Part shown: positions 1 through 64,000 of the stretch, piece by piece | Position numbering within the stretch: the stretch's first letter is position 1 | Layout of the letters: every line of letters begins with the position of its first letter | Assembly: GCA_017615795.1 (NCBI GenBank) | Contig: JAFZZK010000013.1 | Location: 94,855 to 158,854 of the forward strand | DNA length: 64,000 bases | Reading direction: 5' to 3' | Source: Bacteroidales bacterium | GTDB lineage: Bacteria > Bacteroidota > Bacteroidia > Bacteroidales > WCHB1-69 | Program-made: the position numbers and the translations under genes | Notes under the pieces: model-generated | Told to the model about the DNA's origin: nothing | Databases searched by the model: none | The model's input: the letters and a program-made list of their open reading frames with translations, nothing else

Positions 1-1
1 C

Positions 2-112
2 AATGACAACCATACATCCCTCAATTTGTCGAACCTCGCCAACGGCGTTTATATCGTGAGGATGATATCCGACAACCAGGGCACAGTCACTCGCAAGATT
101 GTCAAACAATAG
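2..112 (+). CDS. C-terminal end of a T9SS-exported protein (partial)
   Basis: Only the last 36 codons are in the window; the gene begins upstream. The frame ends in the typical type A sorting domain (Por secretion system C-terminal) pattern: a Leu/Ser-rich strand, then 'LANGVYIVRM', then a basic end 'TRKIVKQ' before TAG. Proteins with this tail cross the outer membrane by the type IX system encoded at 13-19 kb and have the tail removed at the cell surface. The function of the cargo cannot be read from this fragment. The next gene starts within about ten bases of this stop. Confidence 0.75.
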   Translation, partial: NDNHTSLNLSNLANGVYIVRMISDNQGTVTRKIVKQ

Positions 113-121
113 GTGTGCGCG

Positions 122-679
122 ATGGGCAATACTTCCGAACAATACGATCAGGTTATCCAAGTTTGCCAGGAACTCTTTGCCAATAAGGCAAAGGATTATG
201 GCACAGCTTGGCGTATCCTGCGGACCCCGTCACTTACCGACCAGATATACATCAAGGCCAATCGCATACGCAGCATCCAGGAAAAGGGTGAAGCCAAGAT
301 TGCCGAGGGTATCATCCCTGAATTTATCGGCATTGTCAACTATTCCGTGATGGCTCTCATCCAATTGGAAGTGGGCGTGGCGAACAGCGCCGAAGATATC
401 GAGATGGCTCCCGAGCGTGCCGTGGAACTCTACAATAAATATATTTATGCGGCCAAGAAGCTGATGATGGACAAAAACCATGACTATGACGAAGCGTGGC
501 GACAAATGCGCATCAGCTCCATCGATGACATCATCCTGATGAAAATCTTTCGCATAAAATCCATTGAAGACCATCACGGCAACACGATTGTTTCCGAAGG
601 GCTTGATGCCAATTACTATGACATCATCAATTATGCCATGTTCTGCCTGATACGTCTGGTCGTTGAAGGTGAAAAATAG
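122..679 (+). CDS. DUF1599 family protein with two tandem domain copies
   Basis: The 185-residue protein consists of two similar halves. The first (about residues 10-85) has 'KAKDYGTAWRILR' followed by 'IYIKANRIRSIQ'. The second (about 105-180) has 'KNHDYDEAWRQMR' followed by 'ILMKIFRIKSIE', and each ends in an 'IVNYSVMALI' or 'IINYAMFCLI' helix. This is the DUF1599 (nucleotide modification associated domain 1) pattern; its biochemical role is unknown to me. A GTG at 113 is an alternative in-frame start, but ATG at 122 gives a better N terminus. In Bacteroidota this family commonly precedes the DoxX-type gene that follows here. A strong terminator-like hairpin sits between the two genes. Confidence 0.8.
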   Translation: MGNTSEQYDQVIQVCQELFANKAKDYGTAWRILRTPSLTDQIYIKANRIRSIQEKGEAKIAEGIIPEFIGIVNYSVMALIQLEVGVANSAEDIEMAPERAVELYNKYIYAAKKLMMDKNHDYDEAWRQMRISSIDDIILMKIFRIKSIEDHHGNTIVSEGLDANYYDIINYAMFCLIRLVVEGEK

Positions 680-687
680 AATTTTAT

Positions 688-717
688 GCGTCGGAGTTTG
701 GGCTCCGACGCTTTTTT
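688..717 (+). terminator. Rho-independent terminator after the DUF1599 gene
   Basis: A perfect 9-bp stem (GCGTCGGAG at 688-696 with CTCCGACGC at 703-711) around a six-base loop, followed directly by six T residues. It starts 9 bases after the stop codon. Confidence 0.88.
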
Positions 718-738
718 AAACAACAAAACAGATTAATC

Positions 739-1911
739 ATGTCACAAAGAGAACCTGTCTGGCTAAAAATTTTAAGAATCGCATTAGGGTTGCTGTTCCT
801 CTTCTCCTCCATCAGCAAGGCGGTGGATCCAGTTAATTTTGGCATCACGATGAACGACTACTTCGTCTCTTTTGGGATGGGCTTTTTGAAACCAATAGCC
901 CTGCTCGCCGGAGTGGCCGCCATCACATGCGAATTTGTGCTCGGCTGCATGATGTTGCTGCGCGTGCGCGTGAACCTTACGACATGGGGCTACCTGCTCT
1001 TTATGACATTTTTCTTCTTCCTGACACTCTGGCTTGCGGTGGCTGAGTACATGGAAATCCACGGCATCCACTATTTCGGCGTGGTCCATGACTGCGGCTG
1101 TTTTGGACAGGTGGTGAAAATGTCCAATATGACTACGTTCCTCAAAAATGTCGTCATCATCATCCCCACCATCATTGTATTCGTCAATCGCAAGAGGATT
1201 CCCGACATCGGGCTTACCCAGTTGGGACAATGGATTCTCGTGGCGCTCTTCGTCGCCATTGCCGTGATTTTCCAACTCCACTGCATCCGTCACCTGCCCG
1301 CTATCGACTTCTCCGACTGGAAAAAGGGCAACGATGTGGTAAAAGCCTTCATCGAACAACCCGCCAAGAAAGAGTCTTCGTTTGTCTATCGCAGCAATGC
1401 CGACAAAGCAGAAGTTGTTCTCACCGAAGACGAATTGATGGAGAAAGACATGTCCTTTTATGACAACTATGAATATGTGGATCGCACGGACAAGGAGGTT
1501 GAACCTGGCAAGAAAGCTGAAATCGATGGCTTCAATATGCTGGATGAAAACGGCGCCGACCATGCTTTTGAATACATTAACCCCGACACCAAGGTTTATT
1601 TGCTCTTCATCCATGATGTGAATGAGGTTAAGACTAAAAGCATGGCGTATGTTCGCACGATTGTCACCGACTGTGACCAACGCGACATCCCCTTTGTGGC
1701 AGTGACCAATAGTGATGAAAATGATGTGGAGGCTTTCATCGAAAAATATCAGATAGAGTTCCCGATATATCGCAATCCCATCGATCCAGCCCATGGTCCG
1801 TTCATGGTGCGCGATGCCATCCGTTCTAATCCAGGCCTTATCTTCATTGACAAAGGTGTGGTGAAAGCAAAGTGGGCGTGGCGCGACATTCCCACCAAAT
1901 GCCTCGACTAA
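739..1911 (+). CDS. DoxX-type membrane protein with C-terminal thioredoxin-like region (BT_3928 family)
   Basis: 390 residues. The N-terminal half has about five hydrophobic helices (roughly 10-28, 52-75, 82-103, 137-150, 163-180) in the DoxX/quinol-oxidase-subunit-like arrangement, with a conserved-looking 'DCGCFG' at 118-123 at a membrane edge. The C-terminal third (from about residue 265) reads as a soluble thioredoxin-fold-like segment ('KVYLLFIHDV', 'FVAVTNSDENDVEAF', 'NPGLIFIDKGVVKAKW') but has no CxxC pair there, so redox activity, if any, would rest on the Cys pair at 119/121. A role in envelope redox or respiratory homeostasis is an inference. prmC begins 14 bases downstream and is probably cotranscribed. 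Confidence 0.8.
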   Translation: MSQREPVWLKILRIALGLLFLFSSISKAVDPVNFGITMNDYFVSFGMGFLKPIALLAGVAAITCEFVLGCMMLLRVRVNLTTWGYLLFMTFFFFLTLWLAVAEYMEIHGIHYFGVVHDCGCFGQVVKMSNMTTFLKNVVIIIPTIIVFVNRKRIPDIGLTQLGQWILVALFVAIAVIFQLHCIRHLPAIDFSDWKKGNDVVKAFIEQPAKKESSFVYRSNADKAEVVLTEDELMEKDMSFYDNYEYVDRTDKEVEPGKKAEIDGFNMLDENGADHAFEYINPDTKVYLLFIHDVNEVKTKSMAYVRTIVTDCDQRDIPFVAVTNSDENDVEAFIEKYQIEFPIYRNPIDPAHGPFMVRDAIRSNPGLIFIDKGVVKAKWAWRDIPTKCLD

Positions 1912-1925
1912 TGCGGGGACATTTT

Positions 1926-2801
1926 ATGACTATACGTTCATTTCAACATACCATTTCCAACACGCTGCAGCCGCTTTACGATCCTCGTGAGGCGGCTGCC
2001 ATTGCAAAGTTATATCTGCAAACACGCCTCGGCATGCCCTCTTATGAGCTTGTGCTTCATGGTGATGACGCGCTCTCTGATGTGCAACTGATGCGCTTTG
2101 AACAGGAGCTTTCCCAGCTGGCCGAAGGCCTTCCCATACAGTATCTGCTCGGAGAGACCGAATTTTACGGCTTGACGATGAAGGTTACGTCGGCGGTGCT
2201 CATACCCCGCCCCGAGACGGAAGAGCTGGTGCAGCGGGCGAAAGATATTTTTCGAGACCATCCTGCGCCGATGATCTGGGATGTGGGCACGGGCAGTGGA
2301 TGCGTTGCGGTTGCATTGGCGAAAGCCTTGCCGCACGCCAAGCTGTTTGCGACCGACATATCCATGGAAGCCCTGCAGGTTGCACGGGAAAATGCGGATG
2401 TACAGGGCGTCAATGTTGCCTTTGCACATCACGACATGCGTGAGGCCGACAATCTGCCTTTCGCTGACATTCGTTTTGACGCCATCGTTAGTAATCCCCC
2501 CTATATTCCGGAGAGCCTTCGGAATGCCATGCATCCAAACGTGCGCGACCATGAACCGGCCACGGCTCTCTTCGTGCCCGACCATGATCCTTTGCTGTTT
2601 TATCGCGCTCTCGCCAAGATAGGGCAACGCGCCCTTAAATCCGGTGGCATCCTGATGATGGAGACGTACGAGGATTTCCATCTGGAACTTATGGAAGGCC
2701 TCACGCGTGCGGAATACGCAAATGTGGAGTCTATAAAGGATATCAATGGGAAAAGGCGTTTCATTTTTTGTATTTTTGCCCCCTCAAAATATACGCTATG
2801 A
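1926..2801 (+). CDS. prmC: Peptide chain release factor N5-glutamine methyltransferase PrmC (HemK)
   Basis: 291 residues. It methylates the Gln of the GGQ motif in RF1/RF2 using S-adenosylmethionine, in the cytoplasm. A helical N-terminal domain (1-90) is followed by 'LIPRPETEEL' (92-101), the SAM motif 'DVGTGSG' (119-125) and the substrate-Gln loop 'NPPY' (190-193), all diagnostic for PrmC. ATG 1926 was chosen because an upstream in-frame ATG at 1872 lies inside the preceding gene and adds residues not expected for the family. Its stop overlaps the next start (ATGA at 2798-2801), so translation is probably coupled. Confidence 0.93.
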   Translation: MTIRSFQHTISNTLQPLYDPREAAAIAKLYLQTRLGMPSYELVLHGDDALSDVQLMRFEQELSQLAEGLPIQYLLGETEFYGLTMKVTSAVLIPRPETEELVQRAKDIFRDHPAPMIWDVGTGSGCVAVALAKALPHAKLFATDISMEALQVARENADVQGVNVAFAHHDMREADNLPFADIRFDAIVSNPPYIPESLRNAMHPNVRDHEPATALFVPDHDPLLFYRALAKIGQRALKSGGILMMETYEDFHLELMEGLTRAEYANVESIKDINGKRRFIFCIFAPSKYTL

Positions 2802-3046
2802 AACATTTTTTCCGCTATATCGATGGGGAGCAGGTTGAGGTCCCCGAGGGTGGTTTAAAAGCCCTGTTGGAACTGAATCAGCAATATTTGCAAAATTATG
2901 AGGAGTTGTTCGACGACTTGGACGACCCATCGTTCGTGGCGCGCGGAAACGGCTTCTGTGATGCTAAGTTTAGCGAGGATTTCGTTGACGGGCAGATTCG
3001 GAAATATCGGGCTCGGGTGGAACAGCTTTTGAAAAGCATCCAATAA
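2798..3046 (+). CDS. Small acidic hypothetical protein coupled to prmC
   Basis: 82 residues. The ATG overlaps the prmC stop codon in the arrangement ATGA, a strong sign of a real, translationally coupled gene. The protein starts 'MKHFFRYIDGEQVEVPEGG', has a leucine-rich helix followed by an acidic patch ('ELFDDLDDP'), and ends in a basic helix. There is no signal peptide, membrane segment or cysteine pattern beyond a single Cys. I do not recognise the family. The position suggests a translation-related or housekeeping partner, but no function can be assigned. Confidence 0.6.
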   Translation: MKHFFRYIDGEQVEVPEGGLKALLELNQQYLQNYEELFDDLDDPSFVARGNGFCDAKFSEDFVDGQIRKYRARVEQLLKSIQ

Positions 3047-3078
3047 AAAAGCCCTTCACAACCAAGTTGCGAAGGGCT
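3044..3078 (-). terminator. Terminator of the str/tRNA-Ala transcript
   Basis: GCCCTTC (3051-3057) pairs with GAAGGGC (3071-3077), with an inner CAAC/GTTG helix. Read on the minus strand the hairpin is followed by a run of six T residues (complement of 3045-3050). It lies just 3' of tRNA-Ala and also separates it from the converging gene. Confidence 0.8.
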
Positions 3079-3083
3079 TGATG

Positions 3084-3157
3084 TGGAGCGTATGAGAATC
3101 GAACTCACGACCTCCTGACTGCCAGTCAGACGCTCTAGCCAACTGAGCTAACGCCCC
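3084..3157 (-). tRNA. tRNA-Ala (anticodon GGC)
   Basis: On the minus strand the sequence folds as a standard cloverleaf: a 7-bp acceptor stem GGGGCGT/ACGCTCC containing the G3-U70 pair that is the alanine identity element, a D arm GCTC/GAGC, an anticodon loop CTGGCAG with anticodon GGC, and a T arm with TTCGATT. The discriminator is A, and the 3' CCA is not encoded. It lies 50 bases downstream of rpsJ in the same direction, with no terminator between, so it is probably processed from the str operon transcript. Confidence 0.93.
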
Positions 3158-3207
3158 GGATTTTTGTAAAAACGCATGACTATACGTTCCTACAAAAAAT
3201 ACATTCA

Positions 3208-3522
3208 TCACACTTTGATTTCAACGTCCACGCCGCTCGGTAATTCGAGCTTCATGAGGGCGTCGATGGTCTTTGCGGTGGTGCCGTAAATGTCAAGGAT
3301 TCTCTTGTAAGTGGAAAGCTGGAATTGTTCTCTGGATTTCTTGTTTACAAAAGTGGAACGGTTCACGGTGAAGATCTTGGTGTGTGTGGGAAGGGGGATC
3401 GGTCCTACCAGCACCACCTTGTCATCTTTCACGCCATTGACCGTCTTGACAATCTTCTCGGCTGATTTGTCAACCAAGGTGTGGTCGAATGATTTCAATT
3501 TGATTCTGATTCTGTGACTCAC
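3208..3522 (-). CDS. rpsJ: 30S ribosomal protein S10
   Basis: 104 residues, normal length, with the S10 hallmarks '[14 protein letters not shown]', 'GPIPLPT', '[14 protein letters not shown]' and '[11 protein letters not shown]'. It binds the 3' domain of 16S rRNA in the 30S head and also takes part in Nus antitermination. It is the last protein gene of the minus-strand str operon here. Normally rplC follows directly, but in this genome tRNA-Ala and a terminator follow, so the S10 operon is broken at this junction. Confidence 0.97.
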
Positions 3523-3576
3523 TTTTCTTTAATTTTAGTTGTTATATAACGTTATTAACTAGTTCCTTATATGCGT

Positions 3577-5670
3577 TTATAGTATAAATCTTCCCACGTT
3601 CATGATGTAGTCCTTGACTTCAGCCGGCACTTCGGCGTATTTCAAGAATTCCATGCTGAAGGTGGCACGTCCTTGACTAATGGAGCGTAGCGTGGTGACA
3701 TATCCGAACATCTCGGCCAACGGCACTTGCGAGTGGATGACTTGGAAGCCCACCTTGGCATCGATTTGTTCGAGCACGGAACGGCGGCGGTTGAGGTCGC
3801 CGGTCACGTTGCCGATGTATTCGTCGGGTGTGGTGATTTCCACGTGCATGATGGGTTCCAAGATGGCGGTGTCTGTCTGTTGCAGCGCATCGCGGAATCC
3901 TATCTTGGCGCAGATCTCAAAGGCCAATGCATCCGAATCCACAGGGTGTGCCTCGCCGTCGGTGACCTTGACAGCCATCGACAAGACCGGGAATCCGTAC
4001 TTGCCGTTGAGCATGGCGGTCTTGAATCCTTTCTCGGCACCGACGAGATATTCTTTCGGTATCACGCCGCCCTTGACGAGATTCTCGAACTGCAGCCCTT
4101 TTTGGTCGTAGGTCAGAGGTGACATCTCGAAGTCCATGACGGCAAACGAACCCTTGCCTCCAGTCTGCCGCTTGTAGGCGGAGTGGTAGGTGACAGGGAC
4201 GGTGAGAGCCTCCTTGTAGGCGACTCTCGGTTTGCCGTGGTTGCATTCGACGCCGAACTCGCGTTTGAGGCGATCCAGCAGGATGTCGAGGTGCAACTCG
4301 CCCATGCCGCTGATGAGCACCTGACCGGACTCGCTGTCGGTCTTCACTTGGAAGGTCGGGTCCTCTTCGGCCAGCTTGTCGAGCGCGTTCATCATCTTTT
4401 CTTCATCGTCTTTGGTCTTGGCCTCGATGGCGATTTGGATCACGGGTTCGGGGAAGACGATGTTTTCGAGGACGATCGGGTGCCGCTCGTCGGTCAGAGA
4501 GTCGCCGGTGTGTATTTCCTTCATGCCCACGAGAGCCACGATGTTGCCTGCAGTGACGCTTTCCAGGGGCTGTTGCTTGTTGGAATGCATTTGCAGGATT
4601 TTGGCCACGCGTTCACGTTTGCCGGTGCTGACGTTGTAGACCGTTTCGCCGCTCTTCAGCTCGCCGGAGTAGACCTTGATGAAAGTCAGTTTGCCGACGT
4701 AGGGGTCGGTGGCGATTTTAAAGGCTAATGCCGCGAAGGGGGCGGTGGGATCCATCGGGCGGGTGTCCTGCTCTCCGTTTTTGGGGTTGATGCCATTGAT
4801 GGCAGGCATGTCCATGGGGGAGGGAAGGAAACTCACGATGGCGTCGAGCAGTTTTTGCACGCCCTTGTTTTTGAACGACGACCCGCAAAGGACGGGTTGT
4901 ATCTTGCGTTCGAGGGTGGCTTTTCTGATGGCTTCGACCAGTTCCTCGCGGGTGATGCTGTCACTGTCGGCGAAGTATTTCTCCATCAGTTGCTCGTCCA
5001 TTTCGGCCAGTGTCTCCACCAGGTTAGTGCGGTAGGTTTCGACCTCGTCTGCCATGTCTTCGGGGATTGGAATTTCCCCGTAGGTGTTGCCTTGGTCTTC
5101 CTCGCTCCACTGGTAGGCTTTCATGTCAAGCAGGTCGACGAGTCCGATGAAGGAATCCTCAGCTCCGATGGGGAGTTGGAGGGGCAGGGGGTGAGCTTTC
5201 AGCTTCTCGCGGATCTGGTCCACGACGGCGAGAAAGTTGGCCCCGGAGCGGTCCATCTTGTTGACGTAGCAGATGCGTGCCACGTTGTACTTGTCGGCCT
5301 GGCGCCATACGGTTTCGGATTGTGCTTCCACGCCGCCAACGGCGCAGAAGATAGCTACGGCTCCATCCAGTATTCTCAAAGAACGTTCTACTTCGACCGT
5401 AAAATCGACGTGCCCTGGGGTGTCGATGATGTTGATCTTGTAGTCATTTGACTGGTGTTTCCACATCACTGTGGTGGCGGCGGAGGTGATGGTGATTCCT
5501 CTTTCTTGTTCCTGCACCATCCAGTCCATGGTGGCAGTACCTTCATCGACCTCGCCGATTTTGTAGTTTTTCCCAGTATAGTAAAGGATGCGCTCGGTGG
5601 TGGTGGTCTTGCCGGCGTCAATATGGGCCATTATGCCGATATTGCGAATCTTGAGCAGGTCTTCAGCCAT
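3577..5670 (-). CDS. fusA: Elongation factor G
   Basis: 697 residues, the usual EF-G length. This translational GTPase drives ribosomal translocation and, with RRF, recycling. Visible signatures: the P-loop 'AHIDAGKTT' near residue 16, 'DTPGHVDF', the G4 motif 'NKMD', and domain IV/V features near the C terminus ('GEAHPVDS', '[14 protein letters not shown]'). It lies between rpsG (45 bases upstream) and rpsJ (54 bases downstream), the classical str operon position. No truncation or frameshift is seen. Confidence 0.97.
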
Positions 5671-5715
5671 CGTGTCGCCTCCTTGATGTATAGGGGAATG
5701 GTGGTCTTTAGGCGA

Positions 5716-6183
5716 CTACGAGCGCATGTGGGCGAAAGCCTTGTTGGCTTCTGCCATTCTGTGGATTTCCTCTTTTCTCTTGAAAGCGGCGCCTTCAGAC
5801 TTATATGCGGCCATGATTTCCTGGGCGAGCTTGTCGGCCATGGTTTGTTCATGGCGTTTGCGGGCGAAGGAGATGAGGCTCTTCATACCGATAGATTGTT
5901 TTCTGCCCGGCTTGATCTCTTCAGGGACGGGCAGGGTGGTGCCACCGACACGTTTGCTCTTGACCTCGACGCTGGGGGTGACGTTTTCCAACGCTTTTTT
6001 CCAGACTTCGATGCCGTTCTCTTTGGTCTTCTCTTCTACGATGTCAATGGCTTTGTAGAAAATCTCGAAAGCGAGATTCTTTTTGCCTTTCAACATGATG
6101 TTATTGACGAATTTGGTCACGAGTTCGTCATTGAATTTGGGATCTGGAAGAATGATCCTTTTTTTTGCGTGTGAATTTCTCAT
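5716..6183 (-). CDS. rpsG: 30S ribosomal protein S7
   Basis: 155 residues. It begins 'MRNSHAKKR' and contains '[18 protein letters not shown]' and the helix '[19 protein letters not shown]' typical of S7. It nucleates assembly of the 30S head and contacts the E and P sites. It is the second gene of the str operon, 79 bases downstream of rpsL and followed by fusA. In other bacteria S7 represses its own operon by binding the intercistronic mRNA; no such element was identified here. Confidence 0.96.
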
Positions 6184-6262
6184 TTGTTTGTATCTTCAAT
6201 AAATGTTATTTACTCTTGAGTCGCCAATCGCGGCGGTCAATTTACTTTTTTGTTGAAACTAA

Positions 6263-6646
6263 TTATTTCGCAGCCTTTTTGGGACGTTTGGCGCCATATT
6301 TGGAGCGTCCTTGGAGGCGTCCGTCAACGCCGGCGGAGTCAAGAGCGCCGCGCACGATGTGGTAACGCACGCCGGGCAGGTCCTTGACACGGCCGCCGCG
6401 CACCAGCACGATGGAGTGCTCCTGCAGGTTGTGGCCTTCACCGGGGATGTAGGCGTTCACTTCCTTGCCGTTGGTCATTCTTACTCTCGCCACCTTACGC
6501 ATGGCGGAATTCGGTTTCTTCGGGGTCGTCGTGTAAACCCTCAGGCAGACGCCGCGTCTTTGCGGACATGCGTCCAATGCCCTTGACTTGCTCTGCGAAG
6601 TCAATTTCTTTCTTCCTTTTCTTACTAATTGTTGAATTGTAGGCAT
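6263..6646 (-). CDS. rpsL: 30S ribosomal protein S12
   Basis: 127 residues with the strongly conserved blocks '[11 protein letters not shown]', '[15 protein letters not shown]', '[13 protein letters not shown]' and '[15 protein letters not shown]'. It forms part of the decoding centre. The two lysines in 'PKKPNSA' and 'VKDLPG' that are altered in streptomycin-resistant mutants are unaltered here. It is the first gene of the minus-strand str operon. A -7-like box lies 61 bases upstream of the start. Confidence 0.97.
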
Positions 6647-6706
6647 ACAATCGGTTGTGTTAATCTTTTAATTTATAATGTAATTTTACCCTATTTTTTG
6701 GGGGTG

Positions 6707-6714
6707 CAAAAATA
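6707..6714 (-). promoter_or_regulatory. -7 box of the str operon promoter
   Basis: Read on the minus strand this is TATTTTTG, a perfect match to the Bacteroidota -7 consensus TAnnTTTG, 61 bases before the rpsL start. No convincing TTTG lies at the expected -33 distance. Confidence 0.55.
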
Positions 6715-6763
6715 CACTTTTTTTGATAATGTTTTGTTTTTCAAATAATTTTTTATCAACAAT

Positions 6764-6792
6764 AAAAAAAACCGCCTTTGAGCGGTTTTTCT
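6764..6792 (-). terminator. Terminator of the transketolase/sigma factor operon
   Basis: An A-rich strand plus ACCGC (6771-6775) pairs with GCGGT plus T residues (6782-6791) around a six-base loop; read in either direction the stem ends in a T run. It starts 17 bases after the stop of the Cys-rich protein gene and before the str promoter. Confidence 0.8.
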
Positions 6793-6808
6793 ATGTGGTT
6801 GTCGGCGG

Positions 6809-7342
6809 TTATCTTTTCGGCTTGGTCGGCGTGGGCTCTTTTGCTTTTGTGGCATCTTTTGTCTTCGCAGCAGTATTGGATTTCTGTTTGGAGATGAGAT
6901 CCCGTTTGACACGCTCGTCCATCTTGTAGAATTCTTGCAGGTGCTTTGCCGAAAGCGTGGATTTCATTTTTTTGTAGAAAGAGCTCTCCAGGTTGAACAT
7001 GCTTTTCTTCAGCTCGAATTTCTGGTCGAAAAGGTAGGTTATTTGGGCGTCGGTCAATTCGTTGCACTTTTCATCACATTTGGCGCAGTTGGGGCAGTTG
7101 ACGGTGATGCCTTTCTTCTCAAGGTTGGAGCGGTAGGTCTCGTGCAGCTTCACTTCGGAGCGCAGGAACTCTTCGTATGCTTTCCAGAAGGTCTTGGCTT
7201 CCGTGGCGCTGGGCTTGAATTGCGCTTTCATATTCGTGAGACGTTCTTGAACCATCTTGTTGCCGTCAATTTTGTTCTCTTGGGCGTTGGACACGACAAT
7301 GCCTGCAAGCAGTATCGTGATGATAAGGAATATGCGTTTCAT
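6809..7342 (-). CDS. Periplasmic Cys-cluster protein, Spy/CpxP-like in form
   Basis: 177 residues. Residues 1-20 are a signal peptide ('MKRIFLIITILLAGIVVSNA'), so the protein is exported. The mature part is helical and charged, carries a compact CX2CX2CX3C cluster at 83-93, then 'LTDAQ' at 96-100 (similar to the LTxxQ motif of Spy/CpxP), and ends in a Lys/Thr/Pro-rich tail. ATG 7342 was chosen because it begins the signal peptide; longer readings overlap the upstream anti-sigma gene in another frame. It is third in a sigma factor/anti-sigma/exported protein series, so a stress- or metal-sensing role is plausible. That role is inferred from gene order and cysteine spacing only. Confidence 0.65.
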   Translation of the reverse strand: MKRIFLIITILLAGIVVSNAQENKIDGNKMVQERLTNMKAQFKPSATEAKTFWKAYEEFLRSEVKLHETYRSNLEKKGITVNCPNCAKCDEKCNELTDAQITYLFDQKFELKKSMFNLESSFYKKMKSTLSAKHLQEFYKMDERVKRDLISKQKSNTAAKTKDATKAKEPTPTKPKR

Positions 7343-7355
7343 AGTGATTTTGTTT

Positions 7356-7664
7356 TTAGAAGTTATAGTAATCCATTTGCGCAAGCTCGGTGTTGTAATA
7401 GTCGATGAGCTGTTCTTCCAGTTCTTTCTCTTCTTGGGCCTGAATGACGATTTGTTGTTGGATTTTTTCCTCTTTTCTATAATTGAAGAAGAGCGTGCTG
7501 GCGATAGCGAGCAATGCCACGGCTGCAGCGGAGAGGACAAAAGTGTTGCGGCGTGCTGTCTTCTGTTTGCGTATGGTGGTCATCACCCTCGAGGGCAGCT
7601 GGTCGAAATAGCCCTCTGGCACCTCGTAGTGCTCTTTCCGGTCCAAATTCTCGATGTCTATCAT
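7356..7664 (-). CDS. Small single-pass membrane protein, putative anti-sigma factor
   Basis: 102 residues. A short cytoplasmic N-terminal segment ('HYEVPEGYFDQLPSRVM', a pattern often seen in Bacteroidota proteins encoded next to ECF sigma factors), one membrane helix at about 43-60, then an acidic, Gln/Glu-rich coiled region ending 'YYNTELAQMDYYNF'. It is encoded between the sigma factor gene (51 bases upstream) and the exported Cys-cluster protein (13 bases downstream). The topology and location fit a membrane-anchored anti-sigma factor, but no zinc-binding anti-sigma motif is visible, so the call rests on context. Confidence 0.6.
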   Translation of the reverse strand: MIDIENLDRKEHYEVPEGYFDQLPSRVMTTIRKQKTARRNTFVLSAAAVALLAIASTLFFNYRKEEKIQQQIVIQAQEEKELEEQLIDYYNTELAQMDYYNF

Positions 7665-7715
7665 GTTGATGAAATAATTGAAACAAATGGGTAGATGTCA
7701 GAAAGCGACGAAGGT

Positions 7716-8264
7716 TTAATGCTCCAACAAATTTTTTTTGATTTTTTCCATAGCGAAATGGTAAGAGGCCTTCAGGGCACTTTCGGAGGTGTCGAAGATT
7801 TTGGACATTTCGGCGTATGGGGTCTCGTCGTAATAACGCATGGTGAAGACGGCGCGTTGCTTGGGAGGCAGTCGCAAGATGGCCTCTTGCAGCATGTGTT
7901 CGATTTCGTTGGGCGTGTATGAGTTGGTCTCAGGTTGCGTGACCAAGAGGAAATCGGTGTAGCTGTCGTCCGTCAGGTTGAGCAGTTTCTTTTTCTTCTC
8001 GACGAAGGTGAGTGCCTCGTTGACGCTGATTTTCGTGATCCATGTCTTGAGGCTGGCGTCACCGCGGAATTTGTCAAGATGACGCCAGATCTTGATGCTG
8101 ACGTTTTGAGTCACGTCGTCGGCATCTTCGTGCAGTGTCACAATACGGCGCACATTGTAGTAGATGAGCCGTTGGTACTTTTTCAACAGCATCTCGAAGG
8201 CTTGTTCTTTGGTCTTGCTGTTGGCAAAAAGGGCGAGGATGAATTCGTCGGTGGGTTCTGGCAT
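7716..8264 (-). CDS. RNA polymerase ECF-type sigma-70 factor
   Basis: 182 residues with the two expected sigma regions: region 2 ('LLKKYQRLIYYNVRRIV', 'EDADDVTQNVSIKIWRHLDKF', 'SLKTWITKISVNEAL') at about 22-95 and region 4 ('LRLPPKQRAVFTMRYYDE', 'YAEMSKIFDTSESALKASYHFA') at about 128-178. It directs RNA polymerase to a dedicated set of promoters, usually envelope stress or nutrient genes. It starts 8 bases after the stop of the transketolase subunit gene, so both are probably on one mRNA, an unusual pairing. A putative anti-sigma gene follows. Confidence 0.92.
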   Translation of the reverse strand: MPEPTDEFILALFANSKTKEQAFEMLLKKYQRLIYYNVRRIVTLHEDADDVTQNVSIKIWRHLDKFRGDASLKTWITKISVNEALTFVEKKKKLLNLTDDSYTDFLLVTQPETNSYTPNEIEHMLQEAILRLPPKQRAVFTMRYYDETPYAEMSKIFDTSESALKASYHFAMEKIKKNLLEH

Positions 8265-8272
8265 GGGGGTTG

Positions 8273-9223
8273 TTATTTGCGGGCGATGGCTCTCTTGCAG
8301 GCATCCATGATGTGTTCCATATCAAGGCCGTAGGCTGTCATGAGTTGGTCGGGGGTGCCGCTTTCACCGAACTTGTCGTCCACGGCGACCATTTCGACGG
8401 GAGCGGGCAACTTGCGTCCGAGTAGTTGGCAGATGGAGTCGCCGAGGCCTCCGTTCATGAGGTGCTCTTCGGCGGTGACGGCACACTTGGTCTTGGCCAC
8501 GCTCTTGAGCACAGCGTCGGTGTCGAGCGGCTTGATGGTGGCGATGTCAATGACTTCGACGGAGAAGCCTTGCTCGGCGAGCACATAGGCGGACTGGACT
8601 GCGGGGTACACCAGATGGCCGGTGGCGAAGATGGTGACGTCAGTGCCTTCGTTGAGGGTGATGGCCTTGCCGATGACGAACGGCTCTTCCGGCATGAAGT
8701 TGGGCACGGCGGGGCGGCCGAAGCGCAGGTAAACCGGGCCGACATATTCGGCGGCGGCCAAGGTCGCCATCTTGGTCTGATTATAGTCGCAGGGGTTGAT
8801 GACGACCATATTGGGCAGCATCTTCATGAGCCCGAGGTCTTCCATCATCTCGTGCGTGGCCCCGTCCTCGCCAACGGTGAGGCCGGCATGGGAGGCGCAG
8901 ATTTTGACGTTGAGGTTGGAATAGGCCACCGTCATGCGGATTTGGTCATACACACGACCGGAAATAAAGCCGGCAAAGGCGGCGGCAAAAGGCACCTTGC
9001 CACTCAGGGCAAGCCCGGCGGAGATGCCGATCATATTGGCTTCGGCGATGCCTACCTGGATGAAACGTTCTGGGAATGCGGCCTTGAAGTCCCCCATCTT
9101 GACACTGCCGGTGACATCACCAGTCAGCGCGAACACGTTGGGGTTGCGTTGTCCGGCTTCCACTAACCCAGCCCCGAAACCAGATCGGGTGTCTTTCATA
9201 ATGGTGCTCTCAATCTTTTCCAT
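8273..9223 (-). CDS. Transketolase, C-terminal subunit (orphan)
   Basis: 316 residues, the size of the C-terminal half of a split transketolase. It carries the pyrimidine-binding region ('FIQVGIAEANMIGISAGLAL', 'AHAGLTVGEDGATHEMMEDL' with one substitution) and the C-terminal domain ('HLMNGGLGDSI'). Split enzymes need an N-terminal, ThDP-pyrophosphate-binding subunit, normally encoded immediately upstream, but none is present here; the upstream neighbour is a divergent outer-membrane gene. ATG 9223 follows a -7 box at 9243-9250, so longer readings starting at 9301 are unlikely. It leads into the ECF sigma gene 8 bases later. Confidence 0.88.
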   Translation of the reverse strand: MEKIESTIMKDTRSGFGAGLVEAGQRNPNVFALTGDVTGSVKMGDFKAAFPERFIQVGIAEANMIGISAGLALSGKVPFAAAFAGFISGRVYDQIRMTVAYSNLNVKICASHAGLTVGEDGATHEMMEDLGLMKMLPNMVVINPCDYNQTKMATLAAAEYVGPVYLRFGRPAVPNFMPEEPFVIGKAITLNEGTDVTIFATGHLVYPAVQSAYVLAEQGFSVEVIDIATIKPLDTDAVLKSVAKTKCAVTAEEHLMNGGLGDSICQLLGRKLPAPVEMVAVDDKFGESGTPDQLMTAYGLDMEHIMDACKRAIARK

Positions 9224-9242
9224 AGTGTAAAAATTTTGCGTG

Positions 9243-9250
9243 CAAAGATA
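9243..9250 (-). promoter_or_regulatory. -7 box of the transketolase/sigma operon
   Basis: TATCTTTG on the minus strand, matching TAnnTTTG, 20 bases before the chosen ATG at 9223. The -33 element is not clear. Confidence 0.6.
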
Positions 9251-9342
9251 CGAAATTTGCCAATTATCAGTTATTAAAAAATCCAAATTATTGCAACGCA
9301 AACGTTCGCATCTTGCGGGCGTGTGATTGTAGATACGGATTT

Positions 9343-12300
9343 ATGCGTATGAGACTACGGCTACGACTTGCTTTGTTGCTTGTAACATTCTTGTTTTCAG
9401 TGGAAACGGCATTCCCCCAGTCGGTGGGAGAATCTCGTCTCAAAAGTTGTGTGGCCGATTCTCTCGCTTTTCGGATTGACACGCTTTCCATGGTGCCCGG
9501 CACTTTTTCCATCGCGAATCTCGAACGTTCGCAATACCGCGTCGATCCCATTGCCGCAAAGCTCTACCTCCTCGATTCCGCTCTTTTGGGGCGTGTTTTA
9601 GTATGCCAATACCAGGTTTACGCCCTTGATTTCACCAAACCCATCCGTCGTCACCAGCTCTCGGAGATAGAGAGTCCGCGAGGGGGTGGCATGATTACAT
9701 ACGGGATGCCTGCGGAAACTGACCTCTACGGCGATGCCCGCCTGTTGACTTCAGGTTACGTGTCGCGTGGCGTTACGGTTGGAAACAACCAGGATCTTGT
9801 GCTCAATTCTGCACTCAACTTGCAGATCTCAGGAGACCTGAACGAGGATTTTCGTATCGTGGCCTCCATATCGGATAAAAATATTCCTATTCAACCGGAA
9901 GGCAATACCCAATATCTGTCTGATATAAATAGTATATTTATTACATTATATTATAAAGAGATGGCAAAAGTGGATGCCGGTGACATCCTTGTCGGCAATC
10001 CGGGCTCCGGTTTCCTGAAGGTATCGCGCAACTTGTTGGGAATGGACGCTTCGGTGCGATACACCGCCAAGGAGAAGGTCAGGGCGACCCACTCTTTGGG
10101 AGGTGGTATTGCCAAAGGAAACTTCGTCCGCCAGAAGCTCAATATTCAGAACGGCGTGCAGGGGCCGTACAAGCTTTACGGCCCGAACAATGAGGTTGGC
10201 ATTGTCGTGGTGGCAGGTTCGGAGCGTGTGTACGTGGATGGCGTGCTCCTGACCCGCGGGCAGGAGAATGACTACACGATGGACTACAACGCCGCCGAAA
10301 TCACCTTCACTCCGGCTATGCTGATGTCGTCCGAAAAGCGCGTCTATGTGGAGTTTGAATGTACAGACCGCCATTTTACGCGCATTGGACTCTTCTCGTA
10401 CAATGAACTCACGCTTGGAAAAAAACAGCAGGTGAAGCTGAATGTCAACTATTTCCAGGAACAAGACCTTAAAAACCAATCTATACAGCCAGAACTCGGC
10501 AATGACGAGAAACTCTTCTTGTCGCAGTTGGGCGATGATTTGCAAAATGCATGGTATGCCCGTGCCGACTCGGTGCAGTATTCCACCAACCGTCTGCTGT
10601 ATGCCCGCAGGGACACCACGGTGAATGGCGTCGCTTATCCGAATGTCTATGTCTATTCCACTGACGAGGGCGTGCAGTTGTACAGTGTGGGATTTTCGTT
10701 TGTGGGGCAGGGCAAGGGCGACTATGTGCTGTTGCGCAGCACTTCCAACGGACGTGTCTTTGGCTGGGTGGCTCCGGAAGATGGCGAGTCGCGGGGCGAC
10801 TATGTGCCAGCCGTGCTGTTGGTCGCACCCCAACGGGCGCGCATGGCTACCATTGCGGCGACTTGGAATGCCCGGCAGGGGACAACTATCGCGGGCGAGG
10901 TGGCACTGTCCGAACATGATCATAATCTGTTTTCCAAAGGTGACGATCGCGACAATGTCGGCTTCGCCGCCAATTTTGCGTTCGGTCATCGGCAGATGCT
11001 GGGCAAAAAGGAGAAGTCCTCCCCGTGGAGTTTCGTGAGCCGCCTTGACTGGCAGTTCGTACACCGCAATTTCCATGCCGTGGAGAGTTTTCGCGATGTG
11101 GAGTTTGCGCGTGACTACAACCTCAACGCCGACTACTCCAGCCTCCATTCCGAGCAGATGTTGCACGCCCTCATTGGTTTTGACAAAAAAAATGTCAGTA
11201 TTTCGCAATATGAGTTCAACTGGTTCACTCGTTTTGGGGAGATTTCCGCATTGCGACAAGAATTATTGACTCGCAACACGTTTGGACACACGCTTTTCGA
11301 TGCGCGTGTGGCTTTCTTGACCACCTCCGACAGCGTGCAGCGTAGCCGATTCCTGGCGGGTGATGTCAAGTGGGCCTATCGGCTCAAGACCGTGGAGTTC
11401 GGCATGTCCGACAAGATGGAGCATAACATTTTCAGGGATGCCGCTCTTGACACCTTGCGCGCCAACAGCTATGCTTTCAATGAATTGCTCATTTACTTGA
11501 AAAACGGGGATTCTACTGTTTATAAATACAATATATCTTATAAGAACAGGTTGGAGTTCGCGCCCGACAGCGGCAGATTGGCCATGCGGCAAGGCATACA
11601 GGAGGCCAATGCGCTTTTTCAATTCAACAGGATTCGTAATCAGCACTTTGCAGTACAGGCCACATATAGGACGCAGCGTGTGCACGATGAGATGCAGAAC
11701 CATGTGCGTGAGCATTATTTTGTGGGTGATGTCGAATATACAGGCCGTTTCTTCCACAATGCCATCTTGCTGAGTACCTATTACGAAGCGGGCAGCAGCA
11801 TGGAACAAAAGCGTACATACACGTTCCTGAAAGTTGCAGCGGGACAAGGTACGCACACGTGGCGCGACTACAACGGGAATGGCATAGAAGAGATGGACGA
11901 GTTTGAGGTGGCCGCATTCCAGGACGAAGCCAACTATGTGAAGGTTTGGATCACGGGGACGGATTATGTTAATGCCTACCAAAACGCTTTTACCCAGAGT
12001 GTGCAAATTCGTCCCGCCGCCGTTTGGGGCAACAAGAAGGGATTCCGGCGTTTCCTCGCCCGTTTTTCCGACGTGGCGCAATATCGCACTCGTCTTAAAT
12101 ACGCAACGCCCAAATTCAACCCTTTTTATGCAGACATGGGTGACACGAACTTGCTCAGCAGAACCATGAATGTGAATAATACCTTTTCCTTCAACAATAG
12201 CGCATCCAAGTTTTCTTTTGATTTTGTAGTGCAAAAGTCGCGAAACAAGAATCTGCTCTACTATGGTTCCGAATACAACGATGCCGGTCTGCAGCAGGTG

Positions 12301-12801
12301 ACGCTGCGAAGCAATATCGGAGGCAAGGTTGTCGTGGAGACCCACTACTTGCACGGCGTGACGGGTAACCATTCGGATTTCATGGCGACCCGCAATTACG
12401 AATTCGAGCGTCATGGTGTGGGTGGGAAGTTACGGTTGCAGTTGCAGGACAAGTATGTGGGGGAACTGGCGTATGTGTATGTTGACAAGCGTGGCAGGGT
12501 GGGGGACGGCCACTTGCATGTGCACGATGCGAACATGTTGTTCAACGTCAAGCTGGCTCGCCGGGGCGTGGCGACAGCGACGTTTCGCTATGTGGGCATG
12601 CTGGGACAGGCTCCCACGAATGCAGCGGCTGCCTACCAGATGCTGGACGGGTTGGCGGTGGGGCATAACGCCGTCTGGGCTTTGGATTTGCAATTTGCCC
12701 TGACCGAGTATCTGAACCTCTCCCTGCGCTACGACGGACGTGTTTCCCAAGGGCATAAGGCAGTACATACCGGTTCTGTTTCCGTGCGGGCGCAATTTTA
12801 G
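9343..12801 (+). CDS. Large outer-membrane beta-barrel-type protein of unknown function
   Basis: 1152 residues. A signal peptide covers about residues 1-26 (an Arg-rich start, a Leu/Val core, then 'AFPQS'). The mature chain is dominated by alternating aromatic and polar beta strands ending in 'SVSVRAQF', as in outer-membrane barrels. A segment near residues 295-330 ('GSERVYVDGVLLTRGQENDY' and 'MDYNAAEITFTP') resembles repeated beta units I associate with large Bacteroidota surface proteins such as SprA, but it is about half SprA's size. ATG 9343 is preferred over a TTG 30 bases earlier because it starts the signal peptide. It sits just upstream of the T9SS operon in the same direction, with a separate promoter between. 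Confidence 0.7.
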   Translation: MRMRLRLRLALLLVTFLFSVETAFPQSVGESRLKSCVADSLAFRIDTLSMVPGTFSIANLERSQYRVDPIAAKLYLLDSALLGRVLVCQYQVYALDFTKPIRRHQLSEIESPRGGGMITYGMPAETDLYGDARLLTSGYVSRGVTVGNNQDLVLNSALNLQISGDLNEDFRIVASISDKNIPIQPEGNTQYLSDINSIFITLYYKEMAKVDAGDILVGNPGSGFLKVSRNLLGMDASVRYTAKEKVRATHSLGGGIAKGNFVRQKLNIQNGVQGPYKLYGPNNEVGIVVVAGSERVYVDGVLLTRGQENDYTMDYNAAEITFTPAMLMSSEKRVYVEFECTDRHFTRIGLFSYNELTLGKKQQVKLNVNYFQEQDLKNQSIQPELGNDEKLFLSQLGDDLQNAWYARADSVQYSTNRLLYARRDTTVNGVAYPNVYVYSTDEGVQLYSVGFSFVGQGKGDYVLLRSTSNGRVFGWVAPEDGESRGDYVPAVLLVAPQRARMATIAATWNARQGTTIAGEVALSEHDHNLFSKGDDRDNVGFAANFAFGHRQMLGKKEKSSPWSFVSRLDWQFVHRNFHAVESFRDVEFARDYNLNADYSSLHSEQMLHALIGFDKKNVSISQYEFNWFTRFGEISALRQELLTRNTFGHTLFDARVAFLTTSDSVQRSRFLAGDVKWAYRLKTVEFGMSDKMEHNIFRDAALDTLRANSYAFNELLIYLKNGDSTVYKYNISYKNRLEFAPDSGRLAMRQGIQEANALFQFNRIRNQHFAVQATYRTQRVHDEMQNHVREHYFVGDVEYTGRFFHNAILLSTYYEAGSSMEQKRTYTFLKVAAGQGTHTWRDYNGNGIEEMDEFEVAAFQDEANYVKVWITGTDYVNAYQNAFTQSVQIRPAAVWGNKKGFRRFLARFSDVAQYRTRLKYATPKFNPFYADMGDTNLLSRTMNVNNTFSFNNSASKFSFDFVVQKSRNKNLLYYGSEYNDAGLQQVTLRSNIGGKVVVETHYLHGVTGNHSDFMATRNYEFERHGVGGKLRLQLQDKYVGELAYVYVDKRGRVGDGHLHVHDANMLFNVKLARRGVATATFRYVGMLGQAPTNAAAAYQMLDGLAVGHNAVWALDLQFALTEYLNLSLRYDGRVSQGHKAVHTGSVSVRAQF

Positions 12802-13153
12802 CGTTATCAACACCCCAATGTGGGCTTTGTGTCTCTCCTTGCATGCTTACCTGTATTTTTGTATGGTTTTCAAGTGTGTGATTGTCAGTGTTTTATAAAT
12901 ATTGTTTGTCTATTAAATGTATGTGTTGATAACTTGAGGGAATGAAAAAGAATTTTTTTTGAACAAACTATTTGTGCATTGAAAAAATAAATGTATTTTT
13001 GTCGCTTGAAAAATTAAAAGGTTAAATGTGTTCTGTAACTTTTTTCGGTAAGACGTGTAAAAAGAAAGACGTGATAATAGTAGAGTCCACCGAATGAATA
13101 ACCTAACACATTCAACTGTAGATTGTTACTGTTAAACCAAACCCAAAGATACG
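12802..13153 (+). promoter_or_regulatory. Intergenic leader of the T9SS operon
   Basis: 352 bases without a gene, AT-rich towards the 3' end. It holds the promoter at 12971-13001 and a 5' leader of about 145 bases before the porP start. No convincing terminator for the upstream outer-membrane gene and no riboswitch fold were seen. Confidence 0.6.
12971..13001 (+). promoter_or_regulatory. Promoter of the porP-gldKLMN operon
   Basis: A perfect Bacteroidota promoter: TTTG at 12971-12974, exactly 19 bases of spacer, then TATTTTTG at 12994-13001 (consensus TAnnTTTG). The predicted transcription start is near 13008. Confidence 0.82.
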
Positions 13154-14206
13154 ATGGTAATTCGTGCGAAAAAGATAGGATTCTTATTGTTGTTGGCGAT
13201 GACATTTTGTCTCTCCGCTCGTGCCCAGGATGACGCGCAATTTACGCTATTTCCGTGGACAACCTCCTATTATAACCCCGGTGGCATCGGAGAGCAAAGC
13301 AATACGCTGTGCTTTACGTTCGTCTATGACAACAAATATATGGGGTGGCGCGATGTTTATGGCGAAGGCGGTCGCCGGGACACCAACTCTATGGACAAGA
13401 CTAGCCCGCAAAATTTCCTCCTCAATATTGAATCCTACCTGAAAAAACTCCACGGCTCCATCGGTTTGTCTTTGCTTAGCGACCATGTCGGTTTCTATAA
13501 CAGCGTGTCTATTCGTTTGGGTTATTCTTATAAACTTCGTATCGGAGGCGGTCATCTGGGCATAGGTGCTCATGTGTCACTCTTTAATCAAAGCATTGAT
13601 AAAGACAAATTCAGACCAACGACCCCTGGAGATCCCTTGCTGCAGATGCTCTCTGAGTCCACTCTGGACTTGGATTTCGACTTTGGCGTTCTCTACAAAA
13701 CCGACCAATGGTTTGCCGGTTTGAGCGTCACGCAAATAGCCGGTGCACTCGACAAGAATCATGCTCTGCGGCTTTCAGGCGAATACGGTCCCTCACGTTC
13801 CACGCAGATGTATGCACATGGCGGTTACACGTGGATTGTCCCGGCAAACCCTAACTGGGAAATCATGCCGCAGGCCATGATCAAGACCGATTTCAAGACC
13901 TTCCAGTGGGAGGTCATGGCGTTGGCACGCTACAATGGAGTCTTCTGGGGCGGCCTTGGATACCGTTTCCAGGATGTCGTCTCCCTGATTTTCGGTGCCC
14001 GCCCGTTCTATAACTCCTCCAACGTTTATCTTAAAGGCTTGGAAGCCGGATTGTCGTACGGATTCACGACCAACAGCCTCGGTTACCGCCTCAACAGGAG
14101 CTTCGGCGATGTGGAAGTGATGGTCCGCTACTGCTTTGATATCTACAAACCAGAGGTGTTCTCGGGCTATGGTTCCACCCGCTCCATCTATAAAAATTGG
14201 TATTAG
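13154..14206 (+). CDS. porP: PorP/SprF family type IX secretion system membrane protein
   Basis: 350 residues. An N-terminal signal peptide ends near 'SARAQ' (about residue 24). The mature part starts 'DDAQFTLFPWTTSYYNPGG', the typical opening of PorP/SprF proteins (QFxxY...YNPA-like), and continues as an outer-membrane barrel with features such as 'YNGVFWGGLGYRFQDVVSLIFG' in its second half (15 residues of which are typical of the family). PorP/SprF associates with the T9SS trans-envelope complex and attaches cargo. It is the first gene of the operon, 65 bases before gldK, the standard Bacteroidota order. Confidence 0.9.
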   Translation: MVIRAKKIGFLLLLAMTFCLSARAQDDAQFTLFPWTTSYYNPGGIGEQSNTLCFTFVYDNKYMGWRDVYGEGGRRDTNSMDKTSPQNFLLNIESYLKKLHGSIGLSLLSDHVGFYNSVSIRLGYSYKLRIGGGHLGIGAHVSLFNQSIDKDKFRPTTPGDPLLQMLSESTLDLDFDFGVLYKTDQWFAGLSVTQIAGALDKNHALRLSGEYGPSRSTQMYAHGGYTWIVPANPNWEIMPQAMIKTDFKTFQWEVMALARYNGVFWGGLGYRFQDVVSLIFGARPFYNSSNVYLKGLEAGLSYGFTTNSLGYRLNRSFGDVEVMVRYCFDIYKPEVFSGYGSTRSIYKNWY

Positions 14207-14271
14207 AAAATAAATCAGTGATTTTCACGTTAAATATTTCGCATTAGATAAAAACAATAAATTACATAACA

Positions 14272-15702
14272 ATGAAAAGGGTATTAATTCTTATCGCAGC
14301 GGCACTGGTGGTGTCCGTGTCCTGCAAAAACGGAGGCGACGGCCAACTGGTCGGAGTCAAGGACCGTCCCGATGTCCTCGAACTCGAACCTTACGGCATG
14401 GTCTATGTGCCAGCAGGCCATTATGTGATGGGTGGTGGCGACCAAGACGTGCCTTTCGCCCAAACCCAACAGTCCAAGAACGTGACCTTGGACGCTTTCT
14501 GGATGGACGAGACCGAAATCACCAACAACGAATACCGCCAATTTGTCAATTGGGTCCGCGACTCCATCGCGCACGTGTTGCTGGGTGATGCCGAAATTAC
14601 CGAAGAGGAGAAATACGGCCACTACAAAAAGTACACCAGAGGCGAGAACGAGGGTGAGGTCATGGAACCCAAGTTGATTAACTGGAAAGAGGAAATTCCT
14701 TGGGACTCCGACAACGAGGAGGTGCAAGCCGCCCTTTCTCCGTTGTTCAACAAGGTGAACACCCGTTTTTACCACTATCGTCCCAATAGAACCAACGTCT
14801 CCATGTATAATTACGAGTATTGGTGGTTCGACTATCGCAACTGGCGCGATCCGGACGATCCCGATAATTTCGGAGCTGCTACCAAGGAGTTCGACAAGGA
14901 GGGTGTTGAGTTCGGTGGTCTTTATGCCAACCGTCCGAGTAGCCTCGGGACTGGCTACCAACGCTTCATCCGTCACGAGGTCGTGAACATTTACCCGGAT
15001 ACCCTTTGCTGGGCCCACGATTTCGTCTACTCCTATAACGAACAGATGATTCTTAATTACTTCTCTCACCCGCAGTACGACAACTATCCTGTCGTAGGCG
15101 TGAGCTGGAAGCAAGCCAAGGCTTTCTCCTACTGGAGAACCCAACTGCGCATGGCATGGCTCTCCTCCAAAGACTATGCCAACGAGCAGGAGTTCAGACT
15201 GCCGACCGAGGCCCAATGGGAATGGGCAGCCCGCGGTGGCAACGAACTGGCCACCTATCCTTGGGGTGACTATTACACCACCAACCGCAATGGTTGTTTC
15301 TTGAGCAACTTCAAACCCCAAAGAGGTAATTATATCGCTGATGACAACATGTATCCCGGCATTGTGGCCCACTATCATCCCAACGACTGGGGTCTTTTCG
15401 ACATGGCCGGCAATGTGGCAGAATGGTGTGAGGATGCTTATGACAAGTCCTCTTACAATTTCACTCATGACATGAACCCCGTGTACGTGTACTATGCCAA
15501 GAAAGACGATTCCCCGGCCAAGAAGCGCAAAGTCATCCGTGGCGGTTCCTGGAAGGATATCAGCTACTACACCACTGTGGCAGCTCGCTGCTTCGAATAC
15601 CAAGACACCTGTAAGTCCTACGTCGGTTTCCGCAATGTGCAGTCCTATATGGGCCGTGCTCGCGGCGACAACTCCAGCCGTAGTGCCTCACATGTTTACT
15701 AA
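14272..15702 (+). CDS. gldK: T9SS ring lipoprotein GldK/PorK
   Basis: 476 residues. A lipoprotein signal ends at Cys18 ('VSVSC'), placing it in the periplasmic face of the outer membrane. From about residue 43 it is a formylglycine-generating-enzyme-like (SUMF1) fold: 'GMVYVPAGHYVMGGG', 'DAFWMDETEITNNEYRQFV', 'RLPTEAQWEWAARGG', 'GLFDMAGNVAEWCEDAY' and 'VIRGGSWKD'. In the family this fold is structural; GldK/PorK forms the large periplasmic ring with GldN/PorN. An insertion rich in Trp/Asp/Pro (about 180-205) splits the SUMF1 fold, as in other GldK proteins. Followed by gldL. Confidence 0.95.
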   Translation: MKRVLILIAAALVVSVSCKNGGDGQLVGVKDRPDVLELEPYGMVYVPAGHYVMGGGDQDVPFAQTQQSKNVTLDAFWMDETEITNNEYRQFVNWVRDSIAHVLLGDAEITEEEKYGHYKKYTRGENEGEVMEPKLINWKEEIPWDSDNEEVQAALSPLFNKVNTRFYHYRPNRTNVSMYNYEYWWFDYRNWRDPDDPDNFGAATKEFDKEGVEFGGLYANRPSSLGTGYQRFIRHEVVNIYPDTLCWAHDFVYSYNEQMILNYFSHPQYDNYPVVGVSWKQAKAFSYWRTQLRMAWLSSKDYANEQEFRLPTEAQWEWAARGGNELATYPWGDYYTTNRNGCFLSNFKPQRGNYIADDNMYPGIVAHYHPNDWGLFDMAGNVAEWCEDAYDKSSYNFTHDMNPVYVYYAKKDDSPAKKRKVIRGGSWKDISYYTTVAARCFEYQDTCKSYVGFRNVQSYMGRARGDNSSRSASHVY

Positions 15703-15763
15703 ACTTTTTTTCGAGAATTAATAATAAACAATAAATCATTAACTAAACTAAATTAATCGTACA

Positions 15764-16483
15764 ATGAATGCAATCGACAGATTAGTAAGATCAAACACCT
15801 ACAAGAACATCATGGCCAAGTTGTATGGCTGGGGTGCCGCCGTCGTCATTTTCGGCGCTTTGTTCAAAATCCTTCACCTCCCCGGCGCTAACATCATGCT
15901 TATCATAGGTATGGGCACGGAGGTCGCCATCTTCTTCTTCTCCGCTTTCGAGCCTTTACATGTGGAATATAACTGGGCTTTGGTGTATCCTGAGCTTGCT
16001 ATTGCTGATGAAACTGCAGAACCCACGCGCAAAGAGAGAAAGAAAGAGGCTAAGGGCGCAACCCCGACACAACAACTCGACAAGATGCTCGAGGAAGCCA
16101 AGATTGGCCCTGAATTGATTGAAAGTCTCGCCGTTGGCATGAAGAACTTGGGCGACAACGCCAAAAAACTTGCCGGTGTCTCTGATGCAGCTGTGGCCAC
16201 CGACGCCTTCGTGGGCAACATGACCAAGGCCGCCGAGTCTGTGCGCAACCTCTCTCTCAAATACGACAAGGTTGCTTCCACGCTCGAAGCCGACGGCAAC
16301 GCCTCCATCGCATACAGCGAGAGCCTCAAGCGCGCCACCACTGCCATCAACCAAATGGCCACCGCATACGAGCAAACTACGACTTACAAGACCGAAATGG
16401 ACAAGTTGACCCATAACATCGCCGCCCTGAGCAAGGTTTATGGCAATATGCTTGCGGCAATGGGTGTCAATACCAATAAATAA
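15764..16483 (+). CDS. gldL: T9SS inner-membrane motor subunit GldL/PorL
   Basis: 239 residues. Two membrane helices near the N terminus (about 20-38 and 43-61) are separated by 'HLPGAN'. Charged residues Lys35, His38 and Glu53 lie at or in these helices; in this family equivalent residues form the proton path of the GldLM motor that powers type IX secretion. The remainder is a cytoplasmic, mostly helical and Ala/Lys-rich tail from about residue 75. It lies between gldK and gldM with short spacers, the conserved operon order. Confidence 0.95.
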   Translation: MNAIDRLVRSNTYKNIMAKLYGWGAAVVIFGALFKILHLPGANIMLIIGMGTEVAIFFFSAFEPLHVEYNWALVYPELAIADETAEPTRKERKKEAKGATPTQQLDKMLEEAKIGPELIESLAVGMKNLGDNAKKLAGVSDAAVATDAFVGNMTKAAESVRNLSLKYDKVASTLEADGNASIAYSESLKRATTAINQMATAYEQTTTYKTEMDKLTHNIAALSKVYGNMLAAMGVNTNK

Positions 16484-16537
16484 CAAGTCATCGTCTCATT
16501 TTATCCACTAATTTCTCACTAAAACTATTAAAGAAAA

Positions 16538-18154
16538 ATGGGTGCAACAAATTGTCCGGAGACCCCGAGACAGAAAATGATTCAGATGATGTACTTGGTG
16601 TACACCGCCATGCTTGCATTGAACGTGTCCGCCAATATTCTCGACGCCTTTGTCGTCGTGGATGACACCTTGGTGACCTCCACGACCAACGCCACACACC
16701 AAAATAACAGTGACTACTCCTGGTTCGAAGCCCAAAAGACCATCCTCGGTGAGGCTAAGATCCATGATGCCTATACCAATGCCCAAAAACTGAAGAAAGA
16801 GACCAACGACATGGTGAAGTTCATCGAAACCATGCGTCGCGACCTCATCTATGCCGTTGATGGCGACTCCCTCGCTGAGGTTGTGAACGACCAGGGCAAG
16901 AAGGTGAAAGTCTCCAAAACAGTTTCCACGATTACCAAGAAAGACAATTTCGACATTCCCACCGATTTCATGATCAGACAGGGCAATGCCGAAAAACTCA
17001 AGAAAAAAATTACAGAATACAAGAACAATATCCTGAAATTGGCCAAGTCCTCCGACCGCGAGGGACTCAAGCGTGCCATCGGCCTGGACGTTGATGTCAA
17101 GTATAAGAAGGAAGGTGATTCCCAAACTTGGGAAGAGCACAACTTCGACCACATCATCGCCGCCGCCTCCGTTACGCTTCTCAACAAAATGACAGGTGAG
17201 GTTCGGAATGCCGAGTCCACGATGTTGAACTACCTCAAGGCTTCTATCAGTGCCGACGACTTCAAGTTTGACCATGTGGAAGGCCGTGCCATCCCGAAAT
17301 CGCAGGTGGTGTTCACCGGTGACAGCTACGAGGCTGACATCATTGTGGCTGCCTACGACACCAAGGTTAACCCTGAGGTCTATTACAAGATGGGTGCAGA
17401 TACGTTGACCCAAGACGGTATCGGTAGCGCCAACAAACTGGAAGGCGAAAACGGCGTGGTTAAACTCAAACTGGGTGCCGGCGGTGTCGGCGACCAGAAG
17501 TTCGCCGGCTTGATCAAGGTCATCGGACCGGACGGTCAACCCAAATATTATGGTTTCAAAGACAAATTCACTGTCCTGAAGCCTTCTGCTACCATTGCTG
17601 CTGACAAGATGAACGTGCTTTATGCCGGTATTGCCAACCCGATTTCCGTTTCTGGTGTCGGTTCTGGTAAGATCAGCGTTTCCTTCCCCGGCTGCAGCAT
17701 GTCCTCCACAGGTAACAACACCTATAATGTTACTGTTCCCACATCTTTGATTGGCAAAACGGTGACGGCATCCGTCTCTTCCGACGGCAAGAACATGGGT
17801 AGTACCACGTTCCGTGTGAAGAAGGTTCCCGATCCTCGCGCCGTGTTGGGTGCCAACATCCGCGGTGGCAAGCGCCCCAAGGCTGAGATTCTGGCGAACC
17901 CGATGGTCCGTGCGGTCATGGGTGAGGACTTTGCCTTCGACCTCAAGTGGAAAGTCAACTCTTTCCGCGTGGTCTTCGTCAGCAAGAACATAGAAGAACC
18001 GCCTTTGGCATGTAACGGTGGTACCCTCTCCGATAATGTCAAGGCGAAAATCCAAAAGGCTTCCGCCGGCACGGTCATCTATTTCCAGGACATCAAGGTC
18101 TCTTCCGAGGCGGGTACCCGTACTCTGGACGAGTTCTCTGTCCGCGTAAGATAA
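16538..18154 (+). CDS. gldM: T9SS motor subunit GldM/PorM
   Basis: 538 residues, close to family length. A single N-terminal membrane helix (about 15-37, 'MIQMMYLVYTAMLALNVSA', preceded by Arg11) is followed by a long periplasmic part made of four domains in known GldM structures. Sequence here such as 'VAVYDTK'-like strands around residue 270 and the C-terminal 'DEFSVRVR' fit that organisation. GldM dimers insert one helix each into the GldL pentamer and reach across the periplasm to the GldKN ring. gldN starts 19 bases downstream. Confidence 0.95.
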   Translation: MGATNCPETPRQKMIQMMYLVYTAMLALNVSANILDAFVVVDDTLVTSTTNATHQNNSDYSWFEAQKTILGEAKIHDAYTNAQKLKKETNDMVKFIETMRRDLIYAVDGDSLAEVVNDQGKKVKVSKTVSTITKKDNFDIPTDFMIRQGNAEKLKKKITEYKNNILKLAKSSDREGLKRAIGLDVDVKYKKEGDSQTWEEHNFDHIIAAASVTLLNKMTGEVRNAESTMLNYLKASISADDFKFDHVEGRAIPKSQVVFTGDSYEADIIVAAYDTKVNPEVYYKMGADTLTQDGIGSANKLEGENGVVKLKLGAGGVGDQKFAGLIKVIGPDGQPKYYGFKDKFTVLKPSATIAADKMNVLYAGIANPISVSGVGSGKISVSFPGCSMSSTGNNTYNVTVPTSLIGKTVTASVSSDGKNMGSTTFRVKKVPDPRAVLGANIRGGKRPKAEILANPMVRAVMGEDFAFDLKWKVNSFRVVFVSKNIEEPPLACNGGTLSDNVKAKIQKASAGTVIYFQDIKVSSEAGTRTLDEFSVRVR

Positions 18155-18173
18155 CATTTAAACACCTATAATT

Positions 18174-19115
18174 ATGAAAAAGTTCGGATTATTATTAATG
18201 GCTGTGTTTGCCCTGAATTTTGCCTTCGCGCAAGAAGATGAAGATGGGAGCACCATGAACCAGCCCATCGACCGTGCCCCGGCCGAGTACCCTTGGCAGC
18301 AAGTCGAGGTGAATGAATTGTCAGACCCCATCCCGTACGCCCCCATTCGTCAGGCAGACGTGATGTATTATTACACCATTTGGAGAACCATCGACCTCCG
18401 CGAGAAAGTGAACCATCCGCTTTACTTCCCGACCGAAGTGAGAGGTACTTGGCGCAGCTTGGCCCAGACCATCCTCGATGCCATCGATATGGAGAATCCG
18501 GAAAAAACGGAAGGCATTTTGCCTCTCTATTCCGATGACATGTGTACCATGCCCATGGCTCGCGAGGATCTCAAAGGGAACATGGCTTTAACGTATACCA
18601 TTGCCGACATCGATCCGGAAACGGGTGAGGAAATTGGCGAGAAGGAAATTACCAATGAGTTCAAATCCAGTGAGATTACTTCCTATAATCTCAAGGAGAT
18701 ATGGTATTTTGACAAGCAGGAATCCCGCTTCAAGTACCAGATCATGACTATCCAGCCTTTCTTCGAGTATGAGCGTCCCAACACCTCTTCCAACGTGTTT
18801 GATGACGAAGAGGAAGACGATGAGGCTGTGTCCACCCCGTTGGTGAAGAGAATGCTGGGTTACATTTATTACGATGAGCTCAGACCTTTCCTTGCCAAGC
18901 AAGAGGTTTACAACATCAAAAACAATGCCCAGCGTCTGTCCTTCGACGACCTGTTGACCTGGAAGCGTTATTTCTCTTCCCTGATCTACAAAGAGGCGAA
19001 TGTCTATGATCGTGAGATCCAGGACTACATCGCCAATGCCCGCGATCAACGCATCGAATCCGAGAAGATTACCGAACGTTTGCGCACTTTCGAGAGCGAT
19101 CTCTGGGAATTTTAG
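18174..19115 (+). CDS. gldN: T9SS ring protein GldN/PorN
   Basis: 313 residues with a signal peptide (about 1-20, ending 'NFAFAQ') and no lipobox, so a soluble periplasmic protein. Family features include 'ADVMYYYTIWRTIDLREKVN' near residue 55, 'LPLYSDDMCTMPM' and 'EIWYFDKQESRFKYQIM'. It forms the periplasmic ring with GldK under the outer membrane. It is the last gene of the operon and is followed by a strong terminator 30 bases after the stop. Confidence 0.95.
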   Translation: MKKFGLLLMAVFALNFAFAQEDEDGSTMNQPIDRAPAEYPWQQVEVNELSDPIPYAPIRQADVMYYYTIWRTIDLREKVNHPLYFPTEVRGTWRSLAQTILDAIDMENPEKTEGILPLYSDDMCTMPMAREDLKGNMALTYTIADIDPETGEEIGEKEITNEFKSSEITSYNLKEIWYFDKQESRFKYQIMTIQPFFEYERPNTSSNVFDDEEEDDEAVSTPLVKRMLGYIYYDELRPFLAKQEVYNIKNNAQRLSFDDLLTWKRYFSSLIYKEANVYDREIQDYIANARDQRIESEKITERLRTFESDLWEF

Positions 19116-19143
19116 TCCGAATAGAACTTTTTCATAATAATCA

Positions 19144-19178
19144 AAAAAACGAGTGCCATTGGTACTCGTTTTTTTTTA
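19144..19178 (+). terminator. Terminator of the T9SS operon
   Basis: A 9-bp stem with one G-U pair (ACGAGTGCC at 19149-19157 with GGTACTCGT at 19161-19169), a three-base loop, an upstream A run and a downstream run of nine T residues. The end overlaps the -7 box of the next gene. Confidence 0.9.
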
Positions 19179-19184
19179 CTTTTG
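19177..19184 (+). promoter_or_regulatory. -7 box of hldD
   Basis: TACTTTTG matches TAnnTTTG and lies 20 bases before the hldD start, directly abutting the T run of the preceding terminator. The -33 region falls inside that terminator's stem. Confidence 0.65.
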
Positions 19185-19203
19185 CAAATCTAAATGATAT
19201 GCT

Positions 19204-20169
19204 ATGATTATTATTACCGGAGCCGCTGGATTCATCGGCAGTTGCATGGTCGCCAAATTGAACGAGATGGGGCGCGGCGACTTGGTTCTTGTCGATGATT
19301 TTTCAAAAGAGGCGAAACGTCGCAATTGGGAAGGAAAGCAGTATGTGGACAAGATTCACCGCAACGACTTCTTTGATTGGGCTGAGCAGAATGTGCATGC
19401 CATCGATTTTATCATCCATCTTGGTGCGCGCACCGATACGACGGAGTTTGACTATTCGGTCTTCGAGGAACTCAATGTCGCCTATACGCAACGTATGTGG
19501 ATGTTCGCGGCCAAACACGGCATCCCGTTAGCATACGCCTCCTCCGCCGCCACGTATGGCGCCGGCGAATTGGGCTATGTCGACGACCATAAACTCCCAT
19601 ATCGCCTGCATCCCCTGAACCCTTACGGAAAGTCCAAGAACGAGATCGACAAATGGGTCCTCAAGCAGCACCAGCAACCGCCCGTGTGGTACGCGTTCAA
19701 GTTCTTCAACGTCTATGGCCCTAACGAGTATCACAAAGGCCGCATGGCTTCCGTTATCCTTCATGCCTTTCACCAGATTCAGGAGACAGGCCAGGTGAAG
19801 CTGTTCCGTTCCCACCGCCCTGACTTTGAGGATGGCATGCAGTTGCGTGATTTTGTGTATGTGAAGGATGTAGTGCGTGTCATTTATTGGTTTATGCAAC
19901 ACCTGCCCCAGAGTGGCATATACAACTTGGGCACGGGTCACGCCGACTCGTTCCTGACACTTGCCCTGTCGACTTTCAAAGCCCTCCATCTTGAACCAAA
20001 TATCATGTTCGTGGACATTCCAGAGGATATTCGCGAGAAGTATCAGTACTATACCCAAGCCGAAATGGCCAAGATGCGTGCTGCCGGTTTCAAGCGGCCA
20101 TTCTATTCCCTTGAGCGCGGCACGCACTCCTACGTCACGCGCTATCTCAAAAAAAATAATATTTATTAG
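19204..20169 (+). CDS. hldD: ADP-L-glycero-D-manno-heptose 6-epimerase
   Basis: 321 residues of the extended short-chain dehydrogenase family: NAD(P)-binding 'GAAGFIG' at 6-12 and catalytic 'YGKSK' (Tyr141/Lys145). HldD (RfaD) features are 'NDFFDW', 'HLGARTDTTE', 'FFNVYGPNEYHKGRMASV' and 'QLRDFVYVKDVV'. It converts ADP-D-glycero-D-manno-heptose to the L-glycero form used in lipopolysaccharide core synthesis, in the cytoplasm. It is apparently monocistronic: its own promoter lies upstream and recQ has a separate promoter. Confidence 0.92.
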   Translation: MIIITGAAGFIGSCMVAKLNEMGRGDLVLVDDFSKEAKRRNWEGKQYVDKIHRNDFFDWAEQNVHAIDFIIHLGARTDTTEFDYSVFEELNVAYTQRMWMFAAKHGIPLAYASSAATYGAGELGYVDDHKLPYRLHPLNPYGKSKNEIDKWVLKQHQQPPVWYAFKFFNVYGPNEYHKGRMASVILHAFHQIQETGQVKLFRSHRPDFEDGMQLRDFVYVKDVVRVIYWFMQHLPQSGIYNLGTGHADSFLTLALSTFKALHLEPNIMFVDIPEDIREKYQYYTQAEMAKMRAAGFKRPFYSLERGTHSYVTRYLKKNNIY

Positions 20170-20193
20170 TGTGTTGAAAAATTATTTTTTCAA

Positions 20194-20224
20194 GTTGAAA
20201 TAATGAAAATTTTTTATACTTTTG
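20194..20224 (+). promoter_or_regulatory. Promoter of recQ
   Basis: GTTG at 20194-20197 (three of four matches to TTTG), a 19-base spacer and TACTTTTG at 20217-20224. The leader to the recQ ATG is about 70 bases. Confidence 0.7.
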
Positions 20225-20297
20225 TCTTCTAAAAAAACAACCACTAAAACGGATTTTTATTCCACCATCTGAACCTACAAAACTTCATACAAGCATA

Positions 20298-22508
20298 ATG
20301 AAAAAAAGTTTTACAGATAAGGAGATTCACCAAACTCTAAAAACCTTTTTCGGATTTGACAAATTCAAGGGCGATCAGCTCAAAATCATAAAGTCTGTGC
20401 TGAAGGGCAAGGATTGTTTTGTGATTATGCCCACAGGCGGCGGCAAGTCGCTGTGTTATCAACTTCCGGCTCTTATGCGGGAAGGCACGGCCATCATCAT
20501 ATCGCCGCTCATCGCCTTGATGAAGAACCAAGTGGACGCCATCCGCAATTTCGGCACCGACATCGGCATCGCGCATTTTCTCAATTCTTCGTTGACCAAG
20601 CTGGAAATCAACGAAGTTAAAAACGATTTGATCTCGGGAAAGACCAAATTGCTCTATGTCGCCCCGGAATCTTTGACCAAGGAAGAGAATGTCAAGTTCT
20701 TTCAAGATGTCAACATCTCATTCTATGCCATTGACGAGGCGCACTGTATTTCAGAGTGGGGACATGATTTCCGCCCGGAATATCGCCGCATCCGCGATAT
20801 CATCGACAAGATTGGCAAGAAAGTGCCCGTGATGGCCCTGACCGCCACGGCTACACCCAAGGTGCAGAGCGACATCCAGAAGAACCTCGGCATGGAGAAG
20901 GCGGATGTCTATATCTCCTCCTTCAACCGTCCCAATCTCTACTACGAAATTCGTGAGAAGACCAAGGATATTGACAAGGAAATCGTCAAGTTTATCAAAA
21001 ACCATCCCGGCAAGTCGGGCATCATCTATTGCCTCAGCCGCAAGAAGGTGGAGGAACTGGCCGAGTTCCTGTGTGCCAACAGCATCCGTGCGCTGCCGTA
21101 CCACGCCGGACTGGACTCCCGCACCCGCGTGCAGAACCAGGACGACTTCCTGATGGAGAAGGCTGACATCATCGTCGCCACCATCGCCTTCGGTATGGGC
21201 ATCGACAAACCCGACGTGCGCTTTGTCATTCACTACGACATGCCCAAGAGCCTGGAGGGATACTATCAGGAGACCGGACGCGCCGGTCGAGACGATGGCG
21301 AAGGCCTTTGCATCGCCTTCTACGACTACAAGGACCTTCACAAGCTCGAGAAATTTTCCACCAAGAAGTCCGTCGCGGAACAAGAGATCGTCAAGCAACT
21401 CTTGGCGGAAACGGCTGCTTATGCTGAGTCTACGAGCTGCCGTCGCAAACACTTGCTCCACTATTTCGGTGAAGACTATAACGAGGAAAATTGCCATAAT
21501 TGCGACAACTGCAACCACCCGAAGCCCAAAATGAACGCTTCCGACCAGGTGACGCTTGCATTGGAAGTTATCCAAACGGTCAAGCAACAGTTCAAGGACG
21601 ACCAAATCATCGATATCCTTACGGGCAATAAAACCACCTCTATTGTCAAGTTCAAGCACGACAAACTCAAACAGTTTGGCGAAGGGGGTGAGTTCGATGC
21701 CAAATTCTGGTCCAACATCCTGCGTCTTGCCATCTTCGAAAACCTCATTTTCAAGGACGTCGAGAATTATGGATTGCTCAAAATCACGGAAAAGGGCGAG
21801 AAGTATATGCTCAACCCGTATACCATCATGACCATCAAGCCGGAAAGTGCTGAAGACAAGGACGAGGATGACGATGTGGTGGATGGAGTCTCCAGCGTGC
21901 CTGTGGAAGAGGCTTTCGACTCCACGTTGTATGGAATGCTCAAGGAGCTGCGTAAGAATATTTCCAAGGAGGAGAACCTCCCTCCATTTGTGATTTTCCA
22001 AGACCCCTCGTTGGAGGATATGTGCATTCAGTACCCGACTACAATGGAGGAGATGACCCATATTTCAGGTGTGGGCGTGGGCAAAGCACAAAAGTATGGC
22101 AAACGTTTTATTGAACTTATCCGCAACTATGTGGAGGAAAATGAGATAGAACGTCCTCAAGATTTTGTCGTCAAATCTGTCGTCAAGAGATCAGCCATTA
22201 AAGTCTTCATTATTCAAAGTATTGATAGAAAGGTGGGCTTTGAGGATATTGCCCGTGCCAAGGGACTCGATATCAATGAATTGTTGACAGAGATTGAGAA
22301 GATAGTCTCCTCCGGCACCAAGATTGACATCAGTTACTACATCGACGAGGAGATCGAAGACTATCACCAAGAAGAGATTCTCGACTACTTTGCCAACGCC
22401 GAGTCCGATTCCGCAGAATTGGCCTTGCAAGAGCTCGGCGACGACGAATACACGCTTGATGAGATTAGAATTATGAGAATCAAGTATTTGTCGGACGTGG
22501 GAAATTAA
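20298..22508 (+). CDS. recQ: ATP-dependent DNA helicase RecQ
   Basis: 736 residues. Helicase domains carry the Walker A 'PTGGGKS' (45-51), the DEAH box (146-149) followed by the RecQ loop '[11 protein letters not shown]', and motif VI '[13 protein letters not shown]'. A zinc-binding RQC region follows ('[13 protein letters not shown]', 'CHNCDNC'), then an HRDC-like segment (about 545-615) and an extra C-terminal winged-helix-like extension ('[19 protein letters not shown]'). It is a 3'-5' helicase of recombination and replication repair. The acidic linker '[13 protein letters not shown]' near residue 520 separates RQC and HRDC. Confidence 0.95.
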
Positions 22509-22575
22509 AAAAACAGAACAGGCCCGTATGAATGTGGCCCATGTAATAACGATAAAACAAAACAATAGCCCTTTT

Positions 22576-23385
22576 ATGGAAGAAAGAAAAGAAATGAACG
22601 ATCCTGTTGAAAGTGTAGTGCCGGATGAATTGATGCCGGGCATGGTAGCTGCGGAAGATCAGAAAAAGCCGGAGGCAAATGCCACGAAGGATACGGTGGA
22701 GCAGCCCGCTCCCGATTCTGAAGAGAAACCTTTTTCCGATCCGAATGACGGAAAGAGTGCCTGTGATAAAAAGAAAAAATGTTGCCATTTAGGCCATCTG
22801 ATTTTCGATTTACTGCTCTTGGCGGCGGTTATCACCCTGTTTATCCTGCATTTTACAGGAAACAAGCGCGTAATGGCCCCGATTGTCACCGACCCGTCGC
22901 AGGCAGGCACGGGAGAGGTGCTCTATATCAATATCGACACCATCAATTCGCAATATGAGATGGTTTCTTTGTTGACCGACAGCATTGATGCAGAACGCCA
23001 GCGCCAGACAGTCTTGTTCCAAAACCGTCAGAAAGCGTTGGAAAACAAGTTGGCGAACTATCAGCGTAACATGCAATCCGGCAGTCTCACCCCGCAACAG
23101 GCTCAATATGCGGAGCAGTCGCTCCAGCAGGAGAGTGCGCAGCTGCAAAACGACTATTCCGTTGCCTTGGAGTCGTTGGAATCCCGCTATGCCGCGGCCT
23201 TGTCGCAAATTTCAGACTCCTTGACAGCCGCTGTAAAGCGCGCCAATGCCTATCACAATGCCTCCTTCGTCGTCAGCTATGGCGCCGGTGGCCCCGTGAT
23301 TGTGGCGGATCCCACCAAGGATATCACCCAAGAGGTTCTTGAGGATCTGAACAAGCCGTTTAAGAAGAAAAAAGGAGGAAAATAA
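22576..23385 (+). CDS. Membrane-anchored OmpH/Skp-like protein
   Basis: 269 residues. A long acidic, Pro-rich cytoplasmic N terminus (1-60) leads to a Cys/Lys cluster ('CDKKKKCCHLGH'), one membrane helix (about 73-92) and a periplasmic part. That part resembles OmpH/Skp: a beta strand 'VLYINIDTINSQYEMV', a long coiled coil (about 130-220, rich in Gln/Ala/Leu) and a closing strand 'ASFVVSYGAGGPVIVADPTKDIT'. Skp-type proteins chaperone outer-membrane proteins; here the chaperone would be tethered to the inner membrane rather than soluble. ATG 22528 is an alternative in-frame start. The next gene overlaps this stop by one base. Confidence 0.72.
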   Translation: MEERKEMNDPVESVVPDELMPGMVAAEDQKKPEANATKDTVEQPAPDSEEKPFSDPNDGKSACDKKKKCCHLGHLIFDLLLLAAVITLFILHFTGNKRVMAPIVTDPSQAGTGEVLYINIDTINSQYEMVSLLTDSIDAERQRQTVLFQNRQKALENKLANYQRNMQSGSLTPQQAQYAEQSLQQESAQLQNDYSVALESLESRYAAALSQISDSLTAAVKRANAYHNASFVVSYGAGGPVIVADPTKDITQEVLEDLNKPFKKKKGGK

Positions 23386-23981
23386 TGAGTGCAAAAGCTC
23401 AAGAGAAGTCGGAACAGAAGGCTCCCGCCTCTCGTCGCGATGTTGTGGCCATCTGGATAGGTCTGCTCCTTATTGTAGCGGCAGTGGTATGGGCTTTTGT
23501 GCGCAATGCGCATAAGCCTCAGGTCAAAGAAGAAACGAACCCGACCGTGCAATTGGATTCCTTGCACGTGTTTCCCGCTGTGGATTTCAATGATTCATTG
23601 TACCATGCGCGGGTGTTGGCCTCATACGAGGACGAAACGCCCCGAGATGTCTACTATTACGCAATAGACAGCCTCGGTAATCCGACACAGGAACGAGTGC
23701 ACGAGACCCATTATTATGAAGATAGCAAGAAGTTTATGGATGGGAATTTGCGCAATGATGCCCGCGACGGACTTTGGTATGCCTATCATCCCAACGGCAA
23801 TGTGCAGACCATGGCGCATTACGAGAATGGGAAGGAAGAGGGGCAATATACGGTCTATCATCCCAACGGCGCCGTCTATTACACGGGAAAATATCACAAG
23901 GGCAAGCGCGTGGGCACGTGGTCGTTTTTCGATGAGAACGAGCAGCTTGTGAGCGAAAAGAACTATGATGAAAACAGATAA
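23385..23981 (+). CDS. Single-pass membrane protein with YwqK/MORN-like repeats
   Basis: 198 residues. One membrane helix (about 21-40) is followed by an extracytoplasmic part with three short repeats of the YwqK type: 'DGLWYAYHPNGNVQTMAHYENG', 'EGQYTVYHPNGAVYYTGKYHKG' (each shortened in reading to the core 'YHPNG') and 'VGTWSFFDENEQL'. Such repeats form beta hairpins; many such proteins are annotated as antitoxin-like without evidence. Translation is probably coupled to the OmpH-like gene: the stop and start share base 23385, and a strong purine-rich ribosome site (AAAGGAGG, 23371-23378) lies just ahead, unusual in this phylum. The function is unknown. Confidence 0.7.
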   Translation: MSAKAQEKSEQKAPASRRDVVAIWIGLLLIVAAVVWAFVRNAHKPQVKEETNPTVQLDSLHVFPAVDFNDSLYHARVLASYEDETPRDVYYYAIDSLGNPTQERVHETHYYEDSKKFMDGNLRNDARDGLWYAYHPNGNVQTMAHYENGKEEGQYTVYHPNGAVYYTGKYHKGKRVGTWSFFDENEQLVSEKNYDENR

Positions 23982-24061
23982 TTAATGGCTAAATGGCCAA
24001 GAACTAATAGCCAACAACTGAGAGAAAAAGATAATAATTCATAATTTAAAAAAAATACAAC

Positions 24062-25435
24062 ATGGAATTACCTTTTGCAGAAGCGTGGAAAATCAAGATG
24101 GTTGAGCCCATAAAAAAATCCACCCGCGCAGAGCGCGAGAAATGGCTTGATGAAGCCCACCAAAACATCTTTATGCTGAAAAGCGACTATGTCTATATCG
24201 ACCTGCTGACAGACTCCGGCACGGGCGCCATGAGCGACCGCCAATGGAGTGCCATGATGATGGGTGACGAGAGCTACGGCGGTGCCCGCTCTTTCTTCCA
24301 CATGAAGGATACTATTACTGAAATCACAGGTTTCGACTATGTTATCCCCACTCATCAGGGTCGTGCTGCCGAAAACGTGCTGTTTTCTTACCTCGTGAAG
24401 CCCGGCATGATTGTCCCTGGCAATGCACACTTTGACACCACCAAGGGCCACATCGAGAGCCGCAAGGCCTTTGCCATTGACGTCACCGTGCCCGAAGCCT
24501 ACGACACCCAGCTCGAAGTTCCTTTCAAAGGCAATGTCAGTCTCGAAAAACTTGAGAAAGTGCTCAAGGAGAACCAAGGCAATGTCCCGTTCATGGTGCT
24601 CACGGTGACCAACAACACTGTTGGTGGCCAGCCGGTCTCCATGGAGAACATTCGCGAGACGTGCGCGCTTTGCCACAAATATGGTGTTCCTGTCAATATC
24701 GACAGCGCCCGTTTCATTGAGAACGCCTATTTTATCAAGACCCGTGAAAAAGGTTACGAGAACAAGTCCCTTCATGAGATTGTCAAGGAGATGTTCTCTT
24801 ATGCCGACTCCATGACTATGAGCGCCAAGAAGGACGGTCTCGTCAATATGGGCGGTTTCATTGCCACCAACAAGAAAGACTGGTACGAAGGTGCCAAGCT
24901 CTTCTGCATCCCCTTCGAAGGATTCTTGACCTACGGTGGTATGAACGGCCGTGATATGGACGCCCTCGCCGTCGGTCTCAAGGAGAACCTTGAGTTCGAA
25001 ATGGTTGAAACCCGTGTCAAGCAGGTTCATTATCTGGCTGCCAAGCTTGACGAATATGGCATCCCTTACCAGCGTCCTGCTGGTGGACACGCCATCTTCG
25101 TGGATGCCGACAAGGTGCTCACCAATATCCCCAAGGAGGAGTTCCCGGCCCAGACGCTCACGTGCGAGCTCTATCTCGAAGCCGGCATCCGTGCCTGTGA
25201 GATCGGTTACGTGTTGGCCGACCGTGACCCGGTGACCCGCGAGAACCGCTTCGGTGGCAACGACTTTGTCCGCTTGTGCATCCCGCGCCGCGTCTACACC
25301 AACAACCACATGGATGTGATCGCCGCTGCCCTTAAGAATGTCTATGACCGTCGCGACACCATCAAGCGTGGTTTGGAGATCACTTGGGAGGCCGAGCTGA
25401 TGCGTCACTTCACCTGCCAGTTCAAGAGACTGTAA
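24062..25435 (+). CDS. tnaA: Tryptophanase (PLP-dependent beta-eliminating lyase)
   Basis: 457 residues, full length. It cleaves L-tryptophan to indole, pyruvate and ammonia. The fold family (tryptophanase/tyrosine phenol-lyase) is clear from 'YIDLLTDSGTGAMSD', 'PTHQGRAAEN', 'GGQPVSMENI' and the PLP-lysine block 'MSAKKD' (Lys257, second Lys). Tryptophanase is favoured over tyrosine phenol-lyase because residue 381 in 'GIRACEIG' is Ile, whereas tyrosine phenol-lyase has Arg there, and because 'DSARFIENAYFIK' matches tryptophanase. No TnaC-like leader peptide is visible upstream. A perfect terminator follows, so the gene is probably monocistronic. Confidence 0.88.
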   Translation: MELPFAEAWKIKMVEPIKKSTRAEREKWLDEAHQNIFMLKSDYVYIDLLTDSGTGAMSDRQWSAMMMGDESYGGARSFFHMKDTITEITGFDYVIPTHQGRAAENVLFSYLVKPGMIVPGNAHFDTTKGHIESRKAFAIDVTVPEAYDTQLEVPFKGNVSLEKLEKVLKENQGNVPFMVLTVTNNTVGGQPVSMENIRETCALCHKYGVPVNIDSARFIENAYFIKTREKGYENKSLHEIVKEMFSYADSMTMSAKKDGLVNMGGFIATNKKDWYEGAKLFCIPFEGFLTYGGMNGRDMDALAVGLKENLEFEMVETRVKQVHYLAAKLDEYGIPYQRPAGGHAIFVDADKVLTNIPKEEFPAQTLTCELYLEAGIRACEIGYVLADRDPVTRENRFGGNDFVRLCIPRRVYTNNHMDVIAAALKNVYDRRDTIKRGLEITWEAELMRHFTCQFKRL

Positions 25436-25460
25436 AATATACCCGCCCGTCAGGGCAGAA

Positions 25461-25494
25461 CGGCTTGCCGTACCTTGCGGCAAGCCGTTTTTTT
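25461..25494 (+). terminator. Terminator after tnaA
   Basis: A perfect 10-bp stem (CGGCTTGCCG at 25461-25470 with CGGCAAGCCG at 25478-25487), a seven-base loop and seven T residues. It begins 26 bases after the tnaA stop. Confidence 0.92.
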
Positions 25495-25515
25495 AACCCC
25501 ATAAACGATACGACT

Positions 25516-26103
25516 ATGTTGATAGTGGATGATGTGCTGGTTTCCGATGAACTGATTGAGAAACGTTTCTGTTGCGATTTGTCTCAATGCAAGGGTGTTT
25601 GCTGTGTGGAGGGTGACGCCGGTGCCCCGTTGCGTCCTGATGAGTTGGGTGACTTGAGCGAGTGTTTGCCTGTTTTTGACAAATATATGACCGAAGAGGG
25701 CATTGCGGCAGTGCAAGCCATCGGCGAACCGTTTGTGCTCAACGATTGGGGCGAGTTCGAAACACCGATGGTGCCCAGCGATACGGCCTGTGCCTTCGCT
25801 TGCCGTGAGGGCGAGATGACATACTGTGCCATCGAAAAGGCTTTCCTTAAGGGTGAAATTCCATTCCGCAAGCCGCTTTCATGCCATCTTTATCCTGTCC
25901 GCGCCAGCAAAGTGGGCAAATATATGGCACTCAATTATCACCATTGGGATATCTGCAAGTGTGCCCGCATCAAGGGAGAACAGCAAGGTTTGCCTCTATA
26001 CCGATACCTCGAAGAACCGCTCGTGAGAGCGTTTGGAAGGGAATGGTACGGGAAACTGTGTGACCTTGTGGAAAACCAATCCACCCAACACGGAAATTCT
26101 TGA
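25516..26103 (+). CDS. DUF3109 family Cys-rich protein
   Basis: 195 residues with twelve cysteines at 19, 20, 25, 29, 30, 50, 92, 96, 104, 123, 147 and 149. These include 'CCDLSQCKGVCC' near the N terminus and 'CHLYPVR' and 'ICKCAR' later. The pattern suggests zinc or Fe-S binding, as in the DUF3109 and YkgJ-type families, but the activity is not known. There is no signal peptide, so it is cytoplasmic. ATG 25516 was chosen because longer readings run back through the tnaA terminator. It converges on the TonB-type barrel gene across a palindromic repeat. Confidence 0.8.
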   Translation: MLIVDDVLVSDELIEKRFCCDLSQCKGVCCVEGDAGAPLRPDELGDLSECLPVFDKYMTEEGIAAVQAIGEPFVLNDWGEFETPMVPSDTACAFACREGEMTYCAIEKAFLKGEIPFRKPLSCHLYPVRASKVGKYMALNYHHWDICKCARIKGEQQGLPLYRYLEEPLVRAFGREWYGKLCDLVENQSTQHGNS

Positions 26104-26106
26104 TTT

Positions 26107-26130
26107 GGAGACGCACGTCCGTGCGTCTCT
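26107..26130. repeat. Palindromic hairpin between convergent genes
   Basis: GAGACGCACG (26108-26117) and its exact complement CGTGCGTCTC (26120-26129) flank a two-base loop, with one extra G-T pair outside. There is no T run on either side, so it looks like a dispersed palindromic element rather than a standard terminator, although it could stop convergent transcripts. Confidence 0.6.
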
Positions 26131-26144
26131 ACCATTTTCAACAC

Positions 26145-28610
26145 TTAATTCCCCATTCCTTGTCCACCGCCGCCTTGGGCTTGTGCCTGTGCGCCCTCTA
26201 ATTCCATCTTGCCGAACTTGAAGGTGATGCCGGCACGGATGCTGCGGCCCATCCAACTGGTCCACGTGGTGCTGTTGACCGTGTAATAGGGATTGTTGAT
26301 GTCGGTGCCCATCCTGTTCCAGTTGAAGATGTCATGCACATCCAAATGGATGGAGATGCGACGCTTCCAGAACTCGGCGCGCAGGCCGGCATCGATGCTG
26401 TAGCGCGGACGCGTGACCGTGAACATCGAAACGCTCTTGGAACTGTAGTTCGCCGAGGCATTCACCTCCAACACTTTCCAAAGCTTGGCCCAGAAGTTGA
26501 GGCGGAAGCTGTATCCGAGGTTGTCCACCTTGTAGGGCTCGGCCTCGTTGCGGAACTGGAATGAGGATTTCATATAATACATATTGGCATAGAAACGGAT
26601 GTTCATAAAGGCCTTGAGCCGGTACATCACGTTGAGTTCGGCGCCGGTGTTGAGCGACTTGCCGGCGTTAACTGGCATAGAGAATGAAACAATGCGTCCG
26701 AAGAAAGGACTGTAGGCCACATCCGACTGCGTGCTGAACTCATCCTTGCTGTTCTTGAACCAGGCGTTGATGCCAATGTTGCCGAACTTGTTGATGTATT
26801 TGCTCCAACCCGCCTCTATGGAGTTGGTGAACGCCTGCCGCAAATCCGGATTGCCGGTGGCGTATCCGTCCTCACCGTATTCAATGCGGGTGCACAAATC
26901 ATCGCCGCTGGGGTTGTTCACGCGGCGTGTGTAGCTGAGCTTGAAGTTGTGCATATTCTTGGTGCGGTAACTCAGGTGCAAAGAGGGATAGAAGCCCAGG
27001 TATCCTTTGTGTACATTATAAGTGGGGTCGTTGAGAATCAGAAGGTTGTAAATCTCGTACTCGGTGCGCAGACCGCCTTTGAGCGTAAAGCCGCCGAAAC
27101 GGTGCTGCAAAGTGACGTAGGCATCCACGCTGCCATCCCGGGTGCGCACGTCCTTGGAACGAATCTCATCCATAACATACTCATTCGTGGAAAATATCAA
27201 CGTGTCGTAACGGGAATAATTCACCCCTGGGTCAAAATTGCCAGACACGCCCAGCTCAATCTCCCCATCCTTGTGGTAGGGGATGGTATAATCCAACGAG
27301 GCATCTATGCTTGCCATACGGAACCTGTTTTGCTGCTTCTGATCTTTGTCCAGATCATTCAAAAAGAGGTAATCGCGCAATGCATCTCCATTTTGTTTAC
27401 GCCCCCAGGTCCAAAAGCTCATATCGGCGCTGATTTTGTGGCCCTTGCTGTTGAACTTGTGCTCGTACCACAAGCCGCCGTAACCGCCGCCTCCGACGAC
27501 GTCTTGTTTTTGATTGTTGAAGAAGGAACGGTCACTCGGGTTGTAGATGTATTCTTGGTAGAAGGTGGAATCCAAATAGGTGTAACCTCCAAAACTGGGA
27601 TAAGTGCCCGCCCAGAAGTAGATGCTGTTCATCGTATCGGGAGAGTAGGAACCGTTGATGTAGAGGCCAAAGCTATGGTCCCTTTGTCTGAACTGGTTGA
27701 TGCTATGAATGGTCGAGGAGGTGTCGCCGGCATCGGTCAGCATTGTGCCGAAGGATTCGCTGTTGTTCTTGTTGATGCTGTAGGAATAGTTGAGGTAGGT
27801 GCTGATGGAGAACTTTTCATTGGCATAGACGTAGGAGAGGAAGGGCGTGATGTTGGGGGTGGAGGAGCCGCGCACGCCGAAGCTGATGAAACTGTTCTTT
27901 TTGATCTTGGAGGTGGTGATGATGTTGATGATGCCGCCGCTGCCCTGGGCGCTGTAGCGTGCCGACGGGTTGGTGATGACCTCGATTTTCTCGATGCTGC
28001 CCGCGGGCATCTGCTGGATGAAGTTCTTGAGTGCCTCGGCGTTCATGTTGGAGGGCTTGTTGTTGATCCAGATCTCCACGGAGGAGACTCCGCGCAGGGT
28101 GACGTTGCCCTCCACGTCCACTTCCACGCCGGGGGCGTTCTGCAGGGCGTCCGCTGCGGAACCCGACTGTATGGTGGGGTCTTCGGCCACGTTGTAGAGC
28201 GTCTTCTCTCCATCCACCATATAGACGGGCTTCTCTCCCACAATCTGCACTTCCTGCAGGTCGGTGCTGCTCTTGTGCATCGGGATGTCGCCCAAATCGA
28301 TGGTCTTGGAATCCCCGCCAATGCGAACCGGGATGTTCACCCGCTCGTAACCGACCAAGGTGGCCACAAACTGGTATTCGCCGGCCAAAATGTTCGACAT
28401 CTGGAACTTGCCCTGAGCATCAGACAAGGATCTGCCGATCATCTGTGCGGAAGAGTCCGGGGTCATCAGCAAAATGTTGGCGAACATAACCTTCTCGTTG
28501 TTCAGAGAATCCACCATGGTCCCCGTAAGGGTGTAACGTCCCTGAGCAGACAGGAGATTTGCCAGCGTGATCAACAGGGAAAAGTAGAACAGCTTCTTCA
28601 TAAAATTCAT
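26145..28610 (-). CDS. TonB-dependent-receptor-like outer-membrane barrel (OMP_b-brl_3 type)
   Basis: 821 residues. A signal peptide (ending 'NLLSAQ') is followed by a carboxypeptidase-regulatory-like beta-sandwich (about 25-105, 'YTLTGTMVDSLNNEKVMFAN'). A plug-like domain comes next (about 120-225, 'ADALQNAPGVEVDVEGNVTL' and 'IEKIEVITNPSARYSAQGSG'), then a long C-terminal barrel ending 'RAGITFKFGKMELEG' and a Gln/Gly-rich tail. Such proteins are found throughout Bacteroidota and often import or bind unknown substrates. No SusD partner lies nearby. The start at 28610 (MNFMKK) or 28601 (MKK) both give the signal peptide. Confidence 0.85.
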   Translation of the reverse strand: MNFMKKLFYFSLLITLANLLSAQGRYTLTGTMVDSLNNEKVMFANILLMTPDSSAQMIGRSLSDAQGKFQMSNILAGEYQFVATLVGYERVNIPVRIGGDSKTIDLGDIPMHKSSTDLQEVQIVGEKPVYMVDGEKTLYNVAEDPTIQSGSAADALQNAPGVEVDVEGNVTLRGVSSVEIWINNKPSNMNAEALKNFIQQMPAGSIEKIEVITNPSARYSAQGSGGIINIITTSKIKKNSFISFGVRGSSTPNITPFLSYVYANEKFSISTYLNYSYSINKNNSESFGTMLTDAGDTSSTIHSINQFRQRDHSFGLYINGSYSPDTMNSIYFWAGTYPSFGGYTYLDSTFYQEYIYNPSDRSFFNNQKQDVVGGGGYGGLWYEHKFNSKGHKISADMSFWTWGRKQNGDALRDYLFLNDLDKDQKQQNRFRMASIDASLDYTIPYHKDGEIELGVSGNFDPGVNYSRYDTLIFSTNEYVMDEIRSKDVRTRDGSVDAYVTLQHRFGGFTLKGGLRTEYEIYNLLILNDPTYNVHKGYLGFYPSLHLSYRTKNMHNFKLSYTRRVNNPSGDDLCTRIEYGEDGYATGNPDLRQAFTNSIEAGWSKYINKFGNIGINAWFKNSKDEFSTQSDVAYSPFFGRIVSFSMPVNAGKSLNTGAELNVMYRLKAFMNIRFYANMYYMKSSFQFRNEAEPYKVDNLGYSFRLNFWAKLWKVLEVNASANYSSKSVSMFTVTRPRYSIDAGLRAEFWKRRISIHLDVHDIFNWNRMGTDINNPYYTVNSTTWTSWMGRSIRAGITFKFGKMELEGAQAQAQGGGGQGMGN

Positions 28611-28716
28611 TGTTTGTTGCAGCACTTATTACTAACGAAAGTATGACGAATAAATTGCAGAAGGTGCCATTTTAGTTAAAAAATATAAATATAGTATTCA
28701 ATGTCGGATTTTTTAT

Positions 28717-28724
28717 TATTTTTG
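28717..28724 (+). promoter_or_regulatory. -7 box upstream of the DUF937-like gene
   Basis: TATTTTTG matches TAnnTTTG and lies 35 bases before the ATG at 28760. No good -33 element is present. It lies in the divergent region shared with the outer-membrane barrel gene. Confidence 0.55.
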
Positions 28725-28759
28725 CGCAATTATAATGTAACCCTTTAAATTATTAAATT

Positions 28760-29269
28760 ATGGATCTGAACAATATTATTTCCTCTCTCACAGGCAACAA
28801 CCTTATTGGAGAAATCAGCAAAAAGTTCAACATTGATACGAATAAAATCGTGTCCGTCATCAAGGCGGCCATTCCTAAATTCATAAGTGCCATGCATTCC
28901 AATGCATCCACATCTGCAGGAGCCTCTGCGCTCAGCCAGGCACTCAGTGAACACGCAGGTCAGGCTCTTGGTCTTAACATAGAGGATGGTATGAAGATTC
29001 TGAAAAAGATTTTCGGCGGAAACCTTGGTTCCGTGGTCTCGGGTTTGTCTTCTCAGACCAGCACTTCCAATGAACAAGTGTCCAACATCCTGGCAGCCAT
29101 AGCACCCAATTTGTTGTCTGTGTTGGGTAATGGTAATTTCTCTGTCGGCAATTTGGGTGGTCTGCTCGGCGGTCTGCTTGGCGGCTCCAGTTCCAGTTCC
29201 AGCTCCAGTGCCGCCTCCACTGCTGGAAAGATATTGGGAGGTTTGTTTGGCAAACTGAAGAAAAAATAG
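28760..29269 (+). CDS. DUF937-like protein with low-complexity tail
   Basis: 169 residues without a signal peptide. The first 115 residues are helical, with 'LNNIISSLTGNNLIGEISKK' and repeated amphipathic 'LGSVVSGLSSQ' and 'NILAAIAPNLLSVLG' segments like those of DUF937/YidB proteins. The end is Gly/Leu- and Ser-rich ('GGLLGGLLGGSSSS') and closes with 'GKILGGLFGKLKKK', an amphipathic, possibly membrane-interacting helix. The function is unknown. Confidence 0.65.
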   Translation: MDLNNIISSLTGNNLIGEISKKFNIDTNKIVSVIKAAIPKFISAMHSNASTSAGASALSQALSEHAGQALGLNIEDGMKILKKIFGGNLGSVVSGLSSQTSTSNEQVSNILAAIAPNLLSVLGNGNFSVGNLGGLLGGLLGGSSSSSSSSAASTAGKILGGLFGKLKKK

Positions 29270-29327
29270 TTAAGGATACAAGTTCGGCTTTTAAACCTTT
29301 TTGTGTTTTTGTATTCTGACACAATCG

Positions 29328-29351
29328 GTTTTTTCCGAAAAACTTTTTTTT
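29328..29351 (+). terminator. Weak terminator-like hairpin
   Basis: GTTTTT (29328-29333) pairs with AAAAAC (29338-29343) around TCCG, followed by eight T residues. The stem is AT-rich, so efficiency is doubtful; it lies between the DUF937-like gene and the next secreted protein gene. Confidence 0.4.
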
Positions 29352-29381
29352 AAAATTAATATTAATTTAAACTTATTTGAA

Positions 29382-29942
29382 ATGAAAAAATTATTATTGA
29401 CACTCGCACTTGGATTGCTTTGTTTCACTGGTTTCTCCCAATTTACCGAAGAAGACGGAAACTACACTTACCACAATGAGTACACAACTGAGAATGCTCA
29501 CAGAAAAGTCGTCAACTTTTTGAATACATTCAACAGCTCCACGCAATCTGCCGAAATCAAATCTGATGAAGAAACGCTCGTTAAAGCCCAAATTGTCATG
29601 AACGTAAAGGTTGCCTACAACCCGTTTGCAGGTGGCTTTGTTGAGAATTTCCAGATGGATGTCACGTTCAAGATTGAAGGTGACCACGTGACAGTTCTTG
29701 GAGACAATTTCTACACGATCAATGTCTACAGCGGCTATGGTACCAATAAAAAGGTGCAAACATATAGCGAACGGGTTGAAGAATACGAAAAGGCTTCTCG
29801 TGGCCTTAACAGCGGCACCTTGAAAGGCAAGGAGAAAAAGGAAGCCAAGGAAGTTGTTGAAGACTGGGAAGAAACCTCAGCAGCTATTAACAAAGAGTTT
29901 AATGAGAGATTTGTAAACGGTTTGAAGAACAAACTCAAATAG
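29382..29942 (+). CDS. Secreted protein of unknown function (DUF4468-like)
   Basis: 186 residues. A clear signal peptide (1-20, 'MKKLLLTLALGLLCFTGFSQ') is followed by a beta-rich domain ('NGYTYHNEYTTENA'-type start, then 'ADHVTVLGDNFYTINVY'-type strands) and a charged helical C terminus ('KGKEKKEAKEVVEDWEE'). The arrangement resembles small exported Bacteroidota proteins with a DUF4468-like fold, but the match is loose. ATG 29382 is chosen because the in-frame extension upstream has no sense as a leader. It ends before a strong bidirectional terminator. Confidence 0.6.
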   Translation: MKKLLLTLALGLLCFTGFSQFTEEDGNYTYHNEYTTENAHRKVVNFLNTFNSSTQSAEIKSDEETLVKAQIVMNVKVAYNPFAGGFVENFQMDVTFKIEGDHVTVLGDNFYTINVYSGYGTNKKVQTYSERVEEYEKASRGLNSGTLKGKEKKEAKEVVEDWEETSAAINKEFNERFVNGLKNKLK

Positions 29943-29984
29943 TGTATGTTTTGGGTTGTAGGACCTAACCATCAATGATTCAAT

Positions 29985-30021
29985 AAAAAAGGCGACTAAA
30001 ATTTAGTCGCCTTTTCTTTTT
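29985..30021. terminator. Bidirectional terminator between convergent genes
   Basis: GGCGACTAAA (29991-30000) and TTTAGTCGCC (30002-30011) form a near-continuous palindrome, flanked by six A residues on the left and a T-rich tract on the right. It can terminate both the secreted-protein gene (plus) and the acyl-CoA synthetase gene (minus). Confidence 0.88.
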
Positions 30022-30042
30022 GGGGATAAAAATGGGAATACT

Positions 30043-32115
30043 TTATTTTTCAATGCGTATTCTTGCATCCACGGCGGTTACGTAGCGAGGGTTCCCGAGC
30101 AGCGGGTTGAGGTCCATCTCCACAATTTCGGGAGCGGCCTGCACCAGTGCGCTCACGCGGGCAATCTGGTCTGCATAAAGGTCGATGTTGACAGGCTCCT
30201 GTCCGCGTACGCCTTGCAGGATCTTGTAGCCGCGCAACTTCGTGAGCATTTGCTTGGCTTCGTCAGCCGTGATGGGAGCCAGTGCGGACTGCACATCCTT
30301 CAGCACCTCAATGAAGATGCCGCCCAAGCCGAAGAATATCTGATGACCGAACTTATCGTCGCGGATGGCGCCGATATAGACATCCGTGCCGTCCAGCATC
30401 GGGTACATCTCCACGGCGTAGGTGTCCTTGATTGCCATGAGGCGGTCGAACTCTTTGCTGACGGTGTCCAAATCCTTGACGTTGAGTGTCACGCCGCCCA
30501 CATCGGACTTGTGCAGCGGGCCCACGACCTTCATCACTAACGGTGTGTCCTTGCCACAGTTTACTTCTTTGGCGAATTGCAGGGCGTACTCTTTCTTGTC
30601 CACCTCCACACTGCGTTTGCGGGAGATGCCGGCGGCGTCCAGCAATTCGTTGTAGTCGGCAATCTCCAGATAGCCGCTTTCGCACTTGTCGATGGTCTTG
30701 CGGATGCGGGCTACGTCAACTTGCGGCAACTCCACGTTCTCGGGTTGCGGTTTCGGGGTGTTCCACACTTTGACAAGGGCGTTGCCCAACACGCACTCCT
30801 CGGGGAAATTAATACGGCCTTTGGCGATGAAATCCTCGATCTCCTGCTTCACGTTGATGATGGATGGCAGCACGGGGAAGATGGGCTTCTTGCATGTCTT
30901 CATCTTCTCATCAAGCAAATCATAGACTTCCTTGTTGGAGAAGAGGCCGGGTGAGCCGAAGATGACGACTGAGAAGTCGATGTCGGTGTAGTCGTTCTCG
31001 ACGGCGTCGATGATATAGCCGAGTTGTTCGGCAGTACCGGTGGCGAGGAAGTCGATGGGGTTGCCCACGGAGGAGCCTCCGAAGAGTTTGGAAAGCAGGG
31101 CAGGGCTGGCGGGGTGGTCCTTGAGCGGGGGCACTTCCAATCCGCCGTCACTCAACACGTCGGTGAGCATCACGGCGGGGCCGCCTGCGTGGGTAATGAC
31201 GGCGCAACGATTACCCTTTAATTCGGGGTACATGAAGACGCCGCACACGGTAGTCAACTCTTGGCGGTTATGGCAACGCACAATGCCGGCTTTTTGGAAC
31301 AGGGCGTCCACGGCGGCGTCGTTGGTGGCCAAAGCACCGGTGTGCGACGAAGCCGCACGCGAGCCGGCAGCTGAACCGCCCGACTTGATGGCTGCAATCT
31401 TACAACCTTTGTTGATGAGGTTGCGGCTGTGCTTCAGCAAACGATGCGGGTCGCCAATCTTCTCCATGTAGAGCATGATGACACGACTCGACTTCTCGGG
31501 GTCGAAAGTCTCGTCCAAATGTTCCAGCACATCCTCAATGCCGAGTTGCGCGCTGTTGCCTACGGCCCAAACACTGTTGAATTTCAGGCCGTTGCTCATG
31601 CCGTACTCTTTGATGAACACAGCGGTGGCACCGCTTCCCGTGATGAAATCCACACCCTTGGGGTCAAGTTTCGGAATCGGCGTGTCGAAGCAGCCGCTAT
31701 AGTTGGTGTTGAGGAATCCTGTGCAGTTGGGGCCGATGAGGGAGCCATTCACGGCGTTGATGGCATCCACGATATGCTTTTCGATGGCAGCACCTTCGGC
31801 GTTCTCCTCCGAAAATCCCGCGCTGACGATGATGAAGCCTTGGGTTCCTTTCTGCTGCGTCAGCACGTCCACCGTGTGGGCGCAGAACTTGGCCGCGATG
31901 CAGAGGATGGCGCAATCCACCTGCGGCAGATCTTCCACCTGCTTGTAGCACTTGATGCCCTGTACCTCGTCTTCTTTGGGGTTCACGGCGTAAACTTCGC
32001 CCTTGAAGGCACTCTCCAACAGATTTTTCAGGGCTTTGCCGCCCGGTTTGTGAATGTCACTGGATGCACCGCACACCACGATGCTCTTGGGATTGATCAG
32101 TTTTTGGTTAATCAT
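30043..32115 (-). CDS. ADP-forming acyl-CoA (acetate-CoA) ligase, fused alpha and beta subunits
   Basis: 690 residues. Domain order: CoA-binding Rossmann domain (about 5-135, 'PKSIVVCGASSD'), succinyl-CoA-ligase-like middle region with the phosphohistidine motif 'SHTGAL' (His258), then an ATP-grasp domain from about 480 ('TPLVMKVVGPLHKSDVGGV'). The enzyme makes ATP from an acyl-CoA, ADP and phosphate, here probably acetyl-CoA to acetate, a fermentative ATP source. ATG 32115 was chosen because it directly starts 'MINQKLINPKSI', the expected N terminus. A large hairpin lies between it and the upstream phosphohexomutase gene. Confidence 0.88.
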   Translation of the reverse strand: MINQKLINPKSIVVCGASSDIHKPGGKALKNLLESAFKGEVYAVNPKEDEVQGIKCYKQVEDLPQVDCAILCIAAKFCAHTVDVLTQQKGTQGFIIVSAGFSEENAEGAAIEKHIVDAINAVNGSLIGPNCTGFLNTNYSGCFDTPIPKLDPKGVDFITGSGATAVFIKEYGMSNGLKFNSVWAVGNSAQLGIEDVLEHLDETFDPEKSSRVIMLYMEKIGDPHRLLKHSRNLINKGCKIAAIKSGGSAAGSRAASSHTGALATNDAAVDALFQKAGIVRCHNRQELTTVCGVFMYPELKGNRCAVITHAGGPAVMLTDVLSDGGLEVPPLKDHPASPALLSKLFGGSSVGNPIDFLATGTAEQLGYIIDAVENDYTDIDFSVVIFGSPGLFSNKEVYDLLDEKMKTCKKPIFPVLPSIINVKQEIEDFIAKGRINFPEECVLGNALVKVWNTPKPQPENVELPQVDVARIRKTIDKCESGYLEIADYNELLDAAGISRKRSVEVDKKEYALQFAKEVNCGKDTPLVMKVVGPLHKSDVGGVTLNVKDLDTVSKEFDRLMAIKDTYAVEMYPMLDGTDVYIGAIRDDKFGHQIFFGLGGIFIEVLKDVQSALAPITADEAKQMLTKLRGYKILQGVRGQEPVNIDLYADQIARVSALVQAAPEIVEMDLNPLLGNPRYVTAVDARIRIEK

Positions 32116-32133
32116 AAATCTTTTTTGTTTTGC

Positions 32134-32171
32134 AAAAATCGCCCCGTGTGTGCAGGAATGCATCGGGGCGA
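32134..32171 (-). terminator. Hairpin with T run between phosphohexomutase and acyl-CoA ligase genes
   Basis: TCGCCCCG (32139-32146) pairs with CGGGGCGA (32164-32171), with an inner TGCA/TGCA helix. Read on the minus strand five T residues follow. It lies 18 bases after the mutase stop and about 20 before the ligase start, so it may act as a terminator or attenuator. Confidence 0.72.
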
Positions 32172-32188
32172 CATTATTATTGTATTGT

Positions 32189-33925
32189 TTATTTTGCGAT
32201 ATCTTTTTTCAACTTGTCGATGCGTGCGGCGAGTGTCTCTTCGATAGAGTCGATGCTGGCGCGCTTGCCGGCATTCTCCACCACGCTGAAATAGAACTTG
32301 ATTTTGGGCTCGGTGCCAGAGGGCCGCACGGTGACTTTGCTGCCGTCAGCGGTGAAGAACTGTAGCACGTTGGAGGTCGGCAGGTTGATGATGGTGTTGG
32401 TCTTGTTGGCGAAGTCGAAGGACTTGGAGACGGAATAATCCTTCATCATGATGACGGGCTGGCCGCCTAATTTCTTGGGCGGGTGGTTGCGGTAGTTGGC
32501 CATCATGGCCTGAATCTCCTCCACGCCGGCCTTGCCGGTCTTGGTGAGGGAAAGCAGATCCTCCTTGTAGAAGCCGTATTCTTTGTAGATGTCGTTGAGC
32601 ACCTGGGCAAGCAGCTTGTGGCCGGCTTTGCCGTTGGCCATGTAGTAGGCGGCCATCTCGGCGATGAGGCAGCATGCGGAAACGGCATCCTTGTCGCGCA
32701 CAAAGTCTCCGATAAGGTAACCGTAGCTCTCCTCCCCGCCGCAGACGAATGTTCTTGTGCCCTCGTTTTGGAGGATGGCTTCGGCGATGTATTTGAATCC
32801 GGTGAGCACGTCCATGCATTCCACATTGAAATCGGTGGCGATGTCCTTGATGAGGTCGGTGGTGACGATGGTCTTGACCACGAACTGGTCGCCGGTGAGT
32901 TTCCCGTTATGTTGCCATTGGGAAAGCATGTAGTGGAAAAGGAGGGTGCCGGTTTGGTTGCCGTTGAGGAGGCGCATTCTCCCGTTGGCGTCACGGATGG
33001 CGATGCCCACGCGGTCGGCATCGGGGTCGGTGGCGAGGATGAGGTCGGCCTCCACCTCGTCAGCTTTCTTTAGCGCCAATTCGAGTGCGCTCTTTTCTTC
33101 GGGGTTGGGCGACTTGACCGTCGGGAAATTGCCGTCGGGCTTGGCCTGTTCGTCGACAAGGTATATGTTCTTGAACCCGTACATGTCCAGTGCCTTGGGC
33201 ACCATGGTGATGCCGGTTCCGTGCAGAGGAGTGTAGACGATTTTCAGGGACTTGGCCTTCTTGACGGCTGCAGGATTGAGCGAGAGGGCGGCGATTTTGT
33301 CCAAATAGACTTTGTCCACATCCTCGCCGATGATGTGGATGAGTTTCTCGTTGCGGTTCCACTTGACTTGCTTGAGGGTCGTGATGTTGTTCACCTCGGC
33401 GATGACGTTCTTGTCGTGTGGGGGCACGAGTTGTCCGCCGTCTTCCCAATAGACCTTATATCCGTTGTATTCGCGGGGATTGTGGGAGGCGGTGACCATC
33501 ACGCCGGCCTGGCAGTGGAGATGCCGCACGGCGAAGGAGAGCTCCGGCGTGGGGCGCAGGTCTTCGAAAAGGAAGACTTCTATCTTGTTCGCGGAGAGGA
33601 TGTCAGCGGTGATTTCGGCGAATTCGCGGCTTTGGAGACGCGAGTCGTGCGAAATGGCCACTTTGATTTTCTGACTCTTGAAACATTTGAGGAGGTAGTT
33701 TGCCAGGCCTTGCGTTGCAAAGCCGACCGTGTAGCGGTTCATGCGGTTGGTGCCGACACCCATGATGCCGCGCAGGCCACCCGTCCCGAACTCTAATGTG
33801 CGGTAAAACGCCTCCGTCAGTTCTTGCGGGTTTTCTTTTTGGAGACGACGAATCTCGTCCTTGAATTTTGGTTCATAATCTTCTTCTAACCAAGTATTGA
33901 TTCTTTGTTCAGTTGATGCTTCCAT
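32189..33925 (-). CDS. Phospho-sugar mutase (phosphoglucomutase/phosphomannomutase)
   Basis: 578 residues, typical of the long Bacteroidota phosphoglucomutase type. The active-site phosphoserine loop is 'TASHNP' (Ser147), the metal loop is 'ATDPDADRVGIA' near residue 300, the sugar-binding 'GGEESYGY' lies near 405, and the phosphate-binding 'VRPSGTEPKIKFY' lies near 540. It interconverts hexose 1- and 6-phosphates. ATG 33925 is preferred over an upstream ATG (33955) because the promoter -7 box lies at 33945-33952. Its neighbours, a ROK glucokinase and an ATP-forming ligase, suggest hexose metabolism. Confidence 0.9.
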   Translation of the reverse strand: MEASTEQRINTWLEEDYEPKFKDEIRRLQKENPQELTEAFYRTLEFGTGGLRGIMGVGTNRMNRYTVGFATQGLANYLLKCFKSQKIKVAISHDSRLQSREFAEITADILSANKIEVFLFEDLRPTPELSFAVRHLHCQAGVMVTASHNPREYNGYKVYWEDGGQLVPPHDKNVIAEVNNITTLKQVKWNRNEKLIHIIGEDVDKVYLDKIAALSLNPAAVKKAKSLKIVYTPLHGTGITMVPKALDMYGFKNIYLVDEQAKPDGNFPTVKSPNPEEKSALELALKKADEVEADLILATDPDADRVGIAIRDANGRMRLLNGNQTGTLLFHYMLSQWQHNGKLTGDQFVVKTIVTTDLIKDIATDFNVECMDVLTGFKYIAEAILQNEGTRTFVCGGEESYGYLIGDFVRDKDAVSACCLIAEMAAYYMANGKAGHKLLAQVLNDIYKEYGFYKEDLLSLTKTGKAGVEEIQAMMANYRNHPPKKLGGQPVIMMKDYSVSKSFDFANKTNTIINLPTSNVLQFFTADGSKVTVRPSGTEPKIKFYFSVVENAGKRASIDSIEETLAARIDKLKKDIAK

Positions 33926-33944
33926 AGATAAGGATATTAGGCCG

Positions 33945-33952
33945 CAAAAGTA
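33945..33952 (-). promoter_or_regulatory. -7 box of the phosphohexomutase gene
   Basis: TACTTTTG on the minus strand matches TAnnTTTG, 19 bases before the chosen ATG. Its position decides between the two possible start codons. Confidence 0.65.
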
Positions 33953-34023
33953 CAAAAATTACATGATGTTGTCAAGGTACAAAACATATATTTTGTGTAA
34001 AAAATGGCGCATGTTTGCGATAG

Positions 34024-35163
34024 TTATTGTTCAGGATGGGAAAAGACAGACGCCCCATGGCCGCTGTCGATTTGATGCAGGGCGTAGCAGTAGGCGCCGA
34101 TGGTGGTGGCCACGCTGGTGCCGATGTGGGAGGTGACCACGCCGAGGCGCTTCTGGGTGTCGCAGAGGGTGGTCTCGTCGGTGCCGTAGAGGGGGATGGC
34201 ACGTTGCTCGCCGCGGACAAAAGCCTCGAACTCGCTTTCGTCCTCCAAGTTGTAGACGTAGGAGGGCACGCGGGGGAGTGTCTGCCCTGAGCGGGTGCTC
34301 ATCTGTGCGCGCAGTTCGCGCAGCAGGGCGGGCATGAAGAGTGTGTGCGATTTGGAGAGACCGCCGCCGAGGACGATGATGCCGTCCAGGATGGTCACGC
34401 ATTGCGCGATGGTGTAACCTGCCACCTCGCCGAAAGTGCTGAAGGCCTTGCGTGCTGCCTCGCGGTCGCCCTCCTTCTCGCCGTTTGCGATGAGGAAGAT
34501 GTCGAGCGAGTCGGTGTAGTCTTTTGCCAATGGGTCGTTGGCATACATATTATAATAATATAGTATGGCGCGTTGGGAGACGCCCTCCTCCACGATCAGT
34601 TCCGGCTGCAGCTTGTTGGGGGTGCAGTATATTTCGGAACAGCAGTTGTCGCCGATGTACATCTGGCCGTGCGAGGTGACGCCGATGCCGAAGCCGGTGC
34701 CGAGGATGAATCCGATGAGGTTGTGGTACTGCTTCACGCTGCCGGCGTCGTGGAGCCGCCGGTTGACGTCGGGCAGGGTGCCGGCCAGTGCCTCGCCGTA
34801 GGTGAAGAGGTCGGCATCGTTGTTGATGAAGACGGGCATGTTGAAGCGGCGTTGAAGATAAGGGCCGAGGGCCACGCCGCCCTCGAAGGCGGGGAAGTTG
34901 GTGAGCCGGGTGGGGAAGATGCCGTTGGGGTAGTCGGCCGGGCCTGGGAAGGCGAAGCTGAGCGCCACGGGTTTCTCGGGCAAGGCGCGGATGGTCTGCT
35001 CGAAACCGGCGGTGAGGTTGGCGAGACACTTGTCGAGGTCGCGCGCCTCGGAGGGGAATTCAATGGTTCCGGTGATGGGTTTGTTGCCGCGCAGGGCGGT
35101 GAAGCGGAAATGGGTGCCGCCTGCATCCAGGGTCACCACGGTTCTCGGGTCGTTGTCGTACAT
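34024..35163 (-). CDS. ROK-family sugar kinase, probable glucokinase
   Basis: 379 residues. An ASKHA ATPase fold with the phosphate-1 loop 'LDAGGTHFRF' (12-21), 'FAFPGPADY' (about 70), 'FINNDADLFTYGEA' (about 112-125, containing the catalytic Asp), 'GFILGTGFGIGV' (about 150) and 'IVLGGGLSKSH' (about 270). ROK kinases phosphorylate glucose or related sugars at C6 with ATP. A canonical ROK zinc cluster (CxCGxxGC) is not visible, as in other Bacteroidota members of this subgroup. It is divergent from rplV. Confidence 0.82.
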   Translation of the reverse strand: MYDNDPRTVVTLDAGGTHFRFTALRGNKPITGTIEFPSEARDLDKCLANLTAGFEQTIRALPEKPVALSFAFPGPADYPNGIFPTRLTNFPAFEGGVALGPYLQRRFNMPVFINNDADLFTYGEALAGTLPDVNRRLHDAGSVKQYHNLIGFILGTGFGIGVTSHGQMYIGDNCCSEIYCTPNKLQPELIVEEGVSQRAILYYYNMYANDPLAKDYTDSLDIFLIANGEKEGDREAARKAFSTFGEVAGYTIAQCVTILDGIIVLGGGLSKSHTLFMPALLRELRAQMSTRSGQTLPRVPSYVYNLEDESEFEAFVRGEQRAIPLYGTDETTLCDTQKRLGVVTSHIGTSVATTIGAYCYALHQIDSGHGASVFSHPEQ

Positions 35164-35188
35164 ATCGGGTCTGTTTTGAATGAGGGCG

Positions 35189-35196
35189 CAAATTTA
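35189..35196 (-). promoter_or_regulatory. -7 box of the ROK kinase gene
   Basis: TAAATTTG on the minus strand fits TAnnTTTG, 26 bases before the ATG. Confidence 0.55.
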
Positions 35197-35310
35197 ATAA
35201 ATATATGGGGAATGGAATGCCCGAAAAAAAACTGCCGGATAGAAAAGTTATGAAATGAAAATAATGGAGAAAAAATATTTATAAACAGTGAATTGTATAA
35301 AAAAAAATAT

Positions 35311-35318
35311 TATTTTTG
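35311..35318 (+). promoter_or_regulatory. -7 box of the rplV-rpsE operon
   Basis: TATTTTTG matches TAnnTTTG. The leader to the rplV ATG is about 90 bases and AT-rich. This shows that the internal part of the S10-spc operon has its own transcription start in this genome. Confidence 0.65.
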
Positions 35319-35415
35319 CCGCCCGAATGAAAAGTGTGGGAGAATGAGGGGCTTGATAATAGATAAAACACTGATTTATAGATAAATATATTATAAAAAA
35401 AGAGAAAATAAAACA

Positions 35416-35856
35416 ATGAGTGCAAGCAAGAAATTAGCAGCCAATGCTCGAAAAGAAGCGAACAAAACGGTGTACATGGCACGATTAGTGGATAATCCAA
35501 CCTCACCGCGCAAGACCCGGATCATGGCCAACGTGATTCGTGGCAAGAATGTGGACTATGCAATGAATGTCCTGAAATACAGTCCGAGAGAGGCTTCCGA
35601 GAAGTTGTTGAAGCTTCTGAAGTCTGCCATCGCAAACTGGCAAGTGAAGAATGAAGGCATGCGTTTGGAGAACGCAGACCTTTATGTGAAGACGATCATG
35701 GTGGATGGTGGTCGCATGCTGAAGCGTATCCGCACGGCTCCCCAAGGCCGCGCCAACCGCATCCGCAAGCGTTCCAACCACATCACCCTGGTGATTGCCG
35801 ACCGTAACACGGAAAACAACAATAATGAAATAATCAAAGAAGAATCACAAAATTAA
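35416..35856 (+). CDS. rplV: 50S ribosomal protein L22
   Basis: 146 residues. The L22 core is evident: 'NPTSPRKTRIMANVIRGKNV', 'ALKYSPREASEKLLKLLKSA'-like helices and the hairpin 'PQGRANRIRKRSNHITLVI' that lines the exit tunnel. The N terminus has a short Ala/Lys-rich extension and the C terminus an Asn/Glu-rich tail, both normal in Bacteroidota. It is unusual in being the first gene of its operon; rpsS normally precedes it. Confidence 0.96.
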   Translation: MSASKKLAANARKEANKTVYMARLVDNPTSPRKTRIMANVIRGKNVDYAMNVLKYSPREASEKLLKLLKSAIANWQVKNEGMRLENADLYVKTIMVDGGRMLKRIRTAPQGRANRIRKRSNHITLVIADRNTENNNNEIIKEESQN

Positions 35857-35866
35857 TTAATTAAGT

Positions 35867-36613
35867 ATGGGTCAGAAAGTAAATCCGGTAGGCATTCGCC
35901 TCGGTATCGTCAGAGGATGGGATTCTAATTGGTATGGCGGCAAAAATTTCGCCAGTAAGATTGTCGAAGACGACAAAGTTAGAAAGTACCTGAATGTCAA
36001 GTTTGCAAAGGCCGGAATTTCCAAAATTTACATTGAAAGAACGCTGAAACTCGTCACCGTCACCATCATGACGGCACGTCCGGGCCTCATCATCGGCAAG
36101 GGCGGCCAAGAGGTCGACAAGGTGAAAGAAGAGCTGAAGGTCATCACGGGCAAGGAAATCCAGATCAACATCGTGGAAGTGAAGCGCCCTGACCTGGATG
36201 CTCAACTCGTGGCACAGAACATTGCCAAGCAAATTGAAGGCCGTGTGGCTTACAAGAAGGCCATCAAGACTGCCATTTCCACCACGATGCGCGCCAACGC
36301 CGAAGGCATCAAGGTGACCGCTGCCGGTCGTCTGGGTGGTGCTGAAATCGCTCGTGCCGAGCACTTCAAAGAGGGTCGTATTCCCTTGCACACGCTGCGT
36401 GCCGACATCGACTACGCTCCCGTCGAGGCCCACACCACATACGGTTGCATCGGTATCAAGGTTTGGATTTGCCGCGGTTTCGTCTATGGCAAGCGCGACC
36501 TGTTCACCCTCACCGAAGCAGGCAAGGACGCCAAGGCTCCTCAACGCAGGATGACCCGCGGTCCCCGCAAGGGCGAAGGCCGTGGTCCCCGCACCAACAA
36601 CAGAAACAACTAA
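35867..36613 (+). CDS. rpsC: 30S ribosomal protein S3
   Basis: 248 residues. It starts '[14 protein letters not shown]' and contains the type II KH motif '[20 protein letters not shown]' (about 65-85) and the C-terminal domain '[20 protein letters not shown]'. It sits at the mRNA entry channel and shows helicase activity with S4 and S5 in other bacteria. It starts 10 bases after rplV. The tail is basic and Gly/Arg-rich ('[12 protein letters not shown]'). Confidence 0.97.
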
Positions 36614-36671
36614 TAATGCCGACGCCAAGATGCCGGCTTGAAATAATCAATAACACAAAACATTAAAAGCA

Positions 36672-37097
36672 ATGTTACAACCGAAAAAAACCAGATACAG
36701 AAGGCCGCAAAAAGGCAGAATGAAATCCATCACCAAACGTGGTGCCACGATTTCGTTCGGTTCCTTTGCGCTCAAGACGCTTGACCAATGTTGGATCAGC
36801 GCCCGCCAAATCGAGGCCGCCCGTCAGGCTATCACCCGTGAGATGAAGCGTGAGGGTCAGCTTTGGATTCGCATATTCCCCGACCGCCCCGTGACCGCCA
36901 AGGGTTTGGGTGTCCGTATGGGTAAAGGTAAAGGTACTCCCGAGTCTTGGGCCGCACGCGTCAGCCCGGGCCGCATCCTCTTCGAGGCTGACGGCATCCC
37001 CATGGAAGTGGCTAAGGAAGCCATGAGACTTGGCGCCCAGAAACTGCCTGTTCACACAAAGTTCATTGTCAGAAGAGATTATTCTCCCGAAATTTAA
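36672..37097 (+). CDS. rplP: 50S ribosomal protein L16
   Basis: 141 residues with '[18 protein letters not shown]', '[20 protein letters not shown]', '[20 protein letters not shown]' and '[16 protein letters not shown]'. It binds 23S rRNA near the A-site tRNA elbow. The 58-base gap after rpsC is the longest up to this point in the operon and shows no promoter match. Confidence 0.97.
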
Positions 37098-37109
37098 TCC
37101 GAGAAAGCT

Positions 37110-37310
37110 ATGAAACAGACTGTAATTAACGAACTTACCACTGCTGAAGTGAAGGAAAGACTGGTTGTCGAGCAAGAGAACCTCGTCAAGATGAGACTCA
37201 ACCATGCCATCTCCCCGTTAGAGAACCCCCAGTCCATCAAAGATCAACGTAGAACCATCGCCAGACTGCACACCGAGTTGCGCAAACGCGAATTAAACGA
37301 TAAAAAATAG
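37110..37310 (+). CDS. rpmC: 50S ribosomal protein L29
   Basis: 66 residues, a helical hairpin with '[20 protein letters not shown]', '[20 protein letters not shown]' and a basic end. It binds near the tunnel exit beside L23. It starts 12 bases after rplP, and rpsQ follows after 2 bases. Confidence 0.95.
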
Positions 37311-37312
37311 TT

Positions 37313-37567
37313 ATGGAAAGAAACAATAGAAAAGTGAGAGAAGGTGTCGTGGTCAGCGACAAGATGGACAAATCCATCGTCATCAAGGTGGAACGCAAGA
37401 TGAAACACCCCATTTACGGGAAGTTCCTGAAACGCTCCACGAAGTTCATGGCACACGATGAGAATAACGATTGCCACATCGGCGACCGCGTCAGAATTAT
37501 GGAGACCAGACCCTTGAGCAAGAACAAGTGCTGGCGTTTAGTAGAAATCATAGAAAGAGCTAAATAG
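37313..37567 (+). CDS. rpsQ: 30S ribosomal protein S17
   Basis: 84 residues, an OB-fold protein with '[19 protein letters not shown]', '[19 protein letters not shown]' and '[20 protein letters not shown]'. It binds 16S rRNA helices 7 and 11 and helps 30S assembly. Its stop is 2 bases before the rplN start. Confidence 0.97.
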
Positions 37568-37569
37568 TT

Positions 37570-37938
37570 ATGATACAACAAGAATCAAGATTATCAGTAG
37601 CTGATAACAGCGGTGCTAAGGAAGTCCTCTGTATCCGCGTTTTGGGAGGCACCAAGAAACGTTATGCCTCCGTGGGCGACAAGATTGTTGTTGCCATCAA
37701 GAGCGCTATCCCTTCCGGTCAAGTCAAGGCTGGCACTGTCTCCAAGGCCGTGGTTGTCCGCACCAAGAGACCTGTTCGTCGTAACGACGGTTCCTATATC
37801 CGCTTCGACGACAACGCCGTGGTGTTGCTCACCCCCGCCGACGAGTTGCGCGGCACGCGTATCTTCGGACCCGTTGCACGTGAACTCCGTGAGAAACAAT
37901 TCATGAAGATCGTGTCTTTGGCACCAGAAGTACTTTAG
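37570..37938 (+). CDS. rplN: 50S ribosomal protein L14
   Basis: 122 residues, the exact usual length. Hallmarks are '[19 protein letters not shown]', '[20 protein letters not shown]' and '[14 protein letters not shown]'. It forms the inter-subunit bridge B8 with 16S rRNA and is the docking site of the silencing factor RsfS. It is followed by a 68-base gap before rplX. Confidence 0.97.
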
Positions 37939-38006
37939 AAATTAATAATAAACGATACAATTGACAAAGACCAATTGGTAAACAACCCCAAAAAACAAGC
38001 GACAAA

Positions 38007-38321
38007 ATGAAACTTAAGATCAAAAAAGGCGACCTCGTTAAAGTGATTGCAGGCGAGAGCAGAAAGTCCCAGGGCAAGGTCCTCGAAGTCCTGCCCGACC
38101 AGCAAAAGGCACTGGTCGAGGGATGCAACCTCGTCTCCAAGAGCACGAAACCCAACGCCAAGAACCCCAACGGAGGCATCATCCAAAAGGAGGCCCCCAT
38201 CCACATCTCGAACCTTATGCTCATCGACGCAAAAGGTAATGCTACCCGCGTGGGCAGAAGAAAGAACGCCGACGGCAAATTAGTTAGATATTCCAAAAAA
38301 TCAGGAGAGGAGATTAAGTAA
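38007..38321 (+). CDS. rplX: 50S ribosomal protein L24
   Basis: 104 residues with the KOW motif '[20 protein letters not shown]' (about 5-25), '[20 protein letters not shown]' and '[17 protein letters not shown]'. It is an assembly initiator for the 50S subunit. Its stop and the rplE start overlap (TAATG at 38319-38323), so translation is coupled. Confidence 0.96.
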
Positions 38322-38872
38322 TGACACCAAGATACAAGGAAAAATATCAGAAAGAGGTGCTCCCCGCCCTCAAGGAACAGTTCGGATTCAAGTCCGTCAT
38401 GCGCGTTCCCCGCATCACCAAGATTTGCCTCAACCAAGGCCTTGGCAAGTTCGGCATCGCCGACAAGAAACTCATTGACGCAGGTGTCCAGGAAATGACT
38501 ATGATCGCCGGTCAGAAGGCCGTCGCCACCAAGTCCAAGAAGGATATCTCCAACTTCAAGCTGAGAAAAGGCATGCCCATCGGCGTGCGCGTGACCCTTC
38601 ACGGTGACCGCATGTACGAATTCCTCGACCGTCTCATCTCCGTCTCCATCCCCCGTATCCGCGACTTCCGCGGCATCAGCGACAAGGGTTTCGACGGCAG
38701 AGGCAACTACACCCTCGGTATTCCCGAGCAGATCATTTTCCCCGAAATCGATATCGACAAGGTGGCTAAAATCAACGGTATGGACATCACTTTCGTGACT
38801 ACCGCACGCAACGACAAGGAGTGTCTCGCATTATTGAAAGAATTTGGCTTCCCCTTCAAAAATCAGAAATAG
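38321..38872 (+). CDS. rplE: 50S ribosomal protein L5
   Basis: 183 residues with '[15 protein letters not shown]', '[19 protein letters not shown]', '[20 protein letters not shown]' and '[13 protein letters not shown]'. It binds 5S rRNA in the central protuberance with L18. It overlaps rplX by one base and is followed after one base by rpsN. Confidence 0.97.
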
Positions 38873-38873
38873 T

Positions 38874-39173
38874 ATGGCAAAAGAATCATTAAAAGCTAAA
38901 GAAGTTAAAAGAGCAAAATTGGTTGCTAAATATAGTGCGAAACGCGCGGAACTCAAGAAAATCATGAACGGCGACGACTACGACGCCAAACGTGCCGCTG
39001 ACATTGCGCTGCAAAAGCTTCCCCCCAACTCCAACCCCATCCGCATGCACAACCGCTGCAAGCTGACCGGCCGTCCCAAAGGCTATATCCGCCAGTTCGG
39101 ACTCTCCCGTATCAACTTCCGCGAAATGGCTATGGCAGGATTGATTCCCGGAGTGAAGAAAGCTAGTTGGTAA
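38874..39173 (+). CDS. rpsN: 30S ribosomal protein S14 (zinc-free type)
   Basis: 99 residues, the long form without zinc-binding CxxC pairs. It has '[20 protein letters not shown]', '[20 protein letters not shown]' and '[20 protein letters not shown]'. The start ATG 38874 follows the rplE stop by one base; a reading that starts at 38844 lies inside rplE and is rejected. Confidence 0.96.
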
Positions 39174-39196
39174 CATTAAATTTAGGAGATTACAGT

Positions 39197-39595
39197 ATGA
39201 ATACCGATCCGATATCCGATTATTTGACTCGTTTGAGAAACGCTATCCGCGCTAATCACAAGGTGGTTGAAATTCCCGCCTCCAACGAGAAAAGAGCAAT
39301 CACCAAGATTCTCTTCGAAAAAGGTTATATTCTCAATTACAAGTTTATCGATGACGTACACCCCAAGATGATCAAGATCGCCTTGAAGTACCATCCGGTA
39401 ACCAAACAATCCGCCATCACGACCCTGCAACGCGCCAGCCGTCCCGGTTTGCGTAAGTATGCCGGCGTGGCAAACATGCCCTCCGTGCTCAATGGTCTCG
39501 GCATCGCCATCGTGTCCACATCCCATGGTATGATGACCGACAAAGAGGCCAAGGCTCAGAATGTTGGTGGTGAAGTTATTTGTTACATCAGCTAA
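39197..39595 (+). CDS. rpsH: 30S ribosomal protein S8
   Basis: 132 residues with 'TDPISDYLTRLRNAIRANHK', 'RASRPGLRKYAGVANMPSVL' and 'GIAIVSTSHGMMTDKEAKAQ', then the C-terminal 'GGEVICYIS'. It binds the central 16S domain and in other bacteria represses the spc operon. ATG 39197 is preceded by an AGGAG at 39184-39188, a clearer ribosome site than most in this phylum. Confidence 0.97.
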   Translation: MNTDPISDYLTRLRNAIRANHKVVEIPASNEKRAITKILFEKGYILNYKFIDDVHPKMIKIALKYHPVTKQSAITTLQRASRPGLRKYAGVANMPSVLNGLGIAIVSTSHGMMTDKEAKAQNVGGEVICYIS

Positions 39596-39611
39596 TATAG
39601 GAGGAACCGTT

Positions 39612-40172
39612 ATGTCAAGAATAGGAAAATTGCAAATCGCCGTTCCATCCGGCGTCGAAATCAAGAGAGACGAAAAATCCCACATCGTCACCGTCAAGGG
39701 CCCGAAAGGCGAACTTCAACAATATGTTGACCCCCGCATCGAGCTGAACCTCGAAGACGGCTACCTCCACCTCACCCGCCCCACCGACAACAAGCGCGAC
39801 AAGTCCATGCACGGCCTCTACCGCGCCCTCATCAACAATATGGTCACTGGAGTCTCCCAAGGATTCCAGACCAAGATGGAAGTCGTCGGCGTCGGTTACA
39901 AGGCAGAAGCCAAGGGTGACCACCAACTCGACATGGGCTTGGGCTATTCCCACAATATCCTCTTCGATTTCCCGAAGGAGATCACTGTCCAGACCATCAA
40001 CGAAAAAGGTAAAAGCCCCATCATTATCTTGAGCTGCATTGACAAGCAGTTGCTTGGACAAGTTGCCAATAAGATTCGCTCATACCGCAAACCTGAACCT
40101 TACAAAGGCAAAGGTATACGTTTCGAAGGCGAAGTCATCAGAAAGAAAGCTGGCAAGTCAGCTGAAAAATAA
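39612..40172 (+). CDS. rplF: 50S ribosomal protein L6
   Basis: 186 residues. It starts 'MSRIGKLQIAVPSGVEIKRD' and has two alpha/beta repeats, with 'GLYRALINNMVTGVSQGFQT' between and the signature 'PEPYKGKGIRFEGEVIRKKA' at the end. ATG 39612 is supported by AGGAGG at 39600-39605; a longer reading begins inside rpsH and is rejected. Confidence 0.97.
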   Translation: MSRIGKLQIAVPSGVEIKRDEKSHIVTVKGPKGELQQYVDPRIELNLEDGYLHLTRPTDNKRDKSMHGLYRALINNMVTGVSQGFQTKMEVVGVGYKAEAKGDHQLDMGLGYSHNILFDFPKEITVQTINEKGKSPIIILSCIDKQLLGQVANKIRSYRKPEPYKGKGIRFEGEVIRKKAGKSAEK

Positions 40173-40193
40173 CCGTTCTAATACTTTATCAAC

Positions 40194-40553
40194 ATGGCTA
40201 ATAATAAGAAAGAATATAGAAGAAAAAGGATTAAGAACCGCATTCGCAGAATTGTCAGCGGTACCCCTGCCCGCCCCAGATTGTCCGTGTTCAGAAGCAA
40301 CCGTGACATTTATGTGCAGATTATTGACGACATGGCTGGCGTGACCCTCGTTTCCGCATCCTCCAAACTGGCCGGCATCGCCGAACAACCAGGCACCAAG
40401 ATTGAAAAGTCCGCCCTCGTAGGCAAAGAAATCGCTCAACGCGCTCTTGCAGCCGGTATCAGCGAGGTTGTCTTCGACCGTAACGGCTATTTGTATCACG
40501 GAAGAGTTAAATCCCTGGCCGACGCAGCCAGAGAAGGTGGTCTCAAATTTTAA
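40194..40553 (+). CDS. rplR: 50S ribosomal protein L18
   Basis: 119 residues with the basic N terminus '[20 protein letters not shown]', then '[20 protein letters not shown]' and '[20 protein letters not shown]' before 'EGGLKF'. It binds 5S rRNA. It is followed after 12 bases by rpsE. Confidence 0.97.
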
Positions 40554-40565
40554 ACCCAAAGAACT

Positions 40566-41084
40566 ATGGCTAACGCAAACATAAAGAAAGTAAAAGCTAC
40601 CGACCTCGAACTCAAAGAGAGAATGGTGGCAGTGAACAGAGTGGTGAAAGTCACCAAGGGCGGACGCATCTTCAGCTTCGCGGCTATCGTGGTGGTCGGC
40701 AATGAAAACGGAATCGTGGGCTACGGCCTTGGCAAGGCAAAGGAAGTCTCCACCGCCATCGCCAAAGGCACCGAGGACGCCAAAAAGAACCTCATCCAGG
40801 TTCCTGTCCTGAAAGGCACTATCCCCCACGCCCAAGAGGGTAAGTACAGTGGCGCCACCGTCTTCATGAAACCCGCAGCTCCTGGTACCGGTGTCATCGC
40901 CGGCGGTGCTATGCGTGCCGTGCTCGAAAGCGTCGGCGTGAAGAACGTGCTCGCCAAGTCCAAAGGCTCCTCCAACCCGCACAGCGTGGTGAAGGCTACC
41001 TTCGACGCCCTCTCCAAGATGCGCGACGCTTACACCGTGGCTCAAGTCCGCGGCATCGGCCTCGACAAAGTCTTCAACGGCTAA
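40566..41084 (+). CDS. rpsE: 30S ribosomal protein S5
   Basis: 172 residues with '[20 protein letters not shown]', '[20 protein letters not shown]', '[20 protein letters not shown]' and '[10 protein letters not shown]'. It lies at the mRNA entry site and influences decoding accuracy. rpmD, rplO and secY normally follow, but here the operon ends at a terminator and a divergent unrelated gene. Confidence 0.97.
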
Positions 41085-41115
41085 TACCCGAAATCACAGT
41101 TTTTATTCATACTTC

Positions 41116-41148
41116 AAAAAGGACTGCCAAATGGCGGTCCTTTTTTTT
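41116..41148. terminator. Terminator between rpsE and the DUF819 gene
   Basis: GGACTGCC (41121-41128) pairs with GGCGGTCC (41133-41140) with one G-U pair; eight T residues follow on the plus strand and five A residues precede, so it can act on both converging genes. Confidence 0.9.
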
Positions 41149-41182
41149 GTGCCACCGCCCCACGTGCGAGGAAGTCCCTTTG

Positions 41183-42346
41183 CTATAGGTGGCTTAGAAG
41201 CAGAAACATCCCGATGCCCAAATAGTTGCCGACGGCGTATCCGAGCAAGCCAATGGCGATGCCGGGAAGGATGACATCCTTGTTTCTCAGCACGGTAGCC
41301 ACTAAAGGCACGAATGGAGGGGAGTTGATTAGCGCAATGGAGGAGGCCAACATAAGGTCGCCGTCGAGCTTGAAAAGCCGGGTGAACAGAATCTGCAGCA
41401 GGAAAGACCCCAATACGGCGAAGGCAATATAGTAGAGAATGAAAATATGCTTGGAGAACTCCAAGTCGTGAACGTTCACCATCGTGGCCACAGCCAAGCA
41501 GAAAACGTAAACAAAGTACTGCCCGACTTCGAATGTCCCCTCTAATCTCTTGACGGGCTTCCAGAAGGAGAGCACGATGGAGAGGGTGGTGATGGTGATG
41601 ATGATGACGGCCACGGTGTTGTCGAGGGGGATGACCCGCGACAAGGAGTATGATGCGGCCACGATGACGGCAGCGGTGGCGATGCCCAAGGCCCGGTTGC
41701 CCACGGTGGGCCAGAACCCTTTGTTGTCCTTGGCATTCTCGGTGGCTTCGGTTGCGTCGTCTGCTCTGCGAACCTTTGCCGGAAACAAGAGTTGTACGAT
41801 TTTCCTTCCCCAAAAAACGATGATGAGCAAGTAGATGCTGGTTACCACCAGATCGTAGCCTGAGACCAGCAAAAAGAGATGCTGGGGCAGGTCGACGGCT
41901 TTCGAGACGGGTGCGAGGTTGGGAATGCCGCCTGTGTAGATGCCGACCATCACGGCACCGATCTTGGCGAATTCCGTGTCTGTAAGTCCTGCGGACGCGA
42001 TCTGTGACCGGAAAATGAAGAATCCGGCAATGATGACCACCAAAATGCTGAACAACCCCGCGAAAAACGCCTTGAACATGCTTTTGGCTGACCAGAGCCT
42101 GAAATTGCACCCCAGCAACATCAATGGGATGGCAATGAGCACCACCACGTTGGAAACATTTTCGCAAACCGTGGACGTGGCTTCTCCCACAATGCCGATG
42201 TTGCCCACCAAGAGTCCTACGATGTACAGGATGACCATCGGACTGATTTTGTTGATAACGGGCCAGCGTTCGGCCATTTTAACGGTCAAAAACGGGATGC
42301 CGAACAGGTAAACTGCTGTCGCAAAAATTGTGAGGATCTCGGACAT
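41183..42346 (-). CDS. DUF819 family multi-pass membrane protein
   Basis: 387 residues with about ten hydrophobic helices arranged as two halves around a charged cytoplasmic loop (about 195-215). The segment 'GIYTGGIPNLAPVSKA' near residue 140 and 'LINSPPFVPLVATVL' near 345 are typical of DUF819 (YjcL-like) transporters, in which paired Gly/Pro-rich breaks may form the substrate site. The substrate is unknown. ATG 42346 is preferred over 42361 because the -7 box at 42372-42379 would leave almost no leader for the longer form. Confidence 0.8.
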   Translation of the reverse strand: MSEILTIFATAVYLFGIPFLTVKMAERWPVINKISPMVILYIVGLLVGNIGIVGEATSTVCENVSNVVVLIAIPLMLLGCNFRLWSAKSMFKAFFAGLFSILVVIIAGFFIFRSQIASAGLTDTEFAKIGAVMVGIYTGGIPNLAPVSKAVDLPQHLFLLVSGYDLVVTSIYLLIIVFWGRKIVQLLFPAKVRRADDATEATENAKDNKGFWPTVGNRALGIATAAVIVAASYSLSRVIPLDNTVAVIIITITTLSIVLSFWKPVKRLEGTFEVGQYFVYVFCLAVATMVNVHDLEFSKHIFILYYIAFAVLGSFLLQILFTRLFKLDGDLMLASSIALINSPPFVPLVATVLRNKDVILPGIAIGLLGYAVGNYLGIGMFLLLSHL

Positions 42347-42371
42347 GTTCAGATGACTCAAACCAATCGTG

Positions 42372-42379
42372 CAAAAATA
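42372..42379 (-). promoter_or_regulatory. -7 box of the DUF819 gene
   Basis: TATTTTTG on the minus strand matches TAnnTTTG, 26 bases before the chosen ATG 42346 and only 11 before the alternative. Confidence 0.6.
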
Positions 42380-42413
42380 CCGATTTTTTTCGATTGTGTC
42401 TAAAAAAAATTAT

Positions 42414-42421
42414 TACTTTTG
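42414..42421 (+). promoter_or_regulatory. -7 box of mscL
   Basis: TACTTTTG matches TAnnTTTG, 41 bases before the mscL start; an ATTG at 42393-42396 is a weak -33 candidate with a 17-base spacer. Confidence 0.6.
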
Positions 42422-42462
42422 CACTTCAATATTAATAGTATTAACTTTAAAACTTTTGTACT

Positions 42463-42924
42463 ATGGGCTTCCTTAAAGAATTTAAAGAATTTGCATTGAA
42501 AGGCAATGTCGTGGACATGGCAGTCGGTGTGATCATCGGCGGTGCTTTCGGCAAAATTGTCACTTCTCTTGTGAACGACATCCTGATGCCGCCTATCGGA
42601 TGGCTTCTCGGTGGCACAGACTTCACCAAACTGAGCCTGACGTTCCCGCAACGCAAGGTGATTGAAACGGTCGTGGGCGATGACGGTATCCCTCAAACCG
42701 TGGAAAAAATGATGGATCCTGTGACATGGAATTATGGTAACTTTATTCAAGTGACCATCGATTTCCTCATTGTGGCCTTCTGCATTTTCTTGGTCATCAA
42801 GGGTATCAACAAACTTTCAGCCCTTCGTAAGAAAGAGGAAGAAGCAGCTCCTGCACCGGCTCCCGAACCCTCTAACGAGGAAAAACTGCTCACCGAAATC
42901 CGCGACTTGCTGAAGAAAGAGTAG
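42463..42924 (+). CDS. mscL: Large-conductance mechanosensitive channel MscL
   Basis: 153 residues. The N-terminal amphipathic helix '[20 protein letters not shown]' leads into membrane helix 1 ('[20 protein letters not shown]', about 22-41), a periplasmic loop, helix 2 (about 92-112) and a charged C-terminal helix '[15 protein letters not shown]' after an Ala/Pro linker. It opens under hypo-osmotic shock. It is flanked by its own promoter and terminator, so it is monocistronic. Confidence 0.95.
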
Positions 42925-42963
42925 TTTTGTTATAAACACTTCCTTTTGGGAGACGAGAAAACT

Positions 42964-42994
42964 ATGGGGCTAATCCGTTTAGCCCCATTTTTTT
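42964..42994 (+). terminator. Terminator after mscL
   Basis: A 10-bp stem (ATGGGGCTAA at 42964-42973 with TTAGCCCCAT at 42979-42988), a five-base loop and a T run of seven. Confidence 0.92.
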
Positions 42995-43034
42995 GAATAT
43001 CTGTCATTCACAAGATAAACCATAGTACTCGCAA

Positions 43035-44435
43035 ATGCCTGATATGTCCGAGCCTGTTCGAGAAACTTTCAACGACCATCCCATCTACTCGCTTTCCGAG
43101 GTTGCGATGAGTTTGCATCGCGTCGTGGAACGTACCTATCCGCAACCCTATTATATCAAGGCTGAAATCCTCAAGCTCAACTTTTATCCGTATAGCGGTC
43201 ACTGCTATCCCGAGCTGGTGGAAAAGGAGGGCAAGGAAATCAAGGCGGAGATGCGTGCCATCATCTGGGCATCCAACTATCAGCGTATCAACGAGCGCTT
43301 CGAACAAATCACGGGGGAGAAACTGAAAGAGGATATCCGCATCCTTTGCCTTGCCACCGTCGAGTTCAGTCCCAAGCATGGGCTGGCGTTGCACATTCAA
43401 GACATCGAGCCTTCCTACACGCTGGGTGAGATGGTACGTAACAAGCTGGCCGTTATTGAGCGGCTGAAAGAGGAGGGCGTCTTTATCCAAAACAAATCGC
43501 TCCAGCTGCCGTTGGTGCCCAAGCGTATCGCCGTGATTTCGGTGGAGACGAGCAAGGGCTACAGTGATTTCATAACCACATTGGCAGACAATCGCTACGG
43601 GTATCGCTTCGAGACAGAACTTTTCCCTTCCATATTGCAGGGCGACAAGGCCATTCTGGGAATGTCCGCCCGCCTGACGGAGATTGAGGCGCGCCAGAAA
43701 GAGTTTGATTGCGTGGCCATTGTGCGCGGTGGTGGCGGAGACGTGGGCCTGAGCTGTTACGACGACTACCAACTGGCGCATCGCGTGGCCACTTTCCCGC
43801 TGCCAGTCCTGACGGGCATCGGGCACTCCACCAACAAAACGGTGACCGACATGGTGGCGCACACGTCCAAAATCACGCCTACAGAGGTGGCCGTTGCGCT
43901 TGTCGCACGTTTTCATGATTTCGACGAGCGCGTGCAGCAACTTTTCGAGACATTGGCGCATCGCGCCACCGAAATGATTGCCGAAGAGAAACGCCTCTTG
44001 CTGGAATTGGATGCAACCTGCCGCATTGCAGTGCCGCGTGTCATGGCCGGGCATAAGCAACAGCTCGGACGGATCGCCCAACAGGTGGCCCTCAAGTCCA
44101 AGGAACTGATGCTGACGGAGAGTAACGCATTGGCTAAGATTTGGGATGATATCCTCCGCCTCAAAACCGAACGCCTTGTGCAGGAGCGGGAACTGCTCGA
44201 TGACTGTGCCAAAATACTGGCAACAGGAAGTCGCCAGATGGTGGAAAACCGGTTGGAAAAGGTCGCGATGCTGGAGGACAAGGTGCGTCTTCTGCATCCC
44301 GACAACATCCTTAAACGCGGTTTCAGCATCACCCGTCTGCAAGGACATGCCGTAACGGGCGCGGAAGCCCTCCAAGCAGGCGACCGTATCGTCACCCAGC
44401 TCTTTGAGGGCGAGGTGACGAGTGTGGTAACGTAA
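43035..44435 (+). CDS. xseA: Exodeoxyribonuclease VII large subunit
   Basis: 466 residues. An N-terminal OB fold ('YYIKAEILKLNFYPYSGHCY', 'KAEMRAIIWASNYQRI') is followed by the catalytic region 'KRIAVISVETSKGYSDF', 'VAIVRGGGGDVGLSCYDDY' and 'PVLTGIGHSTNKTVTDMVAH', a long coiled coil and a C-terminal 'NILKRGFSIT'. With XseB it degrades single-stranded DNA. The small subunit gene xseB, often adjacent, is not seen nearby. Confidence 0.94.
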   Translation: MPDMSEPVRETFNDHPIYSLSEVAMSLHRVVERTYPQPYYIKAEILKLNFYPYSGHCYPELVEKEGKEIKAEMRAIIWASNYQRINERFEQITGEKLKEDIRILCLATVEFSPKHGLALHIQDIEPSYTLGEMVRNKLAVIERLKEEGVFIQNKSLQLPLVPKRIAVISVETSKGYSDFITTLADNRYGYRFETELFPSILQGDKAILGMSARLTEIEARQKEFDCVAIVRGGGGDVGLSCYDDYQLAHRVATFPLPVLTGIGHSTNKTVTDMVAHTSKITPTEVAVALVARFHDFDERVQQLFETLAHRATEMIAEEKRLLLELDATCRIAVPRVMAGHKQQLGRIAQQVALKSKELMLTESNALAKIWDDILRLKTERLVQERELLDDCAKILATGSRQMVENRLEKVAMLEDKVRLLHPDNILKRGFSITRLQGHAVTGAEALQAGDRIVTQLFEGEVTSVVT

Positions 44436-44462
44436 TTATAATCCAAAATCCAAGATACAAAA

Positions 44463-45314
44463 ATGAAGAAAATTATTCCGTTTATTCTGTTGGCCGCAGT
44501 GTTGATGATTTGCTGCCGTCAGGAACAAAAAGAGTATAAAACAGCATCCAAGCCCCAAGAGATTAAGGATACAACAATAGTCGCAGGGGTGTACCACTAC
44601 CAATTCGACGGCTTTGAACTGTGGACGTTGCAGGATATGCAGCGTGGCATGTCCATGGATCTCTTTCCCAAGGCGGATCCGCAGGTTGTGAAAAAACTGG
44701 TGCCTACGGGCGAAGCTGAATCCGCCATCAACGCATTCCTCGTCAAGCGTGGCGGCGAATATATCCTCTTCGACGCAGGTCTTGGTCTCGACCAGGGCGG
44801 CGCGATGCTCGACAAGTTGTCGATGCTCAACATCAAGCCCGAGGAAATCCGCACGGTGATGCTGACCCATTTTCACGGCGACCATATCGGTGGCATGCTG
44901 ACGGGCGGTGAGGTGACCTTCCCCAATGCGGAGGTCTATTTCTCAAAAGAGGAGCAGGCCGCCTGGAAGCGGGACGGTCGTGTACAGCGTTTTCTCGATG
45001 CCTATGAGGGACACGTGCACCCGTTCAAGTGCGCTCCCAACATAATCGATGGCGTTGACGCCATCCTTGCTCCAGGACATACCCCGGGACACACACTATA
45101 CCAGATCGGGAATTTGTTGATTATAGGCGACATTATCCACGCGTTGGCCTTGCAACAGACGCATCCTGAGTATTGCCCCGTCTATGACCAGGAACCGCAG
45201 TTGGCCGCCAAGACCCGCAAGGAGGTCTATGATTACATTCAGGATCACAAACTGGTTGTGGCGGGCATGCACTTGCCCTACTCCGGCGTGATTGAAGACT
45301 TTCATGCAGAGTGA
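44463..45314 (+). CDS. Exported metallo-beta-lactamase-fold hydrolase
   Basis: 283 residues. A hydrophobic N terminus ends in a Cys pair (17-18), suggesting export and perhaps lipid attachment, although the lipobox is imperfect. The metal motif 'THFHGDH' is at 135-141, with further ligands in 'PGHTPGHTLY' (about 200) and 'IGDIIH' (about 217). It resembles quorum-quenching lactonase and AttM/glyoxalase II-like subfamilies; the substrate is not predictable. It starts 27 bases after xseA and converges on hflX with no clear terminator between. Confidence 0.82.
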   Translation: MKKIIPFILLAAVLMICCRQEQKEYKTASKPQEIKDTTIVAGVYHYQFDGFELWTLQDMQRGMSMDLFPKADPQVVKKLVPTGEAESAINAFLVKRGGEYILFDAGLGLDQGGAMLDKLSMLNIKPEEIRTVMLTHFHGDHIGGMLTGGEVTFPNAEVYFSKEEQAAWKRDGRVQRFLDAYEGHVHPFKCAPNIIDGVDAILAPGHTPGHTLYQIGNLLIIGDIIHALALQQTHPEYCPVYDQEPQLAAKTRKEVYDYIQDHKLVVAGMHLPYSGVIEDFHAE

Positions 45315-45376
45315 TGCTATAAGCGGCTAACCCACAACAGCTGATGCGGAATTTCTGATTGACCTTTGTCTCTAGC

Positions 45377-46564
45377 CTAATAGAGAAAGTTGTTGTACGG
45401 GTAAATCTGGATGTGGAGCTTCTTGATTTCCTCGTACAGCATATCTTTCATCTCAGGGACATTCTCTTTTGTCTTGGCGGAGATGAAGAATGTCTTGTGT
45501 GCGGTTTTGGCCATCCAGGTGGCTTTCAATTCTTCCAGAGTGATGTTCTCCTTTGACTTGGGGGTTAAGTCGTCTTCGGCTTTCTCAACCCAGGTGTATT
45601 GGTCTATTTTGTTGAAAATGATAATCATGGGCTTTTCGCCGGCATTGATTTCAGCGAGGGTCTGGTTGACGACGGCAATTTGTTCCTCGAAGTCGGGGTG
45701 ACTGATGTCCACAACGTGGAGCAACAAGTCTGTTTCACGTATTTCGTCGAGGGTGGATTTGAAGGATTCGACGAGGCCGTGGGGCAGTTTGCGGATGAAT
45801 CCCACCGTGTCGGAGAGCAGGAATGGCAGGTTGCCGAACACGACCTTGCGCACGGTGGTGTCGAGGGTGGCGAAGAGTTTGTTCTCGGCCAGCACTTCCG
45901 AGTTGGAGAGCATGTTCATGATGGTGGACTTGCCCACGTTGGTGTAGCCCACGAGAGCGACGCGCACGTATTGGTCGCGGTGCCCGCGTTGGGTCTTTTT
46001 TTGCCGGTCGATCTCCTTGAGGCGGTTCTCAAGCAGGGAGATGCGCTGGCGGATGATGCGTCGGTCGGTCTCGATTTCCTTCTCGCCGGGGCCGCGCATG
46101 CCGATGCCGCCGCGCTGTTTCTCGAGGTGGGTCCACATGCCGGTCAAGCGTGGCAAAAGGTACTTGTATTGCGCCAATTCCACTTGTACCTTGGCGTGTG
46201 CGGTCTGGGCGCGTTTGGCGAAGATGTCGAGGATGAGGTGGGTGCGGTCCATGACCTTGCAGTTCACGATTTTCTCGATGTTGCGTTGTTGCGCGGGTGT
46301 CAATTCGTCATCCACTACGAGAAGGTCGGCGCCCTCTTCATGGATATAGTCGGCGACATCCTTGATTTTGCCGGAGCCCATATAGGTGCGCGGGTCAGGG
46401 TAGGGCAGGTTCTGCGTGAACTGCTTGACCGCAACCCCGCCGGCGGTGTCCACAAGGAAAGCCAGCTCGTCGAGGTATTCGCGAGTCTTCTCCTCTGTAA
46501 CGGAAGGAGTGGAAACAGCCATCAAAACGGCTCGCTCAACGGGTACTTCGGATATTTTTTTCAT
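45377..46564 (-). CDS. hflX: GTPase HflX
   Basis: 395 residues. The N-terminal HflX domain ends in the glycine-rich signature 'RGGIGMRGPGEKEIETDRR' (151-169). The G domain has 'GYTNVGKS' (206-213), 'DTVGFIRKLPHGLVESF' and 'NKID'. HflX splits stalled 70S ribosomes, especially after heat or antibiotic stress. It is the last gene of the GT5/DUF4270/MATE/hflX series, 26 bases after the MATE gene stop. Confidence 0.94.
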   Translation of the reverse strand: MKKISEVPVERAVLMAVSTPSVTEEKTREYLDELAFLVDTAGGVAVKQFTQNLPYPDPRTYMGSGKIKDVADYIHEEGADLLVVDDELTPAQQRNIEKIVNCKVMDRTHLILDIFAKRAQTAHAKVQVELAQYKYLLPRLTGMWTHLEKQRGGIGMRGPGEKEIETDRRIIRQRISLLENRLKEIDRQKKTQRGHRDQYVRVALVGYTNVGKSTIMNMLSNSEVLAENKLFATLDTTVRKVVFGNLPFLLSDTVGFIRKLPHGLVESFKSTLDEIRETDLLLHVVDISHPDFEEQIAVVNQTLAEINAGEKPMIIIFNKIDQYTWVEKAEDDLTPKSKENITLEELKATWMAKTAHKTFFISAKTKENVPEMKDMLYEEIKKLHIQIYPYNNFLY

Positions 46565-46590
46565 GAGAATGCTTGATGCCTATGGTTTGG

Positions 46591-47937
46591 TTATTTACTA
46601 AAATGCTTTTGCGTTTTCCAAGGGTAGAATTTGAGGAAGATGATCGATCCAAGGAACCGCAGCGAGGTGTATATCCAGTCAGCGGTCCACACCCAATGGA
46701 TGGCGAGATGAAACACTTCCGTCGCAAGATAGACGTATATGATGTAGAAAACAAGCGCGCCCGTTTCGATGTAAAGGGCGATATGCGTGTTCCCCGTGCC
46801 CGATACGAACTCGAAGTAAACCATGCTTATCGCTATCAGGATGGAAGAGAGGTATACAACATAGAGAGCAGGCACGGAGCGGGCGGCCATCGCAATGTCA
46901 TCCGTGTAGAGAGACGCAACTTGTTTTGGGAAAATAACAAGCAGGAACAGGATGGGCAGCAGTGTGAGCAGGGAGATCTTGAGTATTTGCCGCAGGGTGG
47001 GAGCCACTTCATTGATCAGTCCCGCCCCGATAAGACGGCTGGAGACGGTGTTGGCGCAAGCACCGTAGGCAAATGCGCTCAACGTGCTGAGCATGAAGAT
47101 GCTGCGCACTATGCCGGAGATGGCCATGGGCTCTTCGCCAAGATGCTCGATCATGGCAAAAAAGAGGAACCAGGAACCGAAGGAGATGAATCGTTGGAAC
47201 ATCGTCGGCAACGAGATGCGCAGGACATTCCCTAATAAAGGCCATTCAAAGGCTTGGAAGGAAAAGAGACTATATTTTTTATAGGGTAATTTCAGGAATG
47301 TGTGCAGGAAAAAGACGATGCAGGCAGTGGCTTCCGCGATTACAGAGGAGAGTCCGGCACCGGCAACGCCCATCTCGGGAAATCCAAAGTGGCCGAATAT
47401 CAGGCTGTAGTCGAAGAAAATGTTGACAACAGCCATGGCCACGGTAGTGTAGGTGATGATTTTTGTGTTGGAAAGCCCGATGTATAACGAACGGAACATG
47501 AAATTCATGCTCACGAAGAGGATGCCCCATTGGCGGAAGTCGATGAATTGAAGGGCTGCAGTATAGATGTTGGGCGAATGGACGATGCCGCCGAGGATGC
47601 CGCGTGTGCCGAAGTGCATCAAAGCGAGCATGACGGCGCCTAAGAAGAGCGAGAAAAAGAGCCCGTGTTCGAAGATGGGACCGATACGCTTCAACTCACC
47701 CTCGCCCAGCCGGCGGGCCACCAGGATTTGGATGCCTATAGTGAAACCCTGGAGTATGGTGGTGAAAACCAGATAATAGAGTCCGGCCATCATGGCGGCA
47801 CCCAATTCCACTTTGCCGACATGGCCGAGGAAGATGGTGTTCACCAGCACAATGAGGGTCTGCGCCAGGTTTCCGAAAATAATGGGGTATGTGATTTGCC
47901 ATATCTCCTTGTTGGAGACGGAAAGCGGTTGTGCCAT
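46591..47937 (-). CDS. MATE family efflux transporter
   Basis: 448 residues with about twelve membrane helices in two MatE halves, e.g. 'GNLAQTLIVLVNTIFLGHVG' (about 22-41) and 'YLVFTTILQGFTIGIQILVA'. It probably exports cationic drugs or metabolites using Na+ or H+. Its start overlaps the DUF4270 stop by one base (TAATG), so the two are translationally coupled. Confidence 0.9.
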   Translation of the reverse strand: MAQPLSVSNKEIWQITYPIIFGNLAQTLIVLVNTIFLGHVGKVELGAAMMAGLYYLVFTTILQGFTIGIQILVARRLGEGELKRIGPIFEHGLFFSLFLGAVMLALMHFGTRGILGGIVHSPNIYTAALQFIDFRQWGILFVSMNFMFRSLYIGLSNTKIITYTTVAMAVVNIFFDYSLIFGHFGFPEMGVAGAGLSSVIAEATACIVFFLHTFLKLPYKKYSLFSFQAFEWPLLGNVLRISLPTMFQRFISFGSWFLFFAMIEHLGEEPMAISGIVRSIFMLSTLSAFAYGACANTVSSRLIGAGLINEVAPTLRQILKISLLTLLPILFLLVIFPKQVASLYTDDIAMAARSVPALYVVYLSSILIAISMVYFEFVSGTGNTHIALYIETGALVFYIIYVYLATEVFHLAIHWVWTADWIYTSLRFLGSIIFLKFYPWKTQKHFSK

Positions 47938-49250
47938 TAGTAGGTGGTGTAGGATAATTCGAGCCGCAGTCGTTGGTCGTTGTCGAGGCCGGTGCCCCCG
48001 AATACAAGACGGTTTGCACGGACGGAAGCGCCGCGAACCACCAAGTTGACGGATTCCGTCAAGGTGCCGGTGCCTTGGATAAGCTCTTGTACATATCGGG
48101 TTATACGGAAGCGATATTCGTGACGGGTAGCATCGTAGGTCCCTCCAAAGTAGGATGAAGAGGTGTAGTATTCATCGTCGGGCAGGTACGTGAAACTGCC
48201 GTTTGCCAAAATGCCTTGCAGCGTAAGGTTGGCAGGGTGAACGAGATATATCTCGTGGGGGTCGATGTCGGTGATGACCAGCTCGGCGCGGTTGATGACT
48301 ACGCGATTGCCGAGTGACTTGAAGGCGTCTTTCAGGTATGGGAAAGATATATGGGTCTTCACGCCGCCAGTGGCTTGCACGAAGAGCTTGGTGTTGCCGA
48401 TGGTGCGGTCGCCTTGCAACACTTCTTGGATGAAGCTTGGGTCGGACGAGGCGTTGTAGTCGTGGCTGTAGTTGGTGAACCTGCGGCAGTCAGAGGCACA
48501 GGAGAAGGTGTACTTGGTGGTGCCGCTGTTTTCGTTGTGGTAGTAAAGAATGATGCCGGTCAGGGAACTGGTCATGTTGGTGAGCAGGATGTATCCGTTG
48601 GAACCGGTATGGTTTTCCGCAGTGATGCAAAGTCCTTTGAAGAAATTCTTGAAGGTGGAGTTGCTGGTCATCTGGTCTTGGTTGTTGAGCAGATATTGGC
48701 CGAACTCCTGGGACAGGCGGATGCGGATATGTGGGCTATAGACGCCGGTGTCGACGATTACGTGGGTGCCGGGTTGGATGGAGTAGCCGGTGAGTGAATA
48801 GTTCAGCGGTGTGGCATCGTGTGTCACGGTGCTGTTGTTGTAGTAGTTGGTGCTGGCGTCGATGGGGTCGGAAAGTTGATACACCCGGATGCCGACAGCA
48901 GAGGAGGTGTCCCCGTAGTAGGATGCCAGCTGGAGGGTGAGCACAACGGAGTCGATCACAGGGCTTGCCCCGAAATTCACGGCAGAGCCGGAGAGGCTGA
49001 ACTGGGCGTATGTGGAGGCCGTGACGTCCCCGAATACAGGGTCGTGTACATTGCCGACAAGATTGGCGGAGGTGTTTGTAGTGTTGATGGTATCCTCCAA
49101 GAAAGAATATGCGGACACTGTGACGGTGTCGGTAAAGTCTGTGCCGAGGGGGTCGATGAGACCTATGCCGATGGAGGAGGTCTCATTGGTGCAGGCTGCA
49201 AGGAGGGACATCAAGCTGGCGAGGATGCCTATGAGCCAATTTTTTTTCAT
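47937..49250 (-). CDS. DUF4270 lipoprotein
   Basis: 437 residues. The lipoprotein signal ends at Cys20 ('LLAAC'), followed by an Asn/Glu/Thr-rich segment that may direct surface display. The mature chain is beta-rich, with 'LVGNVHDPVFGDVTASTYAQ' near residue 65 and the closing 'SVNLVVRG' and 'LRLELSYTTY' strands typical of DUF4270 proteins. The function is unknown. In Bacteroidota it characteristically follows the short glycogen synthase-like gene, as here (3 bases apart). Confidence 0.88.
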   Translation of the reverse strand: MKKNWLIGILASLMSLLAACTNETSSIGIGLIDPLGTDFTDTVTVSAYSFLEDTINTTNTSANLVGNVHDPVFGDVTASTYAQFSLSGSAVNFGASPVIDSVVLTLQLASYYGDTSSAVGIRVYQLSDPIDASTNYYNNSTVTHDATPLNYSLTGYSIQPGTHVIVDTGVYSPHIRIRLSQEFGQYLLNNQDQMTSNSTFKNFFKGLCITAENHTGSNGYILLTNMTSSLTGIILYYHNENSGTTKYTFSCASDCRRFTNYSHDYNASSDPSFIQEVLQGDRTIGNTKLFVQATGGVKTHISFPYLKDAFKSLGNRVVINRAELVITDIDPHEIYLVHPANLTLQGILANGSFTYLPDDEYYTSSSYFGGTYDATRHEYRFRITRYVQELIQGTGTLTESVNLVVRGASVRANRLVFGGTGLDNDQRLRLELSYTTY

Positions 49251-49253
49251 AGT

Positions 49254-50072
49254 TTATGCGTTGTCTCGGTCGGAGAGGATTTGGTCGTAGAATTCATCGT
49301 AGAGATCCACGTAATTGTCATCTTCGGGGTGTTGCAGGACGGGCTTGCCGGACTGCTCCACGTAGGTGAGGAGGCGTTTCTTGATGTTGGTCGTGATGGA
49401 TACGGCGTCGGAGAAGTCAACGGCGGTTTGGATGATCTGGTCGTAGCCGGGGTTGCGGAAATGGCGGAGACACTCGCGCGGGATGTTGGTTTGGCGGAGT
49501 TTCTTGCCAAAGCTGGTCGAGAATTTTTCAGGGAAAGAGTCGGGGAAAATGGTGAAGACGACCTTGCAGCCCTGCAACAGGGGGTCGTCTTTGTAGACGG
49601 TCTTGATGAACATGGGCACGAGGGCGGAAATCCATCCATGGCAGTGAATGATGTCAGGCTCCCAACCCAGCTTGCGGACGGTTTCCATCACACCCTTGGC
49701 ATAGAAAATGGCACGGGAGTCGTTGTCGGGATAGAAGTTCCCTTCCGCATCATAATAGGGTGTCTTCCTCTTGAAATAGTCCTCGCTGTCGATGAAGTAA
49801 ATCTGCATGCGCACATTCTGGAGGGAGGCCACCTTGATGATGAGGGGGTGGTCGGTGTCCTCAATGATAATATTCTGTCCGGAGAGTCGGATGACTTCAT
49901 GCAACATGTGACGATGTTCGTTCACGCAGCCGAATTTGGGCATGAAAGTGCGGATTTCGTTTTCGCGTTCTTGGATGCCTTGCGGGAGGTATCGGCAGAT
50001 GTTGGAAATGTAACCCTCTGGAAAATAAGGATATATCTCCGGGGTGATGAATAAAACTTTTTTCTTTGCCAT
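49254..50072 (-). CDS. Short glycogen/starch synthase-like protein (GT5 N-terminal domain only)
   Basis: 272 residues. It begins 'MAKKKVLFITPEIYPYFPEG' as in glycogen synthases and has 'DIIHCHGWISALVPMFIKT' near residue 140. It lacks the C-terminal GT1 Rossmann domain that closes the active site in full GlgA (about 480 residues). Similar short forms occur throughout Bacteroidota next to DUF4270, so this is a conserved architecture rather than a truncation. Its catalytic competence is doubtful. It is the first gene of a four-gene minus-strand operon. Confidence 0.82.
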   Translation of the reverse strand: MAKKKVLFITPEIYPYFPEGYISNICRYLPQGIQERENEIRTFMPKFGCVNEHRHMLHEVIRLSGQNIIIEDTDHPLIIKVASLQNVRMQIYFIDSEDYFKRKTPYYDAEGNFYPDNDSRAIFYAKGVMETVRKLGWEPDIIHCHGWISALVPMFIKTVYKDDPLLQGCKVVFTIFPDSFPEKFSTSFGKKLRQTNIPRECLRHFRNPGYDQIIQTAVDFSDAVSITTNIKKRLLTYVEQSGKPVLQHPEDDNYVDLYDEFYDQILSDRDNA

Positions 50073-50091
50073 AGACGATATTTTGCGTGTG

Positions 50092-50099
50092 CAAAGATA
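50092..50099 (-). promoter_or_regulatory. -7 box of the GT5/DUF4270/MATE/hflX operon
   Basis: TATCTTTG on the minus strand matches TAnnTTTG, 20 bases before the first start codon. Confidence 0.62.
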
Positions 50100-50134
50100 C
50101 GAAAAATTTTCGAATAAAAAAAATTTTCATGATG

Positions 50135-50165
50135 CTTGCGCGATATTGAAAAAAGTGTATTTTTG
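50135..50165 (+). promoter_or_regulatory. Promoter of tRNA-Leu
   Basis: CTTG at 50135-50138, a 19-base spacer and TATTTTTG at 50158-50165. The tRNA begins 15 bases later. Confidence 0.72.
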
Positions 50166-50179
50166 CCGCCGCAAAACAG

Positions 50180-50266
50180 GCCCAGGTGGTGGAATTGGTA
50201 GACACGCTACTTTGAGGGGGTAGTGGGAATAATCCCGTGCAAGTTCGACTCTTGTCCTGGGCACCA
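50180..50266 (+). tRNA. tRNA-Leu (anticodon GAG)
   Basis: A class II tRNA with a 7-bp acceptor stem GCCCAGG/CCTGGGC, D arm with GGTAGAC, anticodon loop TTGAGGG (anticodon GAG), a long variable arm (GTGGGAATAATCCCGTG region) and a T loop TTCGACT. The 3' CCA is encoded (50264-50266), unlike the other two tRNAs in this window. Confidence 0.95.
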
Positions 50267-50276
50267 GCAGAAAAGC

Positions 50277-50302
50277 AGCTCCGATATCGTCGGGGCTTTT
50301 TT
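50277..50302 (+). terminator. Terminator of tRNA-Leu
   Basis: AGCTCCGA (50277-50284) pairs with TCGGGGCT (50290-50297) with one G-U pair, followed by six T residues. It ends at the stop codon of the converging MATE gene. Confidence 0.88.
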
Positions 50303-51638
50303 ATTGCATCTGGCGTAGCGCATGGGCACAGAACACGCCCGCCATGGAGATGGAGAGCACGTCGGCGATGGGTTGCGCGATGACCATGCCGTAAATCCCC
50401 CAAAAATGTGAACCGATGTACAACAGCGGGATGTAGAACAACCCGTGGCGCGCGATGGCCACGACGGTCGCGCTGACCGTCTTCCGTGTGTTTTGCAGGT
50501 ACATGTTCACAATGACGACGAACCCCACTAATGAGAATGTGAAACATTGGTATCGCAGCACTTGCGCACCGATACGAACCACCTCCGAGTCTTCCGCCCG
50601 GAAGAGGCAGATGATGTCCTCCGCAAACACAATCCCGATAACACTGACCACAATGCAATAGACTGTGGCTATCAAAACGCTGTAGTTGAATGCTTTGCGC
50701 ACGCGGCCGTAAAGATGCGCCCCATAGTTGAAGCCGCACACGGGCTGGAATCCCTGCCCGAAGCCCAACAGCGCCGCCATCACGAGGGCCATCACTCGAT
50801 TTACTACCGAGAATGCCGCCACTGCGGGGTCGCCGTATGTCGCGGCAAGGTTGTTGACACAAAGGGATACAACACTGATCAAACTTTGCCGCACTAACGA
50901 GGGAAGTCCACCAGCCACAATCTCTCTGTAATGCGCCATGACGGGGTGGAAATGCCGCAGACGGATCCGGATGCCACCGTTCCTGCCAATCATGGATAAC
51001 ATGATCCAGAAGCTGACAAACTGCGAAATGGCAGTGGCGAGTCCTGCCCCCGCTACTCCCATGTCCAACCCGAAGATGAAAATGGGGTCTAAGGCGATGT
51101 TCATGATCGCGCCCGAGAGCACCCCAACCATCGAGAGGATGGCGTTGCCCTGTAAACGCATCTGGTTGTTCATCACGAAAACACCCGACATGAAAGGGCT
51201 GCATAGCAGAATGTAGCCGAAATAGGGGCGCGCGACTGGCAAAATGGTGGGCGTGGACCCGAAAAAGCGCAGCAACGGATCCATGAAGATGAACCCGGAA
51301 ACGGCCAAGAGTGTCGTCAGCATTATGGAAATGAAGAACCCCGAAGCAGCCATCTCCTCGGCCTGCTCCGACTGGCGCGCACCTAATGCACGGGATATGA
51401 AGTTGCCGGAACCATGCCCGAAAAAGAACGAAATGGCTTGTATGAGCGTCATGTATACAAACACAATGCCGAGCGCAGCAGTGGACTGCGTGTCGATTCT
51501 CCCCACAAAAAACGTGTCCACCACGTTGTAAAGCCCTGTGACCAGCATGCAGACCATCGAGGGGATGGCCATCTCCCACACAAGCCGCCCAACAGGCTGC
51601 GTGGTCATTTTTGTGTATTTTGCATCGCGTTGATTCAC
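50301..51638 (-). CDS. MATE family transporter (MepA-like)
   Basis: 445 residues with about twelve membrane helices: 'VGRLVWEMAIPSMVCMLVTG' followed by 'LYNVVDTFFVGRIDTQSTAA', a start typical of MepA-like MATE proteins. The second half repeats the motif with 'GFGQGFQPVCGFNYGAHLYG'. Its substrate is unknown. It lies downstream of the cobalamin-riboswitch genes on the same strand, but a terminator (51728-51758) and its own -7 box (51679-51686) separate it from them, so B12 control is not implied. Confidence 0.9.
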   Translation of the reverse strand: MNQRDAKYTKMTTQPVGRLVWEMAIPSMVCMLVTGLYNVVDTFFVGRIDTQSTAALGIVFVYMTLIQAISFFFGHGSGNFISRALGARQSEQAEEMAASGFFISIMLTTLLAVSGFIFMDPLLRFFGSTPTILPVARPYFGYILLCSPFMSGVFVMNNQMRLQGNAILSMVGVLSGAIMNIALDPIFIFGLDMGVAGAGLATAISQFVSFWIMLSMIGRNGGIRIRLRHFHPVMAHYREIVAGGLPSLVRQSLISVVSLCVNNLAATYGDPAVAAFSVVNRVMALVMAALLGFGQGFQPVCGFNYGAHLYGRVRKAFNYSVLIATVYCIVVSVIGIVFAEDIICLFRAEDSEVVRIGAQVLRYQCFTFSLVGFVVIVNMYLQNTRKTVSATVVAIARHGLFYIPLLYIGSHFWGIYGMVIAQPIADVLSISMAGVFCAHALRQMQ

Positions 51639-51678
51639 AGTGTGATATATTCTTCTTTTTTTCCTAATTTAAGAGATG

Positions 51679-51686
51679 CAAAAGTA
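51679..51686 (-). promoter_or_regulatory. -7 box of the MepA-like MATE gene
   Basis: TACTTTTG on the minus strand matches TAnnTTTG, 40 bases before the start. A good -33 is missing. Confidence 0.55.
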
Positions 51687-51727
51687 CATTAAATTTGAAA
51701 ATGTTCCATCTTTTCCATGATGACAAA

Positions 51728-51758
51728 GAAAAAAGGAGAACGCCAGAGCATTCTCCTT
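51728..51758 (-). terminator. Terminator of the cobalamin-riboswitch operon
   Basis: AAGGAGAA (51733-51740) and TTCTCCTT (51751-51758) form a perfect 8-bp stem with a ten-base loop. Read on the minus strand a T run follows. It lies 33 bases after the stop of the last sorting-domain protein gene. Confidence 0.8.
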
Positions 51759-51790
51759 CCCTTAAAGATTATGAAATACAATGGTAGAAG

Positions 51791-52783
51791 TTACTTTTTG
51801 ACAATTTTCTTGGTTTGGCCGTCAGCCTTGATGAAGTATATGCTGGCGGGCAGGCTGCTCAGGTCAAGGGTGACGCTGACATTGCCATCGCCATGCAAAT
51901 GTTGCACCATGTTGCCATAGATATCGTACAAGGCGACATCGTGGAGGCCATTGACTTCATTGTAGAGGGTGATGACATCCGTGGTGGGGTTCGGCCAAGC
52001 CTTGAGTATGTTGATTCCTGCAACGTGTTCGTCGATGGAGGTGGGTCTCCAGCCGTTCATGATGGCGACACCGCTGAGGTCGAAGCCACTGCTGCCCCAA
52101 GGGGTGGGGTAAGGGTCGTTGATGATGTGCCCGTACTGGTCGTAGGTGGCGTACTGCGGGTCGATGCAACCCACGACGTCGATGAGGCGGACATGGGTGA
52201 CATTGTTGATGTCAAGACCCTGGATGCCGCTTAGCTGCGCCAAGTCGAACGGGGTGCCCCAGCCCACGCGGTGCTTGCCGGCGAGGTTGTCCACCTCGCG
52301 CGGGTTCACGGAGCCACCATTGGCGATTTGCACCTCCGTTTGTGTGAGGGAGGTGGCGGGAAAGCGGAAATAGTTCACCCCGTCGGAGCTGACTTCCACG
52401 AAAGCCATTTCAAGGAAAGAGTCGTTCAGGGAGTTCTCGAAGACCGCAAAGTCGTAACCGTCGCCATCTTGGATGGGAATGCCGAAGGTGAGCACGGCCA
52501 CGCCTCCGTCGCCTAAGCTGACCACGCCGTCAGTGGTAGACTGCGAAGAGGGGCCGATGCCGTCGGAATCATCACCATAGCTGGCGTATGTGCCTGGACT
52601 GGCGATGTCGGTGTAGCCTCGGGTGATGGTGCAGCCCGTGGCCCAGCCGAGAATGGCATTGTCCTCGAACCAGATGGCCTGGCAGTCTGCACTCCCCACA
52701 GGACCGTCGAAGAGTGTGTCGGTTTGTGCTGTTCCCATATACGCGAACAGCAATGGCAAGATAGCGAGGAGTATGTTTTTCAT
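51791..52783 (-). CDS. T9SS-sorted surface protein of the cobalamin operon (FENS-type domain)
   Basis: 330 residues. A signal peptide ends near 'YMGTAQ' (about 19). The central domain has 'DGYDFAVFENSLNDSFLEMA' followed by 'FVEVSSDGVNYFRFPATS' and later 'NNVTHVRLIDVVG', a beta-sandwich-like unit of unknown function. From about residue 260 a T9SS type A sorting domain begins ('AWPNPTTDVITLYN') and ends 'SIYFIKADGQTKKIVKK'. It is therefore exported by the type IX machinery. It starts 2 bases after the stop of the upstream sorted protein, so both are on the B12-controlled mRNA. A role in B12 capture is an inference from this control. Confidence 0.78.
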   Translation of the reverse strand: MKNILLAILPLLFAYMGTAQTDTLFDGPVGSADCQAIWFEDNAILGWATGCTITRGYTDIASPGTYASYGDDSDGIGPSSQSTTDGVVSLGDGGVAVLTFGIPIQDGDGYDFAVFENSLNDSFLEMAFVEVSSDGVNYFRFPATSLTQTEVQIANGGSVNPREVDNLAGKHRVGWGTPFDLAQLSGIQGLDINNVTHVRLIDVVGCIDPQYATYDQYGHIINDPYPTPWGSSGFDLSGVAIMNGWRPTSIDEHVAGINILKAWPNPTTDVITLYNEVNGLHDVALYDIYGNMVQHLHGDGNVSVTLDLSSLPASIYFIKADGQTKKIVKK

Positions 52784-52785
52784 GG

Positions 52786-53976
52786 TTAGTCTTGCTTGAC
52801 GACCTTGAGGGTCTGGTTGTTGGCTTTGAGGATGTATTGCCCGTTGACAAGTCCGTCCAAGCTGACGTTCACTTCATGGCTGTCATTGCCGTCGACCTTT
52901 TGCAGAAGTTTGCCGAAAAGGTCATAGACTTCCACTTGCTGGATGTTGTTGTCTGAGGTGACACGCACGTTGCCGGTGGTCGGGTTGGGATAGGCCTTCA
53001 GGGAAGCATCCATGCTGTGGTTGGCGATGCCTACAGGCGTGCTGACGTAAAGAATGTTGAAATCGGTGAAGGTGCAGGAGGCATACTCTGTCATGTCGAA
53101 ATAACTGCGGTCCACGATGGGGTCGGTGAGTCCCATGCACCATTCTCCGTCGATGGTGTAAGAGAGCCAGCCTTCGTTGGCGAGCGTGTAGTTGTGCTCG
53201 TTGTCGACAAAGGTGTAGTTGTTCACGCCCCAGTCATTGTAGGTGATGGTCAGACGGCTGTCGGCTGCATCGATGTTGTTGAGCATCGTTTGGATGTCTT
53301 GGTTGCCATCCCATCTGTAGCCGTATGCGATGCCGACGGGCACGTCGTTCTGGCACCATGCGAAAGTGACGTATGTCTCCTGGCTGCCGGAACCGATCCA
53401 GTAGTTGATGTTTGCCGGGACCAACACAGGCACGTAAGGTGCCGCGGGTGCTGCGAGGTAGTAGAGGGTGGCGTCATCGTAGTCGTCACAGTCCAAGGAC
53501 CATTCCTGCACTTCAAAATATCCGTTGTTGACGAGAGGGTCTGTCACGCCGCTGCTATAGTTGCCGTCCATGGTGTACATGCAGTATCCGGAAGGGAATG
53601 AGAGATTCAAGCCCAGATCCGTGTTCTGGTACGTGATCAAATCAAAGAGCGTGTTCGTGGAATTGTAAGAGACATGGAAATGGGCGCTGTCTTCGGCAGC
53701 GATTTCATCGAACATGTCCTTGATGGTTTTGGTTCCGTCCCAGCGATAGCCGTATACAATGCCGACAGGATTTTCGTTGTTGCAATAGAAAATGGCGGTG
53801 ACAATCTGGTTGGCACCGGTGCCGATCCAGTATTGGACGCTATCGGTGGACACGTTCACTTGGACGCCACGCACGGGCTGGAAATCTGATCCGCCGTTTT
53901 GGTGAGCATAATTGTTCTGCGCGAAGGCAAAATTGGTTGCGAATAATATCGCAAGTAAGTAAAAGAATTTTTTCAT
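52786..53976 (-). CDS. T9SS-sorted protein with duplicated 'YRWDG' domain, candidate B12-related surface protein
   Basis: 396 residues. Signal peptide 1-20 ('FATNFAFAQ'). Two homologous domains follow, about 49-166 and 192-304. Each starts 'YWIGxG', then has a Cys-containing strand, 'PVGIxYGYRWDG', a short helix ('TIKDMFDEIAAEDS' or 'DIQTMLNNIDAADS') and ends with 'YTMDGNYSSGVTDPLV' or 'YTIDGEWCMGLTDPIV'. A T9SS type A sorting domain begins at about 328 ('AYPNPTTGNVRV') and ends 'LKVVKQD'. It lies 12 bases after the BtuG-like gene in the riboswitch operon. I cannot name the domain family with certainty; B12 binding is a hypothesis from context. Confidence 0.78.
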   Translation of the reverse strand: MKKFFYLLAILFATNFAFAQNNYAHQNGGSDFQPVRGVQVNVSTDSVQYWIGTGANQIVTAIFYCNNENPVGIVYGYRWDGTKTIKDMFDEIAAEDSAHFHVSYNSTNTLFDLITYQNTDLGLNLSFPSGYCMYTMDGNYSSGVTDPLVNNGYFEVQEWSLDCDDYDDATLYYLAAPAAPYVPVLVPANINYWIGSGSQETYVTFAWCQNDVPVGIAYGYRWDGNQDIQTMLNNIDAADSRLTITYNDWGVNNYTFVDNEHNYTLANEGWLSYTIDGEWCMGLTDPIVDRSYFDMTEYASCTFTDFNILYVSTPVGIANHSMDASLKAYPNPTTGNVRVTSDNNIQQVEVYDLFGKLLQKVDGNDSHEVNVSLDGLVNGQYILKANNQTLKVVKQD

Positions 53977-53988
53977 AAGACGATGTTT

Positions 53989-55089
53989 TTATTGGTATTT
54001 TGAAATTAGATTAGTTTCTGTGTTAAAAACGATTTTAGAAGGGTTGATGCCAACCTCGAAGGAGAACTTCTTCTTGCCATCTTGGCTGAAGCAGTACACA
54101 TCGCCCGTGACGGTGAAATCATGGACGTCTGTAATGTAGATGTCCCCGTTGAGCGGGTTGGCCGTGATGGAATAAGGGGTCTCGATGGTCGTGCCGTCGG
54201 TGATGAAGTTGTGGTCGGAAAGCTCGTCGGTATGCAGATTGAGCACTTTGATCCAGGATGTGGAATTCATGAAGTCGTATGAATAGACGAAGGCCTTGTC
54301 GCCATAGATGTCGAAGTTGAGGACCTCGATGCCGTATTCTTTGACGACTTCGTCGGTGGCGGCGTCGATTTTATAAAGGTTGTAGGGTGTCGCCATGTAG
54401 TCGCCGCGTGAGTTCACATAAATGTATTGGTCGTTGTAACCTTTGACGATGTAGGGGTTGATGCCGACCGTGATGGTTTTGGTGACAGTCATGGTGTTGG
54501 GGTCGACGACGGAGACAGTGTTGTCGTAGTTGGGGTTGTCCAATCCGCCGGAGTTGGCGACGTACAGTTTGTGGTTGCAGACGCAGATGCCTTCGGGGTT
54601 GCGTCCGCAGCGAACGGTGCCGTCGATTTCGAGTGTGGCGGTGTCGATGCGTACCACGTCACCGTCGAAGCAGGAGACGAAGGCTTTGCCGTTGAGGAAG
54701 CAGATGTATCGGGGTTGTTTGCCTTCCAAGGATATGGATTTCAGAGACTTGGCGTTTGCAAAGTTCATCACTTCCACGCGGTTGGAGACGTTGACCACAG
54801 CATAAAGTTTGGAACCGTAGCGTTGAAGGTCGTTGCCGGTGTCGCCCAATCCGCGGTGGTTGGCCTCAAGGAAGATGTCGGGGTTGATGACGCCCGTTTT
54901 CATGTCGTAATAGGAGATGGAACTATTGTTGTGATCCATGACACCCTCGTTGAGTACGAAAATCCCGTCGGCATGGGCGTCTATGGGCGGTGTGGGATTG
55001 GGTGGCTCGGGCCCGGGACAGGCGGTGAGCAATAACAGAGAGGCCGCCAGGAGGGCGTATACAAAGGTGGACTTTTTTCTCAAATGCAT
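53989..55089 (-). CDS. btuG: BtuG-like surface beta-propeller lipoprotein
   Basis: 366 residues. A lipoprotein signal ends at Cys24 ('LLTAC') followed by a Pro-rich linker. The mature part is a YncE/DUF5074-type beta-propeller with repeated blades: 'GIFVLNEGVMDHNNSSISYY', 'GLGDTGNDLQRYGSKLYAVV', 'GKQPRYICFLNGKAFVSCFD', 'GRNPEGICVCNHKLYVANSG' and 'GINPYIVKGYNDQYIYVNSR'. This matches the general pattern of BtuG, the outer-surface cobalamin-binding lipoprotein of Bacteroides that loads the TonB transporter BtuB. The cobalamin riboswitch directly upstream strengthens the call. No btuB gene lies in this window. Confidence 0.75.
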   Translation of the reverse strand: MHLRKKSTFVYALLAASLLLLTACPGPEPPNPTPPIDAHADGIFVLNEGVMDHNNSSISYYDMKTGVINPDIFLEANHRGLGDTGNDLQRYGSKLYAVVNVSNRVEVMNFANAKSLKSISLEGKQPRYICFLNGKAFVSCFDGDVVRIDTATLEIDGTVRCGRNPEGICVCNHKLYVANSGGLDNPNYDNTVSVVDPNTMTVTKTITVGINPYIVKGYNDQYIYVNSRGDYMATPYNLYKIDAATDEVVKEYGIEVLNFDIYGDKAFVYSYDFMNSTSWIKVLNLHTDELSDHNFITDGTTIETPYSITANPLNGDIYITDVHDFTVTGDVYCFSQDGKKKFSFEVGINPSKIVFNTETNLISKYQ

Positions 55090-55195
55090 TTCCTCGGCAT
55101 TTTAGAATTAATAATATGCTTCGGAATAGAGGAGGGAATCGCATGGAACATGCAATTGTTTAAACCGGCCTAAACTCCCGAAGCGGTCACAATCA

Positions 55196-55362
55196 CGCCA
55201 AGTGGTAGGTTTTCTGACTTGTCTCTTCCGGAACGCCTTCCCGTCGTGCGACAGTGACTTTGTTGTCCCGGAAACGGATGAGACTCACAGCAGCGGGTAC
55301 TGTACAGGTCTTGCACCTGTTTCCCTTGGGTTTTTTCTTTCGGAAAAAGCCTTTCCCAAATG
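55196..55362 (-). ncRNA. Cobalamin (AdoCbl/B12) riboswitch
   Basis: On the minus strand the leader has the conserved core of the cobalamin riboswitch in order. 'GGGAAACAGGTGCAAGACCTG' gives the P3/P4-type hairpin (GGGAA at about 55319, CAGGTG/CACCTG). Then come 'ACCCGCTGCTGTGA' (the CCCGC-CUGUGA block), 'AGTCACTG', 'GGGAAGGCG' and the B12 box end 'AAGTCAGAAAACCTACCA'. It lies between a -7 box at 55369-55376 and the BtuG-like gene about 107 bases downstream. A small hairpin (GCATG/CATGC, about 55141-55153) in the leader near the gene may act in the expression platform. High B12 is expected to lower expression of the following three genes. Confidence 0.9.
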
Positions 55363-55368
55363 GCGCTG

Positions 55369-55376
55369 CAAAAGTA
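55369..55376 (-). promoter_or_regulatory. -7 box of the cobalamin-riboswitch operon
   Basis: TACTTTTG on the minus strand matches TAnnTTTG, placing the transcript start just at the 5' edge of the riboswitch. The -33 match is poor. Confidence 0.65.
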
Positions 55377-55440
55377 CAAAAAAATTAGGGAATTATATAA
55401 CTGATGGCACAAATCAGGGGCTTTTGCATCTTTTTTTTAT

Positions 55441-55562
55441 TTGGGCGTGCCGGCGCGGCGGCGGAAACCACAATCATACACGCAACCAAATGTCGCCGCG
55501 CCGTCGGGCTTTCCGTTCCAATGGCTGTCAAGCCAGCCATTTCCACTGCAATCCCTCACGCA
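55441..55562. repeat. Structured GC-rich intergenic element (three-way-junction-like)
   Basis: The element starts TTGGGCGTG and ends ATCCCTCACGC. Its termini can pair (GCGTG 55445-55449 with CACGC 55557-55561). Inside are two perfect inverted repeats: GGCGCGGCG (55452-55460) with CGCCGCGCC (55494-55502), and AATGGCTG (55520-55527) with CAGCCATT (55534-55541). Between them lies 'GTCGGGCTTTCCG'. The layout resembles dispersed repeats I recall between genes in other Bacteroidota; a further copy was not found in this window. Confidence 0.6.
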
Positions 55563-55746
55563 TGCTCGTTGAACCCCACACCCGTTTCGCGGCGAACACC
55601 GTGCTTCCTCGTCTCAACATTCTCCCGCGCCGCGATTTTTCCCCGCGCGCCGTCCATCCCAGGGGCTGCTCAAGGAAAATCAGTTTTTTTTAATTGTCCC
55701 TATCTGAATGTACCCCGGAGGGGTACCATATCTGTAACGTATGCTG
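55563..55746. other. GC-rich non-coding remainder before uvrC
   Basis: No convincing gene. It holds CGCGGCG and CGCCGCG segments (around 55590 and 55630) that could pair, a T run at 55685-55691, and a perfect GTACCCC/GGGGTAC hairpin (about 55710-55726) 20 bases past the uvrC stop. That hairpin lacks a T run on the uvrC strand, so its role as terminator is unclear. Confidence 0.5.
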
Positions 55747-57543
55747 TCAATGTCCAGTCTCTTGATTTTCCCGTAGGTACGCAAACAAATCCACGGCCTT
55801 CTTCGGTCCGATCACCTCGGCCAGTTGCTGTTCCGTGGCTTCGCGGATGCGCTTCACCGACTTGTAATGGGCGAGCAACTTTTGCTTGAGCACGGGGCCG
55901 ATGCCGGGCGCGTTGTCCAACACGGAGGCGATGCTTGTCTTGGATCGGCGGTTGCGGTGATGGGTGATGCCGAAGTGGTGCACCTCGTCGCGCACCTGCT
56001 GCAACAGTTTTTGTGCCTCCGACTTCTTGTCGATATAGACGGGGTACTCGTCGCCCACCTTGTAAATGTCCTCCAATCGTTTGGCGATGCCCACCACCAT
56101 CAGTTTGTCCTCGATGTGGAGGGCTTGGATGGAGCGGTAGGCGGCGTTGAGTTGCCCTTTGCCACCATCGATGACCACCAGGTCGGGCAGGTTTTTCTCC
56201 TCCTCGATGAGGCGGTGGTAGCGGCGGTAGATGACCTCCTCCATGGAGGCGAAGTCGTCGGCCCCGACCACGGTCTTGATGTTGTAGTGGCGGTACTCCT
56301 TCTTGGCAGGCTTGCCGTCGATGAAGCATATCATGGCGGCCACGGGGTCTTCGCCCTGCGTGTTGGAGTTGTCGAAGCACTCGATGTGGCGCGGCAGTGT
56401 CTTCATGCCGAGGGCCTGTTGCAGGGCCATGAGCACGCGCTGGCTGCGCCGTTCGGGGTTGACGAGATCCTGCCGTTTCTTCTTCTCTAACATGTAGAAA
56501 TGGGCATTGCGGACGGCCAGGTCCAGGAGCTTGCGCTTCTCGCCGCGCTGCGGCACCACCACCTCCATGCCGTCGGGCGCGATGGTGGGCTCCATGGGCA
56601 CCAGTAGGGTTGGGGAGAGCGTGCCGAGACGCTCCTGCATCTCCAAGATGCCGTTCCAGAGCAGTTCCTCGCTGCTGCTGTCTAATTTGTTGTCAATCTC
56701 CAAGGTGTGTGCCTGCACAATGGCGCCGTCCACCACGCGCAGGAAGCTGATGTAGGCGCACTCCTCGTCCTCTTCCATGCCGAACACGTCTAAGCGGGTG
56801 AGTGTGGGGCTGACCACCACCGACTTGGCAACGTATTCACTCAAAATTTCGATTTGTTTCTTGATGGCTCCAGCCTTCTCGAACTCCCATTTTTCAGCAT
56901 GTTGCATCATGTCCTCCTTGAGTTGCTGGATGACCTCCTTGCGGTTGCCCTTGATGATGTCGAGGATCTTGCGGATATTCTCCTGATACTGTTCTGCGGT
57001 GATGAGGTTGCAGCAGGGTGCTGCGCACTTGCCGAGCTGGTGCTGCATGCAGGGGCGCTCGTTGCGCACAAGGCGGCGGCACGTGCGCAAGGGGAACATG
57101 TCGTTGATGGTGTCCAACAGGACGTTCATCTGCTTGACCGACGAGTAGGGGCCGAAAAGGTGCATCTTGTCAGGCTCGGGATGGCGTGTGGGGAAGATGC
57201 GCGGGAACTCCTCCTTGGTGACAGCAATCCACGGGTACGACTTGTCGTCCTTGAGCATGATGTTGTAGCGCGGCTTGAACTGCTTGATCATGCTGTTCTC
57301 GAGCAGTAGGGCCTCCCACTCGTTGTCCACCACGGTGGTCTGGATGTCGCGGATCTTGGTGACGAGCATGCGCACTTTGGGCGAGTCGTGGTCCTTGTTA
57401 AAATAGGAGGAGACGCGGCGCTTGAGGCGTTTGGCCTTGCCCACGTAGATGATGGTGCCGTCGGCGTCGAAAAAGCGGTAAACGCCCGGCTTCTCGGGCA
57501 GGGAACGCAGGATGAGCTGTATGTTGTCGGGCGTGGATTTCAT
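55747..57543 (-). CDS. uvrC: Excinuclease ABC subunit C
   Basis: 598 residues. GIY-YIG nuclease domain at the N terminus ('KPGVYRFFDADGTIIYVGKA'), UVR motif region near 200-235, the RNase H-like endonuclease domain ('ECFDNSNTQGEDPVAAMICF') near 380, and C-terminal helix-hairpin-helix motifs ('NAPGIGPVLKQKLLAHYKSV'). It makes both incisions in nucleotide excision repair. Its ATG shares base 57543 with the stop of the upstream ABC permease gene, so the two are translationally coupled. Confidence 0.95.
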   Translation of the reverse strand: MKSTPDNIQLILRSLPEKPGVYRFFDADGTIIYVGKAKRLKRRVSSYFNKDHDSPKVRMLVTKIRDIQTTVVDNEWEALLLENSMIKQFKPRYNIMLKDDKSYPWIAVTKEEFPRIFPTRHPEPDKMHLFGPYSSVKQMNVLLDTINDMFPLRTCRRLVRNERPCMQHQLGKCAAPCCNLITAEQYQENIRKILDIIKGNRKEVIQQLKEDMMQHAEKWEFEKAGAIKKQIEILSEYVAKSVVVSPTLTRLDVFGMEEDEECAYISFLRVVDGAIVQAHTLEIDNKLDSSSEELLWNGILEMQERLGTLSPTLLVPMEPTIAPDGMEVVVPQRGEKRKLLDLAVRNAHFYMLEKKKRQDLVNPERRSQRVLMALQQALGMKTLPRHIECFDNSNTQGEDPVAAMICFIDGKPAKKEYRHYNIKTVVGADDFASMEEVIYRRYHRLIEEEKNLPDLVVIDGGKGQLNAAYRSIQALHIEDKLMVVGIAKRLEDIYKVGDEYPVYIDKKSEAQKLLQQVRDEVHHFGITHHRNRRSKTSIASVLDNAPGIGPVLKQKLLAHYKSVKRIREATEQQLAEVIGPKKAVDLFAYLRENQETGH

Positions 57544-58550
57544 CAGTGTTTACGGAGCAGGAGGAAGATGAAATAGGGTGCGCCGGCCAGGGCGGTGATG
57601 CTGCCCACGGGTAGTTCGGAAGGTGCGGCTATGGTGCGCGCCAGCGTGTCCGCGATGAGCAGGAAAAAGGCCCCGAAGAAGAGCGAGTAGGTGAAGAGGT
57701 GACGGTTGTCGCTGCCGAAGATGAGACGGGCGATGTGGGGCACGATAAGGCCGATGAACCCGATGACGCCGCAGAAGGAGACCACCACCGCGATGAGCAC
57801 GGAGGATGCGATGAGCGTGATGTAGGTGACGCGACGCGCGTCCACACCGAGGCTCTGTGCTGTTTCCGTCCCCAACTGTAAGATGTTGAGGTCCTTGGCA
57901 TGCCAATATAGTAGAAGGATGACAATGATCATCACGGGTAGCAGGCAGGCAATCTCCTGCCAGGATACGGTGGCCACACTGCCCATGGTCCAGAAGAAAA
58001 TTTGGTGCATCTCTTTTTGGTTGAGCACCATCAGCAGGGTGATGACGGCGGAGATGAAGAAGTTGAGGGCTATGCCAGTGAGTAGCAGTGTCTGAGTGCT
58101 GTGCCGTCCTCGCAGGCGGGCGATGCCCATGATGAGCAACAGCGTCAGGATGGCAGTGGCCAATGCCGGCAGGGTGATGCCAAACACGAAGGCGTCCCAG
58201 CCGATGATGATGGCGATGGCCGCGCCTAATGACGCACCCGACGAGATGCCAAGGATGTAGGGGTCGCAGATGGGGTTGCGGAAGATGCTCTGGAACACGC
58301 AGCCGCAGATGGCCAGCGAGGCGCCCGCCAGCAGGCTCATCACGATGCGCGGCAACCGCAGCTGCCACAAGGTGATCTCATAGAACGCTGGCACTGTCGT
58401 GTCGGCGGCCAGCCCGAACTTGTGCAGGAAACTCTGCCACAGCACGTCGGCAGGAATGTGGATGACCCCGACGAACGTGGCCAGCACTGCGTTGGCCAAC
58501 AGCACCGCACTGAATAACAAGGACCAAACGATATGTATGCGACGTTTCAT
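57543..58550 (-). CDS. FecCD/BtuC-type ABC transporter permease
   Basis: 335 residues with about nine to ten membrane helices. The FecCD signature blocks are 'PRIVMSLLAGASLAICGCVF', 'NPICDPYILGISSGASLGAA' and the cytoplasmic coupling region 'GFIGLIVPHIARLIFGSDNR'. Such permeases import cobalamin, haem or ferric siderophores with a BtuF/BtuD-type binding protein and ATPase, neither of which is adjacent. Nearness to the cobalamin operon favours B12, but no riboswitch precedes this gene. ATG 58550 follows the -7 box at 58571-58578; a longer reading from 58619 would start upstream of it. Confidence 0.85.
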   Translation of the reverse strand: MKRRIHIVWSLLFSAVLLANAVLATFVGVIHIPADVLWQSFLHKFGLAADTTVPAFYEITLWQLRLPRIVMSLLAGASLAICGCVFQSIFRNPICDPYILGISSGASLGAAIAIIIGWDAFVFGITLPALATAILTLLLIMGIARLRGRHSTQTLLLTGIALNFFISAVITLLMVLNQKEMHQIFFWTMGSVATVSWQEIACLLPVMIIVILLLYWHAKDLNILQLGTETAQSLGVDARRVTYITLIASSVLIAVVVSFCGVIGFIGLIVPHIARLIFGSDNRHLFTYSLFFGAFFLLIADTLARTIAAPSELPVGSITALAGAPYFIFLLLRKH

Positions 58551-58897
58551 CTTACATTTTTTTGAAGTTGCAAACATACACAAAAAAAACGGAAGAAGGT
58601 ATGGCACATCTTGTCGCAATTTGTTTATTTGTTTTTTAACATTTATATGTTATAAAAAAGATTGTGAATTGATATTTTTTGCATTTTTCTTTTTGTACTA
58701 TTGCAGAATTGAAAGTGGAGATATTTTTTTTGAAAATTATTGATGAATAATAAGTTGAATAAAGAACCCCGTTTGCTTGTGTTTGGCTGCGAATATTGGG
58801 TGATGGCTTGAAATGCTTTGTATTTTGCAAGTTGCGTAATTTTTGTATTATTTTTACTAAAAAACGTTATTATTATCATAAAATTAAAACAGTTAAT
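58551..58897. other. AT-rich divergent intergenic region
   Basis: 347 bases between the btuC-like gene (minus) and the FISUMP gene (plus). It holds the minus-strand -7 box at 58571-58578 and several TATTTTTTG- and TATTTTG-like near matches on the plus strand, none exact. No gene, tRNA or stable hairpin was seen. Confidence 0.5.
58571..58578 (-). promoter_or_regulatory. -7 box of the btuC-like/uvrC operon
   Basis: TATGTTTG on the minus strand matches TAnnTTTG, 20 bases before the chosen ATG. Confidence 0.6.
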
Positions 58898-61438
58898 ATG
58901 AAAAAACAGTTACTAAAATTTTCTTTTATTCGTACAGTTCAGATGTTTCTGTCATTTTGTTTCATCCTGTTTATGATGAATACCAATATTGTGGCCGAAA
59001 CCGTCACCTACACGCCTGACTCCAGAAACTCGGTAACCACGTCGGGTACCGCCCCCACAGGGTCATCTGCATCGTTTTATAATACTTATAACAACAAGAA
59101 TCAGGTAACGAAAAACAACTCAATGACATTCACGCTGTCCGGTTATGCTGGTTGTAAAATCACGGGCATCACCCTGTCTATGAAATCCAATACGGATAAA
59201 GGTTCTGGATACTTCTCTATGGTGGCGGGCAGCACAACGTTGTCATCCATCGCGACGGCAACCGCTCCGGCAGCTTTCAATAGTTCGTCTTGGCACGGCG
59301 CCTGGTCAACGAGTTATGTGGATGTTACTCCTGCTATGACCAACAGTAACTATACCATCGGCACCGGAGAGGATGTTGTCGTTACTATTGCGGCCACTGT
59401 CAGTTCACTCTATTGCCAATACATAACCATAACGTATGAGCCCACTCCCAAGTACGACATCACTTTTAATCCCGGAACGGGCACTTGCACCCCCTCCAGC
59501 GCGAACGTCAATGTCATTGATTTGTCAACGGTAACGGCCACCCCTTCGGCTTCCTGCCAGGCAAGCGGTTGGGTTTTTGTCGGTTGGTCGGAGAGCGAGG
59601 TGGCAGAGACCAATACCGCTCCCACATTGTTGACCGGTTCGTATCAGCCCAGTGGCAATATCACCCTGTACGCAGTGTATATGCTTGACGGAGGAGCAAT
59701 CAACACGGCCAGCAGGACCTTCTTGTCGTATAACTTTGATAACGGCAGAACTATGCAGAACGATGAACCTCACGCTATCAACAGTGTTGCTACAATCTCC
59801 TTTAACCAAGGTGGGAACATTCACGCAGGCGTGCCCGCCTATTATATCGATGGGGAAGCTGTCCGCTGTTATGTGGGGAACACTTTCAAGGTAAAATCCA
59901 CGGTCCTTCCCATAAGGAGCATCACCTTGACCTTTAGCACTGGCGGCGGTAGTAACACAACCGTATCAGGTCATCCTATTTCTGCCAGTACGGGGACCTA
60001 TACCGACGGTGAAACCGAAGGTTCCTGGACGGGAAGTGCCGACTCCGTGACATTTACCGTCAGTAATTCTCTAGGAAACACATCCGGACACCGACGTTTG
60101 GCAGCGATTACTGTCACGTACGGCCAGAACTTTGCAGTTGTGTATAACACCAATCCCAATTGCGTCCGCACGCTGAACATCGCATATCTGAAGGCCGACG
60201 GAACGCAGGCCGCAGGAGACTATTCGCAATCGGTAGGAATCAACCTGCCCTTTAACGTCACCAGCCCTCAGGTGAGCGGCTATGTGGCCGACAGAAGTGT
60301 TGTCGCTGGCACCATGCCCAATGACGATGTGTATGATACGGTCACATACCACCTTGTGACAGTGGATATTGACAGTATCTTCCATTGTGATATTCCCGGT
60401 TCCGGCAGCATCACCGTCACAAACCCCACCAGCGGTTATGAGTATTCGTTGGATGGCACAAGTTTCCAAAGCAGTCTGGCTTTCACCGATTTGAATGCGG
60501 GCGACCACACTCTGTACATACGTCCGGTTGGCCAAGATTACAACTACACCGGTGTTTGGACGGTGACATCGAATATCAATGAACCTACAAACCCCAATTA
60601 CGTGTTTTCGCTCAACGGTCCGGATGCGTATGGAGCACTTGCGCCGAGTGCCACATCCACGACAGTGAGCCTCACCAATCCTACGGTTACCCATTTTATG
60701 GACAATTTCATAAACCACTACAGTACGGATTCAGTTACCCTTGTCAACGATGCTCCGGCTGAATATACTGCCACCGGGGATTATACTGTCGAGTGGACTG
60801 CCACCGATAAGTGCGGAAATATTGCCACCACAACGGTCACCGTGCATATCACTGAGCAAACCTGTGCCGGAGTGTCGGATGTGGATGGCAATAATTACCA
60901 GACGGTGCTTATCGGTTCCAAATGTTGGATGGCGGAGAATTTGAGAACCACCCGTTATTCTGATGGCCGCAATATTACCAACATCTATCTTTACACCAAC
61001 TCTTACCGTCCCGATGCCAATGCCAATAAGCAGGTCTTCGGCTTGTTGTATGATTGGTATGACGCATTGGACTCCAACAGCGTAAGAACGAGGTCACCCT
61101 ATGTTCAGGGCATTTGTCCTGCCGATTGGCATATTCCTACCGAAAGCGAATTCCAGGAACTGAGTGCGGTTGACCTGCATACTTTGCGCTCCAGTGAATA
61201 TTGGCTGAAGAATCCTGGCAGCAACACTACCGGTTTTACAATGCATCCTGCAGGTATGTACAGCTCCGATGCCAGCAGATATGAGGATCTGTTGGATAAT
61301 GCCTATTTTTGGTCGTCAGCAGGGGTCGATGACATAACGGCACATTGCTATATGGCTGATTGCCACTGCTATATGATGTTCGATTTGATACGCAAAAAAA
61401 ATGATGCATACAGCATTCGTTGCGTCAAAAACGAATAG
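58898..61438 (+). CDS. Large exported protein with C-terminal FISUMP domain
   Basis: 846 residues. A hydrophobic signal segment (about 10-32) ends near 'NIVAE'. Then come several Ser/Thr-rich beta domains: 'TFTLSGYAGCKITGITLSMK' (a T9SS-cargo-like beta-sandwich that recurs near 'IRSITLTFSTGGGSNTTVSG'), a 'WVFVGWSESEVAETNTAPTL' block like Listeria/Bacteroides repeat units, and an HYR-like stretch ('YTVEWTATDKCGNIATTTVT'). The C-terminal 200 residues are a Fibrobacter succinogenes major paralogous domain ('VLIGSKCWMAENLRTTRYSD', 'ICPADWHIPTESEFQELS', 'YFWSSAG', 'YSIRCVKNE'). No T9SS type A tail is visible. Probably an adhesive surface protein. Confidence 0.8.
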   Translation: MKKQLLKFSFIRTVQMFLSFCFILFMMNTNIVAETVTYTPDSRNSVTTSGTAPTGSSASFYNTYNNKNQVTKNNSMTFTLSGYAGCKITGITLSMKSNTDKGSGYFSMVAGSTTLSSIATATAPAAFNSSSWHGAWSTSYVDVTPAMTNSNYTIGTGEDVVVTIAATVSSLYCQYITITYEPTPKYDITFNPGTGTCTPSSANVNVIDLSTVTATPSASCQASGWVFVGWSESEVAETNTAPTLLTGSYQPSGNITLYAVYMLDGGAINTASRTFLSYNFDNGRTMQNDEPHAINSVATISFNQGGNIHAGVPAYYIDGEAVRCYVGNTFKVKSTVLPIRSITLTFSTGGGSNTTVSGHPISASTGTYTDGETEGSWTGSADSVTFTVSNSLGNTSGHRRLAAITVTYGQNFAVVYNTNPNCVRTLNIAYLKADGTQAAGDYSQSVGINLPFNVTSPQVSGYVADRSVVAGTMPNDDVYDTVTYHLVTVDIDSIFHCDIPGSGSITVTNPTSGYEYSLDGTSFQSSLAFTDLNAGDHTLYIRPVGQDYNYTGVWTVTSNINEPTNPNYVFSLNGPDAYGALAPSATSTTVSLTNPTVTHFMDNFINHYSTDSVTLVNDAPAEYTATGDYTVEWTATDKCGNIATTTVTVHITEQTCAGVSDVDGNNYQTVLIGSKCWMAENLRTTRYSDGRNITNIYLYTNSYRPDANANKQVFGLLYDWYDALDSNSVRTRSPYVQGICPADWHIPTESEFQELSAVDLHTLRSSEYWLKNPGSNTTGFTMHPAGMYSSDASRYEDLLDNAYFWSSAGVDDITAHCYMADCHCYMMFDLIRKKNDAYSIRCVKNE

Positions 61439-61493
61439 GCATTTAAAAAGTTAGGAATCTTCATTTAGGATTAAACACAACTACCATAATATT

Positions 61494-61532
61494 ACCGGAT
61501 TTGTTTTCGTCAGGAAACGGATCCGGTTTTTT
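61494..61532 (+). terminator. Terminator after the FISUMP gene
   Basis: ACCGGAT (61494-61500) pairs with ATCCGGT (61521-61527), with an inner GTTTTC/GGAAAC helix and a GTCA loop, followed by six T residues. Confidence 0.88.
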
Positions 61533-61552
61533 CTTTACACCCTATTTTATCT

Positions 61553-61583
61553 GTTGTTGATGAGAAAAAAAATCGTATCTTTG
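61553..61583 (+). promoter_or_regulatory. Promoter of the NifU-domain gene
   Basis: GTTG at 61553-61556, a 19-base spacer and TATCTTTG at 61576-61583; leader of about 20 bases. Confidence 0.72.
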
Positions 61584-61608
61584 CCGCCGTTCAATAAAAA
61601 CCGCCCCT

Positions 61609-61857
61609 ATGGACCATGTTACGTTAGAACAGAAAGTTATCTCGATCATCGACCAGATTCGCCCCTACTTGCAGCAAGACGGCGGCGACATCGAGTATAT
61701 ACAGCTCCGTCCCGACAATGTGGTGGAGGTGAAGCTGCAAGGTGCCTGCGGCTCATGCCCGCACGCCAAGATGACCCTCAAGAACGGCGTGGAACAAACC
61801 CTCAAACACTACCTTCCCGAAATAGAGCGCGTGGAGGATGTGGTGCTCGGCTTTTAG
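61609..61857 (+). CDS. NifU C-terminal domain (Nfu-type) iron-sulfur scaffold protein
   Basis: 82 residues, a single Nfu domain: 'IRPYLQQDGGDIEYIQL' (17-33) and the cluster-binding 'CGSCP' (Cys47, Cys50), ending 'VEDVVLGF'. It carries or transfers a [4Fe-4S] cluster, usually as a dimer. It lacks the A-type domain of NfuA. It is preceded by its own promoter and followed by ychF 104 bases downstream. Confidence 0.92.
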   Translation: MDHVTLEQKVISIIDQIRPYLQQDGGDIEYIQLRPDNVVEVKLQGACGSCPHAKMTLKNGVEQTLKHYLPEIERVEDVVLGF

Positions 61858-61961
61858 CTATTGGCCATTAGCTGTTGGCTATGACTTTTGAAATTGACTT
61901 AGACATAGACTCATAAAACTCAATTAAAACTTTGAACTTCTAACCTTTAACCCTTAAAACG

Positions 61962-63053
61962 ATGAAATGCGGCATAGTAGGACTGACGAACTCAGGTAAG
62001 ACCACGATGTTTAACTGCATCTCCAACACGAAGGCGGAGGTGACGGACTTTGCGTACAGCACGAACAAGTCCAACATCGGTGTGTGCGCGGTGCCCGATG
62101 AGCGTCTCATCAACATCAACACCTTCATCAAGGCTGACAAGCTGGTGTTCGCCAATCTGGATGTCGTGGATATTCCGGGGCTTGCGAAAGGCGCCAGCCA
62201 GGGTGCCGGCATCGGCAACAGCTTCCTCGCCGACGTGCGCCTTTGCGACGCGCTCATCCACGTGCTGCGTTGTTTTGACAATCCCGCGCTGCCCCACGAA
62301 GAGGGTTCCATCGACCCGGTGCGCGACATCGAGATTGTGGACTTTGAGTTGCAGTGCAAGGACCTTGAGCAGGTGGAGCGCAAAATCGCCAAGGTGGAGA
62401 AGGCCGCCAAGATCGGCGACAAGAACGCCAAGCACGATTATGAGGTTTTGAAGAAATACAAGGAACATCTCGAGAATTTCCAGAATGTGCGCACCCTTGA
62501 AGTGACCGAGGATGAGCACGCAGTGGTGGCCGACATGATGCTGTTGACGGAAAAGCCCGTGATGTTTGTGTGTAACGTCAACGACGACGACGCTGTCAAC
62601 GGGAATGCTTACTCGGAGGCGGTGAAGAAATACGTGGAGGAGAACGGCGGACAGATGCTGGTCATTGCCGCCAAGATAGAGTCGGAAATTGCCGAACTCG
62701 ACAACGAGGAGGACCGCAAGGCATTCCTGGAGGATGTGGGTTTGACCGAACCTGGCGTGAACAAGGTGATCCGTGCGGCCTACAAAATGCTGGATCTCAT
62801 CTCCTTCTTCACGGTCGGCGGCAAGGAGAACAGGGCCTGGACCATCACGCGCGGCATGTTGGCACCGCAGGCTGCGGGCGTCATCCACAGCGACCTGGAA
62901 CGCGGTTTCATCCGCGCCGAGGTCATCAAATACAACGACCTGGTGCAATACGGGTCGGAGCTCAAATGCAAAGAGGCCGGCAAGTTGGCGGTCGAAGGCA
63001 AAAACTACGAAGTACAGGACGGCGACATCCTGCACATACGATTTAATGTATAA
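61962..63053 (+). CDS. ychF: Ribosome-associated ATPase YchF
   Basis: 363 residues, the usual length. The Obg-like P-loop is 'GLTNSGKT' (7-14), with 'LDVVDIPGLAKGASQGAGIG' as switch II and a coiled coil (about 130-165). The C-terminal TGS domain contains 'AWTITRGMLAPQAAGVIHSD', 'GFIRAEVIKYNDLVQYGSEL' and 'VQDGDILHIRFNV'. YchF/OLA1 hydrolyses ATP rather than GTP and affects translation initiation and stress responses. The 104-base gap upstream holds small repeats of 'TTGGCYATTAGC' type and no clear promoter. Confidence 0.94.
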   Translation: MKCGIVGLTNSGKTTMFNCISNTKAEVTDFAYSTNKSNIGVCAVPDERLININTFIKADKLVFANLDVVDIPGLAKGASQGAGIGNSFLADVRLCDALIHVLRCFDNPALPHEEGSIDPVRDIEIVDFELQCKDLEQVERKIAKVEKAAKIGDKNAKHDYEVLKKYKEHLENFQNVRTLEVTEDEHAVVADMMLLTEKPVMFVCNVNDDDAVNGNAYSEAVKKYVEENGGQMLVIAAKIESEIAELDNEEDRKAFLEDVGLTEPGVNKVIRAAYKMLDLISFFTVGGKENRAWTITRGMLAPQAAGVIHSDLERGFIRAEVIKYNDLVQYGSELKCKEAGKLAVEGKNYEVQDGDILHIRFNV

Positions 63054-63127
63054 TAATGCTATTAAACTATTAAATTATTAAACTGCTAAATTATAAACAC
63101 ACAACAATCGGTAATTTGAAAGCGTGT

Positions 63128-63135
63128 TACCTTTG
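63128..63135 (+). promoter_or_regulatory. -7 box of tRNA-Gly
   Basis: TACCTTTG matches TAnnTTTG, 40 bases before the tRNA; no -33 at the usual distance. Confidence 0.5.
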
Positions 63136-63175
63136 TTTTTAATGATTTAATATTTTAATAACTTAATAAAATAGT

Positions 63176-63248
63176 GCGGTAGTAGCTCAGTTGGCAGAGC
63201 GGCGGCTTCCCAAGCCGCAGGTCGCGGGTTCGAACCCCGTCTACCGCT
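63176..63248 (+). tRNA. tRNA-Gly (anticodon CCC)
   Basis: A 73-base cloverleaf: acceptor GCGGTAG/CTACCGC, D arm GCTC/GAGC, anticodon stem GCGGC/GCCGC with loop TTCCCAA (anticodon CCC), T arm GCGGG/CCCGT-type pairing with TTCGAAC. The discriminator is T (U), as expected for bacterial tRNA-Gly. CCA is not encoded. Confidence 0.95.
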
Positions 63249-63260
63249 CAAAACACTGCA

Positions 63261-63298
63261 AAACAGCGATTTACAACCGAAAAATCGCTGTTTTTTTT
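63261..63298 (+). terminator. Terminator of tRNA-Gly
   Basis: A 12-bp stem (AAACAGCGATTT at 63261-63272 with AAATCGCTGTTT at 63282-63293), a nine-base loop and a run of eight T residues. Confidence 0.92.
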
Positions 63299-63362
63299 CG
63301 TAATGATATAGAAGTTGACCTGATAAAAGCAAAGACAATCATTCTCCCATCGCTTACAATGC

Positions 63363-63440
63363 CCGTGGCACGGCAGTGCCGCGAGGCGTCAACTCCCCTT
63401 CTGATTCTCAGAAGGGGTGCCCGAAGGGCGGGGTAGTTAA
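63363..63440 (+). repeat. Three-hairpin repeat element, copy A
   Basis: Three consecutive stem-loops: GTGGCAC/GTGCCGC (63365-63382, one G-U), CCCCTTCTGA/TCAGAAGGGG (63395-63417) and GCCC/GGGC (63419-63429), followed by GGGGTAGTTAATAT. Copy B is its inverted, diverged relative 110 bases downstream. Confidence 0.7.
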
Positions 63441-63545
63441 TATGAATTATTATTCCTTAATTGCCGATGGGTTATTGCCAAGAAAGTCCTGTTATTAATG
63501 TCATTGATATTGTCAAATTCCTCTTAACAAGGTATTCATATTCTT

Positions 63546-63623
63546 TATATTACTACCCTGGCCTACGGCCACCCCTTCTAAAATAGAAGGGGAATTTTGC
63601 GGTGCCCGCACTTCAGTGCGGAC
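63546..63623 (-). repeat. Three-hairpin repeat element, copy B (inverted)
   Basis: On the minus strand: CCGCACT/AGTGCGG (63606-63621), CCCCTTCTA/TAGAAGGGG (63572-63592) and GGCC/GGCC (63560-63570), followed by AGGGTAGTAATAT. Spacing between stems equals copy A within one base, while stems 1 and 3 differ in sequence but keep pairing. Confidence 0.7.
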
Positions 63624-63773
63624 AAAGAAATGTGAATTACGATGGGTCAACAACTATATCATTGCCTTTTTTTTTCATAATCGGGACAGAAACGGGACAA
63701 AATGAGATTTTATACAGGAATATCTCGATTGTAAATATTTGAAATTCAGTATATTAAAGTGTGTTAATAAAGA

Positions 63774-63856
63774 TTCGTCTCGGTTTTGTCAAAAACTGAA
63801 TCATTATTCGTCTCGGTTTTATCAAAAAACTTGCGTTTATTCGTCTCGGTTTTATC
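63774..63856 (+). repeat. Three 17-bp direct repeats with exact 33-bp period
   Basis: TTCGTCTCGGTTTTRTC occurs at 63774-63790 (R=G), 63807-63823 (R=A) and 63840-63856 (R=A). The starts are exactly 33 bases apart, about three helical turns. The third copy overlaps the expected -33 region of the following promoter, so the array may be an operator. Confidence 0.85.
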
Positions 63857-63865
63857 GAAATTTAT

Positions 63866-63873
63866 TATTTTTG
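63866..63873 (+). promoter_or_regulatory. -7 box of the terminal ATPase gene
   Basis: TATTTTTG matches TAnnTTTG, 30 bases before the ATG at 63904 and 9 bases after the last direct repeat. Confidence 0.68.
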
Positions 63874-63903
63874 CCGGCGTAATCATCAACGATAAAAATA
63901 GAA

Positions 63904-64000
63904 ATGTATATAGAAAGACCTATCGACTCTTTGCTCCTGGAATGGAAGAATAGCAAACGGCTCAAACCACTTTTGCTAAGAGGGGCACGCCAAGTTGGTA
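63904..64000 (+). CDS. AAA_14/DUF4143-type ATP-binding protein (partial, 5' end)
   Basis: Only the first 32 codons are present: 'MYIERPIDSLLLEWKNSKR' then 'LLLRGARQVG', the start of a Walker A P-loop of the kind 'RGARQVGKT'. This opening is typical of the large Bacteroidota family of AAA ATPases with a C-terminal DUF4143 (nuclease-like) domain, often present in many copies and of unclear function. The gene continues beyond the window. Its promoter region carries three 33-bp-spaced repeats. Confidence 0.78.
   Translation, partial: MYIERPIDSLLLEWKNSKRLKPLLLRGARQVG

Follow-up and report, generated by a model that had tools for sequence, protein, structure and literature searches.

The locus considered here raises the question of why two proteins carrying sorting tails of the type IX secretion system (T9SS) should be encoded behind a cobalamin riboswitch, directly downstream of a gene for a predicted BtuG-type lipoprotein. 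The answer proposed, to which a rough probability of 0.7 may be attached, is that the operon is a B12-repressed, T9SS-exported module for corrinoid capture at the cell surface that feeds a BtuG-BtuB system; we infer the binding, the display and the regulation from the evidence set out below. The window, i.e. the whole stretch of DNA that was analysed, comprises 64,000 nucleotides.

Operon layout and regulatory elements

The riboswitch, three genes (referred to here as A, B and C) and a strong terminator follow one another on the minus strand. All three genes start with ATG, the intergenic gaps are just 12 bases (A-B) and 2 bases (B-C), and the intrinsic terminator (51729-51762, minus strand) consists of a 15-pair stem followed by a T run, with a folding energy of -18.8 kcal/mol (z = -3.76; none of 200 shuffled sequences folded equally well), all of which bears out the three-gene operon with terminator that an earlier note had described from the sequence. 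The cobalamin riboswitch proposed in the same note is equally clear, in that the aptamer at 55187-55375 (minus strand) matches the full length (1-189) of model RF00174 with 74.4 bits (E = 1.8e-16), as against a gathering score of 31.5 bits. Genome-wide there are two such matches (the genome being 2.04 Mb and 87% complete), the second lying upstream of an anaerobic ribonucleotide reductase.

Sharing the first positions of the RF00174 match is a putative promoter box, TACTTTTGC (55368-55376, minus strand), which agrees with the Bacteroidota -7 promoter box, TAnnTTTGC; in 24 aligned riboswitches the T-T-T-G at this position is almost invariant and the C is invariant. Between aptamer and gene A lies a leader (55090-55186, minus strand) that may act as the expression platform; it has a strong fold without a T run (z = -2.47 for 55080-55190, with three of 200 shuffles equally good).

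Neither the operon nor the rest of the 64-kb window contains a BtuB gene. A BtuB-like gene is, however, present on another contig (G000:C40:45897-47963), where it stands alone and without a riboswitch; it matches the receptor of one related operon, that of locus L137, with E = 1.4e-89, and scores 60.9 bits with the NCBIfam model for BtuB and 56.9 bits with that for a heme receptor, both far below cut-off. In the window, a FecCD-type ABC permease at 57543-58619 (minus strand), for which the best NCBIfam model is BtuC (265.7 bits as against a cut-off of 461), is on this sequence match a possible inner-membrane partner of the module. Matches to B12-binding domains above cut-off number four in the genome.

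Gene A, a BtuG-type propeller

Gene A (53989-55089, minus strand) is predicted to encode a BtuG-type beta-propeller lipoprotein. Residues 41-254 match DUF5074 with 57.1 bits, and the closest solved structure is chain B of 8blw (E = 1.7e-81 over residues 39-358), which PMC10404256 describes as the BtuG1 component of the BtuB1G1 complex; structures of BtuG2 and BtuG3 match with E about 1e-25 to 1e-24. The BtuG-type propeller that had been suggested is thus upheld, and a putative lipobox (LLTAC) was recognised by eye; a clear lipoprotein export signal was not seen in the sequence of gene A.

Gene B and its relation to DUF4430

Gene B (52786-53976, minus strand), as judged from profiles, alignments and a model, encodes a putative signal peptide (assigned by eye), two repeats and a type A T9SS tail. 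The repeats were delimited by alignment, with limits taken from the orthologue at locus L063, as residues 39-180 (53437-53862) and 182-322 (53011-53433), and the tail comprises residues 329-395 (52792-52992), all on the minus strand. Mean column identity in the B alignment is 40%.

In 14 of 51 B domains DUF4430 (PF14478) is matched at E ≤ 1, the best value being 1.8e-6; in a set enriched for such members 14 of 23 match at E ≤ 0.01, and in another set four of ten proteins score above the gathering threshold. When gene B of the operon was searched whole against Pfam no DUF4430 match was found at E ≤ 1, nor was DUF4430 matched by its first repeat alone. On this sequence evidence B appears to consist of two repeats related to DUF4430, the beta-grasp domain of transcobalamin and intrinsic factor, the relationship being clear in relatives and not in the operon's own repeats taken alone. 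A direct bridge by sequence to the solved transcobalamins was also sought, and profiles made from two different B alignments found no transcobalamin chain in the PDB.

In the AlphaFold2 model each repeat has two long strands, a helix and five further strands, an order that, by strand count, is consistent with a beta-grasp fold carrying a beta-hairpin insert after the helix; according to PMC1796856, this insert defines the transcobalamin-like clade of the SLBB beta-grasp superfamily. When the B model was searched with Foldseek, intrinsic factor and transcobalamin came up as weak matches at ranks 12, 34 and 44 (E = 0.03-0.09), with TM scores of 0.17-0.18 and an rmsd of about 17 Å over an unspecified portion of the model.

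Gene C, a conserved partner

Gene C (51791-52783, minus strand), again on the evidence of profiles, an alignment and a model, encodes a putative signal peptide (by eye), a conserved beta-rich domain at residues 21-250 (52034-52723, minus strand) and a type A T9SS tail at residues 263-330 (51794-51997, minus strand). Mean column identity of the domain is 68% in an alignment of 32 sequences, and the AlphaFold2 model of the whole protein has a mean pLDDT of 90.5; no name or function was found for the family.

A fold search with the model including the tail gave 42 matches at E ≤ 0.001, mostly glycosidases, with a biofilm protein at the top (E = 1.3e-5). Since the TM scores relative to the model do not exceed 0.27 among the best 50 matches listed, no fold relative is claimed. 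Two specific homologies were considered and rejected. That C might be a divergent DUF4465 protein was not borne out by hhalign (probability 0.1%) or by a profile search of the PDB, in which all matches were at chance level; the Pfam model for DUF4465 (PF14717) matches neither B nor C. Similarly, neither B nor C can be regarded as a homologue of BtuH, no profile match having been found up to E = 5 in a library that contains 8blw.

Type IX tails, machinery and choice of anchor

Both tails exceed the cut-offs of both relevant models, namely 27 bits for Por_Secre_tail (PF18962; 41.2 bits for B and 43.1 bits for C) and 23 bits for TIGR04183 (39.0 and 37.1 bits, respectively), so that the earlier assignment of type A tails stands; the T9SS tail structures 8gl8, 8gl6 and 8qb1 also appear among the fold matches of B and C. 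A T9SS had been placed some 33 kb from the operon, and core genes were indeed found there on the plus strand at 13154-19115, all over their NCBIfam cut-offs: a PorP/SprF-family membrane protein (13154-14206; TIGR03519, 147.3 bits), GldK/PorK (14272-15702; TIGR03525, 516.5 bits), GldL/PorL (15764-16483; TIGR03513, 172.9 bits), GldM/PorM (16538-18154; TIGR03517, 322.9 bits) and GldN/PorN (18174-19115; TIGR03523, 192 bits). The PorU sortase is encoded outside the window, elsewhere in the genome (1218 bits).

The form taken by B varies among genomes with this sortase. B is a lipoprotein in all three genomes that lack PorU and in none of the 26 that possess it (in five of these 26 the B gene has no tail), so that the type of anchor tracks the presence of PorU. 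Two of the three lipoprotein versions lie behind a riboswitch (L201 and L239, the exception being L235).

Related loci

In 32 of 35 genomes C lies behind a cobalamin riboswitch, as it does at 72 of 80 loci in a second scan having at least 12 genomes in common with the first; for B the corresponding figures are 19 of 20 loci and seven of eight more distant ones, where the rough chance expectation is about 0.3% per gene. (The order-level search for B used the lipoprotein version from L201 as its query.) Riboswitches are missing at G022 (16 kb covered), L148 and L235, and the remaining misses concern loci at the ends of contigs or of the fetched sequence. The earlier note had accepted that its proposal would fail in the absence of an RF00174 match or if the two families occurred mostly outside B12-regulated loci; the match is present, and at most of the loci examined the families do lie behind such riboswitches.

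Among 109 loci containing C, its partner is B in 95 (fused in 68, nearby in 27), DUF4465 alone in nine, both in one and neither in four. Congeners have B-C fusions with a single tail, and at L184 B is fused to a DUF5074 propeller. The gene order is riboswitch-B-C-BtuB-BtuG at L240, L242, L243, L244 and L247, riboswitch-BtuB-DUF4465-C-BtuG at L167 and riboswitch-BtuB-BtuG-B-C at L137; relatives such as L137, L167 and L242 have a BtuG-like gene beside BtuB. In several other families the tailed B/C genes belong to operons that also contain BtuB-like and BtuG-like genes, and C neighbours such genes in distant classes of Bacteroidota. In short, fusion and exchange among loci involve B and C as well as DUF4465.

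Proposed mechanism and alternative interpretations

A scheme that would accommodate these observations is as follows. At low intracellular levels of B12 the riboswitch would, by analogy with known cobalamin riboswitches, permit expression of the three genes. To judge from their tails and from the machinery present, B and C would cross the inner membrane by means of their signal peptides and the outer membrane through the T9SS, whereupon PorU would remove the tails and the proteins would be either anchored at the surface or released. B may then grip a corrinoid by its transcobalamin-like repeats (the family link being that established for its relatives), and C, the constant partner, might, jointly with B or elsewhere with DUF4465, dock or close over the ligand, as its conservation, the fusions and the exchange of partners suggest. 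The captured corrinoid would pass to A and BtuB, A acting, on the strength of its homology, as a BtuG-type lid lipoprotein that hands it to a BtuB-type TonB receptor, presumably the product of the BtuB-like gene elsewhere in the genome.

A more far-reaching version can be put forward only tentatively, and is on balance doubtful: C would be a core subunit, hitherto unrecognised, of the machine by which Bacteroidota take up B12 across the outer membrane, B and C together would form a two-part corrinoid clamp, a bacterial counterpart of transcobalamin in which the gripping half is exchangeable (B or DUF4465), and T9SS sorting and lipidation would be interchangeable routes to placement of the clamp at the surface or to its release as a diffusible B12 trap.

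The most serious alternative, though an unlikely one, is that B and C belong to a B12 system without themselves binding corrinoid, serving instead in vesicle release, in adhesion to corrinoid sources or in support of BtuB-BtuG. There are precedents in Bacteroides thetaiotaomicron, where BtuL and BtuK2 are encoded in cobamide operons and yet, as reported in PMC12751083, do not bind B12, and where BtuL has a role in vesicle release; in addition, the better conservation of C than of B (68% as against 40%) could be a trait of a docking domain. However, the relation of the B domains to DUF4430, with which transcobalamins end at the C-terminus, and the replacement of B beside C in nine of 109 loci by DUF4465, itself a B12 binder, both argue for the corrinoid-capture module. 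It is much less probable that B and C are directed at corrinoid-bearing proteins of other organisms, or at another ligand altogether, and share with B12 uptake only their regulation: the C model does bear a weak, beta-sandwich-like resemblance to sugar-handling proteins (within the TM limit given above for the best 50 matches listed), but BtuB-like and BtuG-like neighbours recur widely within the phylum, and the exchange with DUF4465 again points elsewhere. Finally, the idea that ordinary T9SS cargo has come to lie behind a riboswitch by accident in one lineage, which might be entertained given the many T9SS-tailed proteins encoded by genomes of the same genus, is contradicted by the riboswitch survey of B and C loci and by the lipoprotein versions of B that also lie behind riboswitches, and is improbable in the extreme.

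Comparison with known systems

Export by the T9SS would mean that B12 capture may take either a sortase-anchored or a shed form. In B. thetaiotaomicron, surface B12 capture affects fitness in the mouse gut and, in the studies consulted, is performed by lipoproteins; the type IX system is probably a second export route for the same purpose. No link between T9SS and B12 uptake was found in the literature searched, which excluded preprints and included few subscription papers. What appears to be new is the DUF4430-related B, the recurrence of C as a partner of BtuB-BtuG, and the fusion and exchange of B, C and DUF4465; the range of transcobalamin-related domains would be extended to Bacteroidota, and attention is drawn to C as a conserved partner family with BtuB-like and BtuG-like neighbours in classes that are distant from one another within the phylum.

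The closest parallels are the cobamide loci of B. thetaiotaomicron (PMC6143338, PMC8941943, PMC10404256, PMC12751083), where BtuG or BtuGH, BtuH, BtuJ, BtuK and BtuL accompany BtuB, and in which, likewise, one operon under a cobalamin riboswitch encodes accessory surface proteins besides a BtuG-type propeller. For that species PMC12751083 predicts BtuG, H, J, K and L to be lipoproteins, whereas the two accessory proteins here are T9SS-tailed, one being DUF4430-related and the other of the C type. With the BtuB-BtuG complex (PMC10404256) the operon shares a lid of the BtuG1 type, and BtuB-like genes adjoin many of the related loci, but BtuG1 has a BtuH domain that gene A lacks, and the operon itself is without a BtuB gene. 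DUF4465 (IPR027828) proteins, of which eight distant members are stated in PMC13398666 to be proven B12 binders and which there include BtuJ1 and BtuJ2, take the position of B beside C in some relatives, six of those examined carrying T9SS tails; B and C differ from them in lacking the Pfam match, and C also in the negligible hhalign probability already given.

With the transcobalamin-like SLBB/DUF4430 domains (PMC1796856; PMC4350170) the likeness lies in the DUF4430 matches of some B domains and, in the model, in a strand count that agrees with the extra hairpin of the clade. For the extracellular members in bacteria, Burroughs et al. suggested a role in scavenging B12 or B12 precursors, and they gave the range of the clade as animals, low-GC Gram-positives, planctomycetes and, less often, euryarchaea (PMC1796856); B, in contrast, is found in Bacteroidota, is T9SS-tailed and often has tandem repeats. 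In animal transcobalamin, moreover, the neighbour of the beta-grasp domain is an alpha/alpha toroid, whereas here the neighbour of B is C.

Operon organisation and gene A

A cobalamin riboswitch lies on the minus strand at 55187-55375 (RF00174, 74.4 bits, E 1.8e-16) and is followed on that strand by genes A (53989-55089), B (52786-53976) and C (51791-52783), spaced 12 and 2 bases apart; the operon closes with a strong intrinsic terminator (51762-51729). The earlier note had described such a leader, three closely spaced genes and a terminator, and both its description and its coordinates were correct. The element TACTTTTGC (55376-55368, minus strand), which overlaps the aptamer match at its 5' end, we take to be promoter-like by comparison with the Bacteroidota -7 promoter consensus; its TTTGC bases show little or no variation across 24 aligned riboswitches. 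The leader 3' of the aptamer folds well (z -2.47), and between aptamer and gene A it contains no T run.

Gene A carries DUF5074 (57.1 bits), and the solved structures nearest to it are 8blw chain B, 8ptf and 8ptd (all approximately E 1e-80), those of BtuG2 and BtuG3 coming next (approximately E 1e-25 to 1e-24). Since 8BLW represents the B. thetaiotaomicron complex BtuB1G1 (PMC10404256), gene A is, as judged from its sequence, BtuG1-like, in agreement with the BtuG-type propeller previously proposed.

Genes B and C

Both proteins have a T9SS tail of type A, scoring above cut-off, and a signal peptide recognisable by eye, just as had been claimed; apart from the tail, neither matches any Pfam or NCBIfam family above cut-off. 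Gene B comprises two repeats of approximately 142 residues each, gene C a single domain of approximately 230 residues.

At an E threshold of 1, 14 of the 51 B domains match DUF4430 (best E 1.8e-6), and six further families each match one or two of these same domains (best 0.0037). In a second set of 23, deliberately enriched for DUF4430-matching members, DUF4430 is the only family matched within E 0.01, by 14 members (best E 2.3e-10); of ten proteins searched, four pass its gathering score. The window's own gene B has no DUF4430 match. This family occurs in transcobalamins (PMC4350170). The transcobalamin-like clade is typified by a beta-hairpin insert (PMC1796856), and by count the modelled gene B repeats would fit that insert: the AlphaFold2 model (mean pLDDT 76, pTM 0.50, with pLDDT 70-97 in most ten-residue blocks of the repeats) folds each repeat as a pair of long strands followed by a helix and then five strands, together with short edge strands. 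A Foldseek search with this model returned a biofilm protein, a DUF3244 protein and T9SS tails at the top, intrinsic factor at rank 12 (probability 0.95, E 0.03) and transcobalamins at ranks 34 and 44, these intrinsic factor and transcobalamin matches having TM 0.17-0.18 and rmsd of approximately 17 A. The model and fold search are suggestive of a relation to transcobalamin rather than proof of one. The gene C model is confident (mean pLDDT 90.5) and beta-rich, and PDB profile search, fold search and comparison with the DUF4465 profile gave no convincing relative.

Occurrence behind cobalamin riboswitches

Gene C and the riboswitch were each searched for in the same 60 genomes, the window's own among them. 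C matches strongly (E at most 1e-40) in 35 of them, and in 32 of these 35 a riboswitch precedes the gene on its own contig and strand, at a distance of 101 to 5780 bases (median 1731); the misses are G022 (none in 16 kb) and two genomes, G031 and G009, where the gene meets a contig end. A profile scan of named genomes gave at least 580 C matches, of which the top 80 come mostly from rumen or gut Bacteroidales assemblies (UBA1176 is the closest). R1, our own model, places a riboswitch ahead of the gene on its strand in 72 of these 80 loci, at a median of 2041 bases, and 78 of the 80 proteins are tailed; the 72 include L172 and L174, where just the 3' part of the riboswitch is present at the edge of the retrieved stretch. 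The eight remaining loci show no riboswitch with Rfam either: L106, L112, L161, L145 and L178 start at a contig end, the retrieved sequence of L131 and L155 starts approximately 200 bases upstream of the gene, and L148 simply lacks one. At least 12 genomes are common to both sets. By chance one would expect, roughly, 0.3% per gene (2.5 riboswitches per 2.6 Mb).

For B, a profile search of 392 Bacteroidota genomes gave matches in eight, the window's included, and RF00174 is found at seven of the eight B loci from the other seven, the eighth (L200) meeting a contig end. When 392 genomes of the order were searched with a lipoprotein version of B, 43 matched; 20 loci were examined, mostly each genus's best match, and R1 places a riboswitch ahead of B, on its strand, in 19; in the exception, L235, neither R1 nor Rfam detects one. 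At most of the loci examined, both sorted families thus sit downstream of a cobalamin riboswitch.

In the wider phylum the C profile matched 44 of 392 Bacteroidota genomes, nine strongly, including the window's own. A riboswitch lies upstream in six of the other eight strong loci and in seven of the 12 weak loci examined (out of 35), and a BtuG-like neighbour was called in three of eight and ten of 12 respectively, using a one-sequence propeller model that may match other propellers too; in the one case checked, L287, the gene is closest to 8blw (E 2.9e-66). Weak members share VFEN/IFEN and VSxDG motifs with C, and part of them have a T9SS tail.

Fusions and exchange of partners

In most congeners that have C, one to five B repeats and C form one polypeptide with a single tail; B and C are separate genes in the window, G015, G027 and G026, and elsewhere in, for example, L125, L130 and L137. 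Operons of other families run riboswitch-B-C-BtuB-BtuG (L240, L242, L243, L244, L247), and that of L137 runs riboswitch-BtuB-BtuG-B-C, the receptors being named from their best NCBIfam model (TIGR01779, or PRK10641.1 in L238), always below cut-off. C is fused to DUF4465 in L083, L086, L153 and L238, and L165, L167, L173 and L181 have C and a BtuG-like gene downstream of a tailed DUF4465 gene; L184 fuses B with a DUF5074 propeller.

Counting partners within 4 kb on the same strand at 109 C loci (after 23 duplicates or short copies were dropped), B alone was found at 95 (68 fused), DUF4465 alone at nine, both at one and neither at four, one of these four being L088, a fragment that shares its genome with L087. 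B and DUF4465 therefore substitute for one another beside C, and eight distantly related DUF4465 proteins bind B12 (PMC13398666). Of these 109 C proteins 105 are tailed, and 44 loci have a BtuG-like gene within 4 kb of C.

Some larger architectures were also seen. Giant proteins of 2235 to 2383 residues (L131 208-6915, L155 211-6915, L172 238-7386, L174 121-7128) have a B repeat near the start, more than 1000 residues unmatched by the profiles used, further B repeats and a C domain, and T9SS-tailed B-repeat proteins of approximately 1800 residues that include fibronectin type III domains lie downstream of riboswitches (L098 521-5923, L090 5159-10504). In cobalamin operons of class-level relatives an unassigned lipoprotein (by eye) of approximately 400 residues (L194 3526-4740, L196 7844-9034, L197 7087-8280, L198 5397-6572, L199 5370-6563) sits ahead of a B-bearing propeller-sized gene; four of these five lipoprotein genes stand behind a receptor-sized ORF and a BtuG-like gene.

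Secretion machinery and B12 setting

The T9SS core (a PorP-family protein, GldK, GldL, GldM and GldN) is encoded at 13154-19115 on the plus strand, and PorU on contig G000:C27 of the same genome (1218 bits). PorU is above cut-off in 28 of 31 genomes, and the three below, G289 (L201), G773 (L239) and G662 (L235), are those in which B is by eye a lipoprotein. Among the 28, a B gene was examined in 26 (G037 and G044 having been taken in for C-DUF4465): none is by eye a lipoprotein, 21 genomes have a tailed B protein, and in five (G057, G581, G632, G746, G791) B has neither tail nor lipobox. For lipoprotein B, 3/3 without against 0/26 with PorU gives an exact p of 0.0003, which assumes independent genomes, and these are not independent.

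Another contig carries a BtuB-like gene (34% identity to the L137 operon receptor, E 1.4e-89); NCBIfam matches it weakly to BtuB (60.9 bits) and to a heme receptor model (56.9), both far below cut-off, and no btu gene adjoins it (14 kb, by eye). Four B12-binding-domain matches in this genome exceed cut-off, and one cobalamin riboswitch was found besides the window's, at G000:C17:109041-109225 (L001 1501-1685; 97.8 bits), upstream of an anaerobic ribonucleoside-triphosphate reductase, which suggests that the choice of reductase class depends on B12. L238 has a riboswitch (10812-11006) ahead of an ORF similar by eye to anaerobic ribonucleotide reductase.

Near the operon, a BtuC-like FecCD permease (57543-58619, minus, the operon's strand) lies upstream of a uvrC-like gene and adjoins a gene for an 880-residue protein with a Fib_succ_major domain (58796-61438, plus). 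Just downstream of the operon are two MATE-like transporters (46591-47937, by eye only, and 50301-51638), with a glycogen-synthase-like gene and a DUF4270 gene between them.

Proposed mechanism and relation to known systems

The mechanism proposed here builds on the observed riboswitch, homologies, tails, machinery, co-occurrence, fusions and exchange: low B12 would derepress the operon, B and C would be exported by the T9SS, and B together with C would capture corrinoid and pass it on to A and BtuB. That every protein of such operons binds B12 is too simple a reading, because BtuL and BtuK2 did not (PMC12751083).

A literature search found no published link between T9SS or type IX and cobalamin riboswitch, cobamide, vitamin B12, BtuB or DUF4465. 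The sole paper found with both “type IX secretion” and “cobalamin riboswitch” (PMC9723704) handles them separately, as far as its relevant parts go; the corresponding parts of PMC5395568 and PMC12578637 contain no T9SS-B12 link. More than 70% of DUF4465 proteins are predicted lipoproteins, the rest having periplasmic signals (PMC13398666), and the main text of that paper never mentions T9SS or type IX.

The T9SS-B12 scavenging interpretation of the earlier note survives the refutation tests that can be computed, namely the RF00174 match and the position of the B and C families mostly behind riboswitches. An operon behind a cobalamin riboswitch that codes for T9SS-tailed proteins is a real observation. 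Compared with BtuG1, which has a BtuH domain, gene A is without one. Surface B12 scavenging by Bacteroidota is of a kind already known; new in this variant are the probable export through the T9SS, a transcobalamin-related candidate binder (B) and an unnamed recurrent partner (C).
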